Below, piece after piece: positions 1 through 64,000 of a stretch of DNA of 64,000 bases; within the stretch, counting starts at the first letter, position 1; the number at the start of each line of letters is the position of its first letter. The notes below the pieces were generated by a model. The model had not been told where the DNA came from, ran no database searches, and saw only the letters and a program-made list of their open reading frames with translations. Both the position numbers and the translations under genes were made by a program. This stretch comes from Alphaproteobacteria bacterium (GTDB taxonomy: Bacteria; Pseudomonadota; Alphaproteobacteria; Rhizobiales; CAJQND01), in assembly GCA_024227565.1 (NCBI GenBank), contig JAAEUE010000002.1:1-64000 (forward strand), written 5' to 3'.

Positions 1-66
1 CCGGATCGCAACAATAAACGGTTCAAAAAACACCCATTCCCCATCTTCCATCAACAGCCGAGCCAC
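1..66 (-). CDS. IS5-family transposase, N-terminal fragment cut by window edge
   Basis: A GTG start at 66-64 follows a strong Shine-Dalgarno sequence GAGGAGG (78-72) at 5-base spacing. The 22 visible residues begin MARLLMEDGEWVFFEPFI and read into the window edge. This Trp...Phe-Glu-Pro-Phe pattern is typical of the N-terminus of IS5-family DDE transposases (DUF4096-like region). The catalytic DDE residues are not visible, so activity cannot be judged. The gene lies inside the element that interrupts comM and points away from the ParB-like genes. Confidence 0.6.
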   Translation of the reverse strand, partial: MARLLMEDGEWVFFEPFIVAIR

Positions 67-136
67 AATAGCCTCCTCAAAAGCTACCGTGAATCACATC
101 TCAGATGATTTGGGAATCCAATTTGTCAACAGGACC
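1..136 (-). mobile_element. IS5-family insertion sequence, 5' end (partial)
   Basis: The minus strand reads from a candidate terminal inverted repeat (GGTCCTGTTGACAAA, 136 down to 122) through a short leader into a transposase start at 66. The sequence CTAG at 136-139 sits at the outer edge and fits the YTAR/TA target preference of IS5-group elements. The terminal motif resembles IS427-type ends of Rhizobiales as I remember them. The rest of the element and its second inverted repeat are beyond the left window edge, so the group assignment is provisional. Confidence 0.55.
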
Positions 137-423
137 TAGTTCGAACAATACTGTGTGGTTGATCTTTGGGGGTGTACTTTGAAAACTCTGATTGCCGGGA
201 GTCACCGCAATACACCCCAAACCTCAGCAGCCGCCGGATTGCAAGCTACTGCACCTGGCAAGGGCTAGTGGGCTTAGAACGGGTTCGCCGCCGTTCCCAC
301 TGTCGACATCGGTTTCCCGCCAACAAAGGCTCAGTTCCCTCCGTCGCTCCCGGCGCTTCATGGGTCCCGGTCCCCATCGCCACCTAACGGATTCGCCGAC
401 ATCGAATGAAGACAGCCTCAGCC
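137..423. other. Non-coding stretch between IS end and ParB-like gene
   Basis: No convincing gene, RNA or repeat is seen. Short open frames are present on the plus strand, but they have no recognisable product and the longest runs antisense into the neighbouring ParB-like gene. I found no copy of the comM junction sequence here, so the other attachment site is not in this stretch. Confidence 0.5.
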
Positions 424-1338
424 TTAAGAAATATCAGCCGTCAATGAAGGTGGCACAGTGTCGGTTGAAATGCTGTTTGCCAATGCCTGCAACTGGGTCA
501 GCAGTTCCTCGTGATAACGTGCGAGATACTTCGCTACGTGCTCATTGTTTAAGAGCCCCACAACGTACCCATTCGCAACCACCATCCTAAGAACGTTAGA
601 CCCATAATCGTCTTGGACAGCTTTCATATCTCGATTCAATCGTTCCATTTCCTGTTCCATTCGAACCCGCTCAGCCGGACTTATGCCTTGAAACTCCCTC
701 TTCTTCTTGGGTTCTTTCAACTGACCGTCAGATGTAGCGAGGAGTAGGGCGCGGGCGTACGAAATGGAGAAGTTATTTGCAGCTACCATGAGTTCAGCCA
801 TCTCAACCTGGCGCACCGGCTTCATCTTTCGCATTACTGCAATGGTGCCGGTCGGAAAATGCCGATCCTTCAGGGCCTCCGTGGCTTCTTTACAGATTCC
901 GTTGAGGAGGTTTCGCTTTGTACTTATCGATTGCACATTCACGCCGAGGGCCGTTGCAATTCGTTCTTGTGACGCGCCATTCTTAATCGCATTAAGGATC
1001 ATATAGTGTTCCTGAACGCTGGCTAGGCGACTGATCCTCTTATTGTACGTGAACGTTTCGTCCTCCTTCGCCAATAGGCAGGGTGCATGTTCGGCTCCGA
1101 TGTTTTTAAGAATCTGGAGCCTGACGTGACCGTCCAAGAGAGCATAGTTGGCCTGTCGTCCTTTCTGGAGAAACACGATCAGCGGCTCAACCAATCCAAC
1201 TTCTTTCACCGACATCTCGATCTGCTCGAACTTCTTGGATTTCGTGACGGTTTTGGGAACGACCTTGGTTGGTTGTATTTTCTCCAGTGGAATCTCGATG
1301 CGTTGCCGTTCAAAACCGATTGCGATCTTTTCTGTCAT
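424..1338 (-). CDS. RepB/ParB-type DNA-binding protein
   Basis: The 304-residue product looks like the plasmid-partition RepB family, which normally acts with RepA/ParA on centromere-like sites. A ParB nucleotide-binding fold lies at about residues 15-90, with GLVEPLIV followed by LLDGHVRLQ as the conserved boxes. A helix-turn-helix region follows at about 120-145 (ERIATALGVNVQSIS). A conserved block, KPVRQVEMAELMVAANN, and a charged, probably coiled C-terminal part (about 225-300) complete it. The ATG overlaps the end of the next ParB-like gene by 4 bases, so the two are probably translated together. No ParA ATPase gene accompanies it in the window. Family assignment is firm; the role in the element (segregation, recombination control or replication) is unknown. 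Confidence 0.8.
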   Translation of the reverse strand: MTEKIAIGFERQRIEIPLEKIQPTKVVPKTVTKSKKFEQIEMSVKEVGLVEPLIVFLQKGRQANYALLDGHVRLQILKNIGAEHAPCLLAKEDETFTYNKRISRLASVQEHYMILNAIKNGASQERIATALGVNVQSISTKRNLLNGICKEATEALKDRHFPTGTIAVMRKMKPVRQVEMAELMVAANNFSISYARALLLATSDGQLKEPKKKREFQGISPAERVRMEQEMERLNRDMKAVQDDYGSNVLRMVVANGYVVGLLNNEHVAKYLARYHEELLTQLQALANSISTDTVPPSLTADIS

Positions 1339-2224
1339 AGCACCGTGTTTCGGTCATTGACGAGATCAGCAAGTTGCCGGGGCAACGTGTTCAAATCCTC
1401 GGCCCTTAATAGGGTGACGAAGTTTTCGTCGTTGAAAAGCTCTTTTAGGGCAGACACTATGAAAAGCAGTCTTCGCTCCGTCAGGTCAGACTTGGCTATC
1501 AATGCCCTTTGCCGCTCTGTCTCCTGCTTGTAGGCTCTTACCAATGAGTCCGAGGTTATCTTCCTCGGAGAAGAGTGATTACCGGACCCGCCAATTGATT
1601 TGCCATGCCGATGTCTCAATTGGACGATTCGACGCGCAATTTGAAGTTTGCTGCCGCGCAATTCGTTCCTCTCATATGCATCGGCCAGCGCTTGTTGAAC
1701 ATTGTCGCCTTCGGCGCTAACGATGTCCATGGCCACAGTGATTGGCATCTGGCCTCGTTCGACTGCGGCGATCAGACGTTCCTCTCCGTGGCGCAGCAGG
1801 TGGATGATATCTCGAACATAGGGGGCAGTTAGCCCAGTTTTTTTGGCAATTTCTTCACACGGCAATCCTCGCTCGGCTAGTATTGATATCCCGGACATCA
1901 GCTCCATCGGGCTGTGTCTTCGCCTGGCAAGGTTCTCGACCAGACTCATCAGAAAACAGTCTTCCCTCGAAGCATCGATAACAATGGCGGGAATTTTTTT
2001 TGATCGAGAACCCTATAAGCCTCGATGCGACCTTGACCACATACGAGATCATAGAGATGCGATTTCCCGCTCGCTTTGGCCTTGCTAACAGTAATTGGCC
2101 TCTTCAGTCCAACCTGGGAGATGTTGTCAACAATGGTCTTGAACCTCCTCTTGTTCCGGTCCCGAGGATTTAAAATTTTGATCTGATCGACTGGGATCAT
2201 CTCGATATCGGTTCTCTTGTTCAT
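1335..2224 (-). pseudogene. ParB/RepB-type protein gene split by a frameshift at A8
   Basis: Two adjacent minus-strand frames together make one ParB-like protein of about 296 residues. The first (2224-1949) has the ParB start, LKRPITVSKAK and VCGQGRIEAYRVL, then ends in LRGKTVF. The second (1949-1335) opens with MSLVENLARRRHSP, a classic ParB box, followed by a helix-turn-helix (CEEIAKKTGLTAPYVRDI) and LLFIVSALKELF. Reading the second frame upstream gives KIPAIVIDASREDCFLMSLVEN, the sequence expected for the family, and the two frames meet at a run of eight A (2001-1994). The start codon shares one base with the recombinase stop. Either the gene is broken, or slippage at the A-run makes the full protein, or the run length is a sequencing error. 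TGATG at 1951-1947 could also allow re-initiation. Confidence 0.75.
1994..2001 (-). other. A8 slippery run at the ParB-like frameshift
   Basis: On the minus strand the codons read GAT CAA AAA AAA TTC. This contains A_AAA_AAA in the correct phase for -1 ribosomal slippage. A -1 shift, or insertion of one extra A by RNA polymerase, restores the family-typical sequence into MSLVENLARR. I did not identify a clear downstream stimulatory structure. Confidence 0.55.
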
Positions 2225-3810
2225 TACGCAACTTCCTGAAGAGGACAGCGCTCGGCCATATAGAATAAGTATCCAAGGTCGTCGTAACGATAAGTGTCCA
2301 AACCCACTCCATTTTCGTGGGCCAGCTTGAGCTGCCTCTCAGCGAAGACAATCCGGGGGAGTAGATAGTAATCGAGCGGTCCCTCGTTGGTTTCATCCAT
2401 GCGGACTGCAACGGTGATGTCGGGACGAAGACCTGCTTCAAGGCGTATCCTCCATCGAGAAGAGCCTGCGGGAGTTGCCTGACAACGAGCAATCACAATT
2501 GATATTCTGAACTCGCCATTGATGACCAATCCTTCGGTTACATGGTCCCAGATAGCCGTCGCGCCAAGTTCCATGATCTCAGACACAACGGAATCGACTA
2601 CGGTCGCGTGGTAGCGTCTGAGACGCCGGTTGATCTCGATGTAACGATAGTCCCTATCCGGCGTGAACCCGACGAGTTCGTATGCCCTCATCAGATTTCC
2701 AAATCTGCGGGCATATGCGCCGCTGAATGGGGCCGCTCCCGATTCATCAATCACCACGCCGGAAAGATATCCATACTTGGTGTAAAGCTGCTTCAACTTG
2801 GCCAGCATCTCTTCGTCGGTGAATCTTCTTGTCCGCTCCTGAATGATGCCTTCGGCCATATGGAATAATCGATCCGTGACAATTGGCTCGAATGCGCCTT
2901 CGCGTCTTACCCAAAGCTCCGGCACGTTCTTCGTCCTGTTCTTTTTCAGCTTGAAAGAAGTGCGATTAAAAACATTGTTGCCGATGTACTTCTCGTTCGT
3001 GAGAATCTGCCGAATGGTTCCACGTGACCATGGCCGTCGCAAATCAGTTCGAAGTCCTTCGGCGTTTAAGGAATTTGCAATCTCGGCTTCAGACTTTCCT
3101 TCCTCGACGAAGTGACGATAAATCCGATTCACGACGCTCACTTCTTCGGGCGGACCGGGGACCAAGATAACCCTGTCGGTTTGTAGGCTTTTATGTTGTC
3201 CACGCTCCAGAATCCCTTTGTGGGTACCGGCAGCATCAACCAGCATTCTCTTGAGCCCGTAGCCCGCCGGTCCTCCCTGGCGGAAGCCAAGCTCAATCAA
3301 TCGGCATTGTCCGACGAAGACCTTGTTTGAGAGCTCACGACTGTATTCGCCAGCCATCGCTCTTTTGACACTCTTGATGATAGTCGCATTTGGCGACCCG
3401 TCATTTTCAAATTGCTCGGCGCAGTAATGAACCGACACGCCAGAGTTTCTACAGATGTACTCGTAGTATGCGCCTTCGTCCGCATCTTGAAACCGGCCCC
3501 ATCTACTTATGTCGTAGACAATGATGGCATTGAACTGGATTTGATTGGTTTGTACGTCATCGATAAGTTGACTGAGCCCGGCGCGACCCGAAATCTTTAA
3601 CCCACTCTTTCCTGAATCTGAATACGTCCTGACGATTTCCATATTGTGGCGTTCAGCGTAGCTGCGGATGGCGTCAGATTGATTTTCGATTGAGTATTTT
3701 TGATGCTCTGTGGACATCCTCACATACATGGCCGCGCGGATTCGTGACCCAGGATCGTCCGTCGTGCCCCCCAAGAGACTCGTCGGAATCGTGCATACGC
3801 AACTGCCCAA
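2224..3810 (-). CDS. Large serine recombinase (site-specific integrase)
   Basis: The 528-residue protein belongs to the large serine recombinases, which integrate and excise elements through a serine-DNA intermediate. The resolvase domain covers about residues 26-165. It has YVRMSTEHQKYSIENQ with the likely nucleophile Ser33, and the arginine-bearing YDISRWGR motif (Arg103, Arg106). The recombinase domain follows at about 185-290, including GTIRQILTNEKYIGN. I see no paired CxxC zinc-ribbon motif, so this is a variant of the phage-integrase type. The gene is the first of the three-gene set and its 5' end faces the comM junction 175 bases away, as expected for an integrase beside its attachment site. 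A later start at Met28 is possible. Confidence 0.9.
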   Translation of the reverse strand: MGSCVCTIPTSLLGGTTDDPGSRIRAAMYVRMSTEHQKYSIENQSDAIRSYAERHNMEIVRTYSDSGKSGLKISGRAGLSQLIDDVQTNQIQFNAIIVYDISRWGRFQDADEGAYYEYICRNSGVSVHYCAEQFENDGSPNATIIKSVKRAMAGEYSRELSNKVFVGQCRLIELGFRQGGPAGYGLKRMLVDAAGTHKGILERGQHKSLQTDRVILVPGPPEEVSVVNRIYRHFVEEGKSEAEIANSLNAEGLRTDLRRPWSRGTIRQILTNEKYIGNNVFNRTSFKLKKNRTKNVPELWVRREGAFEPIVTDRLFHMAEGIIQERTRRFTDEEMLAKLKQLYTKYGYLSGVVIDESGAAPFSGAYARRFGNLMRAYELVGFTPDRDYRYIEINRRLRRYHATVVDSVVSEIMELGATAIWDHVTEGLVINGEFRISIVIARCQATPAGSSRWRIRLEAGLRPDITVAVRMDETNEGPLDYYLLPRIVFAERQLKLAHENGVGLDTYRYDDLGYLFYMAERCPLQEVA

Positions 3811-3956
3811 ACCAATTTGTGACTAACCTTGACTCAAGAGGATGGCGGTAGTTTGAAAATCCAATGGCGCATTGGCCTTATTCCAAGGGCGATGTACCCG
3901 GGAACCCCGCTTGTTAGTGTTTGGGATGGACCTTCCGCAAAGGCACTCATACATAA

Positions 3957-3986
3957 CCAATTCAAATCATACATGAATTAATTGGA
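3957..3986. other. Inverted repeat at element/comM junction, candidate attachment site
   Basis: CCAATTCA is followed 9 bases later by TGAATTAATTGG, an imperfect inverted repeat ending at the first recognisable comM codon. Serine integrases bind such imperfect dyads as attachment sites. The position, next to the recombinase gene and at the point where comM homology begins, supports a hybrid attachment site. The crossover dinucleotide cannot be fixed without the other junction. Confidence 0.5.
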
Positions 3987-4889
3987 TATAATATGCTCAT
4001 GGTCGGACCGCCAGGTTCTGGTAAGTCCATGCTGGCGCAGCGGCTACCCTCCATCCTGCCGCCCATGGATCCTATGGAGATGCTAGAGGTTTCGATGATT
4101 GCGTCGGTCGCCGGAGAGCTCACGGGCGGCAGCCTTTCGCGGCGGCGGCCGTTCCGCAACCCGCATCATTCGGCGAGCCAAGCTGCCCTCGTGGGTGGCG
4201 GTCACCGGGCCTCCCCGGGCGAAATGGCTTTGGCCCACAGCGGCGTTCTGTTTCTCGACGAACTGCCGGAATTTCAGCCGAAAGTGCTCGATTCATTGCG
4301 CCAGCCCATGGAGACGTTCGAAACGGTGATCGCCCGGGCCAACCATCACGTGACGTATCCGGCCCGGTTTCAGCTGGTTGCAGCCATGAACCCTTGCAAA
4401 TGTGGACATGCAGGAACGCCCGGGCACACTTGCCGCCGCGGCCCGCGCTGTGCTGACGATTATCAGGCCCGGGTGTCCGGCCCCCTCCTGGACCGCATCG
4501 ATCTGCAGATAGAGGTGCCTCCGGTGCGGGTGATGGACCTGAGCCTGCCGGAGGCAAAAGAAGGCAGCGCCGAGGTTGCTGGCCGGGTCGCCCGCGCCCG
4601 CGCCCTGCAGACCGAGCGTTTTGCGGGCTTAGGTTTGAAGGACCTGCGCCTGAACATCCAAGCCGACGACGAAGTGCTCGAGACCATCGCCATGCCCGTA
4701 TCTGACGGCTTGACGCTGTTGCAGGACGCAGCGGAAATGATGGGTCTTTCCGCCCGTGGCTATCACCGCGTGTTGCGTGTAGCCCGCACCTTGGCCGATC
4801 TGGCCGGCGTTGCCGACGTGGGACGGGTGCACATTGCCGAAGCGTTGAACGTCCGTCAGAAATTGTCACCCGGGCGGTTGGCCGCTTAA
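3984..4889 (+). pseudogene. comM: comM/yifB Mg-chelatase-like AAA ATPase, C-terminal remnant
   Basis: ComM (YifB) is a hexameric AAA+ helicase that promotes branch migration in natural transformation. Usual length is about 500 residues; about 300 remain here. Present are Walker A (GPPGSGKS at 4005-4028), Walker B with the sensor region (GVLFLDELPEF), FQLVAAMNPCKCGH and the C-terminal Mg-chelatase domain ending SPGRLAA. The N-terminal Lon-protease-like half is missing: upstream of ATG 3993 the frame leads into element DNA and meets a stop at 3954. A fragment could start at ATG 3993, but there is no good ribosome site and it lacks the N-terminal domain. The 5' half should lie beyond the left end of the element. 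Excision would restore the gene. Confidence 0.9.
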
Positions 4890-5073
4890 GCGGACCTTCT
4901 GAAGATCACCGGATGCGAATGACTGAAACTGGAGCCGAACAGGCAGAATTTCAGCTGCTGACCGGTTAACTATATTCATTAGTCATAAACACTATCAAAA
5001 TTGAAATGATACAAGTGGCACACTTTCTTGATATTGTGCTTGCGACGGGGGTCGTTCTGCTTTGAGTGCTTAA

Positions 5074-7347
5074 ATGGCCGATGCGCCTGCCCAAGTGATT
5101 CCAGATGCTGCACAGGAGGGCGGCAAGGTCATCCCTGCGCCCGCAGCGGCCGGCCAACGTGATGATCCGCTTCTGTCCTGCCTGGAATATGTCACCGGGT
5201 ATTACGGCAAACCGTTCTCTGCTGAAGCAGCTTTGAACGGATTGCCCGTGCGCGATGGCAACTTGTCTGCAGATCTGGTGATCCGTGCAGCTGAACGCCT
5301 AGGGCTGAAGGCGCAATTGCTGAAGCGCAAGGTTAGCCGCGTTCCTGCCCTGGTGGCGCCGTTTGTGGTCTTGCTCACAGATGGGACCGCCTGCGTGGTG
5401 TTGCGCAAAACGAACCGCGGACGAAAGGTTCAGGTGGTCTTTCCCAGCGTGTCAAAACGCCGGAAAACACTCAAAACCCGCGAGTTGGAAAAGAACGCCT
5501 CAGGTTATGTGTTCTACATAACACCCCAAGAATCTGACGCCACGGAGGATGCCCTTCCGTCCTCGCGCGAGGTTCAGCGCGGTCACTGGTTCTGGTCGTC
5601 GGCCAAACAGTTTTGGCCCTCATGGATCCAAATACTGCTTGCCGCCCTGGCCATAAACATGCTCGGGCTTGCCGTGCCGCTTTTCGTGATGAATGTCTAC
5701 GACCGGGTTATTCCCAATTTGGCGATCCCCACCCTTTGGGCTCTGGCCAGCGGCGTTGTGATCGCCTTGCTCATCGATTTTCTCTTAAAGCAATTGCGCG
5801 CCATGGTGCTCGATCAAACGGGCCGCAGGGTCGATATGAAAGTGGCCTCCACGTTGTTTGAGCATGCCATGGATCTGAAAATGAGTTCCCGCCGCGGACC
5901 GGCCGGGTTTGTGGCAAACCAGATCCGCGAATTTGAGACAGTGCGTGATTTCTTCACCTCTTCAAGTTTCGTGGCAATCACCGATCTCTTGTTTATTGGC
6001 CTGTTCGTGTTCGTCCTGTGGATGATCGTGGGCCCAATCGCCTATGTGGCGCTGGGCGCGGTGCCGGTCGTGATCATCGCCACCTTGATCATTCAGGCGC
6101 CGCTCGGCCGGTTGGTAAAGAAAAGCCAGGCCGAACTGGCCCGCCGTCACTCCATACTCGTGGAAGGCCTGGTGGGGATCGAAGCCATCAAGGCGATTGG
6201 TGGCGAAGGTGTGATGCAACAAAGATGGGAAAACGCCGTTGCCGCAACCGCGCGTGTGAATTCCTGGACCAGGGTGTGGTCATCGCTGGCCATCTACTTC
6301 ACCGCCACGGTGCAACAAGCGGTCAGCGTGGTGATGATCGTCTGGGGTGTATACTTGGTGGCCACTGGTGACATAACCATTGGCGGCCTGATCGCCGCCA
6401 ATATTTTGGCCGGCCGTGTCTTGGCCCCTCTGGGCAATATCTCTCAAACATTGGTTCGCGCCCAGCAGGCATTCGCGGCCATGCGGGGGTTGAACGGCTT
6501 CATGGCCCTGCCGGCCGAGCGCAACAACGCCCTGCAGGGCGGCGAACAGGTGACGCGCGGCGAAGCTGAATTTCAGAACGTTACCTTTGCCTATCCTGAC
6601 GCAAGCGGGAACGCGTTGAGTGATGTGTCATTCAAGATTTCCGCTGGCGAAAGGGTTGGCATCATCGGTCGTGTTGGGTCCGGCAAGACCACGATTGGCA
6701 AGTTGCTTGCTGGATTCTTCGAACCTGACGAAGGCTCACTCCTGGTGGATGGTGTGGAGATCCGGCGTTATCACCCAGCTGACCTCAGGGCCGGGGTCGG
6801 GTACCTGGCGCAGGATCCTGAGTTGTTCAACGGGTCCATCAGAGACAACATCATCCTTGGTCGACCCAACGTGAGCGAGCAGCAGGTGGCCGCGGCGGTG
6901 CATTTGGCCGGGGTGGATGTGTTTACTGCGGCTCATCCTGAAGGTCTGGCCCGAGAGGTGGGAGAGCGCGGACGCGCCTTGTCCGGTGGCCAACGTCAGG
7001 CAATCACCCTGGCGCGCATGCTGATCAGGAAGCCGCGCGTTCTGTTCCTGGATGAGCCGTCCAACTCCATGGACACCACAACCGAAGGTGTGTTGATTGA
7101 ACGGCTGATGGGTTTGCGTGAAACCGGCCAAACTTTGATCGTCTGCACCCATCGGCATTCCATGCTGCGATTGGTGGACCGGCTGATCGTCATTGACAGC
7201 GGCACCATCGTGACCGATGGCCCGACGCAAGAGGTGCTGGATAAGCTGCGCGGCAAGGCCAAAGCCCAAAAGGCCGCACAAAAGACCACGCAGAAAACGG
7301 TGCAAAAAGCCGCTCCAAAACGTAGCCGGGGAGCCAGCGCCAAATGA
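5074..7347 (+). CDS. Type I secretion ABC transporter (permease/ATPase)
   Basis: This 757-residue inner-membrane exporter resembles LapB/HlyB proteins that power one-step secretion of RTX proteins. Residues about 30-120 form a peptidase-C39-like domain without the catalytic Cys, the type that binds rather than cleaves its substrate. Membrane segments span about 185-450. The ATPase domain has Walker A GRVGSGKTT (about 531), the signature LSGGQRQ (about 635), Walker B VLFLDEPSNSMD and the His-loop CTHRHS. The last 35 residues are an unusual Lys/Ala/Gln-rich tail. The gene overlaps the HlyD-type gene by 4 bases, so the two form one unit. The outer-membrane TolC partner is not in the window. The likely substrate is the RTX gene just downstream. 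Confidence 0.9.
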   Translation: MADAPAQVIPDAAQEGGKVIPAPAAAGQRDDPLLSCLEYVTGYYGKPFSAEAALNGLPVRDGNLSADLVIRAAERLGLKAQLLKRKVSRVPALVAPFVVLLTDGTACVVLRKTNRGRKVQVVFPSVSKRRKTLKTRELEKNASGYVFYITPQESDATEDALPSSREVQRGHWFWSSAKQFWPSWIQILLAALAINMLGLAVPLFVMNVYDRVIPNLAIPTLWALASGVVIALLIDFLLKQLRAMVLDQTGRRVDMKVASTLFEHAMDLKMSSRRGPAGFVANQIREFETVRDFFTSSSFVAITDLLFIGLFVFVLWMIVGPIAYVALGAVPVVIIATLIIQAPLGRLVKKSQAELARRHSILVEGLVGIEAIKAIGGEGVMQQRWENAVAATARVNSWTRVWSSLAIYFTATVQQAVSVVMIVWGVYLVATGDITIGGLIAANILAGRVLAPLGNISQTLVRAQQAFAAMRGLNGFMALPAERNNALQGGEQVTRGEAEFQNVTFAYPDASGNALSDVSFKISAGERVGIIGRVGSGKTTIGKLLAGFFEPDEGSLLVDGVEIRRYHPADLRAGVGYLAQDPELFNGSIRDNIILGRPNVSEQQVAAAVHLAGVDVFTAAHPEGLAREVGERGRALSGGQRQAITLARMLIRKPRVLFLDEPSNSMDTTTEGVLIERLMGLRETGQTLIVCTHRHSMLRLVDRLIVIDSGTIVTDGPTQEVLDKLRGKAKAQKAAQKTTQKTVQKAAPKRSRGASAK

Positions 7348-8663
7348 TCGGGCGCCGCGATCAGGAGTTTGCCAACGACGTGCGGGCCGCATTGGATGAG
7401 CGCGCACCCAGAACCACCTGGATCCTGATCTTGTTCATCTGCGCTTCTTTTGGGGGGCTGATTTTCTGGGCCAGCCGGGCGACTCTGGAAGAAGTCACCA
7501 CGGGGTCGGGCAGGGTTATTCCCTCGCGGCAAATTCAAGTTGTGCAAACTCTGGAGGGCGGCATCGTTCGCGAAATCTCCATCGGGGAGGGCGATCTTGT
7601 TGAGAAAGATCAGATTCTGATGCAGATCGACGATACCGGATTTGCCTCAAAGTTGGGCGAAATCAAACAACGGCGCTGGGCTTTGATGGCAGAGATTGCC
7701 AGGCTGACCGCAGAAGGCAATGGGGCTGGTTCGATTGCCAACGACCCGGATCTGGTGAAACACGCGCCCCAAGCCCTTTTGTCCGAGCGCGCCGTATTCC
7801 GCTCTCGCCGCGCCAAGTTGTTGGAGGATGAATCCATTCTTGAGCAGCAGCTGATCCAGAAACAAAAAGAGCTGGAAGAGTTTAGCGCTAAACGCGACAA
7901 GCTTAGGGCTACACGCAAGCCCCTGGCCCGCGAGGTGAAACTGACCGAGGCGCTCTATAAGCGGAAGGTTGTGCCAGAGGTAGAGTTCCTGCGCCTGCAG
8001 CGGCAGATGGCCGAAATTGACGGGGAATTGGCGATTGTGAACGCTGCTTTGCCGCGCGCGGAATCCTCCATCAAGGAATCTCGAAACCGGCTGCACTCGG
8101 CCAGTGTCTCGTTCCAACTGCAGGCCCGCGAACGCTTGGCGAAAATTCAACCTGAACTGGCGATCATCGATGAGACCATCAAGGCGGCTGAGGACCGGGT
8201 CACCCGAACCGCCCTGAAAGCACCGGTGCGCGGCATCATCAACAAGCTGAACGTGACCACTATCGGCGCCGTAGTGCAGCCGGGCAAAGACATTATCGAG
8301 ATCGTGCCACTCGACGACACATTGCTGATCGAGGCCCAAATACGGCCCCAGGATGTGGCCTTCATTCGCCCTGACGAGAAGGCGAGCGTGAAACTCACGG
8401 CATACGATTACCTGATTTATGGCGCGCTGGAAGGCACGATTGAACGGATCGGGGCGGACACCATCACCGACGAGCGAGGCGAGCGCGTGTATCGGGTTAT
8501 CGTGCGCACCAAGCAAAACCATCTGAAAACGGTGAAGGGCAATCTGCCGATCATTCCGGGCATGGTGGCAACGGTGGATATTCAAACCGGTGAGAAAACC
8601 GTTCTGGACTATTTGCTCAAACCCATCCGCCGCGGCCAGAAAGAAGCTCTGAGAGAGCGCTGA
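7344..8663 (+). CDS. HlyD-family periplasmic adaptor of type I secretion
   Basis: The 439-residue membrane fusion protein links the ABC exporter to an outer-membrane channel. A cytoplasmic N-terminus is followed by one membrane helix (about residues 26-48, WILILFICASFGGLIFWA). The lipoyl/barrel half-motif VVQTLEGGIVREISIGEGD comes next, then a long alpha-hairpin coiled coil (about 110-275) and the second half-motif APVRGIINKLNVTTIGAVV. The C-terminal beta-barrel ends in a conserved VDIQTGEKTVLDYLLKPI block typical of the family. It starts within the exporter gene (ATGA overlap). Length and layout are normal, so it appears functional. Confidence 0.92.
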   Translation: MIGRRDQEFANDVRAALDERAPRTTWILILFICASFGGLIFWASRATLEEVTTGSGRVIPSRQIQVVQTLEGGIVREISIGEGDLVEKDQILMQIDDTGFASKLGEIKQRRWALMAEIARLTAEGNGAGSIANDPDLVKHAPQALLSERAVFRSRRAKLLEDESILEQQLIQKQKELEEFSAKRDKLRATRKPLAREVKLTEALYKRKVVPEVEFLRLQRQMAEIDGELAIVNAALPRAESSIKESRNRLHSASVSFQLQARERLAKIQPELAIIDETIKAAEDRVTRTALKAPVRGIINKLNVTTIGAVVQPGKDIIEIVPLDDTLLIEAQIRPQDVAFIRPDEKASVKLTAYDYLIYGALEGTIERIGADTITDERGERVYRVIVRTKQNHLKTVKGNLPIIPGMVATVDIQTGEKTVLDYLLKPIRRGQKEALRER

Positions 8664-8926
8664 GCGGCAAACAGAGAAATCCACCTGAAGTGGCATTTCC
8701 CACATAAATACTTCACGTCATTAGATAATCTCTCATTGACTTTAGGTAAGCCTGGCCGCAATCTTGCTGGGTTAGGGCGAAGTATTTGACGTGACGGCAA
8801 TCCATCCATTGGACCAGAGGCAAGTTTGGGTCTTGGGTGGTAAACTTTGCTCTACCTCTGGAACACATGTGTCTAGACACCGGGCGGGCCTAAATGTCGT
8901 AAGACGTTTGAGAGGCCGGCGTTGCC

Positions 8927-9166
8927 ATGCGCAGTTTGTTTGCAGGACCGGGGGACGGTTTCCTGGTTCTCGAGGTGGCCCCGGATGGGAAGCCGCTCAC
9001 GATACCTGACGCCCATTTTCTGTTCACCGCCGAGTATGACCGTGCCGGCAGCGATCTGATCCTCAGCGATCACGCTGGCAAGACCATTATTGTTCAAGGT
9101 TATTTTGCCACCCCAACCCCGGTTGACCTGGCATCGCCAATGTGGAGATCGATGTGTCAGAGGTGA
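8927..9166 (+). pseudogene. N-terminal fragment of a large RTX-type secreted protein
   Basis: The 79-residue frame has a recognisable N-terminal block: GFLVLEVAPDGKPLTIPDA, then FTAEYDRAGSDLILSDHAGK and VQGYFATPTPVDLAS. As I remember them, large type I-secreted adhesins of alphaproteobacteria begin this way. After VDLASP the frame degenerates into MWRSMCQR and stops. The next gene, in another frame, starts within its last 25 bases with a sequence that normally sits deep inside such proteins. I infer an internal deletion that removed a long repeat region and shifted the frame. Alternatively, an assembly collapse of repeats produced the same picture. The 263 bases upstream hold no gene that I can see. 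Confidence 0.5.
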
Positions 9167-10620
9167 GCGGCGCGTTTATCAATGTGTCGTTCGTGTTTGA
9201 TGCATCCGGAAGCCTGGGCTCATCCGCATATGGCGTGCAAATGGATGCAATCCAGACGGCGATCAACAACATGCGCACCCAGTTCGCCGGGTCCCAAACT
9301 CAGATCGATGTACAGCTGGTTCGTTTCGCCTCTGTCGTATCCACAGTTGAGGTGGATCTCTACGACAGCAGCCTAAACAACGTGAAAACCTTGTTGCCCT
9401 TCACCGGTGGCGGCACAAACTTTGATGCGGCTCTTTTCGCTGCAAAGAACTTTTTTGACGGAGAGCCCGCCGGCGAACAGGATTTCCTCTTCTTTACCTC
9501 TGATGGGCAACCGTCTAATTTCGCCTTTAACCCGCCCTGGGAGACCACTGCTCAGAACCTGAAGGATGATGACGTTATTATATCGGCCTTCGGGATTGGT
9601 CCCTTCATTTCGCCAGTCACCCTCAACCAGATCGACAATACAGGCGGATCTGAGAATGTTGCATCCGTGAATGATCTGTCAGATGCCTTTTCCGCCACAC
9701 CGATCTTCGCAGCACAGTTGACCGACTTTTCGCTGAAGCTTGTTGCCGACGGGGTCAATCACGGTGAGGTCGCCACAGAGGCCGATCTTCAGCCCGATGG
9801 CGTGAACTCTGATCTGCCCCTTGCGGATGTGCCGGGCATTGCCGGTCTGTTGGGTGAGGTCAATCTGCTCACAGCCGCCGCCACATTCGATTTCGATGGT
9901 GACTTGAACACGACGGTTGATCAGATAACGTTGTTCTCGGCCGAGGCCGTCTCCGCCTCTCCGGATTCGGCGACAAAGTCGGGTACGGCGGGGAACGATC
10001 TGTTGCTGGGCGGCTTTCAAGACGATGAAATCGGCGGCGGCGCCGGCAACGATATTATCCTGGGCTTTGCCGGCGATGATCTGTTGAATGGCGACGGCGG
10101 GAACGACACAATCCTTGGTGGCGGAGGCGGCGACACTCTGATCGGCGGGGCCAATCATGACCGGCTGCAGGTTAGCGATGCAAACTTCCTGATGGTGGAT
10201 GGCGGCAGCGGCCAAGACACCCTGGTTTTGGACGAAACCGATCTGGACTTCACAACCGTCAATCTGGCGCGGTTCGCCAGCATTGAAGCCATCGACCTGA
10301 AAGAGGGCGGGCCGGTTTCAATCAAGCTTGGCCTGGCGAGCATCACTGCCCTGTCAGAGACCGGCAACGATGACCTGGACACCGTGCTGGACACCCTTCA
10401 CGGCGCGGCCAATGCCCCCGATGAAAGCTTGGTGGTGAGCGGCGGCGCCGGCGATGCAGTCGAACTTGCGCCCAGTGCCGAAGGTGAATGGTACCTGACC
10501 AACACCGAGGCGTTTGCCGACCACGACATCTATACCTTCGAAACCAACACAGGGTCGGTTCTGGCAGCGGTGGCGATCGATGACGATGTGGCCGTTACCG
10601 GAGCAAATGTTCCTTCCTGA
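9142..10620 (+). CDS. VWA-domain RTX protein, probable C-terminal part of a secreted adhesin
   Basis: A von Willebrand A domain covers about residues 15-185, with the metal-site motif FVFDASGSLGS and the later TGGGTNF and FFTSDGQPSN. RTX calcium-binding nonapeptides follow at about 280-340, including GTAGNDLLLGG, GGAGNDIILGFAGDD and GGNDTILGGGGGDTLIGG. The C-terminus, with few charged residues and ending near VAIDDDVAV, is of the type recognised by type I secretion. The GTG at 9142 has no ribosome-binding site and lies inside the previous frame, so this is more likely the rear of a broken gene than an independent one. The exporter and adaptor genes just upstream are the likely secretion route. 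Folding would need extracellular calcium. Confidence 0.7.
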   Translation: MEIDVSEVSGAFINVSFVFDASGSLGSSAYGVQMDAIQTAINNMRTQFAGSQTQIDVQLVRFASVVSTVEVDLYDSSLNNVKTLLPFTGGGTNFDAALFAAKNFFDGEPAGEQDFLFFTSDGQPSNFAFNPPWETTAQNLKDDDVIISAFGIGPFISPVTLNQIDNTGGSENVASVNDLSDAFSATPIFAAQLTDFSLKLVADGVNHGEVATEADLQPDGVNSDLPLADVPGIAGLLGEVNLLTAAATFDFDGDLNTTVDQITLFSAEAVSASPDSATKSGTAGNDLLLGGFQDDEIGGGAGNDIILGFAGDDLLNGDGGNDTILGGGGGDTLIGGANHDRLQVSDANFLMVDGGSGQDTLVLDETDLDFTTVNLARFASIEAIDLKEGGPVSIKLGLASITALSETGNDDLDTVLDTLHGAANAPDESLVVSGGAGDAVELAPSAEGEWYLTNTEAFADHDIYTFETNTGSVLAAVAIDDDVAVTGANVPS

Positions 10621-10704
10621 CCCCGCGTCCCGCGCTACGGCAATTTGCTCGCATCTTAAAACCATCAGCCATATACTTCCGCCTGAACTTGGCAGGGGTG
10701 CTGA

Positions 10705-12927
10705 ATGTTTGCAGTCTTAAAGAAGATTGGTCGTTGGTTCGGCGCGGGCCGAGCGCTTGGCCTGGCCCTGCTGGCCTTCTTTGTGGCCATGCAGGTGTGG
10801 AACCCCCTGCCGCTTCACGCGGTGCGCCTTAAGGTGTTCGACTTCTACCAACAACTTCAGCCGCGCGAGCAAAAAGGCTATCCGGTGGTCATTGTCGATA
10901 TTGACGACAAGAGCCTCGCCGAAGAGGGCCAGTGGCCTTGGCCGCGCACCCGGGTGTCGGACATGGTTTTGGAGGTCACCCGGCTTGGCGGCGTGGCGGT
11001 TGCCTTCGATATCTTGTTCTCAGAACCAGACGGCACATCGCCTGCCGAGTTTGCCCGTCGGGTTGGCAGCATTGATGCAGAGACCAAGAAGAAGCTAATG
11101 ACCCTGCCGAGCAATGACGGGGTTCTGGCCCTGGCATTCAAACGAAAAGCCGTGGTGCTGGCCCAGTCTGGTTACCATCAGAAATCTGTTTGGAAAGGCG
11201 CAAAGAAGCCACCCACTACAGGCATTGCAACAATCGGCCAGGACCCCACGAACCGGTTGTTGAGTTACAAGGGGATCCTTCGGAACGTCCCGATCCTTGA
11301 GTATAACGCGGCAGGCCGCGGCATGGTGTCAGTGTTGCCCGACTGGGACGGCGTCGTGCGTCGGGTGCCCCTGCTGCAATATGCAGACGGCAAGATTGTG
11401 CCGTCCATCACCATGGAGATGCTGCGTCTTCTCACCGGCTCAAGTGCCGTAGGCGTTAGGGCAAACGCTGCAGGCGTCAGCCAGGTGTTCGTCAAGGGCT
11501 TGAAAGTGCAGACCGATGCCAATGCCCACCTATGGGTTCACTTCAACAAGCATGACCGCAAGCGCTACGTGTCTGCGATTGACCTATTGAACAAACGGGT
11601 GCCTGCAGAGCGTGTGAAAAACAAGATCGTTATGGTTGGCACATCCGCCACGGCACTTTTCGACATCAAGTCAACTCCGCTGGATCCGGTTCTGCCAGGC
11701 GTTGAGATCCATGCCCAGGTGCTGGAAAGCCTGCTCACCAAAACCCAGCTCAAGCGGCCGAACTTTGCCCATGTCAGCGAGTTGGCCCTGTCCATCGGCG
11801 TTTCCCTTGCCATCATCGCCGCAGCGCCGGTGTTTGGCGCGCTGACCGTTCTGATGATGGGCGGTGCGATGGCGGCGGGGGTTGTGGGAACTTCCTGGTG
11901 GTACTTCTCAACACAAGGCTTGCTGCTCGATGCCTTCTACCCGCTGGCAACTGCGCTGATCATTTTCTCCGCCATGGTGTTCTTCAACTACATGCGCGAA
12001 GAATCCCAGCGGCGCCAGATCAGGGGCGCGTTCGGGCAATATCTCTCGCCGGATCTCGTCGACCAACTGGCAGATGATCCTGAGAAGCTCACCCTTGGCG
12101 GCGAGACCCGGGAACTCACCATTCTGTTCAGCGACGTGCGCGGATTCACGTCGATTTCGGAAACCTACAAGTCCGATCCCCAAGGCCTGACAAAGCTGAT
12201 CAACCGCCTGCTAACCCCGTTGTCTCACGTGATCCTGGACAATAACGGTACCATCGACAAGTACATGGGCGACAACGTCATGGCGTTCTGGAACGCGCCA
12301 CTGGATGATGACCAGCACGCCGAGCACGCCTGTCTGTCTTCGTTGCAAATGCTGGAGGCTCTTGAGAAGCTCAATGCAGAACGCCTGATTGAGGACAAGG
12401 AGGCCGGTCGAGAGTCCCTGCCGCTGCACGTGGGTGTGGGCATCAACACCGGCGAATGCGTGGTCGGCAATGTGGGGTCCGACATGCGTTTTGACTATTC
12501 GGTTCTGGGCGATGCGGTGAACCTGGCGGCCCGCCTGGAAGGCCAAACCAAGGGCTATGGTGTGGATACAATCATCGGTCAGATTACGGCTGGCCGGGTA
12601 AAAGGCAAATTTGCCCTGTTGGAGCTCGATGTCATCCGGGTGAAAGGCAAAACCGAACCTGAGGTGATCTTCAGCATTGTCGGCACCGAACAAATGGCGC
12701 GCGATGCCGACTTCCTTGCCCATGAGGAAAATCACACCCAATTGCTCGCCGCTTACCGCGCAATGAAATGGCCACAAGCCCGCAAGCTCATCAAGACCTG
12801 TCGCCAGAGCGGTGAGAAATTCGACCTCTCCGGCCTCTACGATCTTTATGAAGAGCGCATTTCCGCCTTCAAGAAGGCGCCTCCGCCGAAGGGCTGGGAT
12901 GGCGTGTTCACGATGGAAACCAAGTAG
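10705..12927 (+). CDS. CHASE2-domain adenylate/guanylate cyclase
   Basis: The 740-residue membrane sensor makes a cyclic nucleotide, probably cAMP. After one N-terminal membrane helix, a periplasmic CHASE2 domain spans about 35-335 (VVIVDIDDKSLAEEGQWPWPR near its start). Three further membrane helices lie at about 355-430. The class III cyclase domain covers about 450-640: LFSDVRGF carries the first metal Asp (about 475), DKYMGDNVMAFWNAP the second, and VLGDAVNLAARLEG the nucleotide-binding segment. A helical tail follows. The gene is followed 108 bases later by a histidine kinase in the same direction, so the two may respond to related envelope signals. The signal sensed is unknown. Confidence 0.9.
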   Translation: MFAVLKKIGRWFGAGRALGLALLAFFVAMQVWNPLPLHAVRLKVFDFYQQLQPREQKGYPVVIVDIDDKSLAEEGQWPWPRTRVSDMVLEVTRLGGVAVAFDILFSEPDGTSPAEFARRVGSIDAETKKKLMTLPSNDGVLALAFKRKAVVLAQSGYHQKSVWKGAKKPPTTGIATIGQDPTNRLLSYKGILRNVPILEYNAAGRGMVSVLPDWDGVVRRVPLLQYADGKIVPSITMEMLRLLTGSSAVGVRANAAGVSQVFVKGLKVQTDANAHLWVHFNKHDRKRYVSAIDLLNKRVPAERVKNKIVMVGTSATALFDIKSTPLDPVLPGVEIHAQVLESLLTKTQLKRPNFAHVSELALSIGVSLAIIAAAPVFGALTVLMMGGAMAAGVVGTSWWYFSTQGLLLDAFYPLATALIIFSAMVFFNYMREESQRRQIRGAFGQYLSPDLVDQLADDPEKLTLGGETRELTILFSDVRGFTSISETYKSDPQGLTKLINRLLTPLSHVILDNNGTIDKYMGDNVMAFWNAPLDDDQHAEHACLSSLQMLEALEKLNAERLIEDKEAGRESLPLHVGVGINTGECVVGNVGSDMRFDYSVLGDAVNLAARLEGQTKGYGVDTIIGQITAGRVKGKFALLELDVIRVKGKTEPEVIFSIVGTEQMARDADFLAHEENHTQLLAAYRAMKWPQARKLIKTCRQSGEKFDLSGLYDLYEERISAFKKAPPPKGWDGVFTMETK

Positions 12928-13035
12928 CGATTTATTCGCATGGCGTCCTGATCTGGCACGCCGGCTTTATGGTTTCTCAAGCCAATTGTGACAAGGTGAA
13001 GCGTGGGGTAGAGCACGAAATTCACCAGGCGACAC

Positions 13036-15264
13036 ATGACGAGTACCGATAGTTCCATGGACACAGTTTCGTCCATTCCTATTGAGGAGCGGCGTTCGCT
13101 GCACCGGCGCCTGATGCGTGGGGGCCGTCGCAGCCTTGACCGGGACTGGCTGCAATTTGGTTTGGGCGGGGTGTTGGCGCTTAGCATGATCCCCATGCTG
13201 GTGCTTGTCTTGTCGTTCTACTATCTGCCCGACGCCAACACGGCGACCCTCCAGCTTGCGTTGGGGCTGGCGCTTATCTCTGCGATAAGTGTGGCGGCGG
13301 CCTGGTTGATTGCGCGCGCCAGGATGGAAAAGCTGCGCGAGCGCACGGCCAAGCTCGAAGCTTCCACAGCCAGATACCAAGGGCTGGTTGAGGCCCAGGG
13401 CGATCTGATCGTGCGACGCAAGCCCGACGGCACGGTCACCTTTGCCAACAACAACTTGGCCAAGCTGCTTAAGAAGAACAGTGACGAGATGTGCGGCCGG
13501 AGGCTTGGCTTGAGCATCCTCGATGGGCAGGCAACGCCGCTGGCCGAGGTGCTGGAAAGGCCGCCCCACCGGGTGCGCTATGAGCAGCAGATTAAAACCA
13601 AGGCCGGAACAATCTGGGTGCTTTGGGAAGACTTCGGGTTGGTTGATCTGCAATCGGGGAATCTTCTGGAGATTCAAAGTTCAGGGCGCGACATCACCGA
13701 GCTGAAATCTGTGATGCACAATCTGTCTGTGGCCAAAGAGGCGGCGGAAGCGGCAAGCCATTCCAAGTCGGGATTTCTGGCCACCATGAGCCATGAAATC
13801 CGCACACCCATGAACGGGGTGCTGGGCATGGCCGGGTTGCTGCGCGGAACGACGTTGACGCCGGAACAGGAATCCTACACCGACGCCATTCAGGATTCCG
13901 GACGGGCGCTCGTGTCCCTGATCGACGATATCCTGGATCTCTCCAAGATCGAGGCCGGCAAGATGGATTTGTCCATCAAGCCTTTCGATCTGGTGGAAAT
14001 TCTGGAAAGCACCTGCGAGCTTCTGGCCCCCAGGGCCCATGAGAAGGGCCTGGATATCGCCTGTTATGTAGACCCTCGTTTGGCGGGCAACGTTGTGGGC
14101 GATCCTGCCCGGCTGCGCCAAGTGTTGCTCAATTTGGCCGGCAACGCCGCCAAGTTCACAGACGCAGGTTCGGTGATGATCACCGCTGAAGCCGAACGTG
14201 GCTCGAGCGCCGTGTTGGTAACGGTCAGCGATACTGGGATTGGCATGACGCCGGAGGACACAGACAAAGTCTTCCATGCCTTCACGCAAGCTGACAGTGG
14301 CCATGATCGCAGTTATGGCGGCACGGGCCTGGGGCTGGCGATCTCGCAAAAGCTGGTCAAGCTTATGGGTGGAAGCCTGCGGGTAACATCTGAACTTGGG
14401 GAAGGGTCAAGCTTTTCGTTCAGCATCAATCTGCCCCGTGCAGATGATAAAAGCCCAGCCCTTGAGCGGCCGCTTGAGGGCAGAACCTTTGTGCTGGCCG
14501 GGCTTGATGAGGCCACCAGAAAATGTGCCGCAAGCTACATTGAGAGTTGGGGCGGCCGGGCCAAGTGGACCAACAGTGCCCACGCCCTGGATGCGATGAT
14601 TCAATTGAGCAAGCCGGAGTGTTTGGTGTGCGGACCTGAATTGGCGCGCACCTATGAGGCGACGGGCGCACGGCCAAACCACAGCCTTGTGGTTATGCCG
14701 CCCTCTGCCCGGAAGGAAATCGGCGATGGAGCTGAACTCGGGTTCTCCGGATATCTGGTGACGCCCATTCGGCAAGCCACCCTGAAACGCGAGCTTTCGC
14801 CCGAAACCGGGCACAGCGCAACCGGCAAGAAACCAGCCAGAGCGCCCAAGCCGGCGCCTGATCATGTGGCGCTGAACATCTTGCTGGTGGAGGACAATCC
14901 CCTGAACGCCATGCTGGCGCTCAAGGTGCTGGAGAACGCCGGTCACAAAACCAGCCGGCTCAGCAACGGCCAGGAAGTGGTCGACAAGATCCAGGCTGAT
15001 CTGGCCGACCGGGCAGATGATCTGCCCGACGCCATCTTGATGGACGTGCAGATGCCTGTGCTCGATGGGTTGATGGCGACCCGGAAAATCCGCGCGCTTG
15101 AGAGCGATGACGATGGTGAGATCCCCATTGTGGCTCTCACGGCGAATGCGATGCCTGAAGACCGTGAGGCCTGCCTGGAGGCGGGCATGAACGCCTATCT
15201 GGCCAAGCCGTTCGATGTCGATGACCTGTCTGCGGTTCTACAGAATGTCACGGGCAACAATTGA
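13036..15264 (+). CDS. Hybrid sensor histidine kinase/response regulator
   Basis: The 742-residue protein has two membrane helices (about residues 45-100) and a PAS domain at about 115-220 (LVEAQGDLIVRRKPDG). The HisKA domain has the phosphorylated His in MSHEIRTPMNG (about 252). An ATPase domain follows at about 360-475 with the N box LNLAGNAAKFTDAG, DTGIGM and GTGLGLAI. Residues about 485-590 look like a degenerate receiver without the acidic pocket. A complete receiver at about 612-740 has LLVEDNPLN, the phosphoacceptor Asp in ILMDVQMPVLDG (about 670), and Lys in LAKPFD. It resembles the pleC/barA/DivJ style of hybrid kinases. No partner regulator lies beside it, so the target is unknown. 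Confidence 0.92.
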   Translation: MTSTDSSMDTVSSIPIEERRSLHRRLMRGGRRSLDRDWLQFGLGGVLALSMIPMLVLVLSFYYLPDANTATLQLALGLALISAISVAAAWLIARARMEKLRERTAKLEASTARYQGLVEAQGDLIVRRKPDGTVTFANNNLAKLLKKNSDEMCGRRLGLSILDGQATPLAEVLERPPHRVRYEQQIKTKAGTIWVLWEDFGLVDLQSGNLLEIQSSGRDITELKSVMHNLSVAKEAAEAASHSKSGFLATMSHEIRTPMNGVLGMAGLLRGTTLTPEQESYTDAIQDSGRALVSLIDDILDLSKIEAGKMDLSIKPFDLVEILESTCELLAPRAHEKGLDIACYVDPRLAGNVVGDPARLRQVLLNLAGNAAKFTDAGSVMITAEAERGSSAVLVTVSDTGIGMTPEDTDKVFHAFTQADSGHDRSYGGTGLGLAISQKLVKLMGGSLRVTSELGEGSSFSFSINLPRADDKSPALERPLEGRTFVLAGLDEATRKCAASYIESWGGRAKWTNSAHALDAMIQLSKPECLVCGPELARTYEATGARPNHSLVVMPPSARKEIGDGAELGFSGYLVTPIRQATLKRELSPETGHSATGKKPARAPKPAPDHVALNILLVEDNPLNAMLALKVLENAGHKTSRLSNGQEVVDKIQADLADRADDLPDAILMDVQMPVLDGLMATRKIRALESDDDGEIPIVALTANAMPEDREACLEAGMNAYLAKPFDVDDLSAVLQNVTGNN

Positions 15265-15328
15265 CGGGGCTTTGGTTCTGGTATCAAACTGAGCACCGGT
15301 TTGAGATCAAGCGAGTGGGCGGCCTGAG

Positions 15329-16153
15329 GTGTCACAATCTCTTTCAACGGGGCATCTTCCTGATGCCCAGAACGATGTGCGGCCGGTTGGGCTGCAACGC
15401 GGAACCATTGGCCTGAAGATCGCGGAAACCGCCGCCGAACAGGAAGCCTGCCAGGCCCTGCGCTACAAGGTGTTCTATGAAGACGGCGGCGCCAGCGCCA
15501 ATGCCCAGGCCCTGGCAAACAAGCTGGATGCGGACGGCTATGACGACATCTGCGACCATCTTCTGGTGACCGACGGCGAGCACGCCGTGGGCACCTACCG
15601 CCTGTTGCGCCAGGACCGGTTGGGACCGGGTCAGGACTTCTACTCCCAAGGCGAGTTTGACCTGGCGCCTCTTCTCGCCGCAAAGCCGGATTTGAGGTTT
15701 CTGGAACTGGGGCGCAGCTGCGTCCTGGCGGAATACCGCACCAAGCGGATCATTGAGCTTCTGTGGCAGGGGATCTGGGATTATGTGCGCGCCCATCAGC
15801 TGGATGTGATGATCGGGTGCGCCAGCTTGGGCGGCACGGATACCAGTCAGCTGTCCCACCAGCTGTCCTATTTGCATCACCACCATTTGGCGCCGGAAGA
15901 CTGGCGCGTGGTCGCCCACCCGGAACACTGCGCAAGCATGGACAAGGTGGCCGCCGGCGAACTTGACGCCAAGCGGGCGCTGAAGGCCATTCCACCGCTG
16001 GTGAAGGGCTATCTTCGGCTCGGCGGCTACGTGGGCGAGGGCGCGGTGATTGATTACCAGTTCAACACCACGGATGTGCTGATCATCCTGCCGGTGTCGG
16101 CCATCAATCCGCGCTATTTTGCCCGGTTCGGGGCACCTGGCGAGCCGCGGTGA
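15329..16153 (+). CDS. OlsB-type N-acyltransferase (ornithine lipid synthesis)
   Basis: The 274-residue protein belongs to the hemolysin-like GNAT acyltransferases. The best known member, OlsB, transfers a 3-hydroxyacyl chain from acyl carrier protein to the amino group of ornithine, giving lyso-ornithine lipid. Family motifs visible are CQALRYKVFYEDGG, then DHLLVTDGEHAVGTYRLL, RFLELGRSCVLAEYR and VMIGCASLGGTD. The start is a GTG at 15329 with a weak ribosome site. The second enzyme OlsA, an acyl-transferase of the PlsC family, is not adjacent; the PlsC-like gene at 29908 sits in a core operon. The substrate could be another amino acid, since several family members acylate glutamine, lysine or glycine. 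Confidence 0.75.
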   Translation: MSQSLSTGHLPDAQNDVRPVGLQRGTIGLKIAETAAEQEACQALRYKVFYEDGGASANAQALANKLDADGYDDICDHLLVTDGEHAVGTYRLLRQDRLGPGQDFYSQGEFDLAPLLAAKPDLRFLELGRSCVLAEYRTKRIIELLWQGIWDYVRAHQLDVMIGCASLGGTDTSQLSHQLSYLHHHHLAPEDWRVVAHPEHCASMDKVAAGELDAKRALKAIPPLVKGYLRLGGYVGEGAVIDYQFNTTDVLIILPVSAINPRYFARFGAPGEPR

Positions 16154-16167
16154 TTACCTCTTCCCGC

Positions 16168-16240
16168 ATCCCTGCGAAGGCAGGGATCCATTGAGACACT
16201 CCGCGCACTGAGAGCTATGGGCTCCTGCTTTCGCAGGAGC
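16168..16240. repeat. Tandem dispersed palindromes (CCTGCGAAGGCAGG type)
   Basis: Two perfect 8-base stems: ATCCCTGC-gaag-GCAGGGAT (16168-16187) and GCTCCTGC-tttc-GCAGGAGC (16221-16240). Closely similar hairpin pairs are a familiar dispersed intergenic repeat of alphaproteobacteria. They follow the 3' end of the acyltransferase gene and could protect its mRNA or act as weak terminators. Confidence 0.7.
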
Positions 16241-16336
16241 GCGGGGGTGTCGTGCGCCAGGGCCGCGCGCGATGATGAACAGAAATACTCACTCAAAAAG
16301 GCCAAATAGGCCGAATTTCAGCCCAAAAACAGAACC

Positions 16337-16360
16337 TTACGCGAAATTGGGTTCGTTTCG
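16337..16360. repeat. 24-base intergenic repeat, copy 1
   Basis: This sequence (TTACGCGAAATTGGG followed by TTCGTTTCG) is identical to 50490-50513. It contains GCGAAA...TTTCGC, which with one extra base here forms a 6-base stem around ttgggttcg. In this copy, 10-base inverted arms flank the repeat (about 16322-16332 and 16369-16379), so a larger hairpin is possible. Its function is unknown. Confidence 0.65.
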
Positions 16361-16446
16361 CAGAGTCGCTGTTTTTGGCAGAATCCTGCGGTTGAACATG
16401 AACAGCCAACTTCACATAAATCAACTTTTTAGTGGCAGTTTGCCAC

Positions 16447-18729
16447 CTATCCGGTGATGTCGTAGGCCGCAATCGCCGCCATGTTCACCAGTTCGGACGC
16501 CGTGGCAGAGAGCGGGGCGATCTGCACCGAGCTCTCAAAGCCCACGAGGAACGGGCCGATGATCGTTGCGCCACCAAGCTGCTGCAGCATCTTGGTGGTG
16601 ATGCTCGCCGAGTGCGCCGCCGGCATCACCAGCACATTGGCCGGAGCCGTCAGCCGGCAGAACGGATAGGGCGCCATGGCGTCCATGGAGAGCGCCACAT
16701 CGGCAGCCATATCGCCTTCATACTCAAAGTCGGCCGTGCCGCGTGCATCCAGTACACGCACCGCCTCTGCAACCACATCAGAACGCACACCGCGCGGATG
16801 GCCAAACGTGGAGTAGGACAGAAACGCCACCCGAGGCTCATAACCGAAACGCCGCACGACACCGGCCGCCTGAACGGCAATGTCGGCCATCTCTTCGGCG
16901 TTCGGCATTTCATGCACCGTGGTGTCGGCAATGAACACCGTGCGGCCACGGCACAGGGCCATGGACACACCGATGGGCCGGTGGCCCGGCTTGGGCGAGA
17001 CCACGCGCTTTATGTTGTCCAGCGCAACCGTGTAGTTGCGGGTGATGCCGGTGACCAGGGCATCCGCATCGCCCATCGCAACCATGCAGCCGGCGAAGAT
17101 GTTGCGGTCATTGTTGACCAGGCGCTGGCAATCACGGTGCAGGAAGCCGGAGCGCTGCATGCGCTGGTAGAAATAGTCCGCGTAATCTGCGTTGCGGTCA
17201 GACAAACGCGCGTTAAGCAGGGTGACGGATGGATGCAGCTCAATGGCTGTGTGCTTAACGGTTTGATTGATCTCTTCTTCACGCCCGATCAAGATGGCCT
17301 CGCCAAGACCGGCAGCTGCGAACGAGTTTGCAGCACGGATCATGCGATCCTCTTCACCTTCTGCAAAGACAACCCGGCGCGGGTTGTCGCGCACTTTGCC
17401 ATAGATGCCTTGCATGGTGCCGGCAATGGGGTCGAGCCGCGCGGAAAGTTCAATCTCGTAGGCATCCAGATCGGCAATGTGTTTCTTGGCAACGCCGGAA
17501 TCCATCGCCGCCTTGGCCACAGCTTTGGGCACCCGGCTGATCAGGCGCGGATCGAACGGCACAGGGATCAGATAACCAGGGCCATAGATCGGGCGCTTGC
17601 CGTGATAGGCGGCCGCCACTTCGTCGGGCACATCTTCACGGGCCAGTTCGGCCAGCGCTTCAGCGGCCGCAATCTTCATCGCCCCGTTGATGGTGGTGGC
17701 CCGCACATCCAGCGCGCCGCGGAAAATGTAGGGAAAGCCCAGAACATTGTTGATCTGGTTTGGATAGTCCGAGCGGCCGGTGGCCATGATGGCGTCATCG
17801 CGGACGGCGGCCACCTCTTCGGGCGTGATTTCAGGGTCCGGATTGGCCATGGCGAAGATGATTGGATTGTCGCCCATGGATTTGATCATCTCGGCGCTAT
17901 ACGCGCCCTTCACCGAAAGCCCGATGGCCACATCTGCGCCGGTCATGACCTCTTCCAGGGTGCGTGCATCGGTTTCCACCGCGTGCCCGGACTTCCACTG
18001 GTTCATGCCGGCTTCGCGGCCCGCATAGATGACGCCGCGGCTGTCGCACAAAATGGCGTTGTCGTGGGGCATGCCCATCTCTTTGAGCAATTCAACACAA
18101 GCAATCGAGGCCGCGCCTGCGCCATTGATCACCACCTTGCAGGTTTTGATGTCGCGGCCGGTGAGGTCAAGCGCGTTGATCAGGCCGGCAATGGTGATGA
18201 TGGCCGTGCCGTGCTGGTCGTCATGGAACACAGGAATGTCCATGAGCTCGCGCAAGCGCTGCTCGATGATGAAGCAGTCCGGCGCCTTGATGTCTTCCAG
18301 GTTGATGCCGCCGAAGGCCGGGCTCAAATAGCGCACGCAGTTGACGAATTCGTCCACGTCCTTTGTATCGACCTCAATGTCGAAGCTGTCCACATCGGCA
18401 AAGCGCTTGAACAAAACGGCCTTGCCTTCCATCACCGGCTTGGCGGCAAGCGGGCCCAGGTCGCCAAGCCCCAGAATGGCGGTTCCGTTGGAAATCACCC
18501 CAACCATGTTGCCTTTGGCGGTGTAATCGTAGGCGACCTCCGGGTTTTCGCCGATTTTCAGCACCGGCACCGCGACGCCAGGCGAGTAGGCCAGCGACAG
18601 ATCGCGCTGGGTCGCCATGGGCTTGGTTGCGTTAACTTCCAGCTTGCCGGGCTTGCCGCGTTGGTGGAAGCGCAGGGCCTCCTGATCGGTGAACTGCGGC
18701 CGGACCGTGCCTGAACTCTTGGTTGCCAT
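16447..18729 (-). CDS. maeB: NADP-dependent malic enzyme with phosphotransacetylase-like domain
   Basis: The 760-residue enzyme oxidatively decarboxylates malate to pyruvate and makes NADPH, linking the TCA cycle to gluconeogenesis and biosynthesis. The N-terminal malic domain (about residues 1-180) has [14 protein letters not shown], and the NAD(P)-binding domain (about 180-420) has [15 protein letters not shown]. The C-terminal half (about 440-755) is a phosphotransacetylase-like domain without known acyltransfer activity, usual in long MaeB proteins. I chose the ATG at 18729 ([15 protein letters not shown]): the frame stays open 87 bases upstream but those residues are not family-like, and GGAGAG lies at a workable distance. 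It is divergent from mutS, as in other Rhizobiales. Confidence 0.93.
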
Positions 18730-18901
18730 CTTGCTACTCAACTCTCCACAAAGACCAAAACGCCCGGCAAATGCCGGGCACCCTCCCAAATTCGAACCCC
18801 CAGCATATCCTTTCACGGATCGCTTGTGAACATCCTTTAACGGCGGGAAGACAGCTTGGCGCTGGTTCTGGTAAACATGCAGCGAGCAGGATCAGAGTTG
18901 A

Positions 18902-21649
18902 ATGATGGAACCGGCACAAGCCGCAGAACCAGCCGACACATCGGTTTCCACGGCGGAACCGAAGCCCGTCGCTGCGCCCACCCCCATGATGGCGCAATAT
19001 CTGGAGATCAAAACAGCCAACCCCGATTGCCTGTTGTTCTACCGGATGGGTGATTTTTACGAGCTGTTTTTCGAAGATGCCGAGATCGCCTCACGTGCCC
19101 TGGGGATCACGCTCACCAAGCGCGGCAAGCATTCGGGCGAAGACATCCCCATGTGCGGGGTGCCGGTGCATGCAGCCGACGGTTACCTGCAGCGCCTGAT
19201 TAAGCTGAGCCACAAGGTGGCCGTGTGCGAGCAGACCGAGGATCCGGCCGAAGCCAAGAAGCGTGGCTACAAAGCGGTGGTGCGCCGCGAGGTGGTGCGC
19301 CTGGTGACACCCGGCACCATCACCGAAGACAGTCTGCTGGATGCCAAGCGCAACAACTTCCTCTCCGCCCTTGCCCGCCATAAGGGTGATGGCACCTTGG
19401 CGCTGGCCTGGATAGACATTTCCACCGGCGAGTTTTCCGTCACCGCCACCAGCCAGGGCCGCCTGGCGGCCGAGCTGTCGCGCATCGAACCCTCTGAAGT
19501 CATCGTGGCAGACAGCCTGCTGGCGGATGCTGCCCTGAACCAGACCCTGTCTGAGTGCGGCGCGGCCATATCGCCGATCCCTGCCAGCCGCTTCGACAGC
19601 CGGGCCGGCGAGCTGCGGTTGAAAGAGTTCTTTGCGGTTGCCGCCCTTGAAAGCTTTGGAGATTTCGGCCGGGCCGAGATCGCCGCGTGCGGCGGGCTTC
19701 TGGAGTATGTGTCGCTGACCCAAGTTGGTGCCATGCCGGCCGTTCGCCCGCCTGTGGTCGCAGCGCAGAATTCGGTGATGCTGATCGATGTGGCCACCCG
19801 CACCAACCTGGAGCTGGTGCGCACCCTGTCGGGCGAACGCAAGGGCAGCCTGCTTTCGGTGATCGACAGATCCATCACCGGGGCTGGTGGGCGGCTGCTC
19901 AGCGAGTGGCTGGCCGCACCCTTGCAGGATGTGGCGGCCATTTCCGCCCGCCAGGATGTCGTTGCCTACTTCCTCGACCAATCCGGATTGCGCAGCGCAG
20001 TTCGCGGTCATTTGAAGGCCTGCCCGGATTTGGCCAGAGCCTTGTCGCGCCTCACCGTGGGCCGGGGCGGCCCGCGCGATCTTGCCGGGGTTAGAGATGG
20101 CGCCGCGGCGGCCCGGGCCCTGGCGGAAACCCTGCGCGGGCATGACGGGCTTGCAACCCCGCCCGGGTTGGCTGAAGAGATTGCCGCAGCGCTTTCCGCC
20201 GACGACACTGGAATGGGCGCTGAGCTTTCCGCAGTGTTGGGCGATCAGTTGCCGTTGTTGGCGCGCGACGGGGGCTTCGTCAAATCGGGCCACAGCGCCG
20301 AGCTGGATGAATGCCGGGCCCTGCGCGATGAAAGCCGCAAGGTGATTGCCGGGCTGCAGTCAGGCTATGCCGACGAGGTCGGTGTGAAGGCCCTCAAGAT
20401 CAAGCACAACAACGTGCTGGGCTATTTCATCGAGGTGCCGGCCCAACATGGCGCCACCCTTATGGGAGAGCCCCACACGGCAAAATATATCCATCGCCAG
20501 ACCATGGCCAACGCCATGCGGTTCACCACCACGGAGCTGGCCGAGCTGGAGCAGAAGATCCTGGCCGCTGGCGACAAGGCGCAGCGGCTGGAGCTTGATA
20601 TCTTCCATCAGCTGGTGGAGCGGGTGACCGGGCAAGGTGAATTGATCATCTCCCTGGGCGCTGCCTTGGCCCAGCTTGATGTGTTCACCGCCTTCGCCGA
20701 ACTGGCCGAAGAAAACCGCTACAGCCGGCCACAGGTTGACCAGAGCCTGGCGTTTGAAATCGGCCAGGGCCGCCATCCGGTGGTGGAGCAGGTTCTGCGC
20801 CGTGCCGGCGACGCCCCGTTCGTGCCGAATGACTGCAACCTTTCCGCCGAGCTTGAAGAAGACGGCGGCAAGCGCATCTGGCTTCTCACCGGGCCCAACA
20901 TGGCGGGTAAGTCCACCTTCCTGCGCCAGAACGCCCTGATCGCCATTCTGGCGCAGATCGGTTCGTTCGTTCCGGCGGCCTCGGCCCATATTGGCGTCAT
21001 CGACCGGCTGTTCTCGCGGGTGGGGGCGGCGGACGATCTGGCGCGCGGGCGCTCCACCTTCATGGTGGAGATGGTGGAAACCGCCACCATCCTCAATCAG
21101 GCCAGCGACCGGTCGCTGGTGATCCTGGATGAAATCGGACGCGGCACGGCAACCTTCGATGGGCTCTCCATTGCATGGGCCTCGGTGGAGCACCTGCACG
21201 AGGTTAATTGCTGCCGCTCGTTGTTTGCCACGCACTTTCATGAGCTGACCGCACTGTCGGAGCGCTTGGATCAACTTGGCAATTCCACCATGAAGGTGCG
21301 CGAGTTCAAGGGCGATGTGGTGTTCCTGCATGAGGTGGGCCCTGGCGCGGCAGACCGTTCCTACGGCATCCAGGTGGCCAAGCTGGCGGGCCTGCCGGAA
21401 CCGGTGATCGACCGGGCTTCGGAAGTTTTGGCCTTGCTGGAATCCAATGACCAAAAGGGCGCGCATGGTGATCTTGCTGAAGACCTGCCCTTGTTCTCTG
21501 CTGCCCGGCCAAGCACAGCGCCTGCCCGGCGAGGGCCTTCAGAGTTGGATGAGATGGTTGCCGCGATCCTTCCCGACGAACTCTCTCCGCGCGAAGCGCT
21601 GGAGTTGGTTTACGCGCTGAAGGACAAGGCGGCCAAGCAAGAGAGCTGA
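18902..21649 (+). CDS. mutS: DNA mismatch repair protein MutS
   Basis: The 915-residue protein recognises mismatches and small loops after replication and recruits MutL. The N-terminal mismatch-binding domain has [10 protein letters not shown], where the Phe-X-Glu wedge contacts the mismatch. Connector, lever and clamp domains follow. The ATPase domain (about residues 610-810) has Walker [14 protein letters not shown], Walker [11 protein letters not shown] and the helix [11 protein letters not shown]-terminal extension contains the dimer/tetramer region. Start choice is between adjacent ATG codons at 18902 and 18905. The gene begins about 170 bases from the divergent maeB and is followed by glnD in the usual Rhizobiales order. 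Confidence 0.97.
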
Positions 21650-21682
21650 TCAAGCAGCATTTGCAGTTCCTTCCTGGTGTCG

Positions 21683-21760
21683 CCCTCGGGCTTGACCCGA
21701 GGGCCCATGCTCCAGAGTTTGCAGCGAGTGGCCGTGGGTCCTCGGGTCAGGCCTGAGGAC
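21683..21760. repeat. Dispersed palindrome pair (CCTCGGG-CCCGAGG type)
   Basis: CCCTCGGG-cttga-CCCGAGGG (21683-21703) is a perfect 8-base stem. A second, imperfect arm pair lies at 21738-21760 (GTCCTCGGG with CCTGAGGAC). The same unit recurs at 26293-26368 and 50576-50596. Its presence up to about 21760 supports placing the glnD start downstream of it. Confidence 0.7.
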
Positions 21761-21815
21761 AGCATTGGTGAAGCATGCTCTAGGCGCCCTGCCCAGATCG
21801 CGCTATGAGTGCCCC

Positions 21816-24617
21816 ATGACCGAAACCGCGCCCATCCGGAAAGCCTTTGACGGCGAAGAGTTGCGCCATGCACTCACCGCCGAGTGGCAGGACGTTGGCC
21901 ATGACTCAAGCAAGCTGAGGCAGGCCGCCCTCCAGATTTTGGGGGATGCGGTGACCCAGGGCCGGGCGGAAATCGAACACCGCTTTGAGGCCGACCGGGA
22001 CGGAACGGCGTGCGCAGAGGATCTTTCCAAGCTGCAAGATGAGCTGACCCAGGTGCTCTACGATTTCACCGTGGTGCATGTGTACCGGGCCAAGAACCCA
22101 TCCGATGCCGAACGCATCTCCGTGGTGGCGCAAGGCGGCTATGGGCGGGGCACGTTGGCGCCGGGGTCCGACATCGATCTGTTGTTCCTTTTGCCCTACA
22201 AGCAAACCGCCTGGGGCGAGAGCGTGGTGGAGTACATGCTCTATATGCTCTGGGATCTGGGCTTTAAGGTTGGCCATGCCACCAGGTCGGTGGATGAATG
22301 CATCCGCCTGTCGGCGACCGATTCAACCATTCTGACGGCCATGCTGGAAGCGCGCTATCTGTGGGGCGATGAAGCGTTGTTCAACGACCTCCAGGCGCGC
22401 TACCGCAAAGACCTGGTCAAGGCACGGGGCGCTGCCAAGGCGTTCATCGCCACCAAGCTGGAAGAGCGCGACGAGCGCCATCTGAGATCAGGCGCCTCGC
22501 GCTATCTGGTGGAACCGGATGTGAAGAACGGCAAGGGCGGGATGCGCGATCTGCATACCCTGTTCTGGATCGCCAAGTTCGTTTACGGCGCCGAGGAGGG
22601 CTTGGACTTCGTCAAGGCCGGGGTCTTCACCAAGGAAGAGCAGAAGCAGTTCCGGGCTTGCGAACATTTCCTCTGGACGGTGCGCTGCCACCTGCACTTC
22701 CTCACCAAACGCGGCGACGACAAGCTGACATTCGACAAGCAGGCCGATATGGCGCTGCGCATGGGCTATGAGGACGGCGGCGACAACCGCCATGTGGAAC
22801 AGTTCATGCGGGCCTATTTCCTGATTGCCAAACAGGTCGGTGATCTCACGCGCATCTTCTGTTCGGTGCTGGAAGAGGCCCAGCTCAAGCGCGCGCCGAA
22901 GATGAGCGACTTCTTCCGCCGCATGCCTTTTGGTTTGACCGGCATGGGCACGGTGAAAGAGAGCGCGGATTTCACCATTGAGAACGGGCGCATCAGCGTT
23001 TCGCGCGACGATGTGTTCAAGACCGATCCGGCCAATCTGATCATGCTCTATTGGCTGTCTGAGCGGTATAATTGCGGCGTTCACCCGGAAACCATCAAGC
23101 TTGTGACCCGTTCGTTGAAGCTCATCACCAAGGCGGTGCGTGAAGACCCGCGGGCCAACAAGCTGTTTTTGGAGATCCTGACCTCAAAGCGTGAACCGGA
23201 ACTCATTTTGCGGCGCATGAACGAGTCCGGTGTGTTGGGCCGGTTCATCCCCGACTTCGGGCGCATCATCGCCCACATGCAGTTCAACATGTACCACCAC
23301 TATACCGTGGACGAGCATCTGCTCAGGGCTGTTGGCGTTGTGTCGGAAATCGAACGGGGCGAGCTGGCCGAAGCCCACCCGGTGTCGCATGAAATCATTC
23401 ATACCCTGAAGAGCCGGCGGACGCTTTTTGTGGCGATGTTTCTGCATGACATCGCAAAGGGCCGGGGCGAAGACCATTCCATCGCCGGCGCGCAGGTGGC
23501 TGCAGAACTGTGCCCGCGCCTGGGGCTGGATGCGGCGGAAACCGAGACCGTGGCCTGGCTGGTGCGCCACCATTTGCTGATGAGCGAAACCGCGCAGATG
23601 CGCGATCTGAATGACTTTAAGACCATCTCCGATTTTGCCGCCGTCATCCAAAGCCCGGAACGGCTGAAGCTGATGATGATCTTGACCGTGGCCGACATCA
23701 AGGCCGTGGGCCCGGGTGTGTGGAACGGCTGGAAGGGCCAGCTCCTGCGCACCCTTTATTTTGAAGCCGAACCGCATCTTTCCGGCGGCCACACAAGAGT
23801 ATCACGCGCCGAGCGCGTTCAGGTGGCCCATGCAGAGTTCAGCGAGAACATGCCGGATTGGCCGGCCAAGAAGCTGAAGGCCTATTTGAAGAAGCACTAT
23901 GATCCTTATTGGCTAAACGTGAAGCTCGACCATCAGATCCAGCACGCCAAACTGATCGACCGGACGGATAGAACGGTGATGACGGAGGTGCAGACCGACG
24001 ATTTCACCGCCATCACTGAGCTGACGGTCTATGCGCCCGACCACCCGCGCCTTTTGGCCCTGATGACCGGCGCATGCTCAGCGGCAGGGGCAAACATTGC
24101 CGGGGCGCAGATCACCACCACCGCGGACGGCCATGCCCTCGACACTCTGCTAATCCAGCGCGAGTTGCCCAACAGCGCAGACGAGCTGAGGCGCGCCAAG
24201 CGGGTGGCTGAATTGATAACCCAGGCCCTGACCGGCGAAGTGCGCTTGCGCGACTTGGTGAAGTTGCGCGCCAAGCCCACCAAGCGCGCTGCGGCGTTTT
24301 CGGTTGAGCCCCAGGTGCTGATCGATAACCAGTCTTCAAACGTCTTCACCATGATCGAAGTGAACGGGCTTGACCGAACGGGCCTTTTGTTCGAGCTCAC
24401 CGAAGCCCTGTTCCGGTTGAACCTGAACATCGGCTCGGCCCACATCACCACCTTCGGCGAGAAGGCGGTGGATGTGTTCTACGTGACCGACCTGACCAAC
24501 CAGAAAATCACCAACGCCAACCGGCGCGCGGCCATCCGCCGCCAACTGCTTGCCGTGCTTTCGCCAGATGAGAGCGATAGCCAAGCCCTGGTTGAGGGCC
24601 TTAAAGCAGCCGGTTAA
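21816..24617 (+). CDS. glnD: PII uridylyltransferase/uridylyl-removing enzyme
   Basis: GlnD senses glutamine and adds or removes UMP on PII proteins, setting nitrogen assimilation. The product of about 933 residues has a nucleotidyltransferase domain with GGYGRGTLAPGSDIDLLFL (about residues 105-125). A helical linker and an HD phosphohydrolase domain follow (FLHDIAKGRGEDHS, about 545). Two C-terminal ACT domains bind glutamine; the second begins near MIEVNGLDRTGLLFELT. I chose the ATG at 21816 (MTETAPIRKAFDGEE). A GTG at 21765 is in frame, but that stretch borders the repeat and does not look coding. PII and GlnE genes are not in the window. Confidence 0.95.
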   Translation: MTETAPIRKAFDGEELRHALTAEWQDVGHDSSKLRQAALQILGDAVTQGRAEIEHRFEADRDGTACAEDLSKLQDELTQVLYDFTVVHVYRAKNPSDAERISVVAQGGYGRGTLAPGSDIDLLFLLPYKQTAWGESVVEYMLYMLWDLGFKVGHATRSVDECIRLSATDSTILTAMLEARYLWGDEALFNDLQARYRKDLVKARGAAKAFIATKLEERDERHLRSGASRYLVEPDVKNGKGGMRDLHTLFWIAKFVYGAEEGLDFVKAGVFTKEEQKQFRACEHFLWTVRCHLHFLTKRGDDKLTFDKQADMALRMGYEDGGDNRHVEQFMRAYFLIAKQVGDLTRIFCSVLEEAQLKRAPKMSDFFRRMPFGLTGMGTVKESADFTIENGRISVSRDDVFKTDPANLIMLYWLSERYNCGVHPETIKLVTRSLKLITKAVREDPRANKLFLEILTSKREPELILRRMNESGVLGRFIPDFGRIIAHMQFNMYHHYTVDEHLLRAVGVVSEIERGELAEAHPVSHEIIHTLKSRRTLFVAMFLHDIAKGRGEDHSIAGAQVAAELCPRLGLDAAETETVAWLVRHHLLMSETAQMRDLNDFKTISDFAAVIQSPERLKLMMILTVADIKAVGPGVWNGWKGQLLRTLYFEAEPHLSGGHTRVSRAERVQVAHAEFSENMPDWPAKKLKAYLKKHYDPYWLNVKLDHQIQHAKLIDRTDRTVMTEVQTDDFTAITELTVYAPDHPRLLALMTGACSAAGANIAGAQITTTADGHALDTLLIQRELPNSADELRRAKRVAELITQALTGEVRLRDLVKLRAKPTKRAAAFSVEPQVLIDNQSSNVFTMIEVNGLDRTGLLFELTEALFRLNLNIGSAHITTFGEKAVDVFYVTDLTNQKITNANRRAAIRRQLLAVLSPDESDSQALVEGLKAAG

Positions 24618-24686
24618 GGAAACATTAACGCGCTGTGCCGCTTTGTGGCACTTCAGTCTTCTTGATTTTGGGTAACACATTCGGTC

Positions 24687-26249
24687 ATGAACCTGCTTCG
24701 CTCAGCAACCACCGTCGGCGGCTACACGATGATGAGCCGCGTGCTCGGGTTTGTGCGCGAACTTCTGATCGCCGCCCTTTTGGGCACCGGGCCGGTGGCC
24801 GATGCGTTCTATGCCGCCTTCAGGTTCCCCAATCTGTTCCGCCGCCTGTTCGCCGAAGGGGCCTTCAACTCGGCGTTCGTGCCCCTGTTTGCCAAGGAGC
24901 TCGAAGGCGGAGGCAAGGCCCAGGCCCAGGCGTTTGCCTCCCAGGTCCTCTCGTTCCTGGTCGTAACACTCCTCGCGCTCTCCGCCCTGGCGGAAATCTT
25001 CATGCCCTTCCTGGTGAAATGGATCATCGCGCCGGGGTTTGCCGAGGACCCGGAAAAGTTTGACCTGACGGTTCTGCTGACCCGGGTGATGTTCCCCTAT
25101 CTGCTCTTCATGTCTCTGGTGGCAATGCTGTCCGGCGTGCTCAACTCGTTCGGGCGTTTTGCGGCGGCCGCCTTTGCGCCGGTCATCTTGAACATCGTCA
25201 TCATCAGCACCCTGGTGGGGGCCTGGGTGTTCGGCCTGATCAGCCAAACCCAGATCGGCACCCTGATGAGCTGGGCCGTGTGCGTGTCCGGCGGCCTGCA
25301 GCTCATCTTGTTGTGTGTGGCGGTGGAGCGCACGGATTTTTCCATCGGCTTTGCCCGCCCGCGCCTGACGACAAATGTGAAACGCTTGCTGATCCTTGCC
25401 GTTCCAGCCGCCATGGCGGGCGGCATCACCCAGATCAATCTTCTGATTGGCCAGATCATCGCCAGCCAAAAGGCAGGGGCCATCGCGACATTGCAATATG
25501 CCGACCGGATCTACCAATTGCCGCTCGGCGTTGTGGGCATCGCCATTGGGGTGGCTCTGCTGCCGGACGTTTCACGCAGACTTCGGGCGGATGATCTGGA
25601 GGGCGTGCACAACAGCCAGAACCGGGCGCTTGAGCTCTCCATGTTGCTCACCGTGCCGGCGGCAGTGGGCTTGATGGCCTTGCCCCTGCCGGTGGTGCAG
25701 GTGCTGTTTGAGCGTGGCCACTTCACCAGCGCCGACACCGCCGCGACCGCATCGGCCCTGATCGCTTTTGCCATCGGCTTGCCGGCCTTCGTGATGATCA
25801 AGGTGTTCTCGCCAGGCTTCTTTGCCCGGGAAGACACCCGCACGCCGATGATATTCGCCGCCATCAGCGTGGCTGTAAATGTGGCCGGCAGCCTCTTGCT
25901 CTTTCCGCTGTACGCCCAAACGGGCATCGCTCTGGCCACCACCGCGGCGGGTTGGGTGAACGCCATCCTCCTCGGCGCCACCTTGGCCCACCGGCGGCAC
26001 TACCGGCCAGATCAGCGCCTGCTCAAAAAGCTGCCCTGGCTGCTGGCCGCGGCGATGGTGATGGGGGGTGTGCTCATGGCCGCCATGACGTGGGGCATTC
26101 AGGTGTTTCAGTCAGATCTCAACATCCTCATCCGCCTTGCTGCACTCGTAGGCCTGATCGGGCTGGGAGCGGGGGTTTATTTCATCATTTGCCATGTGAG
26201 CGGTGCGGCCCGGCTGAGCGAACTCAAAGCCAGTTTCAAAGCAAGATGA
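24687..26249 (+). CDS. murJ: Lipid II flippase MurJ
   Basis: The 520-residue polytopic membrane protein of the MOP superfamily moves lipid II across the inner membrane for peptidoglycan synthesis. About 14 membrane helices are visible. The conserved N-terminal MSRVLGFVRELLIAALLG and FRFPNLFRRLFAEGAFNSAF match MurJ, including the Arg residues of the central cavity. It lies 69 bases after glnD and before trpS, the common order in Rhizobiales. Length is normal and no anomaly is seen. Confidence 0.95.
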   Translation: MNLLRSATTVGGYTMMSRVLGFVRELLIAALLGTGPVADAFYAAFRFPNLFRRLFAEGAFNSAFVPLFAKELEGGGKAQAQAFASQVLSFLVVTLLALSALAEIFMPFLVKWIIAPGFAEDPEKFDLTVLLTRVMFPYLLFMSLVAMLSGVLNSFGRFAAAAFAPVILNIVIISTLVGAWVFGLISQTQIGTLMSWAVCVSGGLQLILLCVAVERTDFSIGFARPRLTTNVKRLLILAVPAAMAGGITQINLLIGQIIASQKAGAIATLQYADRIYQLPLGVVGIAIGVALLPDVSRRLRADDLEGVHNSQNRALELSMLLTVPAAVGLMALPLPVVQVLFERGHFTSADTAATASALIAFAIGLPAFVMIKVFSPGFFAREDTRTPMIFAAISVAVNVAGSLLLFPLYAQTGIALATTAAGWVNAILLGATLAHRRHYRPDQRLLKKLPWLLAAAMVMGGVLMAAMTWGIQVFQSDLNILIRLAALVGLIGLGAGVYFIICHVSGAARLSELKASFKAR

Positions 26250-26292
26250 GCTTAGTTTGAACCACTCAAGGTGGGCTACCCTCAATGCCGTT

Positions 26293-26368
26293 CTCGGGCT
26301 TGACCCGAGGACCCACCGCCGCAAGCATCAGTCCCTGTCGCATGGGCCCTCGGGTCAAGCCCGAGGGC
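26293..26368. repeat. Dispersed palindrome pair (CCTCGGG-CCCGAGG type)
   Basis: Two hairpins lie between murJ and trpS: CTCGGG-cttga-CCCGAG (26293-26309) and GCCCTCGGG-tcaag-CCCGAGGGC (26346-26368, 9-base stem). They are inverted copies of one unit separated by about 36 bases, as in the copy at 21683-21760. They may act as transcript-end or mRNA-stability elements after murJ. Confidence 0.7.
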
Positions 26369-26462
26369 GACATCCGCAAAGGCCTTTCACACGTCCCTAA
26401 GCTAAAGCTTGGCAATTGCAAACCAATCAGCCATACAGCGCACGCTGTTACGGAGCCATGCC

Positions 26463-27497
26463 ATGATCGAACTGAAAGAGCGCGTCTTTTCCGGCGTGCA
26501 GCCAACCGGCGATTTAACCCTGGGCAACTACCTGGGCGCCATCACCCGGTTTGTGGAAATGCAAAAATCCCACGAATGCATCTATTGTGTGGTGGACATG
26601 CACGCCATCACACAGTGGCAGGACCCGGCCGAGCTGAGCCGGGCCATTCGCCTGGTGACCGCCGCCTTCATTGCCTCGGGCATCGACCCTGCCGCACACA
26701 TCGTGTTCAACCAGAGCCAGGTCGCAGAGCATGCCGAACTGGCTTGGGTGTTCAATTGCGTGGCCCGGCTGGGCTGGCTGAACCGCATGACGCAGTTCAA
26801 GGAGAAGGCCGGCAAGAACCGGGAAAATGCGTCTGTGGGGCTCTACGCCTATCCCAGCCTGATGGCTGCCGACATTCTGGTTTACCGGGCCACACATGTG
26901 CCGGTGGGCGAAGATCAGAAGCAACACCTGGAGCTGACCCGCGACATCGCTCAGAAGTTCAACAACGATTTTGCCCCGCGTTTGAAGGAACTGGGCTACC
27001 CCGATGGCTTCTTCCCGCTTGCCGAACCGCTGATCACCGGCCCGGCCACCAGGGTGATGAGCCTGCGCGACGGCACCAAGAAGATGTCGAAATCCGACCC
27101 GTCGGACCTGTCGCGCATCAACCTTACCGATGACAGCGACACCATCGCCAAGAAGATCCGCAAGGCGAAAACCGATCCAGAACCCCTGCCCTCCGAGATT
27201 GAGGGCCTGAAGGAGCGGCCGGAAGCTGACAATCTGGTGGGGATTTTTGCCGCGCTCAAAGGCGAGCCGGTGGCCGACACGCTCAAAACCTATGGCGGGG
27301 CACAGTTTTCCGGGTTCAAGCAGGACCTTGCCGACCTTACCGTGGAAGCCTTGCAACCGGTGAGCAGCGAAATGGCGCGGCTGATGGCAGATCCCGGTCA
27401 TATCGACGAAATCCTGCGTGATGGCGCGGCCCGGGCCCGGGTTCTGGCCGCTCCCATCATGGACGAGGTAAAAAAGATCGTGGGCTTTGTGCGCTGA
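26463..27497 (+). CDS. trpS: Tryptophanyl-tRNA synthetase
   Basis: The 344-residue class I synthetase charges tRNA-Trp. The nucleotide-binding HIGH-type region appears as [13 protein letters not shown] (about residues 12-24), and the second signature as [10 protein letters not shown] (about 200). The specificity region [11 protein letters not shown] and the ATP-site [18 protein letters not shown] are present. The ATG at 26463 ([13 protein letters not shown]) is chosen because it matches family N-termini and lies just after the upstream repeats; an earlier in-frame ATG at 26409 would add 18 unrelated residues. Confidence 0.96.
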
Positions 27498-27510
27498 CAA
27501 ACAATCCCCA

Positions 27511-27561
27511 TATATCTTGAGTAAAATAGTAGACAATAGATCAGTTTAGAATTACTCTAAG
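27511..27561. promoter_or_regulatory. Candidate iron-responsive operators upstream of nfuA
   Basis: TTTAGAATTACTCTAAG (27545-27561) resembles the iron control element bound by the haem-responsive regulator Irr (consensus as I recall TTTAGAA...TTCTAAA). Just upstream, TTGAGTAAAATAGT (27517-27530) resembles one arm of IscR-type sites or the Iron-Rhodo box. Both lie 60-115 bases before nfuA, a sensible place for control of an Fe-S carrier. This is motif resemblance only; the regulators themselves are not seen in the window. Confidence 0.45.
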
Positions 27562-27624
27562 CTAATTCACTTAAATCGAGCCGCCGCGTGTGTTGTGCAC
27601 GGGCCTGCTCAATGGAGTTCTGCA

Positions 27625-28182
27625 ATGTTCATCCAAACCGAAGCCACACCGAACCCGGCCACCCTGAAATTCATCCCAGGCAAGCCGGTGCTCTCAAACG
27701 ACACCCGCGACTACCGCGGCGCAGCTGAAGCAGAGGAATCCCCTTTGGCCAGCCGCCTGTTCCAGGTGAACGGTGTTACCGGGGTGTTCTTCGGTACGGA
27801 TTTCGTGACCATCACCAAGGATGAAACCGACTGGCAGCATCTGAAGCCCGCCATTCTGGGCGTCATAATGGAGCATTACCTGTCCGGCGCTCCGGTTGTG
27901 GGAAACGGCGCGGCCACCGCGGCGGACGCGGCGGAAGATTTTGACGAAACCGATGTGGAGATCGTCGACACCATCAAGGACCTGCTCGACACCAGGGTGC
28001 GCCCGGCCGTGGCGCAGGATGGAGGCGACATCACCTTCCATGGCTACCGCGACGGCATTGTGCACTTGCGCATGCAAGGCGCCTGCGCAGGGTGTCCGTC
28101 ATCGACCGCAACGTTGAAGCACGGCATTGAAAACCTGCTGCGCCACTTCATTCCTGAGGTGGAAGAAGTACGGCCGGTCTGA
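27625..28182 (+). CDS. nfuA: NfuA-type Fe-S cluster carrier protein
   Basis: The 185-residue protein has an N-terminal Nfu domain (MFIQTEATPNPATLKFIPG) and a C-terminal NifU-like domain (about residues 105-180). The latter holds the cluster-binding CxxC in GACAGCPSSTATLKHG. Such proteins accept 4Fe-4S clusters and deliver them to apo-enzymes. The ATG at 27625 is preferred to one 30 bases upstream because the family begins at MFIQTE. Possible clients in the window are MiaB and the 4Fe-4S amine dehydrogenase. The upstream DNA carries iron-response-like motifs. Confidence 0.93.
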   Translation: MFIQTEATPNPATLKFIPGKPVLSNDTRDYRGAAEAEESPLASRLFQVNGVTGVFFGTDFVTITKDETDWQHLKPAILGVIMEHYLSGAPVVGNGAATAADAAEDFDETDVEIVDTIKDLLDTRVRPAVAQDGGDITFHGYRDGIVHLRMQGACAGCPSSTATLKHGIENLLRHFIPEVEEVRPV

Positions 28183-28238
28183 TCGGACCTGCAGCTTCCC
28201 CCTATTTGGCCCCGGCCGTGTTGGCCGTTCCTTGACCC

Positions 28239-28928
28239 ATGATCACCCTGGCTTTCGACACTTGCCTGGACGCATGCTCGGTCGCGCTGTTTGACGGCAG
28301 CCGCAGCGAGGTTCTGGCGGCCCGGCACGAGCTAATGTCGCGCGGGCAGGCCGAAGCGCTGTTTCCGCTCATTGATGAAACCGTCAAAGAGGCCGGTCTG
28401 GCGCCGGCTGACATCGGGCAGATTGCGGTGACCACTGGACCGGGCACCTTTACCGGCGTGCGCATCGGTGTCGCCGCCGCCAGAGGGCTGGCCGTTGCAT
28501 CAAATCTGCCGGTGATCGGCCTCACCAGCCTGCACGCCATTGCCCTGTGCGCCATTGCGGCCGATGCCCCGGTGGTTCCAGTGGCCTCGGTGATTGATGC
28601 CCGGCGCGGCGAACTTTATCTGGCAACCTATGCACCCAACGGTGACGTGCTGAGTGCCCCCCAGGCTGTTGCGGTTGCTGGGGCCCATAGCGCCTTGCCT
28701 GAGGGCCAAATCGTCGTGGCAGGAAGCGGCGTCAAGTTGCTCGCCGGTGATGACGAGGCGAGAACACTTTCCAGCACACCCGAGTTGCCGGTCGCAAGCG
28801 TATGGGTTGCCGCCGCAGCGCACATGAGTGCCGGGGCCTCGCCGCCTCTGCCACTCTATTTGAGGGCGCCCGATGCGAAGCCTCCAGCCCCGGGCTCACA
28901 AGTTCAACGCGCCGTTGAGCCAGGATAG
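28239..28928 (+). CDS. tsaB: tRNA threonylcarbamoyladenosine biosynthesis protein TsaB
   Basis: The 229-residue protein belongs to the ASKHA fold and partners TsaD and TsaE in making t6A37 of ANN-decoding tRNAs. Visible family features are ITLAFDTCLDACSVALFDG at the start, LFPLIDETVKEAGL, and TTGPGTFTGVRIGVAAARGLA. The C-terminal part is shorter and more divergent, as usual for TsaB compared with TsaD. The stop at 28928 is 3 bases from the rimI GTG, so the two are co-translated. Confidence 0.93.
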   Translation: MITLAFDTCLDACSVALFDGSRSEVLAARHELMSRGQAEALFPLIDETVKEAGLAPADIGQIAVTTGPGTFTGVRIGVAAARGLAVASNLPVIGLTSLHAIALCAIAADAPVVPVASVIDARRGELYLATYAPNGDVLSAPQAVAVAGAHSALPEGQIVVAGSGVKLLAGDDEARTLSSTPELPVASVWVAAAAHMSAGASPPLPLYLRAPDAKPPAPGSQVQRAVEPG

Positions 28929-28931
28929 CCC

Positions 28932-29402
28932 GTGAACGCGGCGGCTCGGCAAATTGCAATTGCGCCGTTGCAGGATGCGGCCGCGCTCGCGGCCCTGCAT
29001 GCCCTTTGCTTTGAGCGTCCCTGGAGCGCAGAAAGTTTCGAAACACTCCTCACTCTTCCCGGCGTCCGCGCCCTGGGCGGGGTGTTGGACGACAGACCGG
29101 CAGGGTTCATCCTCTTGCGGCAAGCAGCCGATGAGGCTGAGATTCTTACGATCTGCGTGCTCAAGGACGCGCGTCGCCAGGGTGTTGCCCGTACATTGTT
29201 TCAAACTGCTATCTCCGATTTGCCAGACATTCAAACTGTGTTCATCGAGGTTGACGTCAACAACACCGAGGCACTCCGGTTTTACGAGGATCTCGGGTTT
29301 CAAATCACAGGCCAGCGCAAGGGCTATTACCAGCACGATGACGGCACGAAATCCGACGCCCTCGCCATGGGTTACGCCGTGAACTCGTCCACACAGCGCT
29401 AA
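28932..29402 (+). CDS. rimI: RimI-type ribosomal protein alanine N-acetyltransferase
   Basis: The 156-residue GNAT acetyltransferase carries FERPWSAESFETLL near the N-terminus and the acetyl-CoA motif ICVLKDARRQGVARTLF. The substrate side has EVDVNNTEALRFYEDLGF. RimI acetylates the N-terminus of ribosomal protein S18 in E. coli. The start is a GTG at 28932. Adjacency to tsaB is widespread in bacteria and supports the name. Confidence 0.9.
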   Translation: MNAAARQIAIAPLQDAAALAALHALCFERPWSAESFETLLTLPGVRALGGVLDDRPAGFILLRQAADEAEILTICVLKDARRQGVARTLFQTAISDLPDIQTVFIEVDVNNTEALRFYEDLGFQITGQRKGYYQHDDGTKSDALAMGYAVNSSTQR

Positions 29403-29479
29403 CGCCTGAGTTGCAAGCCGGTTCTGAGAGACCTATACCAACGTCCAAATCAACCATCGCGCGCGTACAGAATAGATTT

Positions 29480-29899
29480 ATGACCACGCTAGAGAAAATC
29501 TGCATTCAAAAAGGCATGCGCATGACCGAGCAGCGCAAGGTCATTGCCAGCGTTCTGTCTGACGCAGAAGACCATCCGGATGTGGAAGAGGTCTATCGCC
29601 GCGCCTCTGCCATCGACAACAGAATTTCCATCGCAACGGTGTACCGCACGGTGCGTTTGTTTGAAGATGCGGGTATTCTGGAGCGCCATGACTTTGGCGA
29701 TGGCCGGGCGCGCTATGAGCCGGCGCAAGACGAGCACCATGATCACCTGATCGATTTGCAGTCAGGCAAGGTGATCGAGTTCAAGAACGAAGAGATCGAG
29801 AAGCTCCAGGAAATTGTGGCCCGGGAACTTGGCTACAAGCTCGTTGACCACCGCCTTGAGCTCTACGGCATCGCGCTCGACGGCAAAGACAAAGACTGA
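29480..29899 (+). CDS. fur: Fur-family transcriptional regulator (Fur/Mur type)
   Basis: The product of about 139 residues has an N-terminal winged helix (MRMTEQRKVIASVLSDAEDHPDVEEVYRRA...ISIATVYRTVRLFEDAGI) and a C-terminal metal and dimer domain with DEHHDHLIDLQSGKVIEF. It lacks the CxxC structural zinc site of E. coli Fur, as is common in alphaproteobacteria. In Rhizobiales the homologue at this place often acts as a manganese-responsive Mur. I chose ATG 29480 (MTTLEKICIQKG); a start at 29411 is open but not conserved. It precedes plsC by 8 bases. Confidence 0.9.
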   Translation: MTTLEKICIQKGMRMTEQRKVIASVLSDAEDHPDVEEVYRRASAIDNRISIATVYRTVRLFEDAGILERHDFGDGRARYEPAQDEHHDHLIDLQSGKVIEFKNEEIEKLQEIVARELGYKLVDHRLELYGIALDGKDKD

Positions 29900-29907
29900 C
29901 GGACATC

Positions 29908-30684
29908 ATGAGCGTCTTGCGGGCGATTTGGATATCCGCAGCGTTTGCTCTTTTGCTGATTGCCACGGCCCCGCTCCAAATCCTGATAGTGCTGGCTGCT
30001 CCAAGCTTGCAACATCATTTGCCCGGGTTCGTGTTCCGAACCGCAGCGCGTCTCATGCGTGCGAACATTGTGGTGCAGGGCGACCCGCCCAGAGCCGGTC
30101 CGCTCCTGATCGTGGCCAACCACATATCCTGGATCGATATCATTGCCATTGGGGCGGTAGTGCCCTGCCAGTTCATCGCCAAGCGCGATGTGAAATCCTG
30201 GCCTGTGTTCGGCCCGCTGGCCCGGCTGATCAGGACCTGCTTTGTGGACCGCGAACGGCGCCACGCGGTGAGCCCGGTGCGCGAGGAGATGGCCGGCCGC
30301 TTCGCTGCCGGTGACATTCTGGTTCTGTTTCCTGAGGGCACCAGCACCGATGGCCGAGACGTCCTGGGGTTCAAGAGTGCGCTGTTTCCCGGAACAGAGC
30401 CAGGCACCCCGCAGGTGCAGCCGCTTACGATGGGCTATCACGACGCATTCGGCCGCGATGGGGCCCACTATGGCTGGTATGCAGATATGGAACTGTTGCC
30501 GCACATGTGGCACGTTTTCAAGGGTGGGGGTTTTGATGTGAGCCTTGTATTTCATCGTGCCCTTGACGATGTGGAAGGCCAAGACCGCAAAGAACAGGCT
30601 GCCCGTTCGGAGACGATCGTGCGCGAAGGGCTTGCTTTGGCGCTGAAAGGGTCTAAAGAAACCAGCAAATTTGGATCGAGCTGA
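29908..30684 (+). CDS. plsC: 1-acyl-sn-glycerol-3-phosphate acyltransferase
   Basis: The 258-residue membrane enzyme makes phosphatidic acid from lysophosphatidic acid. An N-terminal membrane helix (about residues 8-32) is followed by the catalytic HX4D motif in VANHISWIDI (about 70-78). Later motifs are FVDRERR and the phosphate-binding LFPEGTSTDG. The family also includes OlsA of ornithine-lipid synthesis, which matters because an OlsB-like gene lies at 15329. Position in the fur-miaB core cluster is typical for Rhizobiales. Function as PlsC is likely, but OlsA activity cannot be excluded. Confidence 0.88.
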   Translation: MSVLRAIWISAAFALLLIATAPLQILIVLAAPSLQHHLPGFVFRTAARLMRANIVVQGDPPRAGPLLIVANHISWIDIIAIGAVVPCQFIAKRDVKSWPVFGPLARLIRTCFVDRERRHAVSPVREEMAGRFAAGDILVLFPEGTSTDGRDVLGFKSALFPGTEPGTPQVQPLTMGYHDAFGRDGAHYGWYADMELLPHMWHVFKGGGFDVSLVFHRALDDVEGQDRKEQAARSETIVREGLALALKGSKETSKFGSS

Positions 30685-30693
30685 TAAACACTA

Positions 30694-32046
30694 ATGCCTG
30701 ACACCAAACGCAAACTGTTCATCAAGTCCTATGGCTGCCAGATGAACGTTTATGATTCCGCCCGCATGAGCGACATGCTGGCGCCGTCCGGCTATGTGGA
30801 GACCGATCAGCCTGATGATGCCGACCTGATCATCCTCAACACCTGCCACATTCGCGAAAAGGCGGCCGAAAAGGTCTATTCAGAACTTGGGCGCATCCGC
30901 AAAATCAAAGCCGCGCGGGCGGGCGACGGTCACGATGTGAAGATCGCCGTTGCCGGCTGTGTTGCCCAGGCAGAGGGTGAAGAGATAATCCGCCGGGCGC
31001 CCATGGTTGACATGGTGTTCGGGCCCCAGACCTATCACAAGCTGCCGGACATGCTGGCCCGGGCCGAAGAAACCGGCCGCAGCGTGGTGGAAACCGAGTT
31101 TCCGGTTGAAGACAAGTTCGACCATCTGGTTCAGCCCTCGTCGGTAAAAACCCGCTCGCGCGGTGTCGCCGCCTTCCTTACGGTGCAGGAGGGCTGTGAC
31201 AAGTTCTGCTCGTTCTGCGTGGTGCCCTACACCCGAGGCGCTGAATTCTCGCGCCCGGTGGAACGGGTGGCCGCCGAGGCCCGCCGCCTGGCAGACGCCG
31301 GGGTCAAGGAAATCACCCTGCTGGGCCAGAACGTCAACGCCTACCACGGTGAAGGCCCGGACGGCGCGAGCTGGGGCTTGGCGCAGTTGCTCTATCACCT
31401 GGAAGAGATTGATGGCTTGGAGCGCTTGCGGTTCACGACCAGTCATCCAAAGGACATGGACGAGGCCTTGATCAGGGCGCATCGCGACTGCGCTAAATTG
31501 ATGCCTTATCTGCACCTGCCCGTGCAGTCAGGTTCTGACAGCATCCTCAAGGCCATGAACCGGAAACATAGCGCTGGGTTCTATCTCGACATTATCGAGC
31601 GCATCCGGCAGGCACGGCCCGACATTGCATTGTCTTCTGATTTTATCGTGGGCTTTCCAGGTGAAACCGATGCTGACTTTGAGGACACGCTGAAAATCGT
31701 GCGAGATGTGAACTATGCCCAGGCATACTCATTCAAATATTCCCCCCGTCCCGGGACGCCAGGCGCTGATCTGGAGGCCCAGGTGCCCGAGGAGGTGAAA
31801 TCTGAACGCCTGCAACGCCTGCAGGCCTTGCTGGGCGAGCAGCAGACTGCCTTTAATGCGTCATGCGCCGGCCAGAAGTTCGATTTGCTGTTGGAGAAAC
31901 CGGGCCGTTATCCCGGCCAGCTTGTGGGCCGCTCGCCCTATCTGCAGCCTGTGCATGTGACGAACACAAATGCTGCCATTGGCGATATTGTGCCGGTTCA
32001 CATTGATGCTATTGGCGCCAACAGCCTTTCGGCGCATATTGTGTAA
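30694..32046 (+). CDS. miaB: tRNA-2-methylthio-N6-dimethylallyladenosine synthase
   Basis: The 450-residue radical-SAM methylthiotransferase adds the 2-methylthio group at A37 of tRNAs. The N-terminal domain has its three cluster cysteines in [23 protein letters not shown] and [11 protein letters not shown]. The radical-SAM CxxxCxxC is in [17 protein letters not shown] (about residues 163-180). A C-terminal TRAM domain completes it. Start ATG 30694 is 9 bases after plsC. Two 4Fe-4S clusters are expected. Confidence 0.96.
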
Positions 32047-32085
32047 TGAAACCGCCTTCAAACCTGACTATCTGGAGCTGATTGC

Positions 32086-33150
32086 TTGAACACCACGCAA
32101 AGCCAAACTTCCGGCACGGACACTGAGCCGGACACCGCTCAAAGTGAGATTGACGAAAATGGTGACGGCTTGATCCTGACATTCGACGACAACCGTCTCC
32201 TCCCCCATCTTTTTGGCGAACATGACCAGCACCTGGCCCTGATTGAAGACCGGCTTGGGGTTTCGGTGATGCCACGCGGCAATCATGTTGCCATTCTCGG
32301 ACAATCGGATGCACAGGAGAACGCGCGCCAGATTCTGTCAAATCTGTACGAGCGCCTGAGCGAGGGCTTCGAAGTTCAGCCGGCGGATGTGGATGGCGCA
32401 ATCCGGCTGCATGTGGTGCCGGAGGTCAAAACCAGCGCCGCCGCGCCTGTTCGGGACGAATTCAAAGCGCCCAAGGATGTGCAGATCAAAACCAGGCGCA
32501 AGGTGATCCATCCAAGATCACGCCAGCAAGGCGCCTATATCTCGTCCCTGCAGAAGCGCGAGCTGGTGTTCGGCATCGGCCCTGCGGGCACCGGCAAAAC
32601 CTACCTGGCCGTGGCCTGCGCAGCGGCTGCGCTGATGGCCGGCGAGGTTGACCGGATCATCCTGTCGCGGCCGGCAGTGGAGGCCGGGGAGCGGCTTGGC
32701 TTCCTGCCGGGCGACATGAAGGAGAAGGTCGATCCTTATCTGCGCCCGCTCTATGACGCCTTGTATGACACCATGCCGGCCAACCAGGTGACGCGCGGGA
32801 TGGAAGATGAAACCATCGAAATTGCACCGCTTGCGTTCATGCGTGGCCGCACATTGGCAAGGGCATTCGTCATTCTTGATGAGGCGCAGAACTGCACACC
32901 GCAGCAGATGAAGATGTTCCTGACCCGGCTGGGCGAAGGCTCGCGCATGGTGGTGACGGGCGACCCCACCCAGGTGGACCTGCCGCGCGGCACCACATCA
33001 GGCCTGGCCGAAGCTGTTGGTTTGTTGGGCGATATCGATGCGATCGATGTTATCAGGTTCACGGCAGAAGACATTGTGCGCCATCCTCTGGTGACCAAAA
33101 TCGTCAATGCCTATGAGGCAGCAACCGCCAAGCGCGATTCTGCCGACTGA
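32086..33150 (+). CDS. phoH: PhoH-family ATPase
   Basis: The 354-residue protein has an N-terminal KH-like region (LALIEDRLGVSVMPRGNHVAI) and a P-loop ATPase domain with GPAGTGKTYLAVACAAAAL (about residues 165-185). FVILDEAQNCTP and VVTGDPTQVDLP follow. PhoH proteins are linked to RNA handling; the gene next door, ybeY, is an rRNA-maturation factor, and the pair is conserved. The start is a TTG at 32086 with GGAG upstream at good spacing. Confidence 0.93.
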   Translation: MNTTQSQTSGTDTEPDTAQSEIDENGDGLILTFDDNRLLPHLFGEHDQHLALIEDRLGVSVMPRGNHVAILGQSDAQENARQILSNLYERLSEGFEVQPADVDGAIRLHVVPEVKTSAAAPVRDEFKAPKDVQIKTRRKVIHPRSRQQGAYISSLQKRELVFGIGPAGTGKTYLAVACAAAALMAGEVDRIILSRPAVEAGERLGFLPGDMKEKVDPYLRPLYDALYDTMPANQVTRGMEDETIEIAPLAFMRGRTLARAFVILDEAQNCTPQQMKMFLTRLGEGSRMVVTGDPTQVDLPRGTTSGLAEAVGLLGDIDAIDVIRFTAEDIVRHPLVTKIVNAYEAATAKRDSAD

Positions 33151-33160
33151 TCAACGCACG

Positions 33161-33631
33161 ATGCAGGTTGAAATCGATATTGCAGACGAAAACTGGCGCG
33201 CCATTGACGGCGTTGAGCAGATCATCTCGGCCGCGTCGTCTGCTGCGGCCAGCGCGCTGGGCGGGGATGTCTCCAAGCGGCTGATGGGCGTAAGATTAGC
33301 AGGGAACGCGGAAGTTCAAGCGCTCAACAAGCAATATCGCGGCAAGGACAAATCCACCAACATTCTGTCGTTCGGTGCTGATCTGGATACTGCACACTGG
33401 CCGCCGGGCGAACCGCTCCCTCTGGGCGATGTGATATTGGCCCATGGCGTGGTGCACGCAGAGGCCGAAGAGTTTGGAAAGAAAATTGAAAGCCATTTGA
33501 TGCATCTTATTGTACATGGTGTCCTGCATCTGGCAGGATATGACCACGAGGATGCTGAAACCGCTGATGAAATGGAAGCTTTGGAAGTTCAAATCCTAGC
33601 AGGCCTTGGCATTGAGAACCCCTATGATTAA
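33161..33631 (+). CDS. ybeY: Endoribonuclease YbeY (rRNA maturation factor)
   Basis: The 156-residue zinc metalloprotein takes part in 16S rRNA 3'-end maturation and 70S quality control. The zinc motif is HLIVHGVLHLAGYDHED (about residues 108-124), with three His ligands. Upstream of it NKQYRGKDKSTNILSFG is the other conserved block. I prefer ATG 33161 over one at 33107, which would overlap phoH; only the shorter form begins like the family (MQVEIDIADENW). Confidence 0.93.
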   Translation: MQVEIDIADENWRAIDGVEQIISAASSAAASALGGDVSKRLMGVRLAGNAEVQALNKQYRGKDKSTNILSFGADLDTAHWPPGEPLPLGDVILAHGVVHAEAEEFGKKIESHLMHLIVHGVLHLAGYDHEDAETADEMEALEVQILAGLGIENPYD

Positions 33632-33664
33632 ATCAGACGCAAGACGCTTCTGGTTGAAACAGAG

Positions 33665-34744
33665 ATGACCGACCCTTCACAATCTGAGAGTACCAGCGCC
33701 GCCCCTGCCGCATCGGGCCCGGGCAAAGGCGCGCTTCATACTAAACCCAACAGAACGCCAAGCTCGTTCTGGTCGTTCTTGCGCAACAAGTTCAGCGGCG
33801 AGACCGAGACGACTCTGCGCGCCAGCCTGGAAGACGTGATCGGCCAGCACGAAGCTGGGACCCAGGACGACATGTCGGCTGAAGAGCGCCTGATGCTGCT
33901 CAACATCCTGGAGTTCGGCCAGCAGCGGGTTGAAGACGTGATGGTGCCGCGCGCCGACATCATCGCGGTTGAAGATCAGACCAGCCTGGCAGATCTCTTC
34001 ACGGTGTTCATTGAAGCCAACCATTCGCGTATCCCGGTGTACCGGGACACCCTGGATGAGCCCCTTGGCATGGTGCACATCAAGGACCTGGTGAACTGGA
34101 TTGCCAAAGCCGGTGACAAGGTAAAACCCCCCAAAAAGCCGGCTGGAAGAAGCAATGGGCGCAGCACGGAGAACGGCGCAAAACCGTTCACCCTGTCCGG
34201 TATCAAACTGGACAAGACCGTGGCAAGTGCCGGCATCATGCGGGAGGTGATCTTTGTTCCGCCGTCCATGCTGGCGGTGGATCTTTTGGTCAAAATGCAG
34301 TCCACCCACATTCACCTGGCCATCGTGGTGGACGAATATGGCGGGACGGACGGCCTGGTTTCAATCGAAGACCTGGTTGAAGAAATCGTCGGTGAAATCG
34401 TCGATGAGCACGATGCCCCGGATGGACCGTTGATCCGGCCGCAGCCGGACGGCACGTTGGTGGCTGACGCGCGGGCGGAAATCGAAGAGCTGGAACAACT
34501 CCTGAAAGTTGACCTCATGCCCGATGAGGATGAGGACGATGCCGACACGCTGGGGGGATTGATGTTCACGATGGTCGGGCGTGTGCCCACCCGGGGCGAG
34601 CTGATCCGCCATGATTCCGGTCTGGCGTTCGAGGTTCTGGAAAGTGATCCGAGGCGGTTGAAGACCCTGAAGATCCACCCTCGCGGCAGCAGCACTGCAT
34701 CCAAACAGACTGAAAGCCCCTCTGCGACAGGCAACAAAGCCTAA
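33665..34744 (+). CDS. CBS-domain hemolysin/CorC-type protein
   Basis: The 359-residue soluble protein has a TlyC/CorC layout. An N-terminal region contains [20 protein letters not shown], two CBS domains cover about residues 95-260 ([21 protein letters not shown] and [30 protein letters not shown]), and a CorC_HlyC C-terminal domain follows at about 275-340. The first CBS pair is interrupted by a basic, low-complexity linker ([19 protein letters not shown]). It is thought to assist Mg/Co efflux. The place between ybeY and lnt is conserved in proteobacteria. Confidence 0.9.
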
Positions 34745-34847
34745 AGCCTCTTTTTGAGTTTTATCCTGCAGAAGTGGAAGCGATTGCACGCTGCAATTGC
34801 TATAAGGGCTTGGTGATTCGGTATTGTGGGATGTGCCGCGGGATTCA

Positions 34848-36494
34848 ATGAACAGCTTTGCCCTCAAATTTATCGTGCTGTGGGGTTGGCGCAGGCTTTT
34901 TGTGTCTGCACTCGCCGGCATTGTTGCCGCGCTCGCCGCCCCGCCCATCTATTTGATCGTTGCATTGTTGTTCAGCCTGCCGGTTCTGGTGTGGATCTTG
35001 GACGGTGTCAACGCTCAATCAAGCTCATTGTGGAACCGTGCACCAGCAGCATTCATGACCGGTTGGGCCTTCGGTTTCGGTTATTTTGCGCCCAACCTCT
35101 ATTGGGTCAGCGAAGCCTTCCTGGTGGATGCGGATCTGTTTTCCTGGATGATCCCCTTCGTTGTGGTGCTGTTTCCTCTTGGGCTTGGAATTTTCCATGG
35201 CTTTGCCACCTTGTGTGCCTCGGTGTTTTGGACCTCCGGCATTGGGCGAATCGCGGTTCTTGCCTCTGCTTTCACCGCGTTGGAATGGGTGAGGGGGCAC
35301 ATTTTTACCGGATTTCCCTGGGCCACGATCGGCTACTCAGCCGGTGCGTTTGAAGGGCTTGAACAGCTGGCGGCCTATGGTGGGGTCTACGGCCTCACTT
35401 TTCTCGTGGTGCGCGCCGGCGCCTGCCCGGCGGTTCTTGCCGCCGATGACGAGGAAGCCGCGCGCGGCATGTCTGGCCGGATTTTCGCCATGACAGCAAT
35501 CTTGCTGGCAACCGCGGTGATCTGGATCGCAGGCGCGGCCCGTCTCAGCGGATCACAGCCTGCATTTGAGGAAGAGGTGAGGGTGCGCATCATTCAGCCC
35601 AACATCGCCCAAAATCGCAAATGGGATCCCAAATACCGGACGGAAATTTTCAACGCGCTGCTTGAGCTCTCCGACATGGCCACCAATCCGGAGGTGACCG
35701 GCGTGAAGGACGTGACGCATGTGCTGTGGCCTGAAAGCGCCATTCCGTTCCTGTTGGAGGCAAATCCCAAAGCCAAAGAACAAATCGCCGAGCTCCTGCC
35801 TCCGAACGTCACTCTGATCACTGGTGCCTTGCGCCGGGGCGTGGCCGGCCAGGTTGGAGCGGCAAACGACACGCGCGCCCGCAACTCAGTGCTGGTGATC
35901 GACCATGAGGGCAACACGGTTGCCTCCTACGACAAATCGCATCTGGTGCCATTTGGTGAATACCTCCCGTTTGCTTCCTTCCTGGAACCCTTAGGGCTGC
36001 GCAAACTGGTGACGTTGCCTGGCGGCTTCGTTCCGGGCGGCGGGCCAAGGTCTATTCCATTGAACAACGCGCCATCGGTCAGCTTGTTGGTCTGCTACGA
36101 GATTATCTTCCCCAGAGCGGTGATCGACCGGGGTCAGCGGCCAGGGTGGATCCTCAATGTGACGAACGATGCCTGGTTTGGAGACTCCATCGGCCCACGG
36201 CAGCATTTTGCCCAATCAAGAATGCGCGCGATCGAAGAAGGATTGCCGGTTGTGCGGGTTGCAAACACCGGCATCTCTGCGGTTATCGACCCGCATGGAA
36301 GAGTGCTGAAAAGCCTTGGCATAGGACGCCGAGGGGTCCTGGACAGCCCGCTTCCAAAGACCATACCTCCAACCTTTTATGCCACCTTTGGAGATTTGAT
36401 TGTGTTGATGGTGATCTTGTTTGGCCTAGGCCTTTCCTTGTTCCTCAGCATCGTGAATCGGAGCGCTCTTGCCAGAAATCAATCAATCAGCTAA
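34848..36494 (+). CDS. lnt: Apolipoprotein N-acyltransferase
   Basis: The product of about 548 residues completes lipoprotein maturation by N-acylating the diacylglyceryl-cysteine. Six to seven membrane helices (about 15-215) precede a periplasmic nitrilase-like domain. The catalytic triad is visible as Glu in LWPESAIPF, Lys in YDKSHLVPFGEYLPF and Cys in LLVCYEIIFP. A last membrane helix lies at about 515-540. I chose ATG 34848 (MNSFALKFIVLWGWRR); a start at 34824 adds 8 residues. The gene follows the CorC-type gene as in most proteobacteria. Confidence 0.94.
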   Translation: MNSFALKFIVLWGWRRLFVSALAGIVAALAAPPIYLIVALLFSLPVLVWILDGVNAQSSSLWNRAPAAFMTGWAFGFGYFAPNLYWVSEAFLVDADLFSWMIPFVVVLFPLGLGIFHGFATLCASVFWTSGIGRIAVLASAFTALEWVRGHIFTGFPWATIGYSAGAFEGLEQLAAYGGVYGLTFLVVRAGACPAVLAADDEEAARGMSGRIFAMTAILLATAVIWIAGAARLSGSQPAFEEEVRVRIIQPNIAQNRKWDPKYRTEIFNALLELSDMATNPEVTGVKDVTHVLWPESAIPFLLEANPKAKEQIAELLPPNVTLITGALRRGVAGQVGAANDTRARNSVLVIDHEGNTVASYDKSHLVPFGEYLPFASFLEPLGLRKLVTLPGGFVPGGGPRSIPLNNAPSVSLLVCYEIIFPRAVIDRGQRPGWILNVTNDAWFGDSIGPRQHFAQSRMRAIEEGLPVVRVANTGISAVIDPHGRVLKSLGIGRRGVLDSPLPKTIPPTFYATFGDLIVLMVILFGLGLSLFLSIVNRSALARNQSIS

Positions 36495-36696
36495 ACGCCG
36501 AACAGGCTGAATCGTGACCAGGGGGCTTGTTGCCCGCGGTGCGGGATTTCGATTGTACCGGACTGTGAGGTACGATACGTTCGGTTCGGTTAGAGGGTGT
36601 AACTGCGTTAATTCGATAAAAATCGCGGCTCTGAGGCGGGGCAACCTAGGGCTTAACAAGAAACAGACCGGGGGGAAACGGTCTAGGGCTCCTATT

Positions 36697-37101
36697 ATGG
36701 TTAAGAAAATTCCAAATCCGGTGGATGTGCACGTTGGGGGACGTGTTCGTATGAGACGGATACTTATCGGCCTGAGCCAGGAAAAGCTTGGCGACCAACT
36801 TGGCCTGACATTCCAGCAAGTTCAAAAGTATGAAAAAGGTTCCAACCGCATCAGCGCGAGCCGGCTTTGGCAGATGGCCAGAATTCTGGGCGTTCCGGTA
36901 GCCTTCTTCTTTGACGATATCCCTGACACGCCAAGCGAAAGCTCTCAGCCGGGGTTTGGTGAAAGTGCCGGGGAAACCGCATTGATGGACTTTTTGAGCT
37001 CCACAGAAGGCTTCCAGTTGAACCGCGCGTTCTCGCAGATTGAGCAGCCAAACGTGCGCCGGAAATTGGTTGAACTCGCCAAAGCGCTTGCAGATAACTG
37101 A
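36697..37101 (+). CDS. XRE-family helix-turn-helix regulator
   Basis: The 134-residue protein has a Cro/CI-type DNA-binding domain at about residues 15-70: GGRVRMRRILIGLSQEKLG, then LTFQQVQKYEKGSNRISASRL. A C-terminal helical part (LMDFLSSTEGFQLNRAFSQI...VRRKLVELAKAL) follows, a layout conserved in regulators beside metK in alphaproteobacteria. ATG 36697 is chosen because the 61 residues encoded upstream are not family-like. It lies between lnt and metK, so control of metK or the lnt side is possible but not shown. The 200 bases before it hold nothing else that I recognise. Confidence 0.85.
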   Translation: MVKKIPNPVDVHVGGRVRMRRILIGLSQEKLGDQLGLTFQQVQKYEKGSNRISASRLWQMARILGVPVAFFFDDIPDTPSESSQPGFGESAGETALMDFLSSTEGFQLNRAFSQIEQPNVRRKLVELAKALADN

Positions 37102-37202
37102 GGCAAGGGCACAATTCGAGCGGGTTTTTGCAACACCGTGCTTGACCACTGTCGTGTTCCTTGCCATTTAAGCTCCCGCAATTTTTGTGATCCCGATATC
37201 TT

Positions 37203-37273
37203 GGGCGCATCAATATTTAATTGCGCTCTGGGGTTGCAGCACAGTTAAATTACGTCCGCCCGCATTGGGCGGA
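37203..37273 (+). promoter_or_regulatory. Structured metK leader with two hairpins
   Basis: Between the XRE gene and metK lie two possible stems: GCGCA...TGCGC (about 37205-37226) and TCCGCCC-gcatt-GGGCGGA (37255-37273, 7 bases). The second ends 38 bases before the GTG start of metK, whose ribosome site GGAG is at about 37300. I do not recognise a known SAM riboswitch consensus. The region may be a terminator for the XRE gene, or a control leader. Confidence 0.35.
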
Positions 37274-37311
37274 TGTTGCTTTTGCTGAATAGCTATTGAA
37301 GGAGCTGCCCA

Positions 37312-38481
37312 GTGCCGCGTGAAAATTATCTCTTCACAAGTGAATCGGTCTCAGAAGGCCATCCTGACAAGGTTTGCGACCGCATTTCCGACGCGGTGGT
37401 TGACACATTTCTGGCTGCAGATCCGCTTTCGCGCGTGGCCTGCGAGACACTGACCACAACCAACCGGATTGTGCTGGCAGGCGAAGTGCGTGGCCCGGAC
37501 AACATCACCAATGATATCCTGGAGGACGTGGCCCGGCGCGCCGTCAAAGACATTGGTTATGAGCAGGATGGCTTCCACTGGAAAAATTCAGAGGTTTCCG
37601 TCTACCTGCACCAGCAATCAAGCGATATTGCCCAAGGTGTGGACGCGGCTGGAAACAAGGATGAAGGCGCGGGCGACCAGGGCATCATGTTTGGCTATGC
37701 CTGCCGCGAAACTAAAGCGCTGATGCCGGCCCCGATCCATCTCTCCCATCAGATCTTGAAGGAGATGGCCGAGGCCCGCCATTCCGGCGCCACCAAGGGA
37801 TTTGGTCCAGATTCAAAGAGCCAGGTGACCTTGCAGTACGAAAACGGCAGCCCCGTTCGGGCCACCTCTGTGGTTGTATCCACACAACACGACGAAGGCC
37901 TCAGCCAGGACGAAGTGCGTGAATTGGTACGCCCGTTTGTTGAGAAGGTTCTCCCCAACGGCTGGATGTGCCCGGAAGAAGAGTTCTACGTGAACCCAAC
38001 AGGCAACTTCGTGATTGGCGGACCAGATGGGGACGCGGGTCTGACCGGACGCAAGATCATTGTGGACACCTATGGCGGCGCAGCGCCTCACGGCGGCGGC
38101 GCTTTCTCAGGTAAAGACCCAACCAAGGTTGACCGCTCAGCGGCCTATGCAGGGCGCTATCTGGCCAAAAACGTGGTCGCGGCCGGTCTCGCCGACAAAT
38201 GCACGATCCAGCTCGCCTATGCGATCGGCGTGTCCAAACCGCTATCGATCTACGTTGACTGCGCCGGCACGGGAACGGTCGATGAAACAAAGCTTGAAGG
38301 CGCACTTAGCGAGGCCATGGATCTCTCGCCGCGCGGCATTCGCGAGCATCTCGAGCTGTCGCGTCCGATTTACGAACGCAGTGCCGCCTATGGGCATTTC
38401 GGCCGTACGCCGGAAGATGATGGCGGATTCTCCTGGGAGCGAACTGATCTTGTGGAGGCGATCAAGTCGGCCCTGACTTGA
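37312..38481 (+). CDS. metK: S-adenosylmethionine synthetase
   Basis: The 389-residue enzyme makes S-adenosylmethionine from methionine and ATP. Family motifs are [21 protein letters not shown] at the start, [12 protein letters not shown] (about residue 119) and [19 protein letters not shown] (about 262). The start is a GTG with GGAG 8 bases upstream. The C-terminal domain is complete. Position before trmB is conserved in alphaproteobacteria. Confidence 0.97.
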
Positions 38482-38555
38482 CGCCTATACCGCGCCTTTT
38501 ACAGATTTGGAATTAGGCACAGAGGGCCAGGCGGCTCTCTGCCAGCGATGTCCAT

Positions 38556-39254
38556 ATGGCTGACAATACTGCAGATCCGAAGAGACGCCTGCTTTATGGC
38601 CGCCAGCAGGGTCACAAGCTGCGCAAGCATCAACAACATTTGCTTGATACCCTTCTGCCCACAATCCAGGTCGCGGGGCCAGGCGCCAGCACAATAGATC
38701 CCGCAGCCCTGTTTGATGGCCAACCGGCGGACGTGTTCTTGGAAATTGGCTTTGGTGGGGGCGAACATCTGATTTCACGTGCCGGCCAAAACCCAGATAG
38801 AGGCTTTGTCGGTGCAGAACCGTTCGTGAACGGGGTGGCGAAAATTCTTGCGGGCATTGAGACGACCGGGCTGTCAAACATCCGGCTGCATTTTGGCGAC
38901 GCCCGCGACATCATCGAGCGGTTTCCAGACCAATCGATTGCCGGCGCCTATCTTCTCTATCCAGACCCCTGGCCCAAAAAGCGCCATAACAAACGGCGCT
39001 TTGTGAATGAGGAAAACATTCGACAATTGCACCGGGTCCTGAAACCTGGTGCGCCGTTTCTGTTCGCCAGCGACATCACCGACTATGTGCGCTGGACCTT
39101 GGGCAGGATGTTGAGGCATGGCGGATTTGAATGGACCGCAGAGTGCAAAGACGACTGGACAACGGCCCCCGAGAGCTGGCCAGGCACCCGTTATGAGGCC
39201 AAAGCGTTCAGGGAAGGGCGCCGTGCTCATTATTTACATTTTTGCAAAAGCTGA
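38556..39254 (+). CDS. trmB: tRNA (guanine-N7-)-methyltransferase
   Basis: The 232-residue SAM-dependent enzyme methylates G46 in the variable loop of tRNAs. Motif I appears as VFLEIGFGGGEHLISRA (about residues 60-76), and the substrate region as LLYPDPWPKKRHNKRRFV (about 130-148). SAM could come from the adjacent metK product. Length and motifs are normal. Confidence 0.95.
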   Translation: MADNTADPKRRLLYGRQQGHKLRKHQQHLLDTLLPTIQVAGPGASTIDPAALFDGQPADVFLEIGFGGGEHLISRAGQNPDRGFVGAEPFVNGVAKILAGIETTGLSNIRLHFGDARDIIERFPDQSIAGAYLLYPDPWPKKRHNKRRFVNEENIRQLHRVLKPGAPFLFASDITDYVRWTLGRMLRHGGFEWTAECKDDWTTAPESWPGTRYEAKAFREGRRAHYLHFCKS

Positions 39255-39363
39255 AAAGCAACGCTTGAAGCATCACCGCGTTGGCGCTATATGAAAGACA
39301 CCTTTCAGGTCATTCTCACATAGCCCGAGGTATTCAAGTGGATATCGAAGGCCGCCATGGAGA

Positions 39364-39392
39364 GTGGGTTCCCGCCGGAGCCCGCTTTTTTT
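39364..39392 (+). terminator. Hairpin plus T-run before rimP (terminator or attenuator)
   Basis: GTGGGTTCC-cgcc-GGAGCCCGC forms a 9-base stem with two G-U pairs, followed by seven T (39386-39392). It ends trmB transcription 110 bases after its stop, or acts as an attenuator in the leader of the rimP-nusA-infB operon, whose first gene starts 71 bases downstream. Confidence 0.75.
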
Positions 39393-39462
39393 CATGTCTA
39401 GGGGTGAAAGATCTGACGGTGCAACAAAATGGTTGAACGCGGACAATGGTCGAAAACTGACA

Positions 39463-40002
39463 ATGTCAGACGCTGCAGAAAACCGGAGACTGAAAACCGA
39501 GGAAGGCCTTGCGCGCAAGGTCGCCGAAATCATTGAGCCCGCCATCGAAGGGCTAGGATTTCGTTTGGTGCGCGTGCGCCTGACCGGTGATAGCGGACAA
39601 ACTTTGCAGGTTATGGCCGAACGCCCCGATGGCACCATGGGCATTGAGGAATGTGAATTGATCAGCCGCACCGTGTCACCCCTGCTTGATGTGGAAGATC
39701 CGATTGCCAGCGCCTATGCGCTGGAAGTCTCTTCGCCTGGCATTGACCGGCCGTTGGTGCGCCCGACAGATTTTGAACGTTGGGCCGGGTTTGAAGTGAA
39801 AATCGAGATGGCCCAGATGATCGCCGGCCGCAAGCGCTTCAGAGGGCGCTTGGAAGGTTTTGAGGACGATGAAATTCGTCTCTGGTTCAAAGAAAACAAC
39901 GAGGCTGATCCGGTTGTTGTTGGATTGGCCTTTGACAATGTGGCGAGTGCCAAGCTCGTCATGACGGATGAGCTTATTAAGGCGTCTCAAACGGCGCACT
40001 AA
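39463..40002 (+). CDS. rimP: Ribosome maturation factor RimP
   Basis: The 179-residue protein assists 30S subunit maturation. The N-terminal domain has IIEPAIEGLGFRLVRVRL and the typical EECELISRTVSPLLD. The motif YALEVSSPGIDRPLVRPTDF leads into the C-terminal SH3-like domain. I chose ATG 39463 (MSDAAENRRLKTEEG) because the open frame further upstream runs through the hairpin and T-run at 39364-39392 and is therefore not coding. It heads the nusA-infB operon. Confidence 0.95.
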   Translation: MSDAAENRRLKTEEGLARKVAEIIEPAIEGLGFRLVRVRLTGDSGQTLQVMAERPDGTMGIEECELISRTVSPLLDVEDPIASAYALEVSSPGIDRPLVRPTDFERWAGFEVKIEMAQMIAGRKRFRGRLEGFEDDEIRLWFKENNEADPVVVGLAFDNVASAKLVMTDELIKASQTAH

Positions 40003-40054
40003 CTGGAAACGATTTACTCATGCCCATAAGGGCATTCAAATGTGGAGCTAGAAA

Positions 40055-41740
40055 ATGGTCGAAGCTGTAAGCGCCAACCGGCTGGAACTTCTGCAGATTG
40101 CTGAGGCAGTTGCGCGGGAAAAATCGATCGACAAGTCTCTCGTCATCGACGCCATGGAGGACGCCATTCAGCGCGCCGCCAAACTGCGTTACGGCCAGGA
40201 GAATGAGATCCGGGCGAAAATCAATCCGGAAACCGGCGATATTCAGCTGCAAAGGCTGCTTCTGGTGAGCGAGGAGGTGGAGAACGATTCCACCGAGATC
40301 TCCCTGGCCGATGCCAAGCATAAAAAGCCTGATGCTGAATTTGGCGATCTGATCGCCGAAGAGCTTCCGCCGGTCGATTTCGGCCGCATTGCCGCGCAGA
40401 ACGCCAAGCAGGTGATTGTCCAGAAGGTGCGTGACGCAGAACGCGAGCGCCAGTTTGAAGAGTTCAAGGATCGTGCCGGTGAAATCATCAACGGCCTGGT
40501 CAAACGGGTTGAATACGGCAACATCGTCGTTGACCTGGGCCGGGCTGAAGGTGTGGTCAGGCGCGATGAATCCCTGCCGCGCGAGAGTTTCCGCAACGGC
40601 GACCGCATCCGGGCCTATATCTACGACGTGCGCCGCGAACAGCGCGGACCGCAGATCTTCCTGTCGCGCACCCGGCCTGAGTTCATGGCCAAACTGTTTG
40701 GCCAGGAAGTGCCTGAAATCTATGACAACATCATCGAGATCGTCTCGGTTGCCCGGGACCCGGGCTCACGGGCCAAAATCGCCGTGCTGTCAAAGGATTC
40801 CTCCATTGATCCGGTTGGCGCCTGTGTCGGCATGCGCGGCAGCCGCGTTCAGGCGGTGGTCAACGAGCTGCAGGGCGAGAAGATCGACATCATCCAATGG
40901 AACCCGGATGCGGCCACGTTCATTGTGAACGCCCTCGCACCGGCTGAAGTTGCCAAGGTGGTGCTGGACGAGGACGCAGAGCGCATCGAGGTTGTGGTTC
41001 CGGACGAGCAGCTTTCGCTTGCCATTGGCCGGCGCGGTCAAAACGTTCGCCTGGCCTCAATCCTGACCGGATGGGACATCGACATTCTGACCGAGCAGGA
41101 AGAATCCGAGCGTCGTCAGAAAGAGTTCCAAGAGCGCTCGGAAATGTTCATGTCAGCGCTTGATGCCGATGAGATGATCGCGCAATTGCTGGCTTCAGAG
41201 GGCTTTACGTCGTTGGAAGAGGTTGCCTACGTTCCTCTGGCTGAACTTGCAGATATCGAAGGCTTCGACGAAGAGATGGGCCAGGAACTGCAAACTCGTG
41301 CCCGCGAGCACCTGGAAAAGCTCAACCGCGAACTGGACGAAAAGCGCAAAGAACTGGGCGTTGAGGACGCCGTGGGTGAAGTGGAAGGCGTCACTTTGCC
41401 GATGTTGGTCAAGTTTGGCGAAAACGAAGTGAAAACCGTCGAAGATCTCGCCTATTGCGCCACGGACGATCTGACAGGCTGGACCGAACGCAAGGACGGC
41501 GAAGCTGTTCGTTATGATGGCATTCTGAGCGGCATGGACGTGAGTGCGGCTGAGGCGGAAGCGATGATCATGCGGGCGCGTCTTGCGGTCGGCATTGTGA
41601 CCGAAGAAGATTTGGCCCAGGCCGAAGAAGCCGAAGCGGAAGCTGCAGAGGCCGAGCAGGCTGAAGCTGCTCCTGAGCTGCCTAAGCCGGTCGACCACCA
41701 GGCTGCGGCTGAGGCCATGTTTGACACGCCGTCCAACTAA
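40055..41740 (+). CDS. nusA: Transcription termination/antitermination factor NusA
   Basis: The 561-residue factor binds RNA polymerase and nascent RNA. Order: N-terminal polymerase-binding domain (residues 1-125), S1 domain (about 135-200, NGLVKRVEYGNIVVDLGRAEG), KH1 and KH2 (about 200-345, including CVGMRGSRVQAVVNELQGEKIDII and SLAIGRRGQNVRLAS). C-terminal acidic repeat regions follow, ending in an Ala/Glu-rich tail. It overlaps the ylxR-like gene by 20 bases if the latter starts at 41721. Confidence 0.97.
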   Translation: MVEAVSANRLELLQIAEAVAREKSIDKSLVIDAMEDAIQRAAKLRYGQENEIRAKINPETGDIQLQRLLLVSEEVENDSTEISLADAKHKKPDAEFGDLIAEELPPVDFGRIAAQNAKQVIVQKVRDAERERQFEEFKDRAGEIINGLVKRVEYGNIVVDLGRAEGVVRRDESLPRESFRNGDRIRAYIYDVRREQRGPQIFLSRTRPEFMAKLFGQEVPEIYDNIIEIVSVARDPGSRAKIAVLSKDSSIDPVGACVGMRGSRVQAVVNELQGEKIDIIQWNPDAATFIVNALAPAEVAKVVLDEDAERIEVVVPDEQLSLAIGRRGQNVRLASILTGWDIDILTEQEESERRQKEFQERSEMFMSALDADEMIAQLLASEGFTSLEEVAYVPLAELADIEGFDEEMGQELQTRAREHLEKLNRELDEKRKELGVEDAVGEVEGVTLPMLVKFGENEVKTVEDLAYCATDDLTGWTERKDGEAVRYDGILSGMDVSAAEAEAMIMRARLAVGIVTEEDLAQAEEAEAEAAEAEQAEAAPELPKPVDHQAAAEAMFDTPSN

Positions 41741-42347
41741 CGATGGACCGGGCAACACTGGATATCGGCAGATGGCTATGGCAGAAAGGATGTGCATCGT
41801 CACGCGGGCTGTTAAGCCGCCCGAAGAGCTGGTGCGCTTTGTCCTGTCACCAAGCGATGATGTCACGCCGGACTTAAAGCGGAAGTTGCCTGGACGTGGC
41901 GTTTGGGTCTCTGCGTCCAAAGAATGTATTGAAGTTGCCGCGCGCAAGGGCCACTTTGCACGAGGGTTCAAACACCAAGCAAGCTGCGGTGACGATTTGC
42001 CGGATTTGGTGGGCCGTCTGCTTTACAAGGAAGCCACCAGCCTGATCAGCCTGTGTAATCGGGCAGGATTGGTCACAGCCGGCTTTGAAAAGGTGAGAGC
42101 GCAGTTGGCCAAGGGTTCAGTTGTCGCAGTTTTAATCGCCTCAGACGCCGGTGAAGACGGAAAGAATAAAGTTTCGCTCAAAGCCCGCGGATCGGGCGGC
42201 CAGGTCAAATTGCTGACAATCTTTGATCGGGAAGATTTGAGCTTGGCATTAGGGCGGACAAATGTGGTACATGCTGCGGTAAGAAAAGGCGATCTGACTG
42301 ATCACCTGGTTCGCGCCGCAGAAAGATATGACAGTTACAATGGGTAA
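41721..42347 (+). CDS. YlxR/DUF448 RNA-binding protein with L7Ae-like domain
   Basis: The protein of up to 208 residues has a YlxR domain (about 22-95: ERMCIVTRAVKPPEELVRFV and LPGRGVWVSAS) and a C-terminal region like L7Ae/L30e RNA-binding proteins (about 100-200). This fused form is usual in alphaproteobacteria between nusA and infB. Its exact role is unsettled; work on YlxR in other bacteria links it to RNase P or transcription control. Starts at 41721, 41772 and 41778 are all possible; the longest overlaps nusA. Confidence 0.88.
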   Translation: MTRRPTNDGPGNTGYRQMAMAERMCIVTRAVKPPEELVRFVLSPSDDVTPDLKRKLPGRGVWVSASKECIEVAARKGHFARGFKHQASCGDDLPDLVGRLLYKEATSLISLCNRAGLVTAGFEKVRAQLAKGSVVAVLIASDAGEDGKNKVSLKARGSGGQVKLLTIFDREDLSLALGRTNVVHAAVRKGDLTDHLVRAAERYDSYNG

Positions 42348-42395
42348 ATTGCTGGCTGAATGCACTAATGCGGCCGCGCAAAAGACTGGATAAGC

Positions 42396-44900
42396 ATGAG
42401 CGAGAGTAACGACACAGAAGATCGGTCCGCTGGCGGGAAAACCCTCAGCATGCGCCGCGGTGTGGAGCAAGGTCGGGTTAAGCAAAACTTTAGCCATGGC
42501 CGCTCCAAAACCGTCGTGGTGGAAACCAAGCGGCGGCGCAGCATCACTGCGCCCGGCGCTGCCCCAAGCCCGATCGAATCTAAGGTTATGCCCGCATCTA
42601 CGGCCGCCCCCCAGCCTGCGCCCGCCGCGCCGGTAGAGGAAGCCGCGCCGCAGCCTGCAGCCAACCAGTTGTCGGACAGCGAGAAAGAAGCCCGCGCGAA
42701 AGCACTGGCAGGCGCCAGATTGCGCGAAGCCGATGACGCTGAGGCCGCCAAAATGGAAGCTGACCGCATTGCTGAAGTTGATGCACAGCGGCGCAAAGAA
42801 CGCGAAGACGCTGAAAAGAAGGCCGCTGAAGAACAAGAACGAATGGAAGCCGAAGCGGCCGTTGCAGCAGTGGATGCCTCTGCGGCACCCGCAGTTGATA
42901 AGCCGACCAAAGAGGCTCCGGTTAAGGCTACACCCGAAACGCGCAAAGAACGCATCAAACGTGAAGAGAAGGCCGAACAGCCGAAACCGAGCAAAGGCGG
43001 CGGGGAGCGCCGGCGTGGCAAGCTAACGATTGCCAATGCGCTGGATGACAATGTTCGCCAGCGTTCTCTGGCCGCCATGAAACGGCGCCAGGAGCGGCAG
43101 AAGCAAAAAACTATGGGCGCCGGCGAGAACCGGGAGAAAATTTCCCGCGAAGTGGTCCTTCCCGAAGCCATCACCATTCAAGAGCTGGCCAACCGGATGG
43201 CCGAGCGCGGCGTGGACATCATCAAATTCCTGATGAAACAGGGCGACATGCTCAAAATCACCGATGTGGTGGACGCAGATACCGCCGAGTTGGTTGCTGA
43301 AGAATTTGGACACACCGTTAAACGTGTATCGGAATCTGATGTGGAATTAGGCCTTATGGGCGAAGACGACGACCAGGGCGATCTTGAGCCCCGGGCGCCG
43401 ATTGTCACAATTATGGGCCACGTTGACCACGGCAAGACTTCATTGCTCGATGCCCTGCGCAACGCCAACGTTGTTTCTGGAGAAGCCGGCGGCATCACCC
43501 AGCACATTGGCGCCTATCAGGTGGAAACACCCGGAGGCGTGGTGAGCTTTGTGGACACACCCGGCCACGCGGCGTTCACCGCCATGCGCGCACGCGGCGC
43601 CCAGGCGACCGATATCGTGATTTTGGTGGTGGCTGCCGATGACGGTGTGATGCCGCAAACGATTGAAGCGCTGAACCACGCCAAGGCCGCCGAAGTGCCG
43701 ATGATAATTGCCATCAACAAGATGGACAAGCCAGAGGCTGACCCCACCCGGGTCCGCAACGAGCTGTTGCAGCATGAAATCGTGTTGGAAAGCCTTGGCG
43801 GCGAGGTTCAGGAAGTCCAGATCTCGGCCCTGAAACATACAAACCTCGACAAACTTCTGGAAGCCATTCTGCTGCAGGCTGAAATTCTGGAACTGAAAGC
43901 CAACCCCCACCGCTCAGCGGACGGTGTTGTCATCGAGGCAAAACTCGACAAGGGCCGTGGACCCGTCGCCACCGTGCTGGTTCAGCGCGGAACGCTGGAA
44001 CTGGGCGATATCTTTGTGGCTGGTTCGGCCTGGGGCCGGGTTCGCGCTCTGGTGAACGATAAGGGTGAGAATGTTGACCATGCCGGTCCGTCCGTTCCCG
44101 TGGAAGTTCTAGGGCTCAATTCTGCTCCAGAAGCAGGCGACCAGTTTGTTGTGGTTGAAAGCGATGCCCGCGCCCGCGAAATCACTGATTACCGCGACCG
44201 CAAGCGCCGCGAGATGAAAGGCGCGCCGGTATCGGGCTCAACGTCTCTGGAACAAATGATGAGCAAGCTTAAGGAGAACGAACTCTCCGAGATGCCCATC
44301 CTTGTTAAGAGCGATGTGCAGGGTTCAGGCGAAGCGATTTCGCAGGCGATTGATAAGCTTGGAACAGACGAAGTTGCTGCCCGGGTTGTTCACCAGGCTG
44401 TCGGCGGGATCTCCGAATCTGACGTGACACTGGCAAGCGCATCGAACGCCCTGATCATGGGCTTCAACGTACGTGCCAACAATCAAGCCCGCGAAGCTGC
44501 AGAAGCTGCAGGGATCGAGATCCGCTATTACAACGTGATTTACGATCTGGTGGACGATGTGAAGGCAGCCCTGTCTGGCATGTTGTCGCCGGAACAGCGC
44601 GAAACCTTCTTGGGCAATGCTGAGATTTTGGAAGTGTTCAACATTTCCAAGGTTGGCAAGGTTGCCGGGTGCCGGGTCAGTGAAGGCAGTGTGGAACGCG
44701 GAGCCAAGGTTCGGCTTATCCGCGACAGTGTTGTGATCCACGAAGGCACGCTTTCGACCCTCAAACGCTTCAAGGACGAGGTGAAGGACGTCACCGCCGG
44801 TCAGGAATGCGGAATGGCCTTCGAGAAGTACGAGGACATGCGTGCTGGCGATGTGATCGAATGCTTCCGGGTTGAGGAAGTGGCGCGGACGCTGGACTAG
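42396..44900 (+). CDS. infB: Translation initiation factor IF-2
   Basis: The 834-residue GTPase places initiator tRNA on the 30S subunit. The N-terminal third (about residues 1-230) is a low-complexity Ala/Glu/Lys region with long charged helices. An IF2-N-like domain follows ([21 protein letters not shown]), then the G domain (about 335-500) with [17 protein letters not shown] and NKMDKP. Domains II, III and the C-terminal tRNA-binding domain complete it. Length is typical for Rhizobiales. Confidence 0.97.
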
Positions 44901-45006
44901 CGCGAACACGCCTTTTGATATTGAAAACGAAATTTAGGTCCCGGTTTCAGACAGTGTCTGGCCGGGCACACGCTTTGAAAGCGTAACTGGAATACCGAAG
45001 ACAAAA

Positions 45007-45402
45007 ATGAATCGATCTGAAACACACCGCGGCCCGAGCCAGCGTCAGTTGCGGGTTGGCGAATTGGTACGCCACGCACTAGCCGATCTGTTCAACCGTG
45101 GCGGCGTGGCCGAACCCGTGCTCGAAGCCGGCATCACGGTGCTGGAAGTGGCCATGACGCCAGACCTGAAGATCGCCCACGCCTATGTGATGCCATTTGC
45201 TGGCGAGCGGCGCGACGAGGTGGTTGCTGCCCTCTATAAGCACAAGAAGTTCATTCGCGGGCAAGTTTCAAAGCAACTCTCCTTGAAATATATGCCCGAT
45301 TTGCGCTTTCACCTGGACACGACGCTGGATTACGCCAGCCAGATCGATGATCTGCTTGGCGACCCCAAGGTGCGTCAAGACTTGGAACAGGACGGCAGCT
45401 AG
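45007..45402 (+). CDS. rbfA: Ribosome-binding factor A
   Basis: The 131-residue KH-like protein binds the 30S subunit near helix 1 of 16S rRNA during maturation. Motifs: RQLRVGELVRHALADLF at the start, EVAMTPDLKIAHAYVMPF, and YMPDLRFHLDTTLDYASQID near the end. It lies 106 bases after infB and 7 bases before truB. Confidence 0.95.
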   Translation: MNRSETHRGPSQRQLRVGELVRHALADLFNRGGVAEPVLEAGITVLEVAMTPDLKIAHAYVMPFAGERRDEVVAALYKHKKFIRGQVSKQLSLKYMPDLRFHLDTTLDYASQIDDLLGDPKVRQDLEQDGS

Positions 45403-45409
45403 ACCCCCT

Positions 45410-46333
45410 ATGGCCAGACGCAAGAAAGGCGACCGGGTGAACGGCTGGATCATTCTCGACAAGAGACTGACCATGACGTCCACCCAAGCGGTTGGCGCGG
45501 TGCGGCGCTTGTTCAACGCCCAAAAAGCAGGACATGGCGGCACTCTGGATCCGCTGGCCACAGGTCTGTTGCCCATTGCCCTTGGCGAGGCGACCAAAAC
45601 CGTTCCCTTTATTATGGAGAGCACCAAGACCTACCGGTTCACGGTGGAATGGGGCGGCGAAACCAATACGGATGATGCGGAAGGCGAAATCACCCAAACC
45701 TCGGACAAACGTCCAGATGAGGCCGCAATCCGCCAGCTTCTTCCAAACTTCACGGGCCTGATAAGCCAGATTCCTCCCCAGTTTTCAGCCCTCAAAGTTG
45801 ATGGCGCCCGGGCCTATGATCTGGCCCGCGATGGCGAGACCGTTGAGCTCGCCTCAAGGGAGATCACAGTCGACAAATTCGACCTGATTAAGCAGCCCGA
45901 CGCCGATCATGCGGTTTTCGAAGCTGTCTGCGGCAAGGGCACCTATGTGCGGGCCCTGGCGCGGGACATGGGCCGCGAGTTGGGGTGTTATGGGCATGTG
46001 TCTGAGTTGCGGCGAACCCAGGTTGGGCCATTTAACGAAGATGATATGATTTTGCTGGATCAATTGGATGAATTGCGCCATAAGGGCGCCGGCCAGGAGG
46101 CCATGTATGAGTATCTCCTGCCGCTTGAGACCGCGCTGGACGACATCCCGGCGCTGGCCGTAAGCGGAGAAGATGCGGCGAGACTGAGAAACGGTCAAGC
46201 CGTGATCGTGCGGGGACGCGATGCACCTATCCTCCAAGGAACCATATTGGTTGAAAACAGGGGTGACCCTGTTGCCTTGGCAGAAATGGATCAAGGGGCA
46301 TTGCAGCCGAAGCGCGTGTTTAACCTAACCTAG
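45410..46333 (+). CDS. truB: tRNA pseudouridine-55 synthase
   Basis: The 307-residue enzyme converts U55 of tRNAs to pseudouridine. The catalytic motif is [19 protein letters not shown] with the nucleophilic Asp at about residue 48. [19 protein letters not shown] at the start, [20 protein letters not shown] and [12 protein letters not shown] are the other blocks. ATG 45410 ([12 protein letters not shown]) is chosen; an open frame begins at 45347 inside rbfA but is not family-like. Confidence 0.95.
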
Positions 46334-46373
46334 AGCTGACGCCAGGCGTCACTCTCAACAGATGGAGTACCCG

Positions 46374-46643
46374 ATGTCGATTACACCAGAGCGCAAGCAA
46401 GAGCTCATCAAAGAATATGGAACTGTCGCCGGCGACACAGGTTCGCCAGAAGTTCAGGTTGCGATCCTCACCGAACGCATCAAAAACCTGACCGACCACT
46501 TCCAAGGTCACAAGAAAGACAATCATTCCCGCCGCGGCCTTCTGAAAATGGTCTCCCAGCGCCGTAAGCTGCTGGACTATGTGAGAGGCAAAAAAGAAGA
46601 GCGGTATCAGGATCTCATCAAGAGCCTTGGTATTCGCCGCTAA
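46374..46643 (+). CDS. rpsO: 30S ribosomal protein S15
   Basis: The 89-residue protein binds 16S rRNA in the central domain; its length is exactly the usual one from [16 protein letters not shown] to [26 protein letters not shown] and [20 protein letters not shown] are the conserved segments. ATG 46374 is preferred to one four codons earlier. The 227 bases before pnp contain a short stem CCGGC-aaaa-GCCGG (46686-46699) and no gene that I can support. S15 often represses its own translation; the sequence does not show whether it does so here. Confidence 0.97.
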
Positions 46644-46870
46644 CCGAAGTTTGTTCGAACTGTCTCAACCAAAATACACAAAACCCCGGCAAAAGCCGGA
46701 TGTTGCTTCAGTCCGCGTAAGTAGAGTGAGCAATGCGCCGTGTGCGGAGGTCCGCATGGGGCAAATCTATCCCTGGGTGGCGGCAATAGGGCCGTCCGTC
46801 CGTGGTGCCTGATTGGGATGCTGCAACCGAAAGATAATCGCAGCGCAGGGCACGTATAAGGAAAATCCGA

Positions 46871-48985
46871 ATGTTTGATGTTCAAACCGTAGAAATAGAA
46901 TGGGGCGGAAGGCCGCTCAAAATCGAAACTGGCAAGGTTGCCAGGCAAGCCGATGGCGCCGTGATGGTGACCTATGGCGAAACAACAGTTATGTGCACCG
47001 CAGTGGCCGACCGCACACCGCGCGTCGGGATCGACTTCTTCCCGCTGACTGTGAACTATCAGGAAAAGGCATACGCTGCCGGCAAGGTGCCAGGTGGCTA
47101 CTTCAAGCGCGAAGGCCGCCCTTCTGAAAAAGAAACTTTGGTATGCCGTTTGATCGACAGACCGATCCGGCCGCTGTTTGCCAAAGGCTTCAAGTGCGAA
47201 ACTCAGATCATCGCGACCGTTCTGTCGCATGACCTTGAAAATGATCCAGATATTGTTGCCTTGGTGGCAACGTCGGCAGCTCTGACCCTGTCCGGCATCC
47301 CGTTCATGGGCCCAATCGGTGCAGCACGCGTTGGTGTGATTGACGGCGAGTATGTCCTCAACCCAACCCTGGACGATATGGAAGACAGCGAACTCGATCT
47401 GGTTGTTGCCGGCACCCAGGACGCGGTTCTTATGGTGGAATCAGAAGCCAAGGAACTGTCAGAAGACATGATGCTCGGCGCTGTCATGTATGGCCACGAG
47501 CAAATGCAGGCCGTTATGGACGCCATCATCGACCTGGCAGAGCGTTGCGCTAAAGAACCTCGCGACATTGCGATCAAGGACCTGTCGGAACTTCAAGGCA
47601 AGGTTGACGGGCTGGCCGAAAAGGGCTTGCGCGCGGCTTACAAAGAAGCCGACAAGATGACCCGCCAGGAGCTGGTTGCTGCGACCAAAGAAAAGACCAT
47701 GGCAGAACTCGCCCCGGAAGGCGGCGATGTGGATCCACTGGAAGTGGGCACCTGCTTCAAGGTTCTGGAAAAGAACATCGTGCGTGGCTCGATCATCGAG
47801 ACCAAAGTGCGTATCGATGGCCGTGCCCTCGATCAGGTTCGCCCGATCGTTGCTGAAGTCGGCATTCTTCCCCGGGCCCACGGCAGCGCGCTGTTCACAC
47901 GTGGTGAAACCCAGGCGCTTGTGGTCACCACCCTTGGTACAGGCGAAGACGAACAGTTCGTCGATGCGCTTGAGGGCACCTACAAGCAGAACTTCATGCT
48001 GCACTACAACTTCCCTCCTTTCTCCGTTGGGGAAACGGGCCGCGTTGGCTTCACCGGCCGCCGCGAAGTTGGTCACGGCAAGTTGGCCTGGCGTGCGGTT
48101 CACCCGGTCATGCCGTCCAAGGATGAGTTCCCGTACACGGTCCGCATCGTGTCGGAGATCACCGAATCCAACGGTTCGTCTTCGATGGCCTCGGTTTGCG
48201 GTGCATCGCTTGCCATGATGGACGCAGCTATTCCGCTGTCCCGTCCGGTATCGGGCATCGCCATGGGCTTGATCAAGGAAGGTGATGATTTCGCCGTTCT
48301 CTCAGACATTCTGGGCGACGAAGATCACCTCGGCGACATGGACTTCAAGGTGGCCGGTTCTGAAGAGGGCATCACCTCTCTGCAGATGGACATCAAGATC
48401 ACTGGCATCACCGAAGAGATCATGCGCATTGCGCTGGACCAGGCCAAAGGCGGCCGGGTGCACATCTTGGGTGAAATGGCCAAGGCTCTGACCGAAGCTC
48501 GCTCTGAGATGGGTGCTTATGCCCCGCGCATCGAGCAGATCAAGATCCCGGTCGACAAGATCCGTGATGTGATCGGCACAGGCGGCAAGGTTATCCGCCA
48601 GATCGTTGAAGAAACAGGCGCCAAGATCAACGTCGAAGACGATGGCACGGTGAAGGTTGCTTCGAACGATGCTGAATCCATTGAAGCTGCGATGACCTGG
48701 ATCAAGTCTCTGACCTCTGAGCCTGAAGAAGGCATGATCTACACCGGCAAGGTTGTGAAGGTCATGGACTTCGGTGCTTTCGTAAACTTCTTCGGTCCGA
48801 AAGACGGTCTGGTTCACATTTCCGAACTGGCCCCGCGCCGGGTGGAGAAAGTGAGCGACATCGTCAGCGAAGGCCAGGAAGTGAAGGTCAAGCTTCTGGG
48901 CTTCGACAACCGCGGCAAGGTTCGCCTCTCGATGAAAAACATCGACCAGGAAACCGGCGAGGAAGTCGCTGCCGAAGAGGGCTAA
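46871..48985 (+). CDS. pnp: Polynucleotide phosphorylase
   Basis: The 704-residue trimeric 3'-5' exoribonuclease degrades RNA with phosphate. Two RNase PH domains are visible ([18 protein letters not shown] in the first; [20 protein letters not shown] in the second, which is the active one). A KH domain follows ([20 protein letters not shown], about residues 555-620), then an S1 domain ([26 protein letters not shown], about 620-690). The ribosome site AAGGAA precedes ATG 46871. Linkage to rpsO is nearly universal. Confidence 0.97.
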
Positions 48986-49004
48986 GGCCCTACGATCTTA
49001 GGCG

Positions 49005-49032
49005 GACGGGGTCTGTTGACACAGATCCCGTC
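49005..49032 (+). terminator. Strong hairpin after pnp
   Basis: GACGGGGTCTGT-tgac-ACAGATCCCGTC is a 12-base stem with one G-T pair, 20 bases after the pnp stop. It is followed only by TTGCC, so a T-run is poor. It most likely ends the rpsO-pnp transcript or protects its 3' end. Confidence 0.6.
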
Positions 49033-49135
49033 TTGCCAACTTCTAATTATTACGACACACCTATTCATGAATCTGTTTGCCTGCGCCTAAACAAGTGCGC
49101 GGCCCTTTCTCCCGTTTCCGCAAGGAGTTTCATCA

Positions 49136-50308
49136 ATGGCAACACCCACCGCAAACTGGTCCTATCCCACCGAAATGCGCTTTGGCGCCGGACGCATCGC
49201 CGAGTTGGCCGACGTTTGTAAAGCGGCAGGCATGTCCCGCCCTCTGCTGGTCACCGACCCTGGCATTGCAAGTCTGCCCATCACCCAAACCGCGGTTGAT
49301 GCGGTGCGCGGCGGCGGTCTTGAACTGTCCGTCTTCTCAGATGTTAAACCGAACCCCACCGCATCAAACGTGGAAGCGGGCGTGGAGGCCTATAAGCAAG
49401 GCGACCATGACGGCGTGATCGCCTTTGGCGGTGGTTCCGGACTGGACGCCGGCAAGGTGATTGCCTTCCAAAAGGGCCAAACCCGGCCCATGTGGGACTT
49501 TGAGGATATTGGCGATTGGTGGACCCGAGCTGATCCGGACGGAATTGCCCCGGTGATCGCCGTGCCGACCACGGCTGGAACCGGCTCTGAGGTTGGCCGC
49601 GCCGGGGTCATCACCAACGAGGAAACGCACACAAAGAAGGTCATCTTCCATCCGAAGATGCTGCCGGTGACGGTGATCTGTGATCCGGAGCTCACCGTCG
49701 GTCTTCCACCTCACATCACGGCGGGAACCGGCATGGATGCCCTGGCCCACTGCCTGGAGGCCTATTGTGCGCCCAGCTATCACCCCATGTCTGAAGGCAT
49801 CGCGGTTGAAGGCATGCGCCTGGTCAAGGACAACCTGCCCCTGGTCTACAAGGATGGCACGGACCTGGAAGCGCGCGGGCACATGCTGTCTGCCGCGGCC
49901 ATGGGCGCCACCGCGTTCCAGAAGGGCCTTGGGGCGATCCACGCCCTGTCCCATCCGGTCGGCGCGGTTTACGACACACACCACGGGCTCACCAACGCGG
50001 TGTTCATGCCCTACATCCTGGTGTTCAACCGCAGCGCCATCGAAGACAAGGTCGGGCGGCTCGCAGCCTGGTTGGGTCTGAAAAACGCAACGTTCAACGG
50101 CTTCCTCGACTACATCATGCTGCTGCGTGAAGAAGTGGGCATCGCCCACACCATCAAAGAGATCGGCATTGAAGACGACAGCAAGTTCTCCATGCTGGCA
50201 GAGATGGCTGTGGTCGACCCGACGGCGGGCGGCAACCCGATCCCGTTGAAGGTTGGTGCGGTGGAGAAACTTTACCGCCGTGCACTGAGCGGAGAGCTTG
50301 GGCGCTAG
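49136..50308 (+). CDS. Iron-containing alcohol dehydrogenase
   Basis: The 390-residue protein is a group III (Fe-type) alcohol dehydrogenase that interconverts an alcohol and aldehyde with NAD(P). Nucleotide-binding motifs are FGGGSGLDAGKVIAF (about residues 97-111) and PTTAGTGSEVGRAGVITNEE. The metal ligands lie in GTGMDALAHCLEAYCAP and in the later HALSHPVGAVYDTHHG. Its plus-strand position beside an amine-oxidising operon suggests that it removes or reduces the aldehyde formed from diamines. The exact substrate cannot be read from sequence. Confidence 0.88.
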   Translation: MATPTANWSYPTEMRFGAGRIAELADVCKAAGMSRPLLVTDPGIASLPITQTAVDAVRGGGLELSVFSDVKPNPTASNVEAGVEAYKQGDHDGVIAFGGGSGLDAGKVIAFQKGQTRPMWDFEDIGDWWTRADPDGIAPVIAVPTTAGTGSEVGRAGVITNEETHTKKVIFHPKMLPVTVICDPELTVGLPPHITAGTGMDALAHCLEAYCAPSYHPMSEGIAVEGMRLVKDNLPLVYKDGTDLEARGHMLSAAAMGATAFQKGLGAIHALSHPVGAVYDTHHGLTNAVFMPYILVFNRSAIEDKVGRLAAWLGLKNATFNGFLDYIMLLREEVGIAHTIKEIGIEDDSKFSMLAEMAVVDPTAGGNPIPLKVGAVEKLYRRALSGELGR

Positions 50309-50489
50309 GGCCACTTGCGAAGCTTTGCCACTTCTAGGGCAACTTCCGCTCAGGTTGAGCGGAAGATGCCCCAGATTGTCGTTATGGGCGAGCAACTTAT
50401 CCCCGACCAGACGATTCCGTCTGATCGGCGGTTGCTCTAGAAGCCACCTGACCGCCAAATAGCGCCAGTCGTCCTGTACTTTCATGGCG

Positions 50490-50513
50490 TTACGCGAAAT
50501 TGGGTTCGTTTCG
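50490..50513. repeat. 24-base intergenic repeat, copy 2
   Basis: Identical over 24 bases to 16337-16360, more than 34 kb away. Flanks differ: here it is followed by TTATTTGGGCCGTTTC, without the long inverted arms of copy 1. The inner GCGAAA/TTTCG symmetry is kept. Confidence 0.65.
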
Positions 50514-50575
50514 TTATTTGGGCCGTTTCTGACAAGTGCCGCTTGTCACTTTGATATGTATATACATGGTTTCAA

Positions 50576-50596
50576 CCCTCGGGGCTGACCCGAGGG
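50576..50596. repeat. Dispersed palindrome (CCTCGGG-CCCGAGG type)
   Basis: CCCTCGGG-gctga-CCCGAGGG is a perfect 8-base stem of the same family as 21683-21760 and 26293-26368. It lies 20 bases after the stop of the VOC gene (reading the minus strand) and may act at that transcript end. Confidence 0.7.
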
Positions 50597-50616
50597 CGAC
50601 ATCAGGGATCGCGGCC

Positions 50617-51000
50617 TCAACCGGTTCGTCCGGGTGTCTCTTCGCGCAGCGAGCAGATGTTTCCATCTGGGTCTTTGAAATCGCCGACCGTGCCCCACAC
50701 CTCTCGGCGTATGGTGACGCTCACCCCCCTGGCCTCAAGCTCGGCGGCGGCTGCATCCACATCCGCCACATTGAACCTGAGCCACACCGCATTGTCCGCC
50801 AGTGACTTTCCCTCTGGCTTGGCGGTGCCGCCGGTCTCTATCATGAGATAGGTGCCGGAACCGAATTGAAACGCGGTCAGTTTTGAATGCGCGTTGTCCA
50901 AGGTTTCAAGCACCGGCAGCTGCAGAACGTTCTGATAGAACGCAACGCACGCGTCATAGTTCTCAGTGCAGAGGATCAGGCCTGTTCGTTCAAACTTCAT
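50617..51000 (-). CDS. VOC-family (glyoxalase/dioxygenase-like) protein
   Basis: The 127-residue product has the vicinal oxygen chelate fold: MKFERTGLILCTENYDACVAFYQNVLQLPVLE, then WLRFNVADVDAAAAELEARGVSV and FKDPDGNICSLREE. Metal ligands of the family (His/Glu) are not complete, so enzymatic activity is uncertain. ATG 51000 is chosen because the open frame upstream overlaps the amidase gene and is not family-like. It is the last gene of the amine operon, 16 bases after the carbon-nitrogen hydrolase. Function unknown; detoxification of an aldehyde is one possibility. Confidence 0.8.
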   Translation of the reverse strand: MKFERTGLILCTENYDACVAFYQNVLQLPVLETLDNAHSKLTAFQFGSGTYLMIETGGTAKPEGKSLADNAVWLRFNVADVDAAAAELEARGVSVTIRREVWGTVGDFKDPDGNICSLREETPGRTG

Positions 51001-51016
51001 GGGCTCAACCTCCGCT

Positions 51017-51892
51017 TCAGGCGACACGGCCTGACAATGTTCCGATCGGCCCATAGTGCTCCGGCCTGCGGTCCCGGAACAACCCCCAGCCGATGCGTTC
51101 CTGCCGCACGTGGTCAAGATCAAACGTGTGGGTGAGTACCGCCTCGTCCATACGCCCGGCTTCGGCCACCATCTGGCCCGTCCAGTCGCTGATGAAGGAC
51201 GAGCCGTAGAAGCTCATCTCCTTGCCGCCCTCGGGATGCTCAGAGCCGATACGGTTCGCCGCGGCCAGAGGCACCATGTTGGCCGCCGCATGCCCGCGCA
51301 TGGCGGTTTGCCAGTGGTCCTTTGAATCATGCGACGGGCTGTTGGGCTCGTTTCCGATGGCGGTCGGGTAGAGCAACATCTCGGCGCCCTGCAACACCAT
51401 GCAGCGGGCGGTTTCAGGGAACCACTGGTCCCAGCAGATCCCCACGCCAACCTTGCCGAACGCGGTGTCCCAAACCTTGAAGCCCGTATCGCCCGGGTTG
51501 AAGTAGAACTTTTCCTCGTAGCCCGGCCCATCTGGAATGTGGGTCTTGCGATAGGTCCCCAGGTTTGAACCGTCGGCGTCGATCATTGCGATGGAGTTGT
51601 AGTGCGCATTGTTCTGGCGCTCAAAAAAGCTCACGGGCATGGCGATGCCCAGCTCGCGGGCAAGGGACGAGAAGCGCTTTATGGCCGGATGATTTTCGGG
51701 TTCTTCGGCACGGGCGAAGTTCTCAGGAGTTTCCACCTGGCAAAAATAATGTCCCTCAAAAAGCTCCTGGACCAAAACCACATTTGCGCCTTGCCCCGCC
51801 GCCTTGCGCACCAGTTCTTCGGCCTTGTCGTGGTTTTCAGCTCTGTTGTCGGAACAGGCCATTTGGGTGACGCCTATGGTTACTTTAGTCAT
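51017..51892 (-). CDS. aguB: N-carbamoylputrescine amidase-like carbon-nitrogen hydrolase
   Basis: The 291-residue nitrilase-superfamily enzyme matches AguB, which converts N-carbamoylputrescine to putrescine, CO2 and ammonia. The catalytic Glu-Lys-Cys are Glu43 (VQELFEGHYFC), Lys116 (YRKTHIPDGPGYEEKFYF) and Cys153 (GVGICWDQWFPE). The PxxEKFYF and WDQWFPE segments are typical of the AguB branch. Its usual partner, agmatine deiminase AguA, is not in the window, so either AguA is elsewhere or this enzyme has another ureido or amide substrate. It lies 18 bases after the amine dehydrogenase. Confidence 0.82.
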   Translation of the reverse strand: MTKVTIGVTQMACSDNRAENHDKAEELVRKAAGQGANVVLVQELFEGHYFCQVETPENFARAEEPENHPAIKRFSSLARELGIAMPVSFFERQNNAHYNSIAMIDADGSNLGTYRKTHIPDGPGYEEKFYFNPGDTGFKVWDTAFGKVGVGICWDQWFPETARCMVLQGAEMLLYPTAIGNEPNSPSHDSKDHWQTAMRGHAAANMVPLAAANRIGSEHPEGGKEMSFYGSSFISDWTGQMVAEAGRMDEAVLTHTFDLDHVRQERIGWGLFRDRRPEHYGPIGTLSGRVA

Positions 51893-51910
51893 TGGCTCTC
51901 TCCGTTCTGT

Positions 51911-53989
51911 TCATCCTTCAGCTGCCAGGCCAACAACTTCGCGGCGGAAGGGCACTTCGTCATTCACCAGTTCCGGCCCGTCCAGCTCCCGGGCAAAGCG
52001 GTGGCCGGCGTATGTGGCCCAGGCGATCGGTGCGGGTGCTTCAGCGTCGCCAAACACTTTGATGGATTGAATGCCCGTATCTGCCCAATCGGCCTTGCGG
52101 GACTTGAGCGCCTGCCACAGGTCATCGTTGGGTGTGCGGGAGGTGACGTATACAACCGCATCCGCCGCAATTTCAGAGGTGGTTTGGGTGTAGATGCACT
52201 CGGCTTCAACATGGTTGGCATGAACTGCGCGCAAGGCCTTGGTCGTCACAAGGTTCACGCCAAGCTCCAATAGGCGGGCTTGAATGAAATGTTGTTCAAG
52301 TGTGTTTTTAGTCCACTCAGAAACCTGCGCTGAAGGCGTGAGCAATGTGACCTTTGCGCCGTGCTCCACGAGCAATTCAGCCAACACGCCGCCCATGTAG
52401 AAATGATCATCATCGTACAACAGCACATCGCCGGTTGGCACATTGCCGGACATCAGGTCGTTCGGCGTGTAGGCGGCCATCTGATCGGACGTTTCGATTG
52501 GACCCAGATGATAACGGGCCACCGCATCCTTGCGCCAGGTTGCGCCGGTCGCGAGGCCAACATGCTCAAAGCCAAACTCCAGCACCTCCTCGGCTGACAG
52601 TCTGCTGTCGAAATAGGTTTCAACATTCGCCATTTGCGAGATCTGGTAATCGCGGTAATCGCGCACCCGGCCCCAGGCGGAAAGACCCGGCAGTTTGCAT
52701 TCTTCTGCCACGCGCCCGCCAAGCTCCGTGCCAGCCTCGGCCAAAGCCACCTCATATCCGCGCGCGCCCAAGGCCCGTGTGGCTTCCAAGCCTGCAGGAC
52801 CGGCCCCCACGATCAACACACGCTCGCTTCCGCCTTTGGCTTGCATGATTTCAGGATGCCAGCCTTTGCGCCATTCCTCCATGAAAGTGGGGTTCTGGGT
52901 GCACCGGCTGATGCCGCCGGTCATGTCGCCGGAAACGCAGATGTTGCAGCCGATACATTCGCGGATGTCCTCAATCTGGCCCTCTTCGATTTTCTTGGGC
53001 AAGAACGGATCGGCAATGGAGGGGCGCGCTGCGCCAATGAAGTCCAGAATGCCTGATTTGATCTGGCGGACCATGGTGTCGGCCGACGTGAACCGGCCTA
53101 CGCCTACCACAGGCTTGGTGGTGAGCTGCTTGAAGCCGCGTACATAGTCTTCCTGGGCTGCCTCATCCTTGAACCGCGAGGTGCCTGAATCGTCCGGCCA
53201 GGTGCCGTGAGTGAAATCCCACAGATCCGGCAATTCGGCCAACATGCCAACCACATCCCGGATTTCCTCATTGGTGACACCAGTATCGCCAATCATCTCC
53301 TCAATCAGGATGCGCACGGGAACTGCACACGTATCGCCAACGGCATCTTTGGTGTCTTCAATCAATTCCTTCAGCAACCGGGCCCGGTTTTCCAAGCTGC
53401 CGCCATACTCATCGCTGCGCTGATTGGTGCGCCGGGAGAGGAAGTGCTGCACGGCGCCGAACGTGTGGGCGCCGTACACATAGACCAGATCGAAACCGCA
53501 AGCCTTCGCCCTTATGGCCGCGTTGCGGTGCCAGCGCCGCAGGTTGGCGATGTCTTCCTTGTCCATGGCGCGAGCCTGCACCGGATCATAGGTGAACGTG
53601 GCCACAGGCATGTTGATCGGCGCCAGCGGCACTTCGCGCGAATAGAGATTGGGGCTGTTCAGGCCGTTGTAGCAAAGCTCAATCCCTGCCAGCGCGCCAT
53701 GTTCGTGGATCTTGTCCGTAATGCGCTGCAGGGCCGGCATGTCCTTGTCGTCCCAAATGCGCATTTCGATGAACGGTGCAATCTCAGAGGTTGGGTGGAT
53801 CTCAGCCTGTTCGGTGTTGATCACGGCCCAGCCGCCTTCTCCCTTCACCTTGCGCATTTCTGCAACTGCCGAAGGGTCCCGGTATCCGCCCCCATTGCAA
53901 TGGGGCACCTGGTAGAAACGGTTCTTGGCCGTGACCGGGCCGATCTGCACTGGTTCAAACAGAATATCGTAACGGGGATCGCGCGCCAT
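51911..53989 (-). CDS. Flavin/4Fe-4S amine dehydrogenase (TMADH/DMADH/histamine dehydrogenase family)
   Basis: The 692-residue protein begins MARDPRYDILFEPVQIGP like trimethylamine dehydrogenase and keeps almost the same numbering. Cys31 (NRFYQVPHC) matches the Cys that binds FMN covalently. Tyr172, His175 (VYVYGAH) and Asp267 form the expected catalytic triad. Cys345, 348, 351 and 363 (CIGCNIC...C) bind a 4Fe-4S cluster. An FAD/ADP-binding half starts at GAGPAG (395-400). Of the aromatic bowl that holds trimethylammonium, Trp264 is kept, but the other two positions are Gln61 and Asp355. As I recall, dimethylamine dehydrogenase has Gln at the first, and histamine dehydrogenase has Gln and Asp at these sites. 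Histamine dehydrogenase also accepts agmatine and putrescine. Operon context favours a diamine substrate. Electrons would go to ETF or a cytochrome. Confidence 0.85.
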   Translation of the reverse strand: MARDPRYDILFEPVQIGPVTAKNRFYQVPHCNGGGYRDPSAVAEMRKVKGEGGWAVINTEQAEIHPTSEIAPFIEMRIWDDKDMPALQRITDKIHEHGALAGIELCYNGLNSPNLYSREVPLAPINMPVATFTYDPVQARAMDKEDIANLRRWHRNAAIRAKACGFDLVYVYGAHTFGAVQHFLSRRTNQRSDEYGGSLENRARLLKELIEDTKDAVGDTCAVPVRILIEEMIGDTGVTNEEIRDVVGMLAELPDLWDFTHGTWPDDSGTSRFKDEAAQEDYVRGFKQLTTKPVVGVGRFTSADTMVRQIKSGILDFIGAARPSIADPFLPKKIEEGQIEDIRECIGCNICVSGDMTGGISRCTQNPTFMEEWRKGWHPEIMQAKGGSERVLIVGAGPAGLEATRALGARGYEVALAEAGTELGGRVAEECKLPGLSAWGRVRDYRDYQISQMANVETYFDSRLSAEEVLEFGFEHVGLATGATWRKDAVARYHLGPIETSDQMAAYTPNDLMSGNVPTGDVLLYDDDHFYMGGVLAELLVEHGAKVTLLTPSAQVSEWTKNTLEQHFIQARLLELGVNLVTTKALRAVHANHVEAECIYTQTTSEIAADAVVYVTSRTPNDDLWQALKSRKADWADTGIQSIKVFGDAEAPAPIAWATYAGHRFARELDGPELVNDEVPFRREVVGLAAEG

Positions 53990-53992
53990 GTC

Positions 53993-55021
53993 TCAAGCTC
54001 CCAAATAACCCTGCAACACGTTGACCGTGTTGGTGCCGATCTCCTCCACCGCATATCCGCCCTCCATGACAAAGTGTGTTGGTAGTCCAACACCGGCAAT
54101 GCGCGCACCATAATCGGTGAAATCGTCTGACTTCAATTTGAAGAAACTGATCGGATCATTTTCATAAGTGTCGACACCGAGCGAGATGATCAGCACGTCG
54201 GGGCTATAGTTTCGGATCCGTTCCAATCCCTGATTTAGGGCGTCTCCCCAGACGGAGTAGGGGGTGCCTGGGGGCAGCGGGTAGTTCACGTTGAAGCCTT
54301 CTCCTGGGCCGCTGCCGGTTTCGTCCGCAAAGCCCAAGAAGTGAGGAAAGGCATCCATGGGATCTCCGTGGAGCGAGACAAAGAGAACATCGCCGCGCGC
54401 ATAGAAGATGTCTTGCGTGCCATTGCCGTGATGGAAGTCGGGGTCAAGAATGGCCACACGTTTCGCCCCTGCATCCAGGTAGCCCTGGGCGGCAATGGCT
54501 GCGTTGTTGAGAAAGCAATAGCCGCCGTAGAGATCACTGGCGGCATGATGCCCCGGCGGGCGGCATAGAGAGAACGCCGTCTGGGCGCCCGCAGATATCA
54601 ATCTCTGACCGGTTTGCGCAATGGCGGCGCTGGCCTGGGCGGCTTCCCAGGTCCCCGCCGTGATGGCCGTTTCGAGAGCCATGCTAAAATAGCCAAGCTT
54701 CCCGTCGATATGGTTGGGCTCGCGCTGTTGCATCCGCCGGGCGGCGAACACCGTGGGCACAGCTTCGCCGTTAAATCCTTCAGCTTCCCACATTGCCCAG
54801 GCGTTTTTCAGGAACTCAAGGAATGGTCCAGTGTGAATCTTGCGTACTGGCGCCCAGTCCAGGGGATCGGGTGCGGCAAAATCATCGAACCCACACACCT
54901 TCAATCGGTTGACGATGTGCTCCCAACGCTCCGGGCACTCGAAGGGGCGCACGAACTCACCCCCAAACAGCTCGCCCTTGGGAAAATGCTTGCGATGATC
55001 TTCACTGGAGATGATTTTCAT
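53993..55021 (-). CDS. Acetylpolyamine amidohydrolase (histone-deacetylase family)
   Basis: The 342-residue zinc hydrolase removes acetyl groups from acetylated polyamines. With the ATG at 55021 the active-site residues fall at His158, His159 (RPPGHHA), zinc ligands Asp195 and His197 (DPDFHHGNG), Asp284 (LGVDTYENDP) and Tyr323 (EGGYAVE). As I recall, this is the same numbering as the Mycoplana ramosa enzyme, which supports this start over a TTG at 55033. Stop and start lie within 3-8 bases of the neighbours, so the gene is in one operon with the amidase and amine dehydrogenase. Products would be free polyamines for oxidation. Confidence 0.9.
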   Translation of the reverse strand: MKIISSEDHRKHFPKGELFGGEFVRPFECPERWEHIVNRLKVCGFDDFAAPDPLDWAPVRKIHTGPFLEFLKNAWAMWEAEGFNGEAVPTVFAARRMQQREPNHIDGKLGYFSMALETAITAGTWEAAQASAAIAQTGQRLISAGAQTAFSLCRPPGHHAASDLYGGYCFLNNAAIAAQGYLDAGAKRVAILDPDFHHGNGTQDIFYARGDVLFVSLHGDPMDAFPHFLGFADETGSGPGEGFNVNYPLPPGTPYSVWGDALNQGLERIRNYSPDVLIISLGVDTYENDPISFFKLKSDDFTDYGARIAGVGLPTHFVMEGGYAVEEIGTNTVNVLQGYLGA

Positions 55022-55029
55022 GTTTGATC

Positions 55030-56448
55030 TCAAATGTTGGGTCGTTGGAAGCCAAAGGCCGGTTCCAGTGCTGCTGCCACATTGAACACAGCCGGTTCGT
55101 TATAGGCCGCGCCGACAACTTGGATGCCGGTTGGCACGCTGTTGTCGCTAATTCCTGACGGTACAGAAATAACGGGACACCGGCTCAACATGTTGAAGGG
55201 ATGGGTGAGAACCCAACCATACTCCCCGTCCACCACCACATCATTGATGCGGAAGTCAGCGTCCCAGGAATCATGGTCGGCTTTGACCGCCGGAACACCA
55301 TTGGTCGGGCAGATGAACGCATCATATTTTTCCATCTGCGCACCGAAGACGTTGTAGACCTCAACGGCCTTCTCCAGCGAGCGGACAAAATCGTCCATGG
55401 TGAAGCGCTCGGCATCTTTGACGGTTTGAAGCGCATAATCGGTCATGAGGGACCCGTGCTCGGGCACCAGTCGCTTGATATGTTGGCCCCAAAGCATGGC
55501 CAGATAGCATTGGACCGCTTCCTGACAACTTTCATCCCAAGGAAATTGGATTTCTTCCGTTTCCGCACCCAGCTCTTTCAAGTGCTCAACCACGCTTATG
55601 GTGTTCGCGCGCACGTCGTCGCTGATCTGGAAGTAGCCGAGGTCCGCCGACCAGGCGATTTTGTGGCCGCGCACATCACCTAAGGCCTCCGTGATCCGCA
55701 TGGCGCCGGGCAGAGAGGCAATGTCTCGCGGGCTTTGGCCTGCCGATACATTGAACATGGAAAGGCAGTCGCCCACGGTTCGGGTCATGGGACCGGAATG
55801 GGAATAGAAATCCAGGTTCATCACAGGTGTCTCGGGAATTCGGCCATAGGCAGCCTTCAGGCCCACAATACCGCTGCAACCGGCAGGGATACGGATCGAC
55901 CCGCCAATGTCGGTTCCAGTGCCAAGCGTGGTTGTGCCCGCCGCCAGCGAAGCCCCGGTTCCACCAGATGAGCCGCCAGGGGTGTACTCAAGATTATGAG
56001 GATTGCGCGTAATGCCCCAGATTTTTGATTGGCAAGTGCCCAGCAAGCAAAATTCTGGCGTGGTTGTCCGTGCGTGCACAATCACCCCGGCGTCCTGCAG
56101 TCGTTGTGCAAACACATCAGTTTGTTCGTCAATGTGATCTTTGAAGATCAAGGACCCGCCTGTGGTCCGCCTGCCCTTGAGCTTGATTTCATCCTTGATG
56201 ACGCAGGTCAGCCCATCCAACGGACCGGCCGGACCGGCGCTGGACATGTAGCGGTCTTCCGAAGCGCGCGCTTGCTCAAGCGCTTCATCAAAGTATGTGT
56301 CGGCAAAGGCATTGATTTTGGGCTCAAGCTTTTCCGCCCGGCCGATCTGCGCCTTCACTATCTCCACAGGCGACAGCTTGCGCGCCTGAAATTGCTCCAG
56401 TGCTTCGTTCGCCGACATGTAGCATAAATCGAGATCAGTCATTGCCAC
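55030..56448 (-). CDS. Amidase-signature family amidase
   Basis: The 472-residue enzyme has the Ser-cisSer-Lys triad of the amidase signature family: Lys85 (TCVIKDEIKLKG), Ser160 (TPGGSSGGTGASLAAG) and Ser184 (TDIGGSIRIPAG). Family spacing is normal. Members cleave diverse amides, so the substrate is open; the operon suggests an N-acylated amine or a product of amine oxidation such as an omega-amino amide. It is not part of a GatCAB set, since no gatB or gatC is nearby. It starts 60 bases after the binding-protein gene, with a hairpin between them. Confidence 0.88.
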   Translation of the reverse strand: MAMTDLDLCYMSANEALEQFQARKLSPVEIVKAQIGRAEKLEPKINAFADTYFDEALEQARASEDRYMSSAGPAGPLDGLTCVIKDEIKLKGRRTTGGSLIFKDHIDEQTDVFAQRLQDAGVIVHARTTTPEFCLLGTCQSKIWGITRNPHNLEYTPGGSSGGTGASLAAGTTTLGTGTDIGGSIRIPAGCSGIVGLKAAYGRIPETPVMNLDFYSHSGPMTRTVGDCLSMFNVSAGQSPRDIASLPGAMRITEALGDVRGHKIAWSADLGYFQISDDVRANTISVVEHLKELGAETEEIQFPWDESCQEAVQCYLAMLWGQHIKRLVPEHGSLMTDYALQTVKDAERFTMDDFVRSLEKAVEVYNVFGAQMEKYDAFICPTNGVPAVKADHDSWDADFRINDVVVDGEYGWVLTHPFNMLSRCPVISVPSGISDNSVPTGIQVVGAAYNEPAVFNVAAALEPAFGFQRPNI

Positions 56449-56470
56449 CCAGCTTCCCCCAGACGGAAAA

Positions 56471-56494
56471 CGGGCGCACCTTTCGATGCGCCCG
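56471..56494 (-). terminator. Hairpin between binding-protein gene and amidase gene
   Basis: CGGGCGCA with TGCGCCCG forms an 8-base stem; on the minus strand it is followed by TTTTCC. It lies 15 bases after the potD-like stop. Such stems often give more mRNA of the binding protein than of downstream enzymes by partial termination or 3'-end protection. Confidence 0.55.
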
Positions 56495-56508
56495 CGTTTG
56501 ATTGCCGA

Positions 56509-57534
56509 CTACTGGAGAAGCTTGGTCCAGATCTTGTCGATGGCCTTTACGTATTTCGGGCCACAGCTCCGGCCGAACTTGACCGGAACGGTTGGCACGC
56601 TCACTTCAGGCGAAGTGGCCATGTCTTTGCTCATATGTTTGCCGGAACCCTCGATCGGGTTGGCGTACTTTGCAAAGTCAGACTGGATCGCCATGTTCTC
56701 GGGCTTCATCAGCCAGTTCATGAAGGTTTTCGCATTCTCGACGTTCTTTGCACCCTTCGGAATGACAAGGCTGTCATACCAACCTACAACGCCTTCCTTC
56801 GGGAAACAGTATTTTACTTTTTGGCCGGCGAGGCGTTGTTTCATGGCGTCGCCGTTCCAGGCGTTTGAGATAGTGGTAACACCGCTGCCAAGACGGTCCA
56901 TGGTGCCTTCGGAGGAGAAGACCTTCACGTGCTCTTTTTGTTTTTGAAGCAGAGCCTGCAAGGCTTTCAGGTCTTCAGTTTTCTCAGTACAGAATTCCTG
57001 GCCAAGATAGATGTGCCCCATGTTGGCCACTTCTTCCGGTGTCTTGAACACGCCGACGCTTCCGGAAGCTTTTTCGTTTGGCTCAAAGAATTCTTTCAGG
57101 CTGGAGCAATCGCCCACCCCTGCATCGGTGCGAAGCGCATAGGAGGTTGTGCCCATCTGATATGGACTGGAGAACATCTGCTTGGGATCCCATTCAGGGA
57201 ACCGGAAAGCCTTGGCCACGTGCTTGAAGTTTTCCATTTTGCTCACGTCAACTTCTTCAAGCAGGTTCTCAGCAACCATGATGGTCACGAAGTTCTGGCT
57301 TGGCACGGCAAGGTCGTAACCGGTCGCACCGGACTTCAGTTTCGCCAAAAGCGTTTCGTTTGAATCGTAAGTATCGACGGTCACCTTGATGCCCGTTTCC
57401 TTTTCAAACTTGGTGATCAGGTCCGGTGCGGTGTAGTCCGTCCAATTGTAGAAATACAGCTCGCCTGCGGCGTGCGCCTGGCTTGCGGCCAAGCTAAATG
57501 CGCCGGCAAGTGCCACTCCCAAAAGTTTCTTCAT
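56509..57534 (-). CDS. Polyamine-type ABC transporter periplasmic binding protein
   Basis: The 341-residue product has a signal peptide (MKKLLGVALAGAFSLAASQAHA, cleavage near residue 22) and a PotD/PotF fold. ELYFYNWTDYTAPDLITKF and DTYDSNETLLAKLKSGATGYDL match the spermidine/putrescine-binding proteins. Later GVTTISNAWNGDAMKQRLAG and GVVGWYDSLVIPKGAKN carry pocket residues. It is the first gene of the amine operon. Its permeases and ATPase are probably the PotA-PotB-PotC-like proteins at 61473-64000, although those may have another binding protein beyond the window. Ligand (putrescine, spermidine, agmatine or an acetylated form) cannot be fixed from sequence alone. Confidence 0.88.
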   Translation of the reverse strand: MKKLLGVALAGAFSLAASQAHAAGELYFYNWTDYTAPDLITKFEKETGIKVTVDTYDSNETLLAKLKSGATGYDLAVPSQNFVTIMVAENLLEEVDVSKMENFKHVAKAFRFPEWDPKQMFSSPYQMGTTSYALRTDAGVGDCSSLKEFFEPNEKASGSVGVFKTPEEVANMGHIYLGQEFCTEKTEDLKALQALLQKQKEHVKVFSSEGTMDRLGSGVTTISNAWNGDAMKQRLAGQKVKYCFPKEGVVGWYDSLVIPKGAKNVENAKTFMNWLMKPENMAIQSDFAKYANPIEGSGKHMSKDMATSPEVSVPTVPVKFGRSCGPKYVKAIDKIWTKLLQ

Positions 57535-57747
57535 AACTCGTTCTCCCTCAGAATTCTTACAGCCATCGATGGCTCTCTAGTTCATCACGCCAGCCCTTCA
57601 GATACTGTGGCAGCGCGATTTCTGCGCCGAAAGACTAATCCATCAGGCAAGGAGAGGCTAGTAAGAATACGCCGAATCGAATGGTTGCCTGGTTCGTATT
57701 TTCAAAAGCATGAATTAGACAAAGGCACAGCACAGGAAAGGCATGAT

Positions 57748-58944
57748 TCAGGCGGCAGACGGCACGTTCAGCGACGGGCGTCTTCTAGGCAAGACGACTG
57801 CAGCCAGCAGAACAATCGCAGCGAACACGGCCAGCAAGGTAAATTGATCTTGGAAACCATACCCAGTGCCATGCATCCACGAGAGCGCGGGAACGACCAG
57901 AGCAGTTGTGCCCAGCGACAAGGTGTATTCGATTGAAAACACCCGGGAGCGCCAGTTGGCCGGCACATAGGAGCCCACCAGCCAACTGGACACCGGTATC
58001 CAGGCGAACATGGAAAGGACGAGAACCATTGCCACTGGCAGGATGGCATAGCCTGTCACCCAAGCCGTGACGTATAGAAGAAGTGCTTGGCTGATGAACA
58101 AGACGAACAGCAGTGGGCGCACGCTGTAGCGGTCTAGAAACCATCCAACCGGCAATTGCGCGAGGCCAGCGACAGCAAATATCAGAGCCGCGTAGCTGCC
58201 GATCTCCGACAGACTGTTGGTATGCGAGGCCAATCTTTCTGAGAGCAACTTTGGCAATGAGAGGCTGACGGCATTGAAAATCACGCCCCCGAACAGCGCC
58301 GCGGCCGCCACAAAGGTCAGCACTCGCATCATCACCCGGTGGTCTGGATCAGATGGAGCCTCGGCCGGTTGAGGGTGTTCTGAATTGGCGTGCGCTCTTG
58401 AACCAGATTTGGCCAGCAGGATGTGAAGACCACCCAAGAACAGCGCCATGACACCTGGCGCGAGGAAACTCATGCGCCAGCCAAATCGTTCAGCCAGGAA
58501 ATCGGTTGAGATGGCAGCAACCGCCAACCCCATGTTTCCCCACACCCCATTCACCGCCAAAGCCTGCCCGCGGCGCGTCGCAGCTTCGGTGACCATGGCA
58601 ATTCCCACGGGATGATATATTGCCGCGAAGAGGCCAAGCCCTGCCATGGCGGCACTCAAGGCGACGGGTCCGGGCGCGAGAGCCGCCGCCAAACAGCATC
58701 CGCCGCACCCTACGTAGAACAAGCTCATCATGTGAACGCGCGGCCAGCGGTCACCTAGCCAGCCTGCCGGCAGCGTTGCGAGGGCGAACGTCAGAAACAT
58801 TGGCGTGCTCAAGCTGAGCGCCTGACTGTAACTCATCTGCCAATCGCGCTCTATCGCCAGCACGGCCGTGGGGAAGATCAGCAAGACGTAATGATCAAGG
58901 AAATGGCCGAAATTGAGAAACCTCATCCTGATTGCGCCCGGCAT
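57748..58944 (-). CDS. MFS transporter
   Basis: The 398-residue protein has about 12 membrane helices and the MFS A-motif-like GWLGDRWPRVHMMSLFY after helix 2. The opening RFLNFGHFLDHYVLLIFPTAV resembles FSR-type exporters (fosmidomycin resistance family), which export small polar compounds. A central hydrophilic loop (SGSRAHANSEHPQPAEAPSD) separates the halves. It is divergent from the AraC regulator, which may control it. Substrate unknown. Confidence 0.85.
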   Translation of the reverse strand: MPGAIRMRFLNFGHFLDHYVLLIFPTAVLAIERDWQMSYSQALSLSTPMFLTFALATLPAGWLGDRWPRVHMMSLFYVGCGGCCLAAALAPGPVALSAAMAGLGLFAAIYHPVGIAMVTEAATRRGQALAVNGVWGNMGLAVAAISTDFLAERFGWRMSFLAPGVMALFLGGLHILLAKSGSRAHANSEHPQPAEAPSDPDHRVMMRVLTFVAAAALFGGVIFNAVSLSLPKLLSERLASHTNSLSEIGSYAALIFAVAGLAQLPVGWFLDRYSVRPLLFVLFISQALLLYVTAWVTGYAILPVAMVLVLSMFAWIPVSSWLVGSYVPANWRSRVFSIEYTLSLGTTALVVPALSWMHGTGYGFQDQFTLLAVFAAIVLLAAVVLPRRRPSLNVPSAA

Positions 58945-59017
58945 GTTGCATTTCCCTGTCTATGATTTCGCATTCAGGCTAGGAAGTATCAGAGTGTATG
59001 TCTTTCGGTATTAGGCC

Positions 59018-59767
59018 ATGAAATATCGTAATTGGGCCAATGAGAAATCTCTTCCGGGTGTGGAGGGGTATTCTGGCGAATACGCCCGAGGACACCTTGT
59101 CGAGCACCATATTCATGAGGCTGCCCAGATTGTCCATGCGGCTGAGGGGGTCATGCGCGTTGCTGCGGGTGGCTCCTATTGGGTCATTCCCCCTGGGCGC
59201 GGGCTTTGGGTGCCGGCAGGGGTCACACATGGCTTTGTGTGCGTGACATCGGTTTCCGTGCGGACGGTCTATCTTTCAGGCGGCCCGGAAGATCTGCCGG
59301 CCAAGAGCGAGGTTTGGCAAATCTCAAATCTGATGCGCGAGGTCATCATCCGGCTTGCCGATGGAACAAGCCCAAGCGAAACCCCACATCTGGCCGCCTT
59401 GCTGCTGCATGAAATTGAACGCAGGGAGGTTTTGCCCCTGCATATTGAACAGCCCAGCGACCGGCGTGCCGTCCGGGTGGCTGAAGCTGTCATCAAGGAT
59501 CCTGCCGACAACCGGTCTCTGGAGGCATGGGCCCATCATGCCGGCGCCTCGCCGCGCACTTTGAAGAGATTGTTCCGCTCAGAAACCGGGCTCACGTTTG
59601 GCCAATGGCGCAGGCACGTTCGCCTGATCACCGCACTGGAACTGCTTGCGCTGGGCGAACCTGTAACCCAAGTCGGATTGGCCGTGGGCTATGAGAGCAC
59701 AAGCGCCTTCATCGAAATGTTCCGCGAACAGCTCGGCACCACGCCAGGTAAATACTTCGCGCAGTAG
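59018..59767 (+). CDS. AraC-family transcriptional regulator with cupin domain
   Basis: The 249-residue protein has an N-terminal cupin sensor (about residues 10-90: HHIHEAAQIVHAAEGVMRV, PPGRGLWVPAGVTHGF) and a C-terminal AraC domain (about 150-248). The latter has SLEAWAHHAGASPRTLKRLF and PVTQVGLAVGYESTSAFIEMFR as its two helix-turn-helix units. The layout resembles NimR/YdeC-type regulators, which often control a neighbouring MFS exporter. The 73-base gap to the divergent MFS gene would hold the operator. Control of the amine genes is possible but unproven. Confidence 0.88.
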   Translation: MKYRNWANEKSLPGVEGYSGEYARGHLVEHHIHEAAQIVHAAEGVMRVAAGGSYWVIPPGRGLWVPAGVTHGFVCVTSVSVRTVYLSGGPEDLPAKSEVWQISNLMREVIIRLADGTSPSETPHLAALLLHEIERREVLPLHIEQPSDRRAVRVAEAVIKDPADNRSLEAWAHHAGASPRTLKRLFRSETGLTFGQWRRHVRLITALELLALGEPVTQVGLAVGYESTSAFIEMFREQLGTTPGKYFAQ

Positions 59768-59770
59768 ATC

Positions 59771-61243
59771 TCAGCTGTCCGGCAAATAACGCCGACGCTC
59801 CTCAGCCATCATCTCACTGTACTCCGGCATGTCCTGAGGCACAGGCGCCGGCTCCGGACGCGAGAGAGTGACGCCGAAGAGACTTAATTGTTTGAAGCCC
59901 AGGTAATAGGGCTTCCACCATTTCAGGCTGATCGGAACAGTGACGTTCAGCAGGAATGCTGTGAACATCAACGTGTAGAACTGGCTCACATCGATAATCT
60001 TGTGCTGCACAAACGCTATGTTGATGACAATGAAGGCAAGTTCGGCCCTCCCCAACATACCAAGCCCTATCATCACGCCTTCATGCCATCGGTAGCCGCC
60101 GGTGTAACGGGCCGCCAGACAGGCTGACGTGACCTGTAGCAAAACCACCGCTGTGAACAGGGCGGCAACCGCAGGAAGGGCCTGCACCATAACGTCGAGA
60201 TCGAACACCAGTTTGCCACCAAGGTTGACGAAGAAGATGGGTCCGAAAATCGTGAAGGAGAGGTGCTCGATGACGTGCATTGCGCCCTCGAACGTTTGGT
60301 CCTTCACTTCCGTCTCAACGATCTCGCCTTCTTCGTTTGTGATCTTCTTCTTCTTGGTGTGAATGAAATAGTCCGAGTGCAGGAACAGGCCGGCGAAATA
60401 GGCGCCAATCGCCGGATGGAATCCTAACTCAAAGGCAATCACGCCGAGGAACATGGCGATAAACAGCATGATGAGCGGGGTGAACTCGCCGCTGTGCACC
60501 ATCAAAAAGCGCCGTACGCCCATAGCCGCCAACGCGCGGCTGAACATGTGGTTGACCTTTTGATAGAGGTTTGCTTGCGCCGGAATTTCCTTCGGCACCC
60601 GCTCTGGAAAAGCCACCAGACCCATAAACAGGGTGATGGCAAAGAAGATGATTACCTTGCCGAGAATCCAAACAATGCCGCCAAAAGTGGCCCCGCCAGC
60701 GCTATCGCCAGCACTCGAAACCAGAATAATCGGAATCAGGATTGCCACCCCCACAAGAGACAGAACGTCATCGATCACGGCCGCCGTCATAATGCCGGTC
60801 GCGGCGGTGGAGCGGTGCATGCGGTCGCTGCGCAAACTCATCATGGTGAGGCTGACGGCTGTTGCGGTCATGGTCAGGCCCCACAGCATTGCCGAGTTAT
60901 GGCCGTAGCCGAACAGGGTGGCGGTGCCATAACCAGCCACAAACGGGAAGGCTGCACCAATGAGCGCAATGCCGATGCTGCGTTTCAACCCTTGTGCAAA
61001 GCGGCCGAGATCTTCCTCCAGACCAAGCGCGAACATAATGAAGACGATGCCCCATTCGCCGATGGTCTCCAGGAACTCATTGTGCTTGGGCAACAAGCCG
61101 GCATTGGTCAACACCGCGCCGGCAACAATGAGCCAGAGCACATCAACCGTACCTGTCTTTTTGCTGATCAGTTTGGAAACGAGAACAACGACAAAAATAA
61201 TTGCCGAGTATTCCCAAATGGAGAATTCTTCTGAGCCGTGCAT
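59771..61243 (-). CDS. CPA2-family cation:proton antiporter
   Basis: The 490-residue membrane protein has about 12-13 helices and the Kef/CPA2 signature region (IMTAAVIDDVLSLVGVAILIP, with the Asp pair of the ion site). An inserted hydrophilic loop with HTKKKKITNEEGEIVETEVKD lies near residues 310-330. There is no C-terminal TrkA-N domain, so it is not a full KefB/C. It probably exchanges Na or K for protons. It converges with the AraC gene with only 3 bases between stops. A role in pH balance during amine use is conceivable but speculative. Confidence 0.85.
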   Translation of the reverse strand: MHGSEEFSIWEYSAIIFVVVLVSKLISKKTGTVDVLWLIVAGAVLTNAGLLPKHNEFLETIGEWGIVFIMFALGLEEDLGRFAQGLKRSIGIALIGAAFPFVAGYGTATLFGYGHNSAMLWGLTMTATAVSLTMMSLRSDRMHRSTAATGIMTAAVIDDVLSLVGVAILIPIILVSSAGDSAGGATFGGIVWILGKVIIFFAITLFMGLVAFPERVPKEIPAQANLYQKVNHMFSRALAAMGVRRFLMVHSGEFTPLIMLFIAMFLGVIAFELGFHPAIGAYFAGLFLHSDYFIHTKKKKITNEEGEIVETEVKDQTFEGAMHVIEHLSFTIFGPIFFVNLGGKLVFDLDVMVQALPAVAALFTAVVLLQVTSACLAARYTGGYRWHEGVMIGLGMLGRAELAFIVINIAFVQHKIIDVSQFYTLMFTAFLLNVTVPISLKWWKPYYLGFKQLSLFGVTLSRPEPAPVPQDMPEYSEMMAEERRRYLPDS

Positions 61244-61472
61244 GCCGCGTCCCCTCCTGTTTCAGGATGAGATCGTGCCTTACGGCAACCCCTCAGTTCT
61301 TTGGCACGCGCTTCGTACGCCCCACAGTTCGCCCACGCAGGGACGAAGATCGTTGGCGGTTCCCTCAGGCACTTCTCCTGAATTTATGAAGTCAGCCTAA
61401 TGGGCATATCCTGTCTTGTCCACCGGGACCTTACCCAATTTGGTAAGCCCAACTGTCAGGTCGGGTTTTGTT

Positions 61473-62300
61473 CTAGTGACCTTTCACCGTGTCGCCCCTG
61501 GCCGAGATGAACCAGTAAGCCGTGATGAAGGCGATGGAGATGGCAAGCATTACCGTTGAGATCACATTGACCTCTGGTGTGATGCCTTGCCGGATCATGC
61601 CATAAATGTAGAGCGGCAACGTGGTGGCGCCAGCACCGGAGACCATCAGAGTGATGATAAAATCGTCAACCGAGATGATGAAGGCAAGCATGGCGCCAGC
61701 CACGATGCCCGGTGCCAGGATAGGCAAGGTGACAAATCTGAAGGTCTCCCAGGCGTTAGCATAAAGATCACCCGCTGCTTGCTCCAGATCGGTGTCCATA
61801 CCCTCCAGACGGGCGCGGATGGGCAGGAAGGCAAAAGGAATACAGAAGACCGTATGCGCGATGATTATGGAGAGCATGCCAAGCTGGAAGCCGATTATCG
61901 CAAAGAAACTCAACGTGGCCACGGCGGTGGCAATCTCTGGCACGATCAAAGGCAGCGTGACCATCCCCAGGGAAGCGCTGCGCCCCCTGAACTCGCCCCC
62001 GCGCGCAAGAACCAGGGCTGCCAGCGTCGCCAATACCGTTGCAACAACGGTTGCACACACAGCAATGATCAGAGAGTTAAGCGCAGCGTTTTGAATGTCA
62101 TCGTTGATGAAGGCCCGGTAGAACCAGCGGGTAGAGAATCCTTGCCAGATTTGCGCCCGGTTGCCGTCGTTGAACGAATAGGCCACCAGCACCACCATCG
62201 GCATATAGAGGTAGACGAAGAAGAACAGCGTCCACATGTTCATGCCCGGATAGTAGCCCAGCACGAATCCTTTGCGTTTTTTCGGAGTTTTTTCGCTCAT
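61473..62300 (-). CDS. potC: PotC-type ABC transporter permease
   Basis: The 275-residue inner-membrane permease has six helices and the cytoplasmic EAA-type loop (EQAAGDLYANAWETFRFVTLPILAPGI) that contacts the ATPase. YMPMVVLVAYSFNDG is typical of PotC/PotI. ATG 62300 (MSEKTPKKRKGF) is chosen, giving a 4-base overlap with the upstream permease; the earlier open frame lies inside that gene. The set probably imports a polyamine-like substrate bound by the protein encoded at 56509-57534. Confidence 0.9.
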   Translation of the reverse strand: MSEKTPKKRKGFVLGYYPGMNMWTLFFFVYLYMPMVVLVAYSFNDGNRAQIWQGFSTRWFYRAFINDDIQNAALNSLIIAVCATVVATVLATLAALVLARGGEFRGRSASLGMVTLPLIVPEIATAVATLSFFAIIGFQLGMLSIIIAHTVFCIPFAFLPIRARLEGMDTDLEQAAGDLYANAWETFRFVTLPILAPGIVAGAMLAFIISVDDFIITLMVSGAGATTLPLYIYGMIRQGITPEVNVISTVMLAISIAFITAYWFISARGDTVKGH

Positions 62301-63196
62301 CGACCGGCCTCCATGGCCCTGCGCTTGGCTGCCGACCGTGCCTGCACCATGAGCGCAACCATCACCAGCATGAGAAGGCAAATGGCGATGGCCGAACCAA
62401 AGGGCCAATTGCGCGATGATGCAAACTGCAGATGAATGAGAGAGCCGAGCATCAACTTCTTGCCGCCGCCCAGAAGATCCGGCGCGATGAACGCGCCAAG
62501 GCTGGGGACGAACACCAGAATGCAGCCAGCGATGATCCCTGGCATTGCCAATGGGGTGATGATTTCCCGCATGACCTTCATGCGGTCTGCATAGAGATCG
62601 TGCGCGGCTTCAATCAGCCTGAAGTCAAGTTTTTCAAGGCTGGCGTATATCGGCAGAACCATGAGCGGGAGATAGGAATAGACCAACCCAATGGCGATGG
62701 CACCATTGGAGTACATCATCCCGAGCGAACCATCCAAAATACCGACGGCCTTGAGCGGTTGTTCGATAACCCCGTCCTTGGCGAGGATCAGGATCCATGA
62801 ATAAACCCGCACAAGCTGGTTGGTCCAGAACGGCAGTGTTATCAGATAGAGCATGAGGTTTTGCATGCGAGGGTCTTGCCGGGTGATGAAATAGGCCACC
62901 GGAAACCCTAAGATGAGGCAACCCACCGTTGCCACAAGCGCCAAGAAGATGGAACGCCAGATGATCCCCAAATAGATGGGGTTGAAGACCAGCGCGTCAT
63001 CGAAATCGATCTCGTAGAGAAGCTGGATATAGGCCTCAACAGAGAATCTCGGTTCAACCCCGCCATAGGGATCGGCCTCCAGGAACGAGAAAACAAGAAG
63101 GATCAACATGGGCAAAACCATGAAGATCGCAACGGTTATGAGCGCAGGAGCAAGGCCAAGCGCGCGCCGGGCGGCTATGCTGCGAGGCAGGTTCAT
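62297..63196 (-). CDS. potB: PotB-type ABC transporter permease
   Basis: The 299-residue permease has six helices and the ATPase-contact loop (LIEAAHDLYADRMKVMREIITPLAMPGI). Near the N-terminus MVLPMLILLVFSFLEADPYGG resembles PotB/PotH, which pairs with PotC/PotI. It overlaps the potC-like gene by 4 bases and the ATPase stop by 1-3 bases, so all three are translated together. Substrate is inferred as polyamine-like from family and neighbours. Confidence 0.9.
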   Translation of the reverse strand: MNLPRSIAARRALGLAPALITVAIFMVLPMLILLVFSFLEADPYGGVEPRFSVEAYIQLLYEIDFDDALVFNPIYLGIIWRSIFLALVATVGCLILGFPVAYFITRQDPRMQNLMLYLITLPFWTNQLVRVYSWILILAKDGVIEQPLKAVGILDGSLGMMYSNGAIAIGLVYSYLPLMVLPIYASLEKLDFRLIEAAHDLYADRMKVMREIITPLAMPGIIAGCILVFVPSLGAFIAPDLLGGGKKLMLGSLIHLQFASSRNWPFGSAIAICLLMLVMVALMVQARSAAKRRAMEAGR

Positions 63197-64000
63197 CAGT
63201 CCACCAACATCCGGGCCGCACCATCAGAGAAAGTCAGCTTAACGTTCTCGCCGGCAGCAAAACGGCCCATGCCCGCTTCTGCATTCTGGTCGCGAACGGT
63301 GACAACCACCCCATCGCCAATGTTGATTTCATAGGATGTGTCCGTTCCCAAATAGGTTGCCTCTTCAATGACAGGCATGTCCTTCGACCGCAGCATGGTC
63401 TTCTGCAAGGTTATCCGCTCTGGGCGCACAGCCAAGGTCACGGCATCGCCAATACCGTGGCCATCAACCACGTCTGTTTCGAACTGCAGTTCGCCCCCGG
63501 CAACGCACAGGGCACGATTCCCGGAAACCTGATCGATCCTGGTCTCGATAAAGTTTGTGTCGCCGATAAAATCAGCAACGAAACGGTTGATGGGGCGCTC
63601 ATAGATTTCCAGCGGTGCGCCGATCTGTTGTATCAACCCGGCCGACATAACGGCGATCCGGTCACTCATGGTCAGGGCTTCTTCCTGATCGTGGGTAACG
63701 AAGATAAAGGTGATGCCAGTCTCGCGCTGCAGCGTTTTCAGCTCGTTGCGCATGGCTTGTCTAAGTTTCAGGTCAAGCGCTGAGAGCGGCTCATCGAGCA
63801 ACAAAACCTTTGGACGCGGCGCCAAGGCGCGCGCCAGAGCGATACGCTGTTGTTGTCCGCCGGAAAGCTGGACGGGTTTGCGGGTGGCAAATTGCTCCAT
63901 CTTCACCAGCGCCAGTGTTTCGTTGACGCGAGCCCTGATCTCCGGTCCGCTCCATTTTTGCATGCGCAAGCCGAAGCCAATGTTTTCCTCAACCGTCATA
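63196..64000 (-). CDS. potA: PotA-type ABC transporter ATPase, 3' part cut by window edge
   Basis: The visible 267 residues lack the N-terminus with Walker A, which lies beyond the window. Present are the Q-loop side ([14 protein letters not shown]), the signature [15 protein letters not shown], Walker [13 protein letters not shown], the switch His in [10 protein letters not shown], and a C-terminal TOBE-type regulatory domain (about the last 100 residues). This is the PotA/PotG layout for polyamine importers. The gene is first of the ATPase-permease-permease unit on the minus strand. Confidence 0.9.

Follow-up and report, generated by a model that had tools for sequence, protein, structure and literature searches.

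A serine recombinase operon with two ParB/RepB-like proteins, conserved without ParA, and its probably decayed copy at an interrupted comM gene

The window, i.e. the whole stretch of DNA that was analysed, covers contig C2 from its start to 64 kb in a genome of 418 contigs, the assembly of which is 86.5% complete. Near its left end lies a minus-strand operon in which the gene for a large serine recombinase (2224-3810; 528 aa as listed, from a TTG start, the true start possibly lying further in) is followed by genes for two RepB-like proteins, A and B, the gene ends overlapping, as the ORF coordinates show. Protein A is read in two pieces: the N-terminal half (1949-2224, minus strand, frame 1) has a ParB-type N domain with the motif CGQGR, and the C-terminal half (1335-1949, minus strand), in a different frame, has the motif SLVENLARR and PF07506. 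The reading frame is lost at a run of eight A on the minus strand (1994-2001; eight T on the plus strand), whereas the homologues have a single ORF. Protein B (424-1338, minus strand) combines ParB_N with PF07506 and keeps DGHxR, the Glu of ENxxR being replaced (FTYNKRISRL). On the 3' side of its gene there is a diverged copy of a structured RNA-like or folded-DNA element (247-375, minus strand; model R1, see below), and the contig edge holds the end of a multicopy IS (1-134, minus strand), recognised by eye from the N-terminus of its transposase. To the right of the operon, on the plus strand, follow the right att arm of a comM insertion (3972-3995, of the GAATTAATTGGATATAATATG type, assigned by comparison with the arms of comM islands), an inferred crossover dinucleotide CT (3996-3997) that is common to the left junction (contig C57:176-177), and the C-terminal part of comM/yifB (3993-4889; model positions 211-499). 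Beyond comM, the region 5074-10620 contains ORFs with a likeness, judged by eye, to an ABC transporter of type I secretion, to a membrane fusion protein and to an exported protein rich in repeats.

The sequence-only reading had described the operon as a mobile unit of two ParB-like proteins and a recombinase. All three genes are present, but the window does not literally encode two intact ParB-like proteins, because the halves of protein A lie in different frames. The frameshift could be a sequencing error (a homopolymer error is possible) or could mark a pseudogene; a programmed frameshift as a conserved feature is ruled out by the single ORF of the homologues. Three signs of decay, namely this frameshift, the weakness of the structured-element copy and the absence of an upstream gene, suggest that the copy is probably decayed and non-functional. 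The missing gene is a small, divergent one that lies 5' of the recombinase gene in alphaproteobacterial trio copies (e.g. L060:8466-8849, L068:1650-2072, L111:8239-8832 and L175:8355-8720, all on the minus strand); two of its products were tested and matched phrog_23106, and one has an HTH.

As a unit the trio is not a product of chance: it is retained in some 100 other loci, and the order recombinase-A-B is found in nearly all homologues that were examined, in alpha-, beta- and gammaproteobacteria, on plasmids and in viral contigs. The recombinase occurs in 19 of 289 sampled genomes of the class, and in the sufficiently long loci from this sample the three genes have the same order and strand, with a distant relative (L048) as the one clear exception. 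A scan of GTDB species genomes returned 583 relatives of the recombinase, the best 80 of which lie in loci that keep the trio order, barring cuts at contig ends or a broken gene. Plasmid records with the recombinase number 61, and all five annotated examples that were opened have two overlapping ParB/RepB-like genes behind it. In a viral collection both ParB-like genes follow the recombinase gene in 54 of the 67 contigs with enough room, the exceptions being mostly distant recombinases (roughly 44% identical). The lack of a ParA, remarked upon for the window, is likewise a property of the homologues: the ParA-type Walker motif KGGxGK[ST], used as a simple motif test in place of a profile search, was present in none of 100 trio loci (ORFs up to about 9 kb on either side), and no ParA gene is annotated beside the trio in the opened plasmid examples. 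Since the trio is conserved without ParA across the three bacterial classes, the plasmids and the viral contigs, the regular presence of a parA in homologous elements, which had been named beforehand as evidence against a role outside partitioning, did not occur. The natural reading of these associations would be that the ParB-like proteins are partners of the recombinase.

The recombinase has the Pfam Resolvase catalytic and Recombinase domains (both in 18 of the 18 members checked), as do the phiC31, Bxb1 and SPbeta/TP901-1-type integrases, and the catalytic Ser and Arg columns are invariant in the alignments A1/A6. The nearest solved structures are serine integrases, which match over the first ~320 residues (fold model pTM 0.44). 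It differs from the canonical large serine integrases in that none of the 18 members matches the zinc-ribbon recombinase domain of Pfam at E 0.01 and in that the C-terminal ~150 residues have no assigned domain; the predicted fold of this C-terminus, a low-confidence model, matched no solved structure. In large serine integrases a partner protein that controls the direction of recombination is the rule; where the canonical enzymes have one unrelated RDF, the trio has two ParB-like partners. At L030, a 57-bp imperfect direct repeat (714-768 and 5072-5128; 81%) brackets the trio and could represent its own attachment sites.

Both accompanying proteins match PF07506 (RepB) and protein B also ParB_N. 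Protein A retains the two ParB motifs, i.e. GxxR (as CGQGR) and ENxxR (as SLVENxARR), and its profile matches the structures of Spo0J, Noc, ParB and KorB, which places it close to the CTPase-clamp family. Protein B retains GxxR (DGHxR) and departs from that family in having lost the Glu of ENxxR; its best structural match is Noc, and Noc structures are the best or nearly the best match for both proteins. By analogy with the biochemistry of ParB and Noc, protein A may both bind CTP and hydrolyse it, and protein B may bind it without hydrolysis. What sets the pair apart from the family is, besides the altered motif of B, that both proteins are fixed companions of a recombinase and have no ParA. 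The suggestion that this would be a new use of the ParB fold needs qualification: independence of ParA is not by itself new, since Noc, a ParB-family protein already known to work without ParA, is among the best structural matches of the pair. As possible parS sites, visual inspection revealed only short palindromes close to the left junction. The PADLOC models of defence systems, run against the three trio proteins, yielded no system and a weak match of a methyltransferase model to the ParB_N domain of B.

Most alphaproteobacterial trio copies carry, some 10-90 bp 3' of gene B, a block of ~123 nt that is conserved far better than the trio proteins themselves. A model built from 23 loci contains five helices with 26 pairs, in which 97.2% of the cells are paired, and eight of the base pairs show double, compensatory changes. 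The covariation of the element (0.237) exceeds that of all 500 shuffles (mean 0.116) and of the slid controls (at most 0.105), and none of the covariance models of Rfam 15 matched it up to E = 1. We therefore regard the element as an uncatalogued family with clear covariation, which may be an RNA or a folded DNA. Model R1, from the training set of which the window was left out, matches once in the 64 kb (247-375; 78.2 bits, E 3.6e-15), and this copy is considered diverged because it scores 78 bits versus about 110-140 in most other copies. The block is not a coding sequence, given the stop codons and single-base indels within it, and a guide RNA seems unlikely, given its few variable positions and the lack of a target match by eye. 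The DNA shared between related pairs of elements often stops near the 3' end of the block. At L060 the element and ~70 bp are duplicated (12342-12537 and 17376-17571; 87% identity) around two cargo genes, the duplication beginning exactly at the 5' end of the element.

The element does not follow the trio everywhere. It is absent downstream of the trio in the betaproteobacterial branch, in the largest related group of which the downstream region looks like a coding gene, so that an RNA was rejected there. Weaker but still clear copies were found in genomes that are not alphaproteobacterial; they adjoin phage tail genes, number up to three per genome and lack the trio, except at L373, where element and trio are both present. 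A strict partnership with the trio is thereby ruled out. The trio-less copies (L374-L383 and L387), most of them next to phage tail genes, come from another class of the phylum. Two further candidates were dismissed: apparent orphan elements in G093, G159, G175 and G205 are trio remnants with the end of a RepB gene still upstream, and the repeats of a seemingly integron-like cassette array at L121 are duplicated small genes and not copies of the element.

Several Rhodobacterales loci (including L068 and L071, which indicate a prophage context) and nine viral contigs show the succession trio, element and tail genes, the latter in convergent orientation. Three loci, L068, L071 and L091, adjoin tRNA-fMet. 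Other trios reside on plasmids or have defence genes as neighbours, for instance Wadjet JetC. From the tail-gene and tRNA-fMet loci together with the plasmid and defence-gene contexts we conclude that the trio would be an integration module of phage type, used by islands and plasmids as well. We do not extend a phage origin to all trios, as some plasmids and defence islands show no phage genes nearby. At L082, a JetC-like Wadjet gene and its neighbours (12649-17892, minus strand) lie directly 3' of the trio.

The surroundings of the window copy point to a gene interruption. On its right lies comM/yifB without its N-terminal part, which is found on contig C57; the remaining C-terminal 58% begins at model position 211. 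The gene is cut at the Walker A motif, where the junctions share CT in the Leu-Leu codons that precede MVGPPGSGKS, and the reconstruction of comM from both junctions is supported by the intact comM of relatives. Split comM genes (e.g. L222-L229) are present in about thirty of 397 genomes of the order, which makes comM a frequent target of insertions, roughly twenty of them being split at the Walker A spot, and all eight of the Walker-A insertions examined for gene content have a different serine recombinase, usually adjoining a junction. This recombinase belongs to a distinct family (KAYSYVRFSTPEQ...) with near-palindromic att arms. In four further genomes (G442, G423, G595 and G340; L233-L236) comM is split at model positions ~245 and ~305 by inserts of ~5 kb, which lack the Walker-A recombinase.

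That the trio recombinase itself inserted an element of ~4 kb into comM, the window then holding a minimal self-mobile trio element, has a few points in its favour. The start of the recombinase gene and the right junction are ~190 bp apart, the integrase of the comM islands is not found in this genome's assembly, and the two contig ends fit a single IS insertion (consistent orientation, CTAG target), in which case the element would measure about 3.9 kb. Against these stand the sharing of the same comM dinucleotide with islands in relatives that carry another integrase, and the fit of the window's right arm to theirs: on a weight matrix of 13 island right arms, compiled by hand from comM-island junctions, it scores 16.5, which exceeds the leave-one-out maximum of 15.9 and is the top score among all 24-mers of the window. 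The left arm, unlike the right one, does not fit the comM-island pattern. Moreover, among the ~100 other trio loci a position in comM was seen once, in G293, where the comM-island integrase flanks the site. As to the contig ends, a direct join of C57, the IS and C2 would be parsimonious but is unproven, because the IS at both ends occurs in about six copies in the genome; and in an assembly that is 86.5% complete the comM-island integrase may lie in a gap or may have been lost. We consider insertion by the trio recombinase rather unlikely. The right-arm fit and the comM islands with another integrase, together with G293 as a case that has both, indicate that the trio in comM is probably a passenger or a remnant of an island inserted by another serine integrase: the window shares the cut site and the right att arm, but not the left one, with the comM-targeted islands of the order, and has the trio where those usually have their integrase. 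The notion of the window trio as a unit mobile at its own site is weakened accordingly by the match of the insertion to islands of another integrase.

What the pair does for the module is a separate matter. It might consist of KorB/Noc-like transcription regulators of the module rather than of recombination factors, KorB and Noc being among its relatives by sequence and structure, and ParB-family proteins being known to bind to DNA and spread on it. However, the pair strictly co-occurs and overlaps with the recombinase gene, which speaks for a direct partnership, and in many trio copies the upstream position is already taken by a divergent HTH-like gene of its own, so that we hold this reading to be possible though the less expected one. 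The genes could also be leftovers of the partition system of a plasmid or phage-plasmid, as the name of PF07506 (after RepB of the repABC plasmids) and the presence of the trio on plasmids might suggest; yet the lack of the ParA motif in 100 trio loci, the constant tie of both paralogues to the recombinase and the conservation across three classes of proteobacteria make such an origin quite improbable. The explanation that we favour, by a modest preference, is that the window holds a decayed copy of a widespread integration-lysogeny module of temperate phages and of the islands and plasmids that derive from them, in which the ParB-like pair are partners of the recombinase, within a comM island of another integrase. 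The recombinase would cut and join the attachment sites, and the two ParB-family paralogues of the same operon would act as its dedicated accessory partners, without ParA. Most likely they would load on sites near the ends of the element and either bring these together or determine when and in which direction recombination runs. Direction, synapsis and regulation are each plausible as the exact job of the pair, judged from sequence. In alphaproteobacteria the module would end with the conserved structured element, and in the window it would lie inside, or be left over from, the island that another serine integrase placed in comM. A more specific version, a new type of serine-integrase system in which the two paralogues (A likely a CTPase clamp, B degenerate) replace the control by zinc ribbon and RDF known from canonical integrases and in which the alphaproteobacterial structured RNA or DNA is a fourth part, is put forward as speculative and on balance doubtful.

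The nearest precedent is the ssrA-specific integration module of Dehalococcoides islands, a serine recombinase module (DsiB/DsiA) with a conserved gene for a ParBc-domain protein (PMC3146451). By its description it differs in that it has a single ParBc gene as well as a second, small recombinase and other genes, and in that its target is ssrA (PMC3146451). In the open-access literature searched, no description of the trio or of the structured element was found, which is no proof of novelty.

The comM case illustrates that a junction cannot be credited to an integrase just because the latter lies next to it. The structured element, independent of the role of the pair, is an uncatalogued family that is linked both with an integrase module and with the tail regions of phages, and it is open to immediate study. 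If the pair indeed controls the recombinase, ParB clamps would gain a role in site-specific recombination, and the module would amount to a nucleotide-switched integrase, which would be useful for phage biology as well as for genome engineering.
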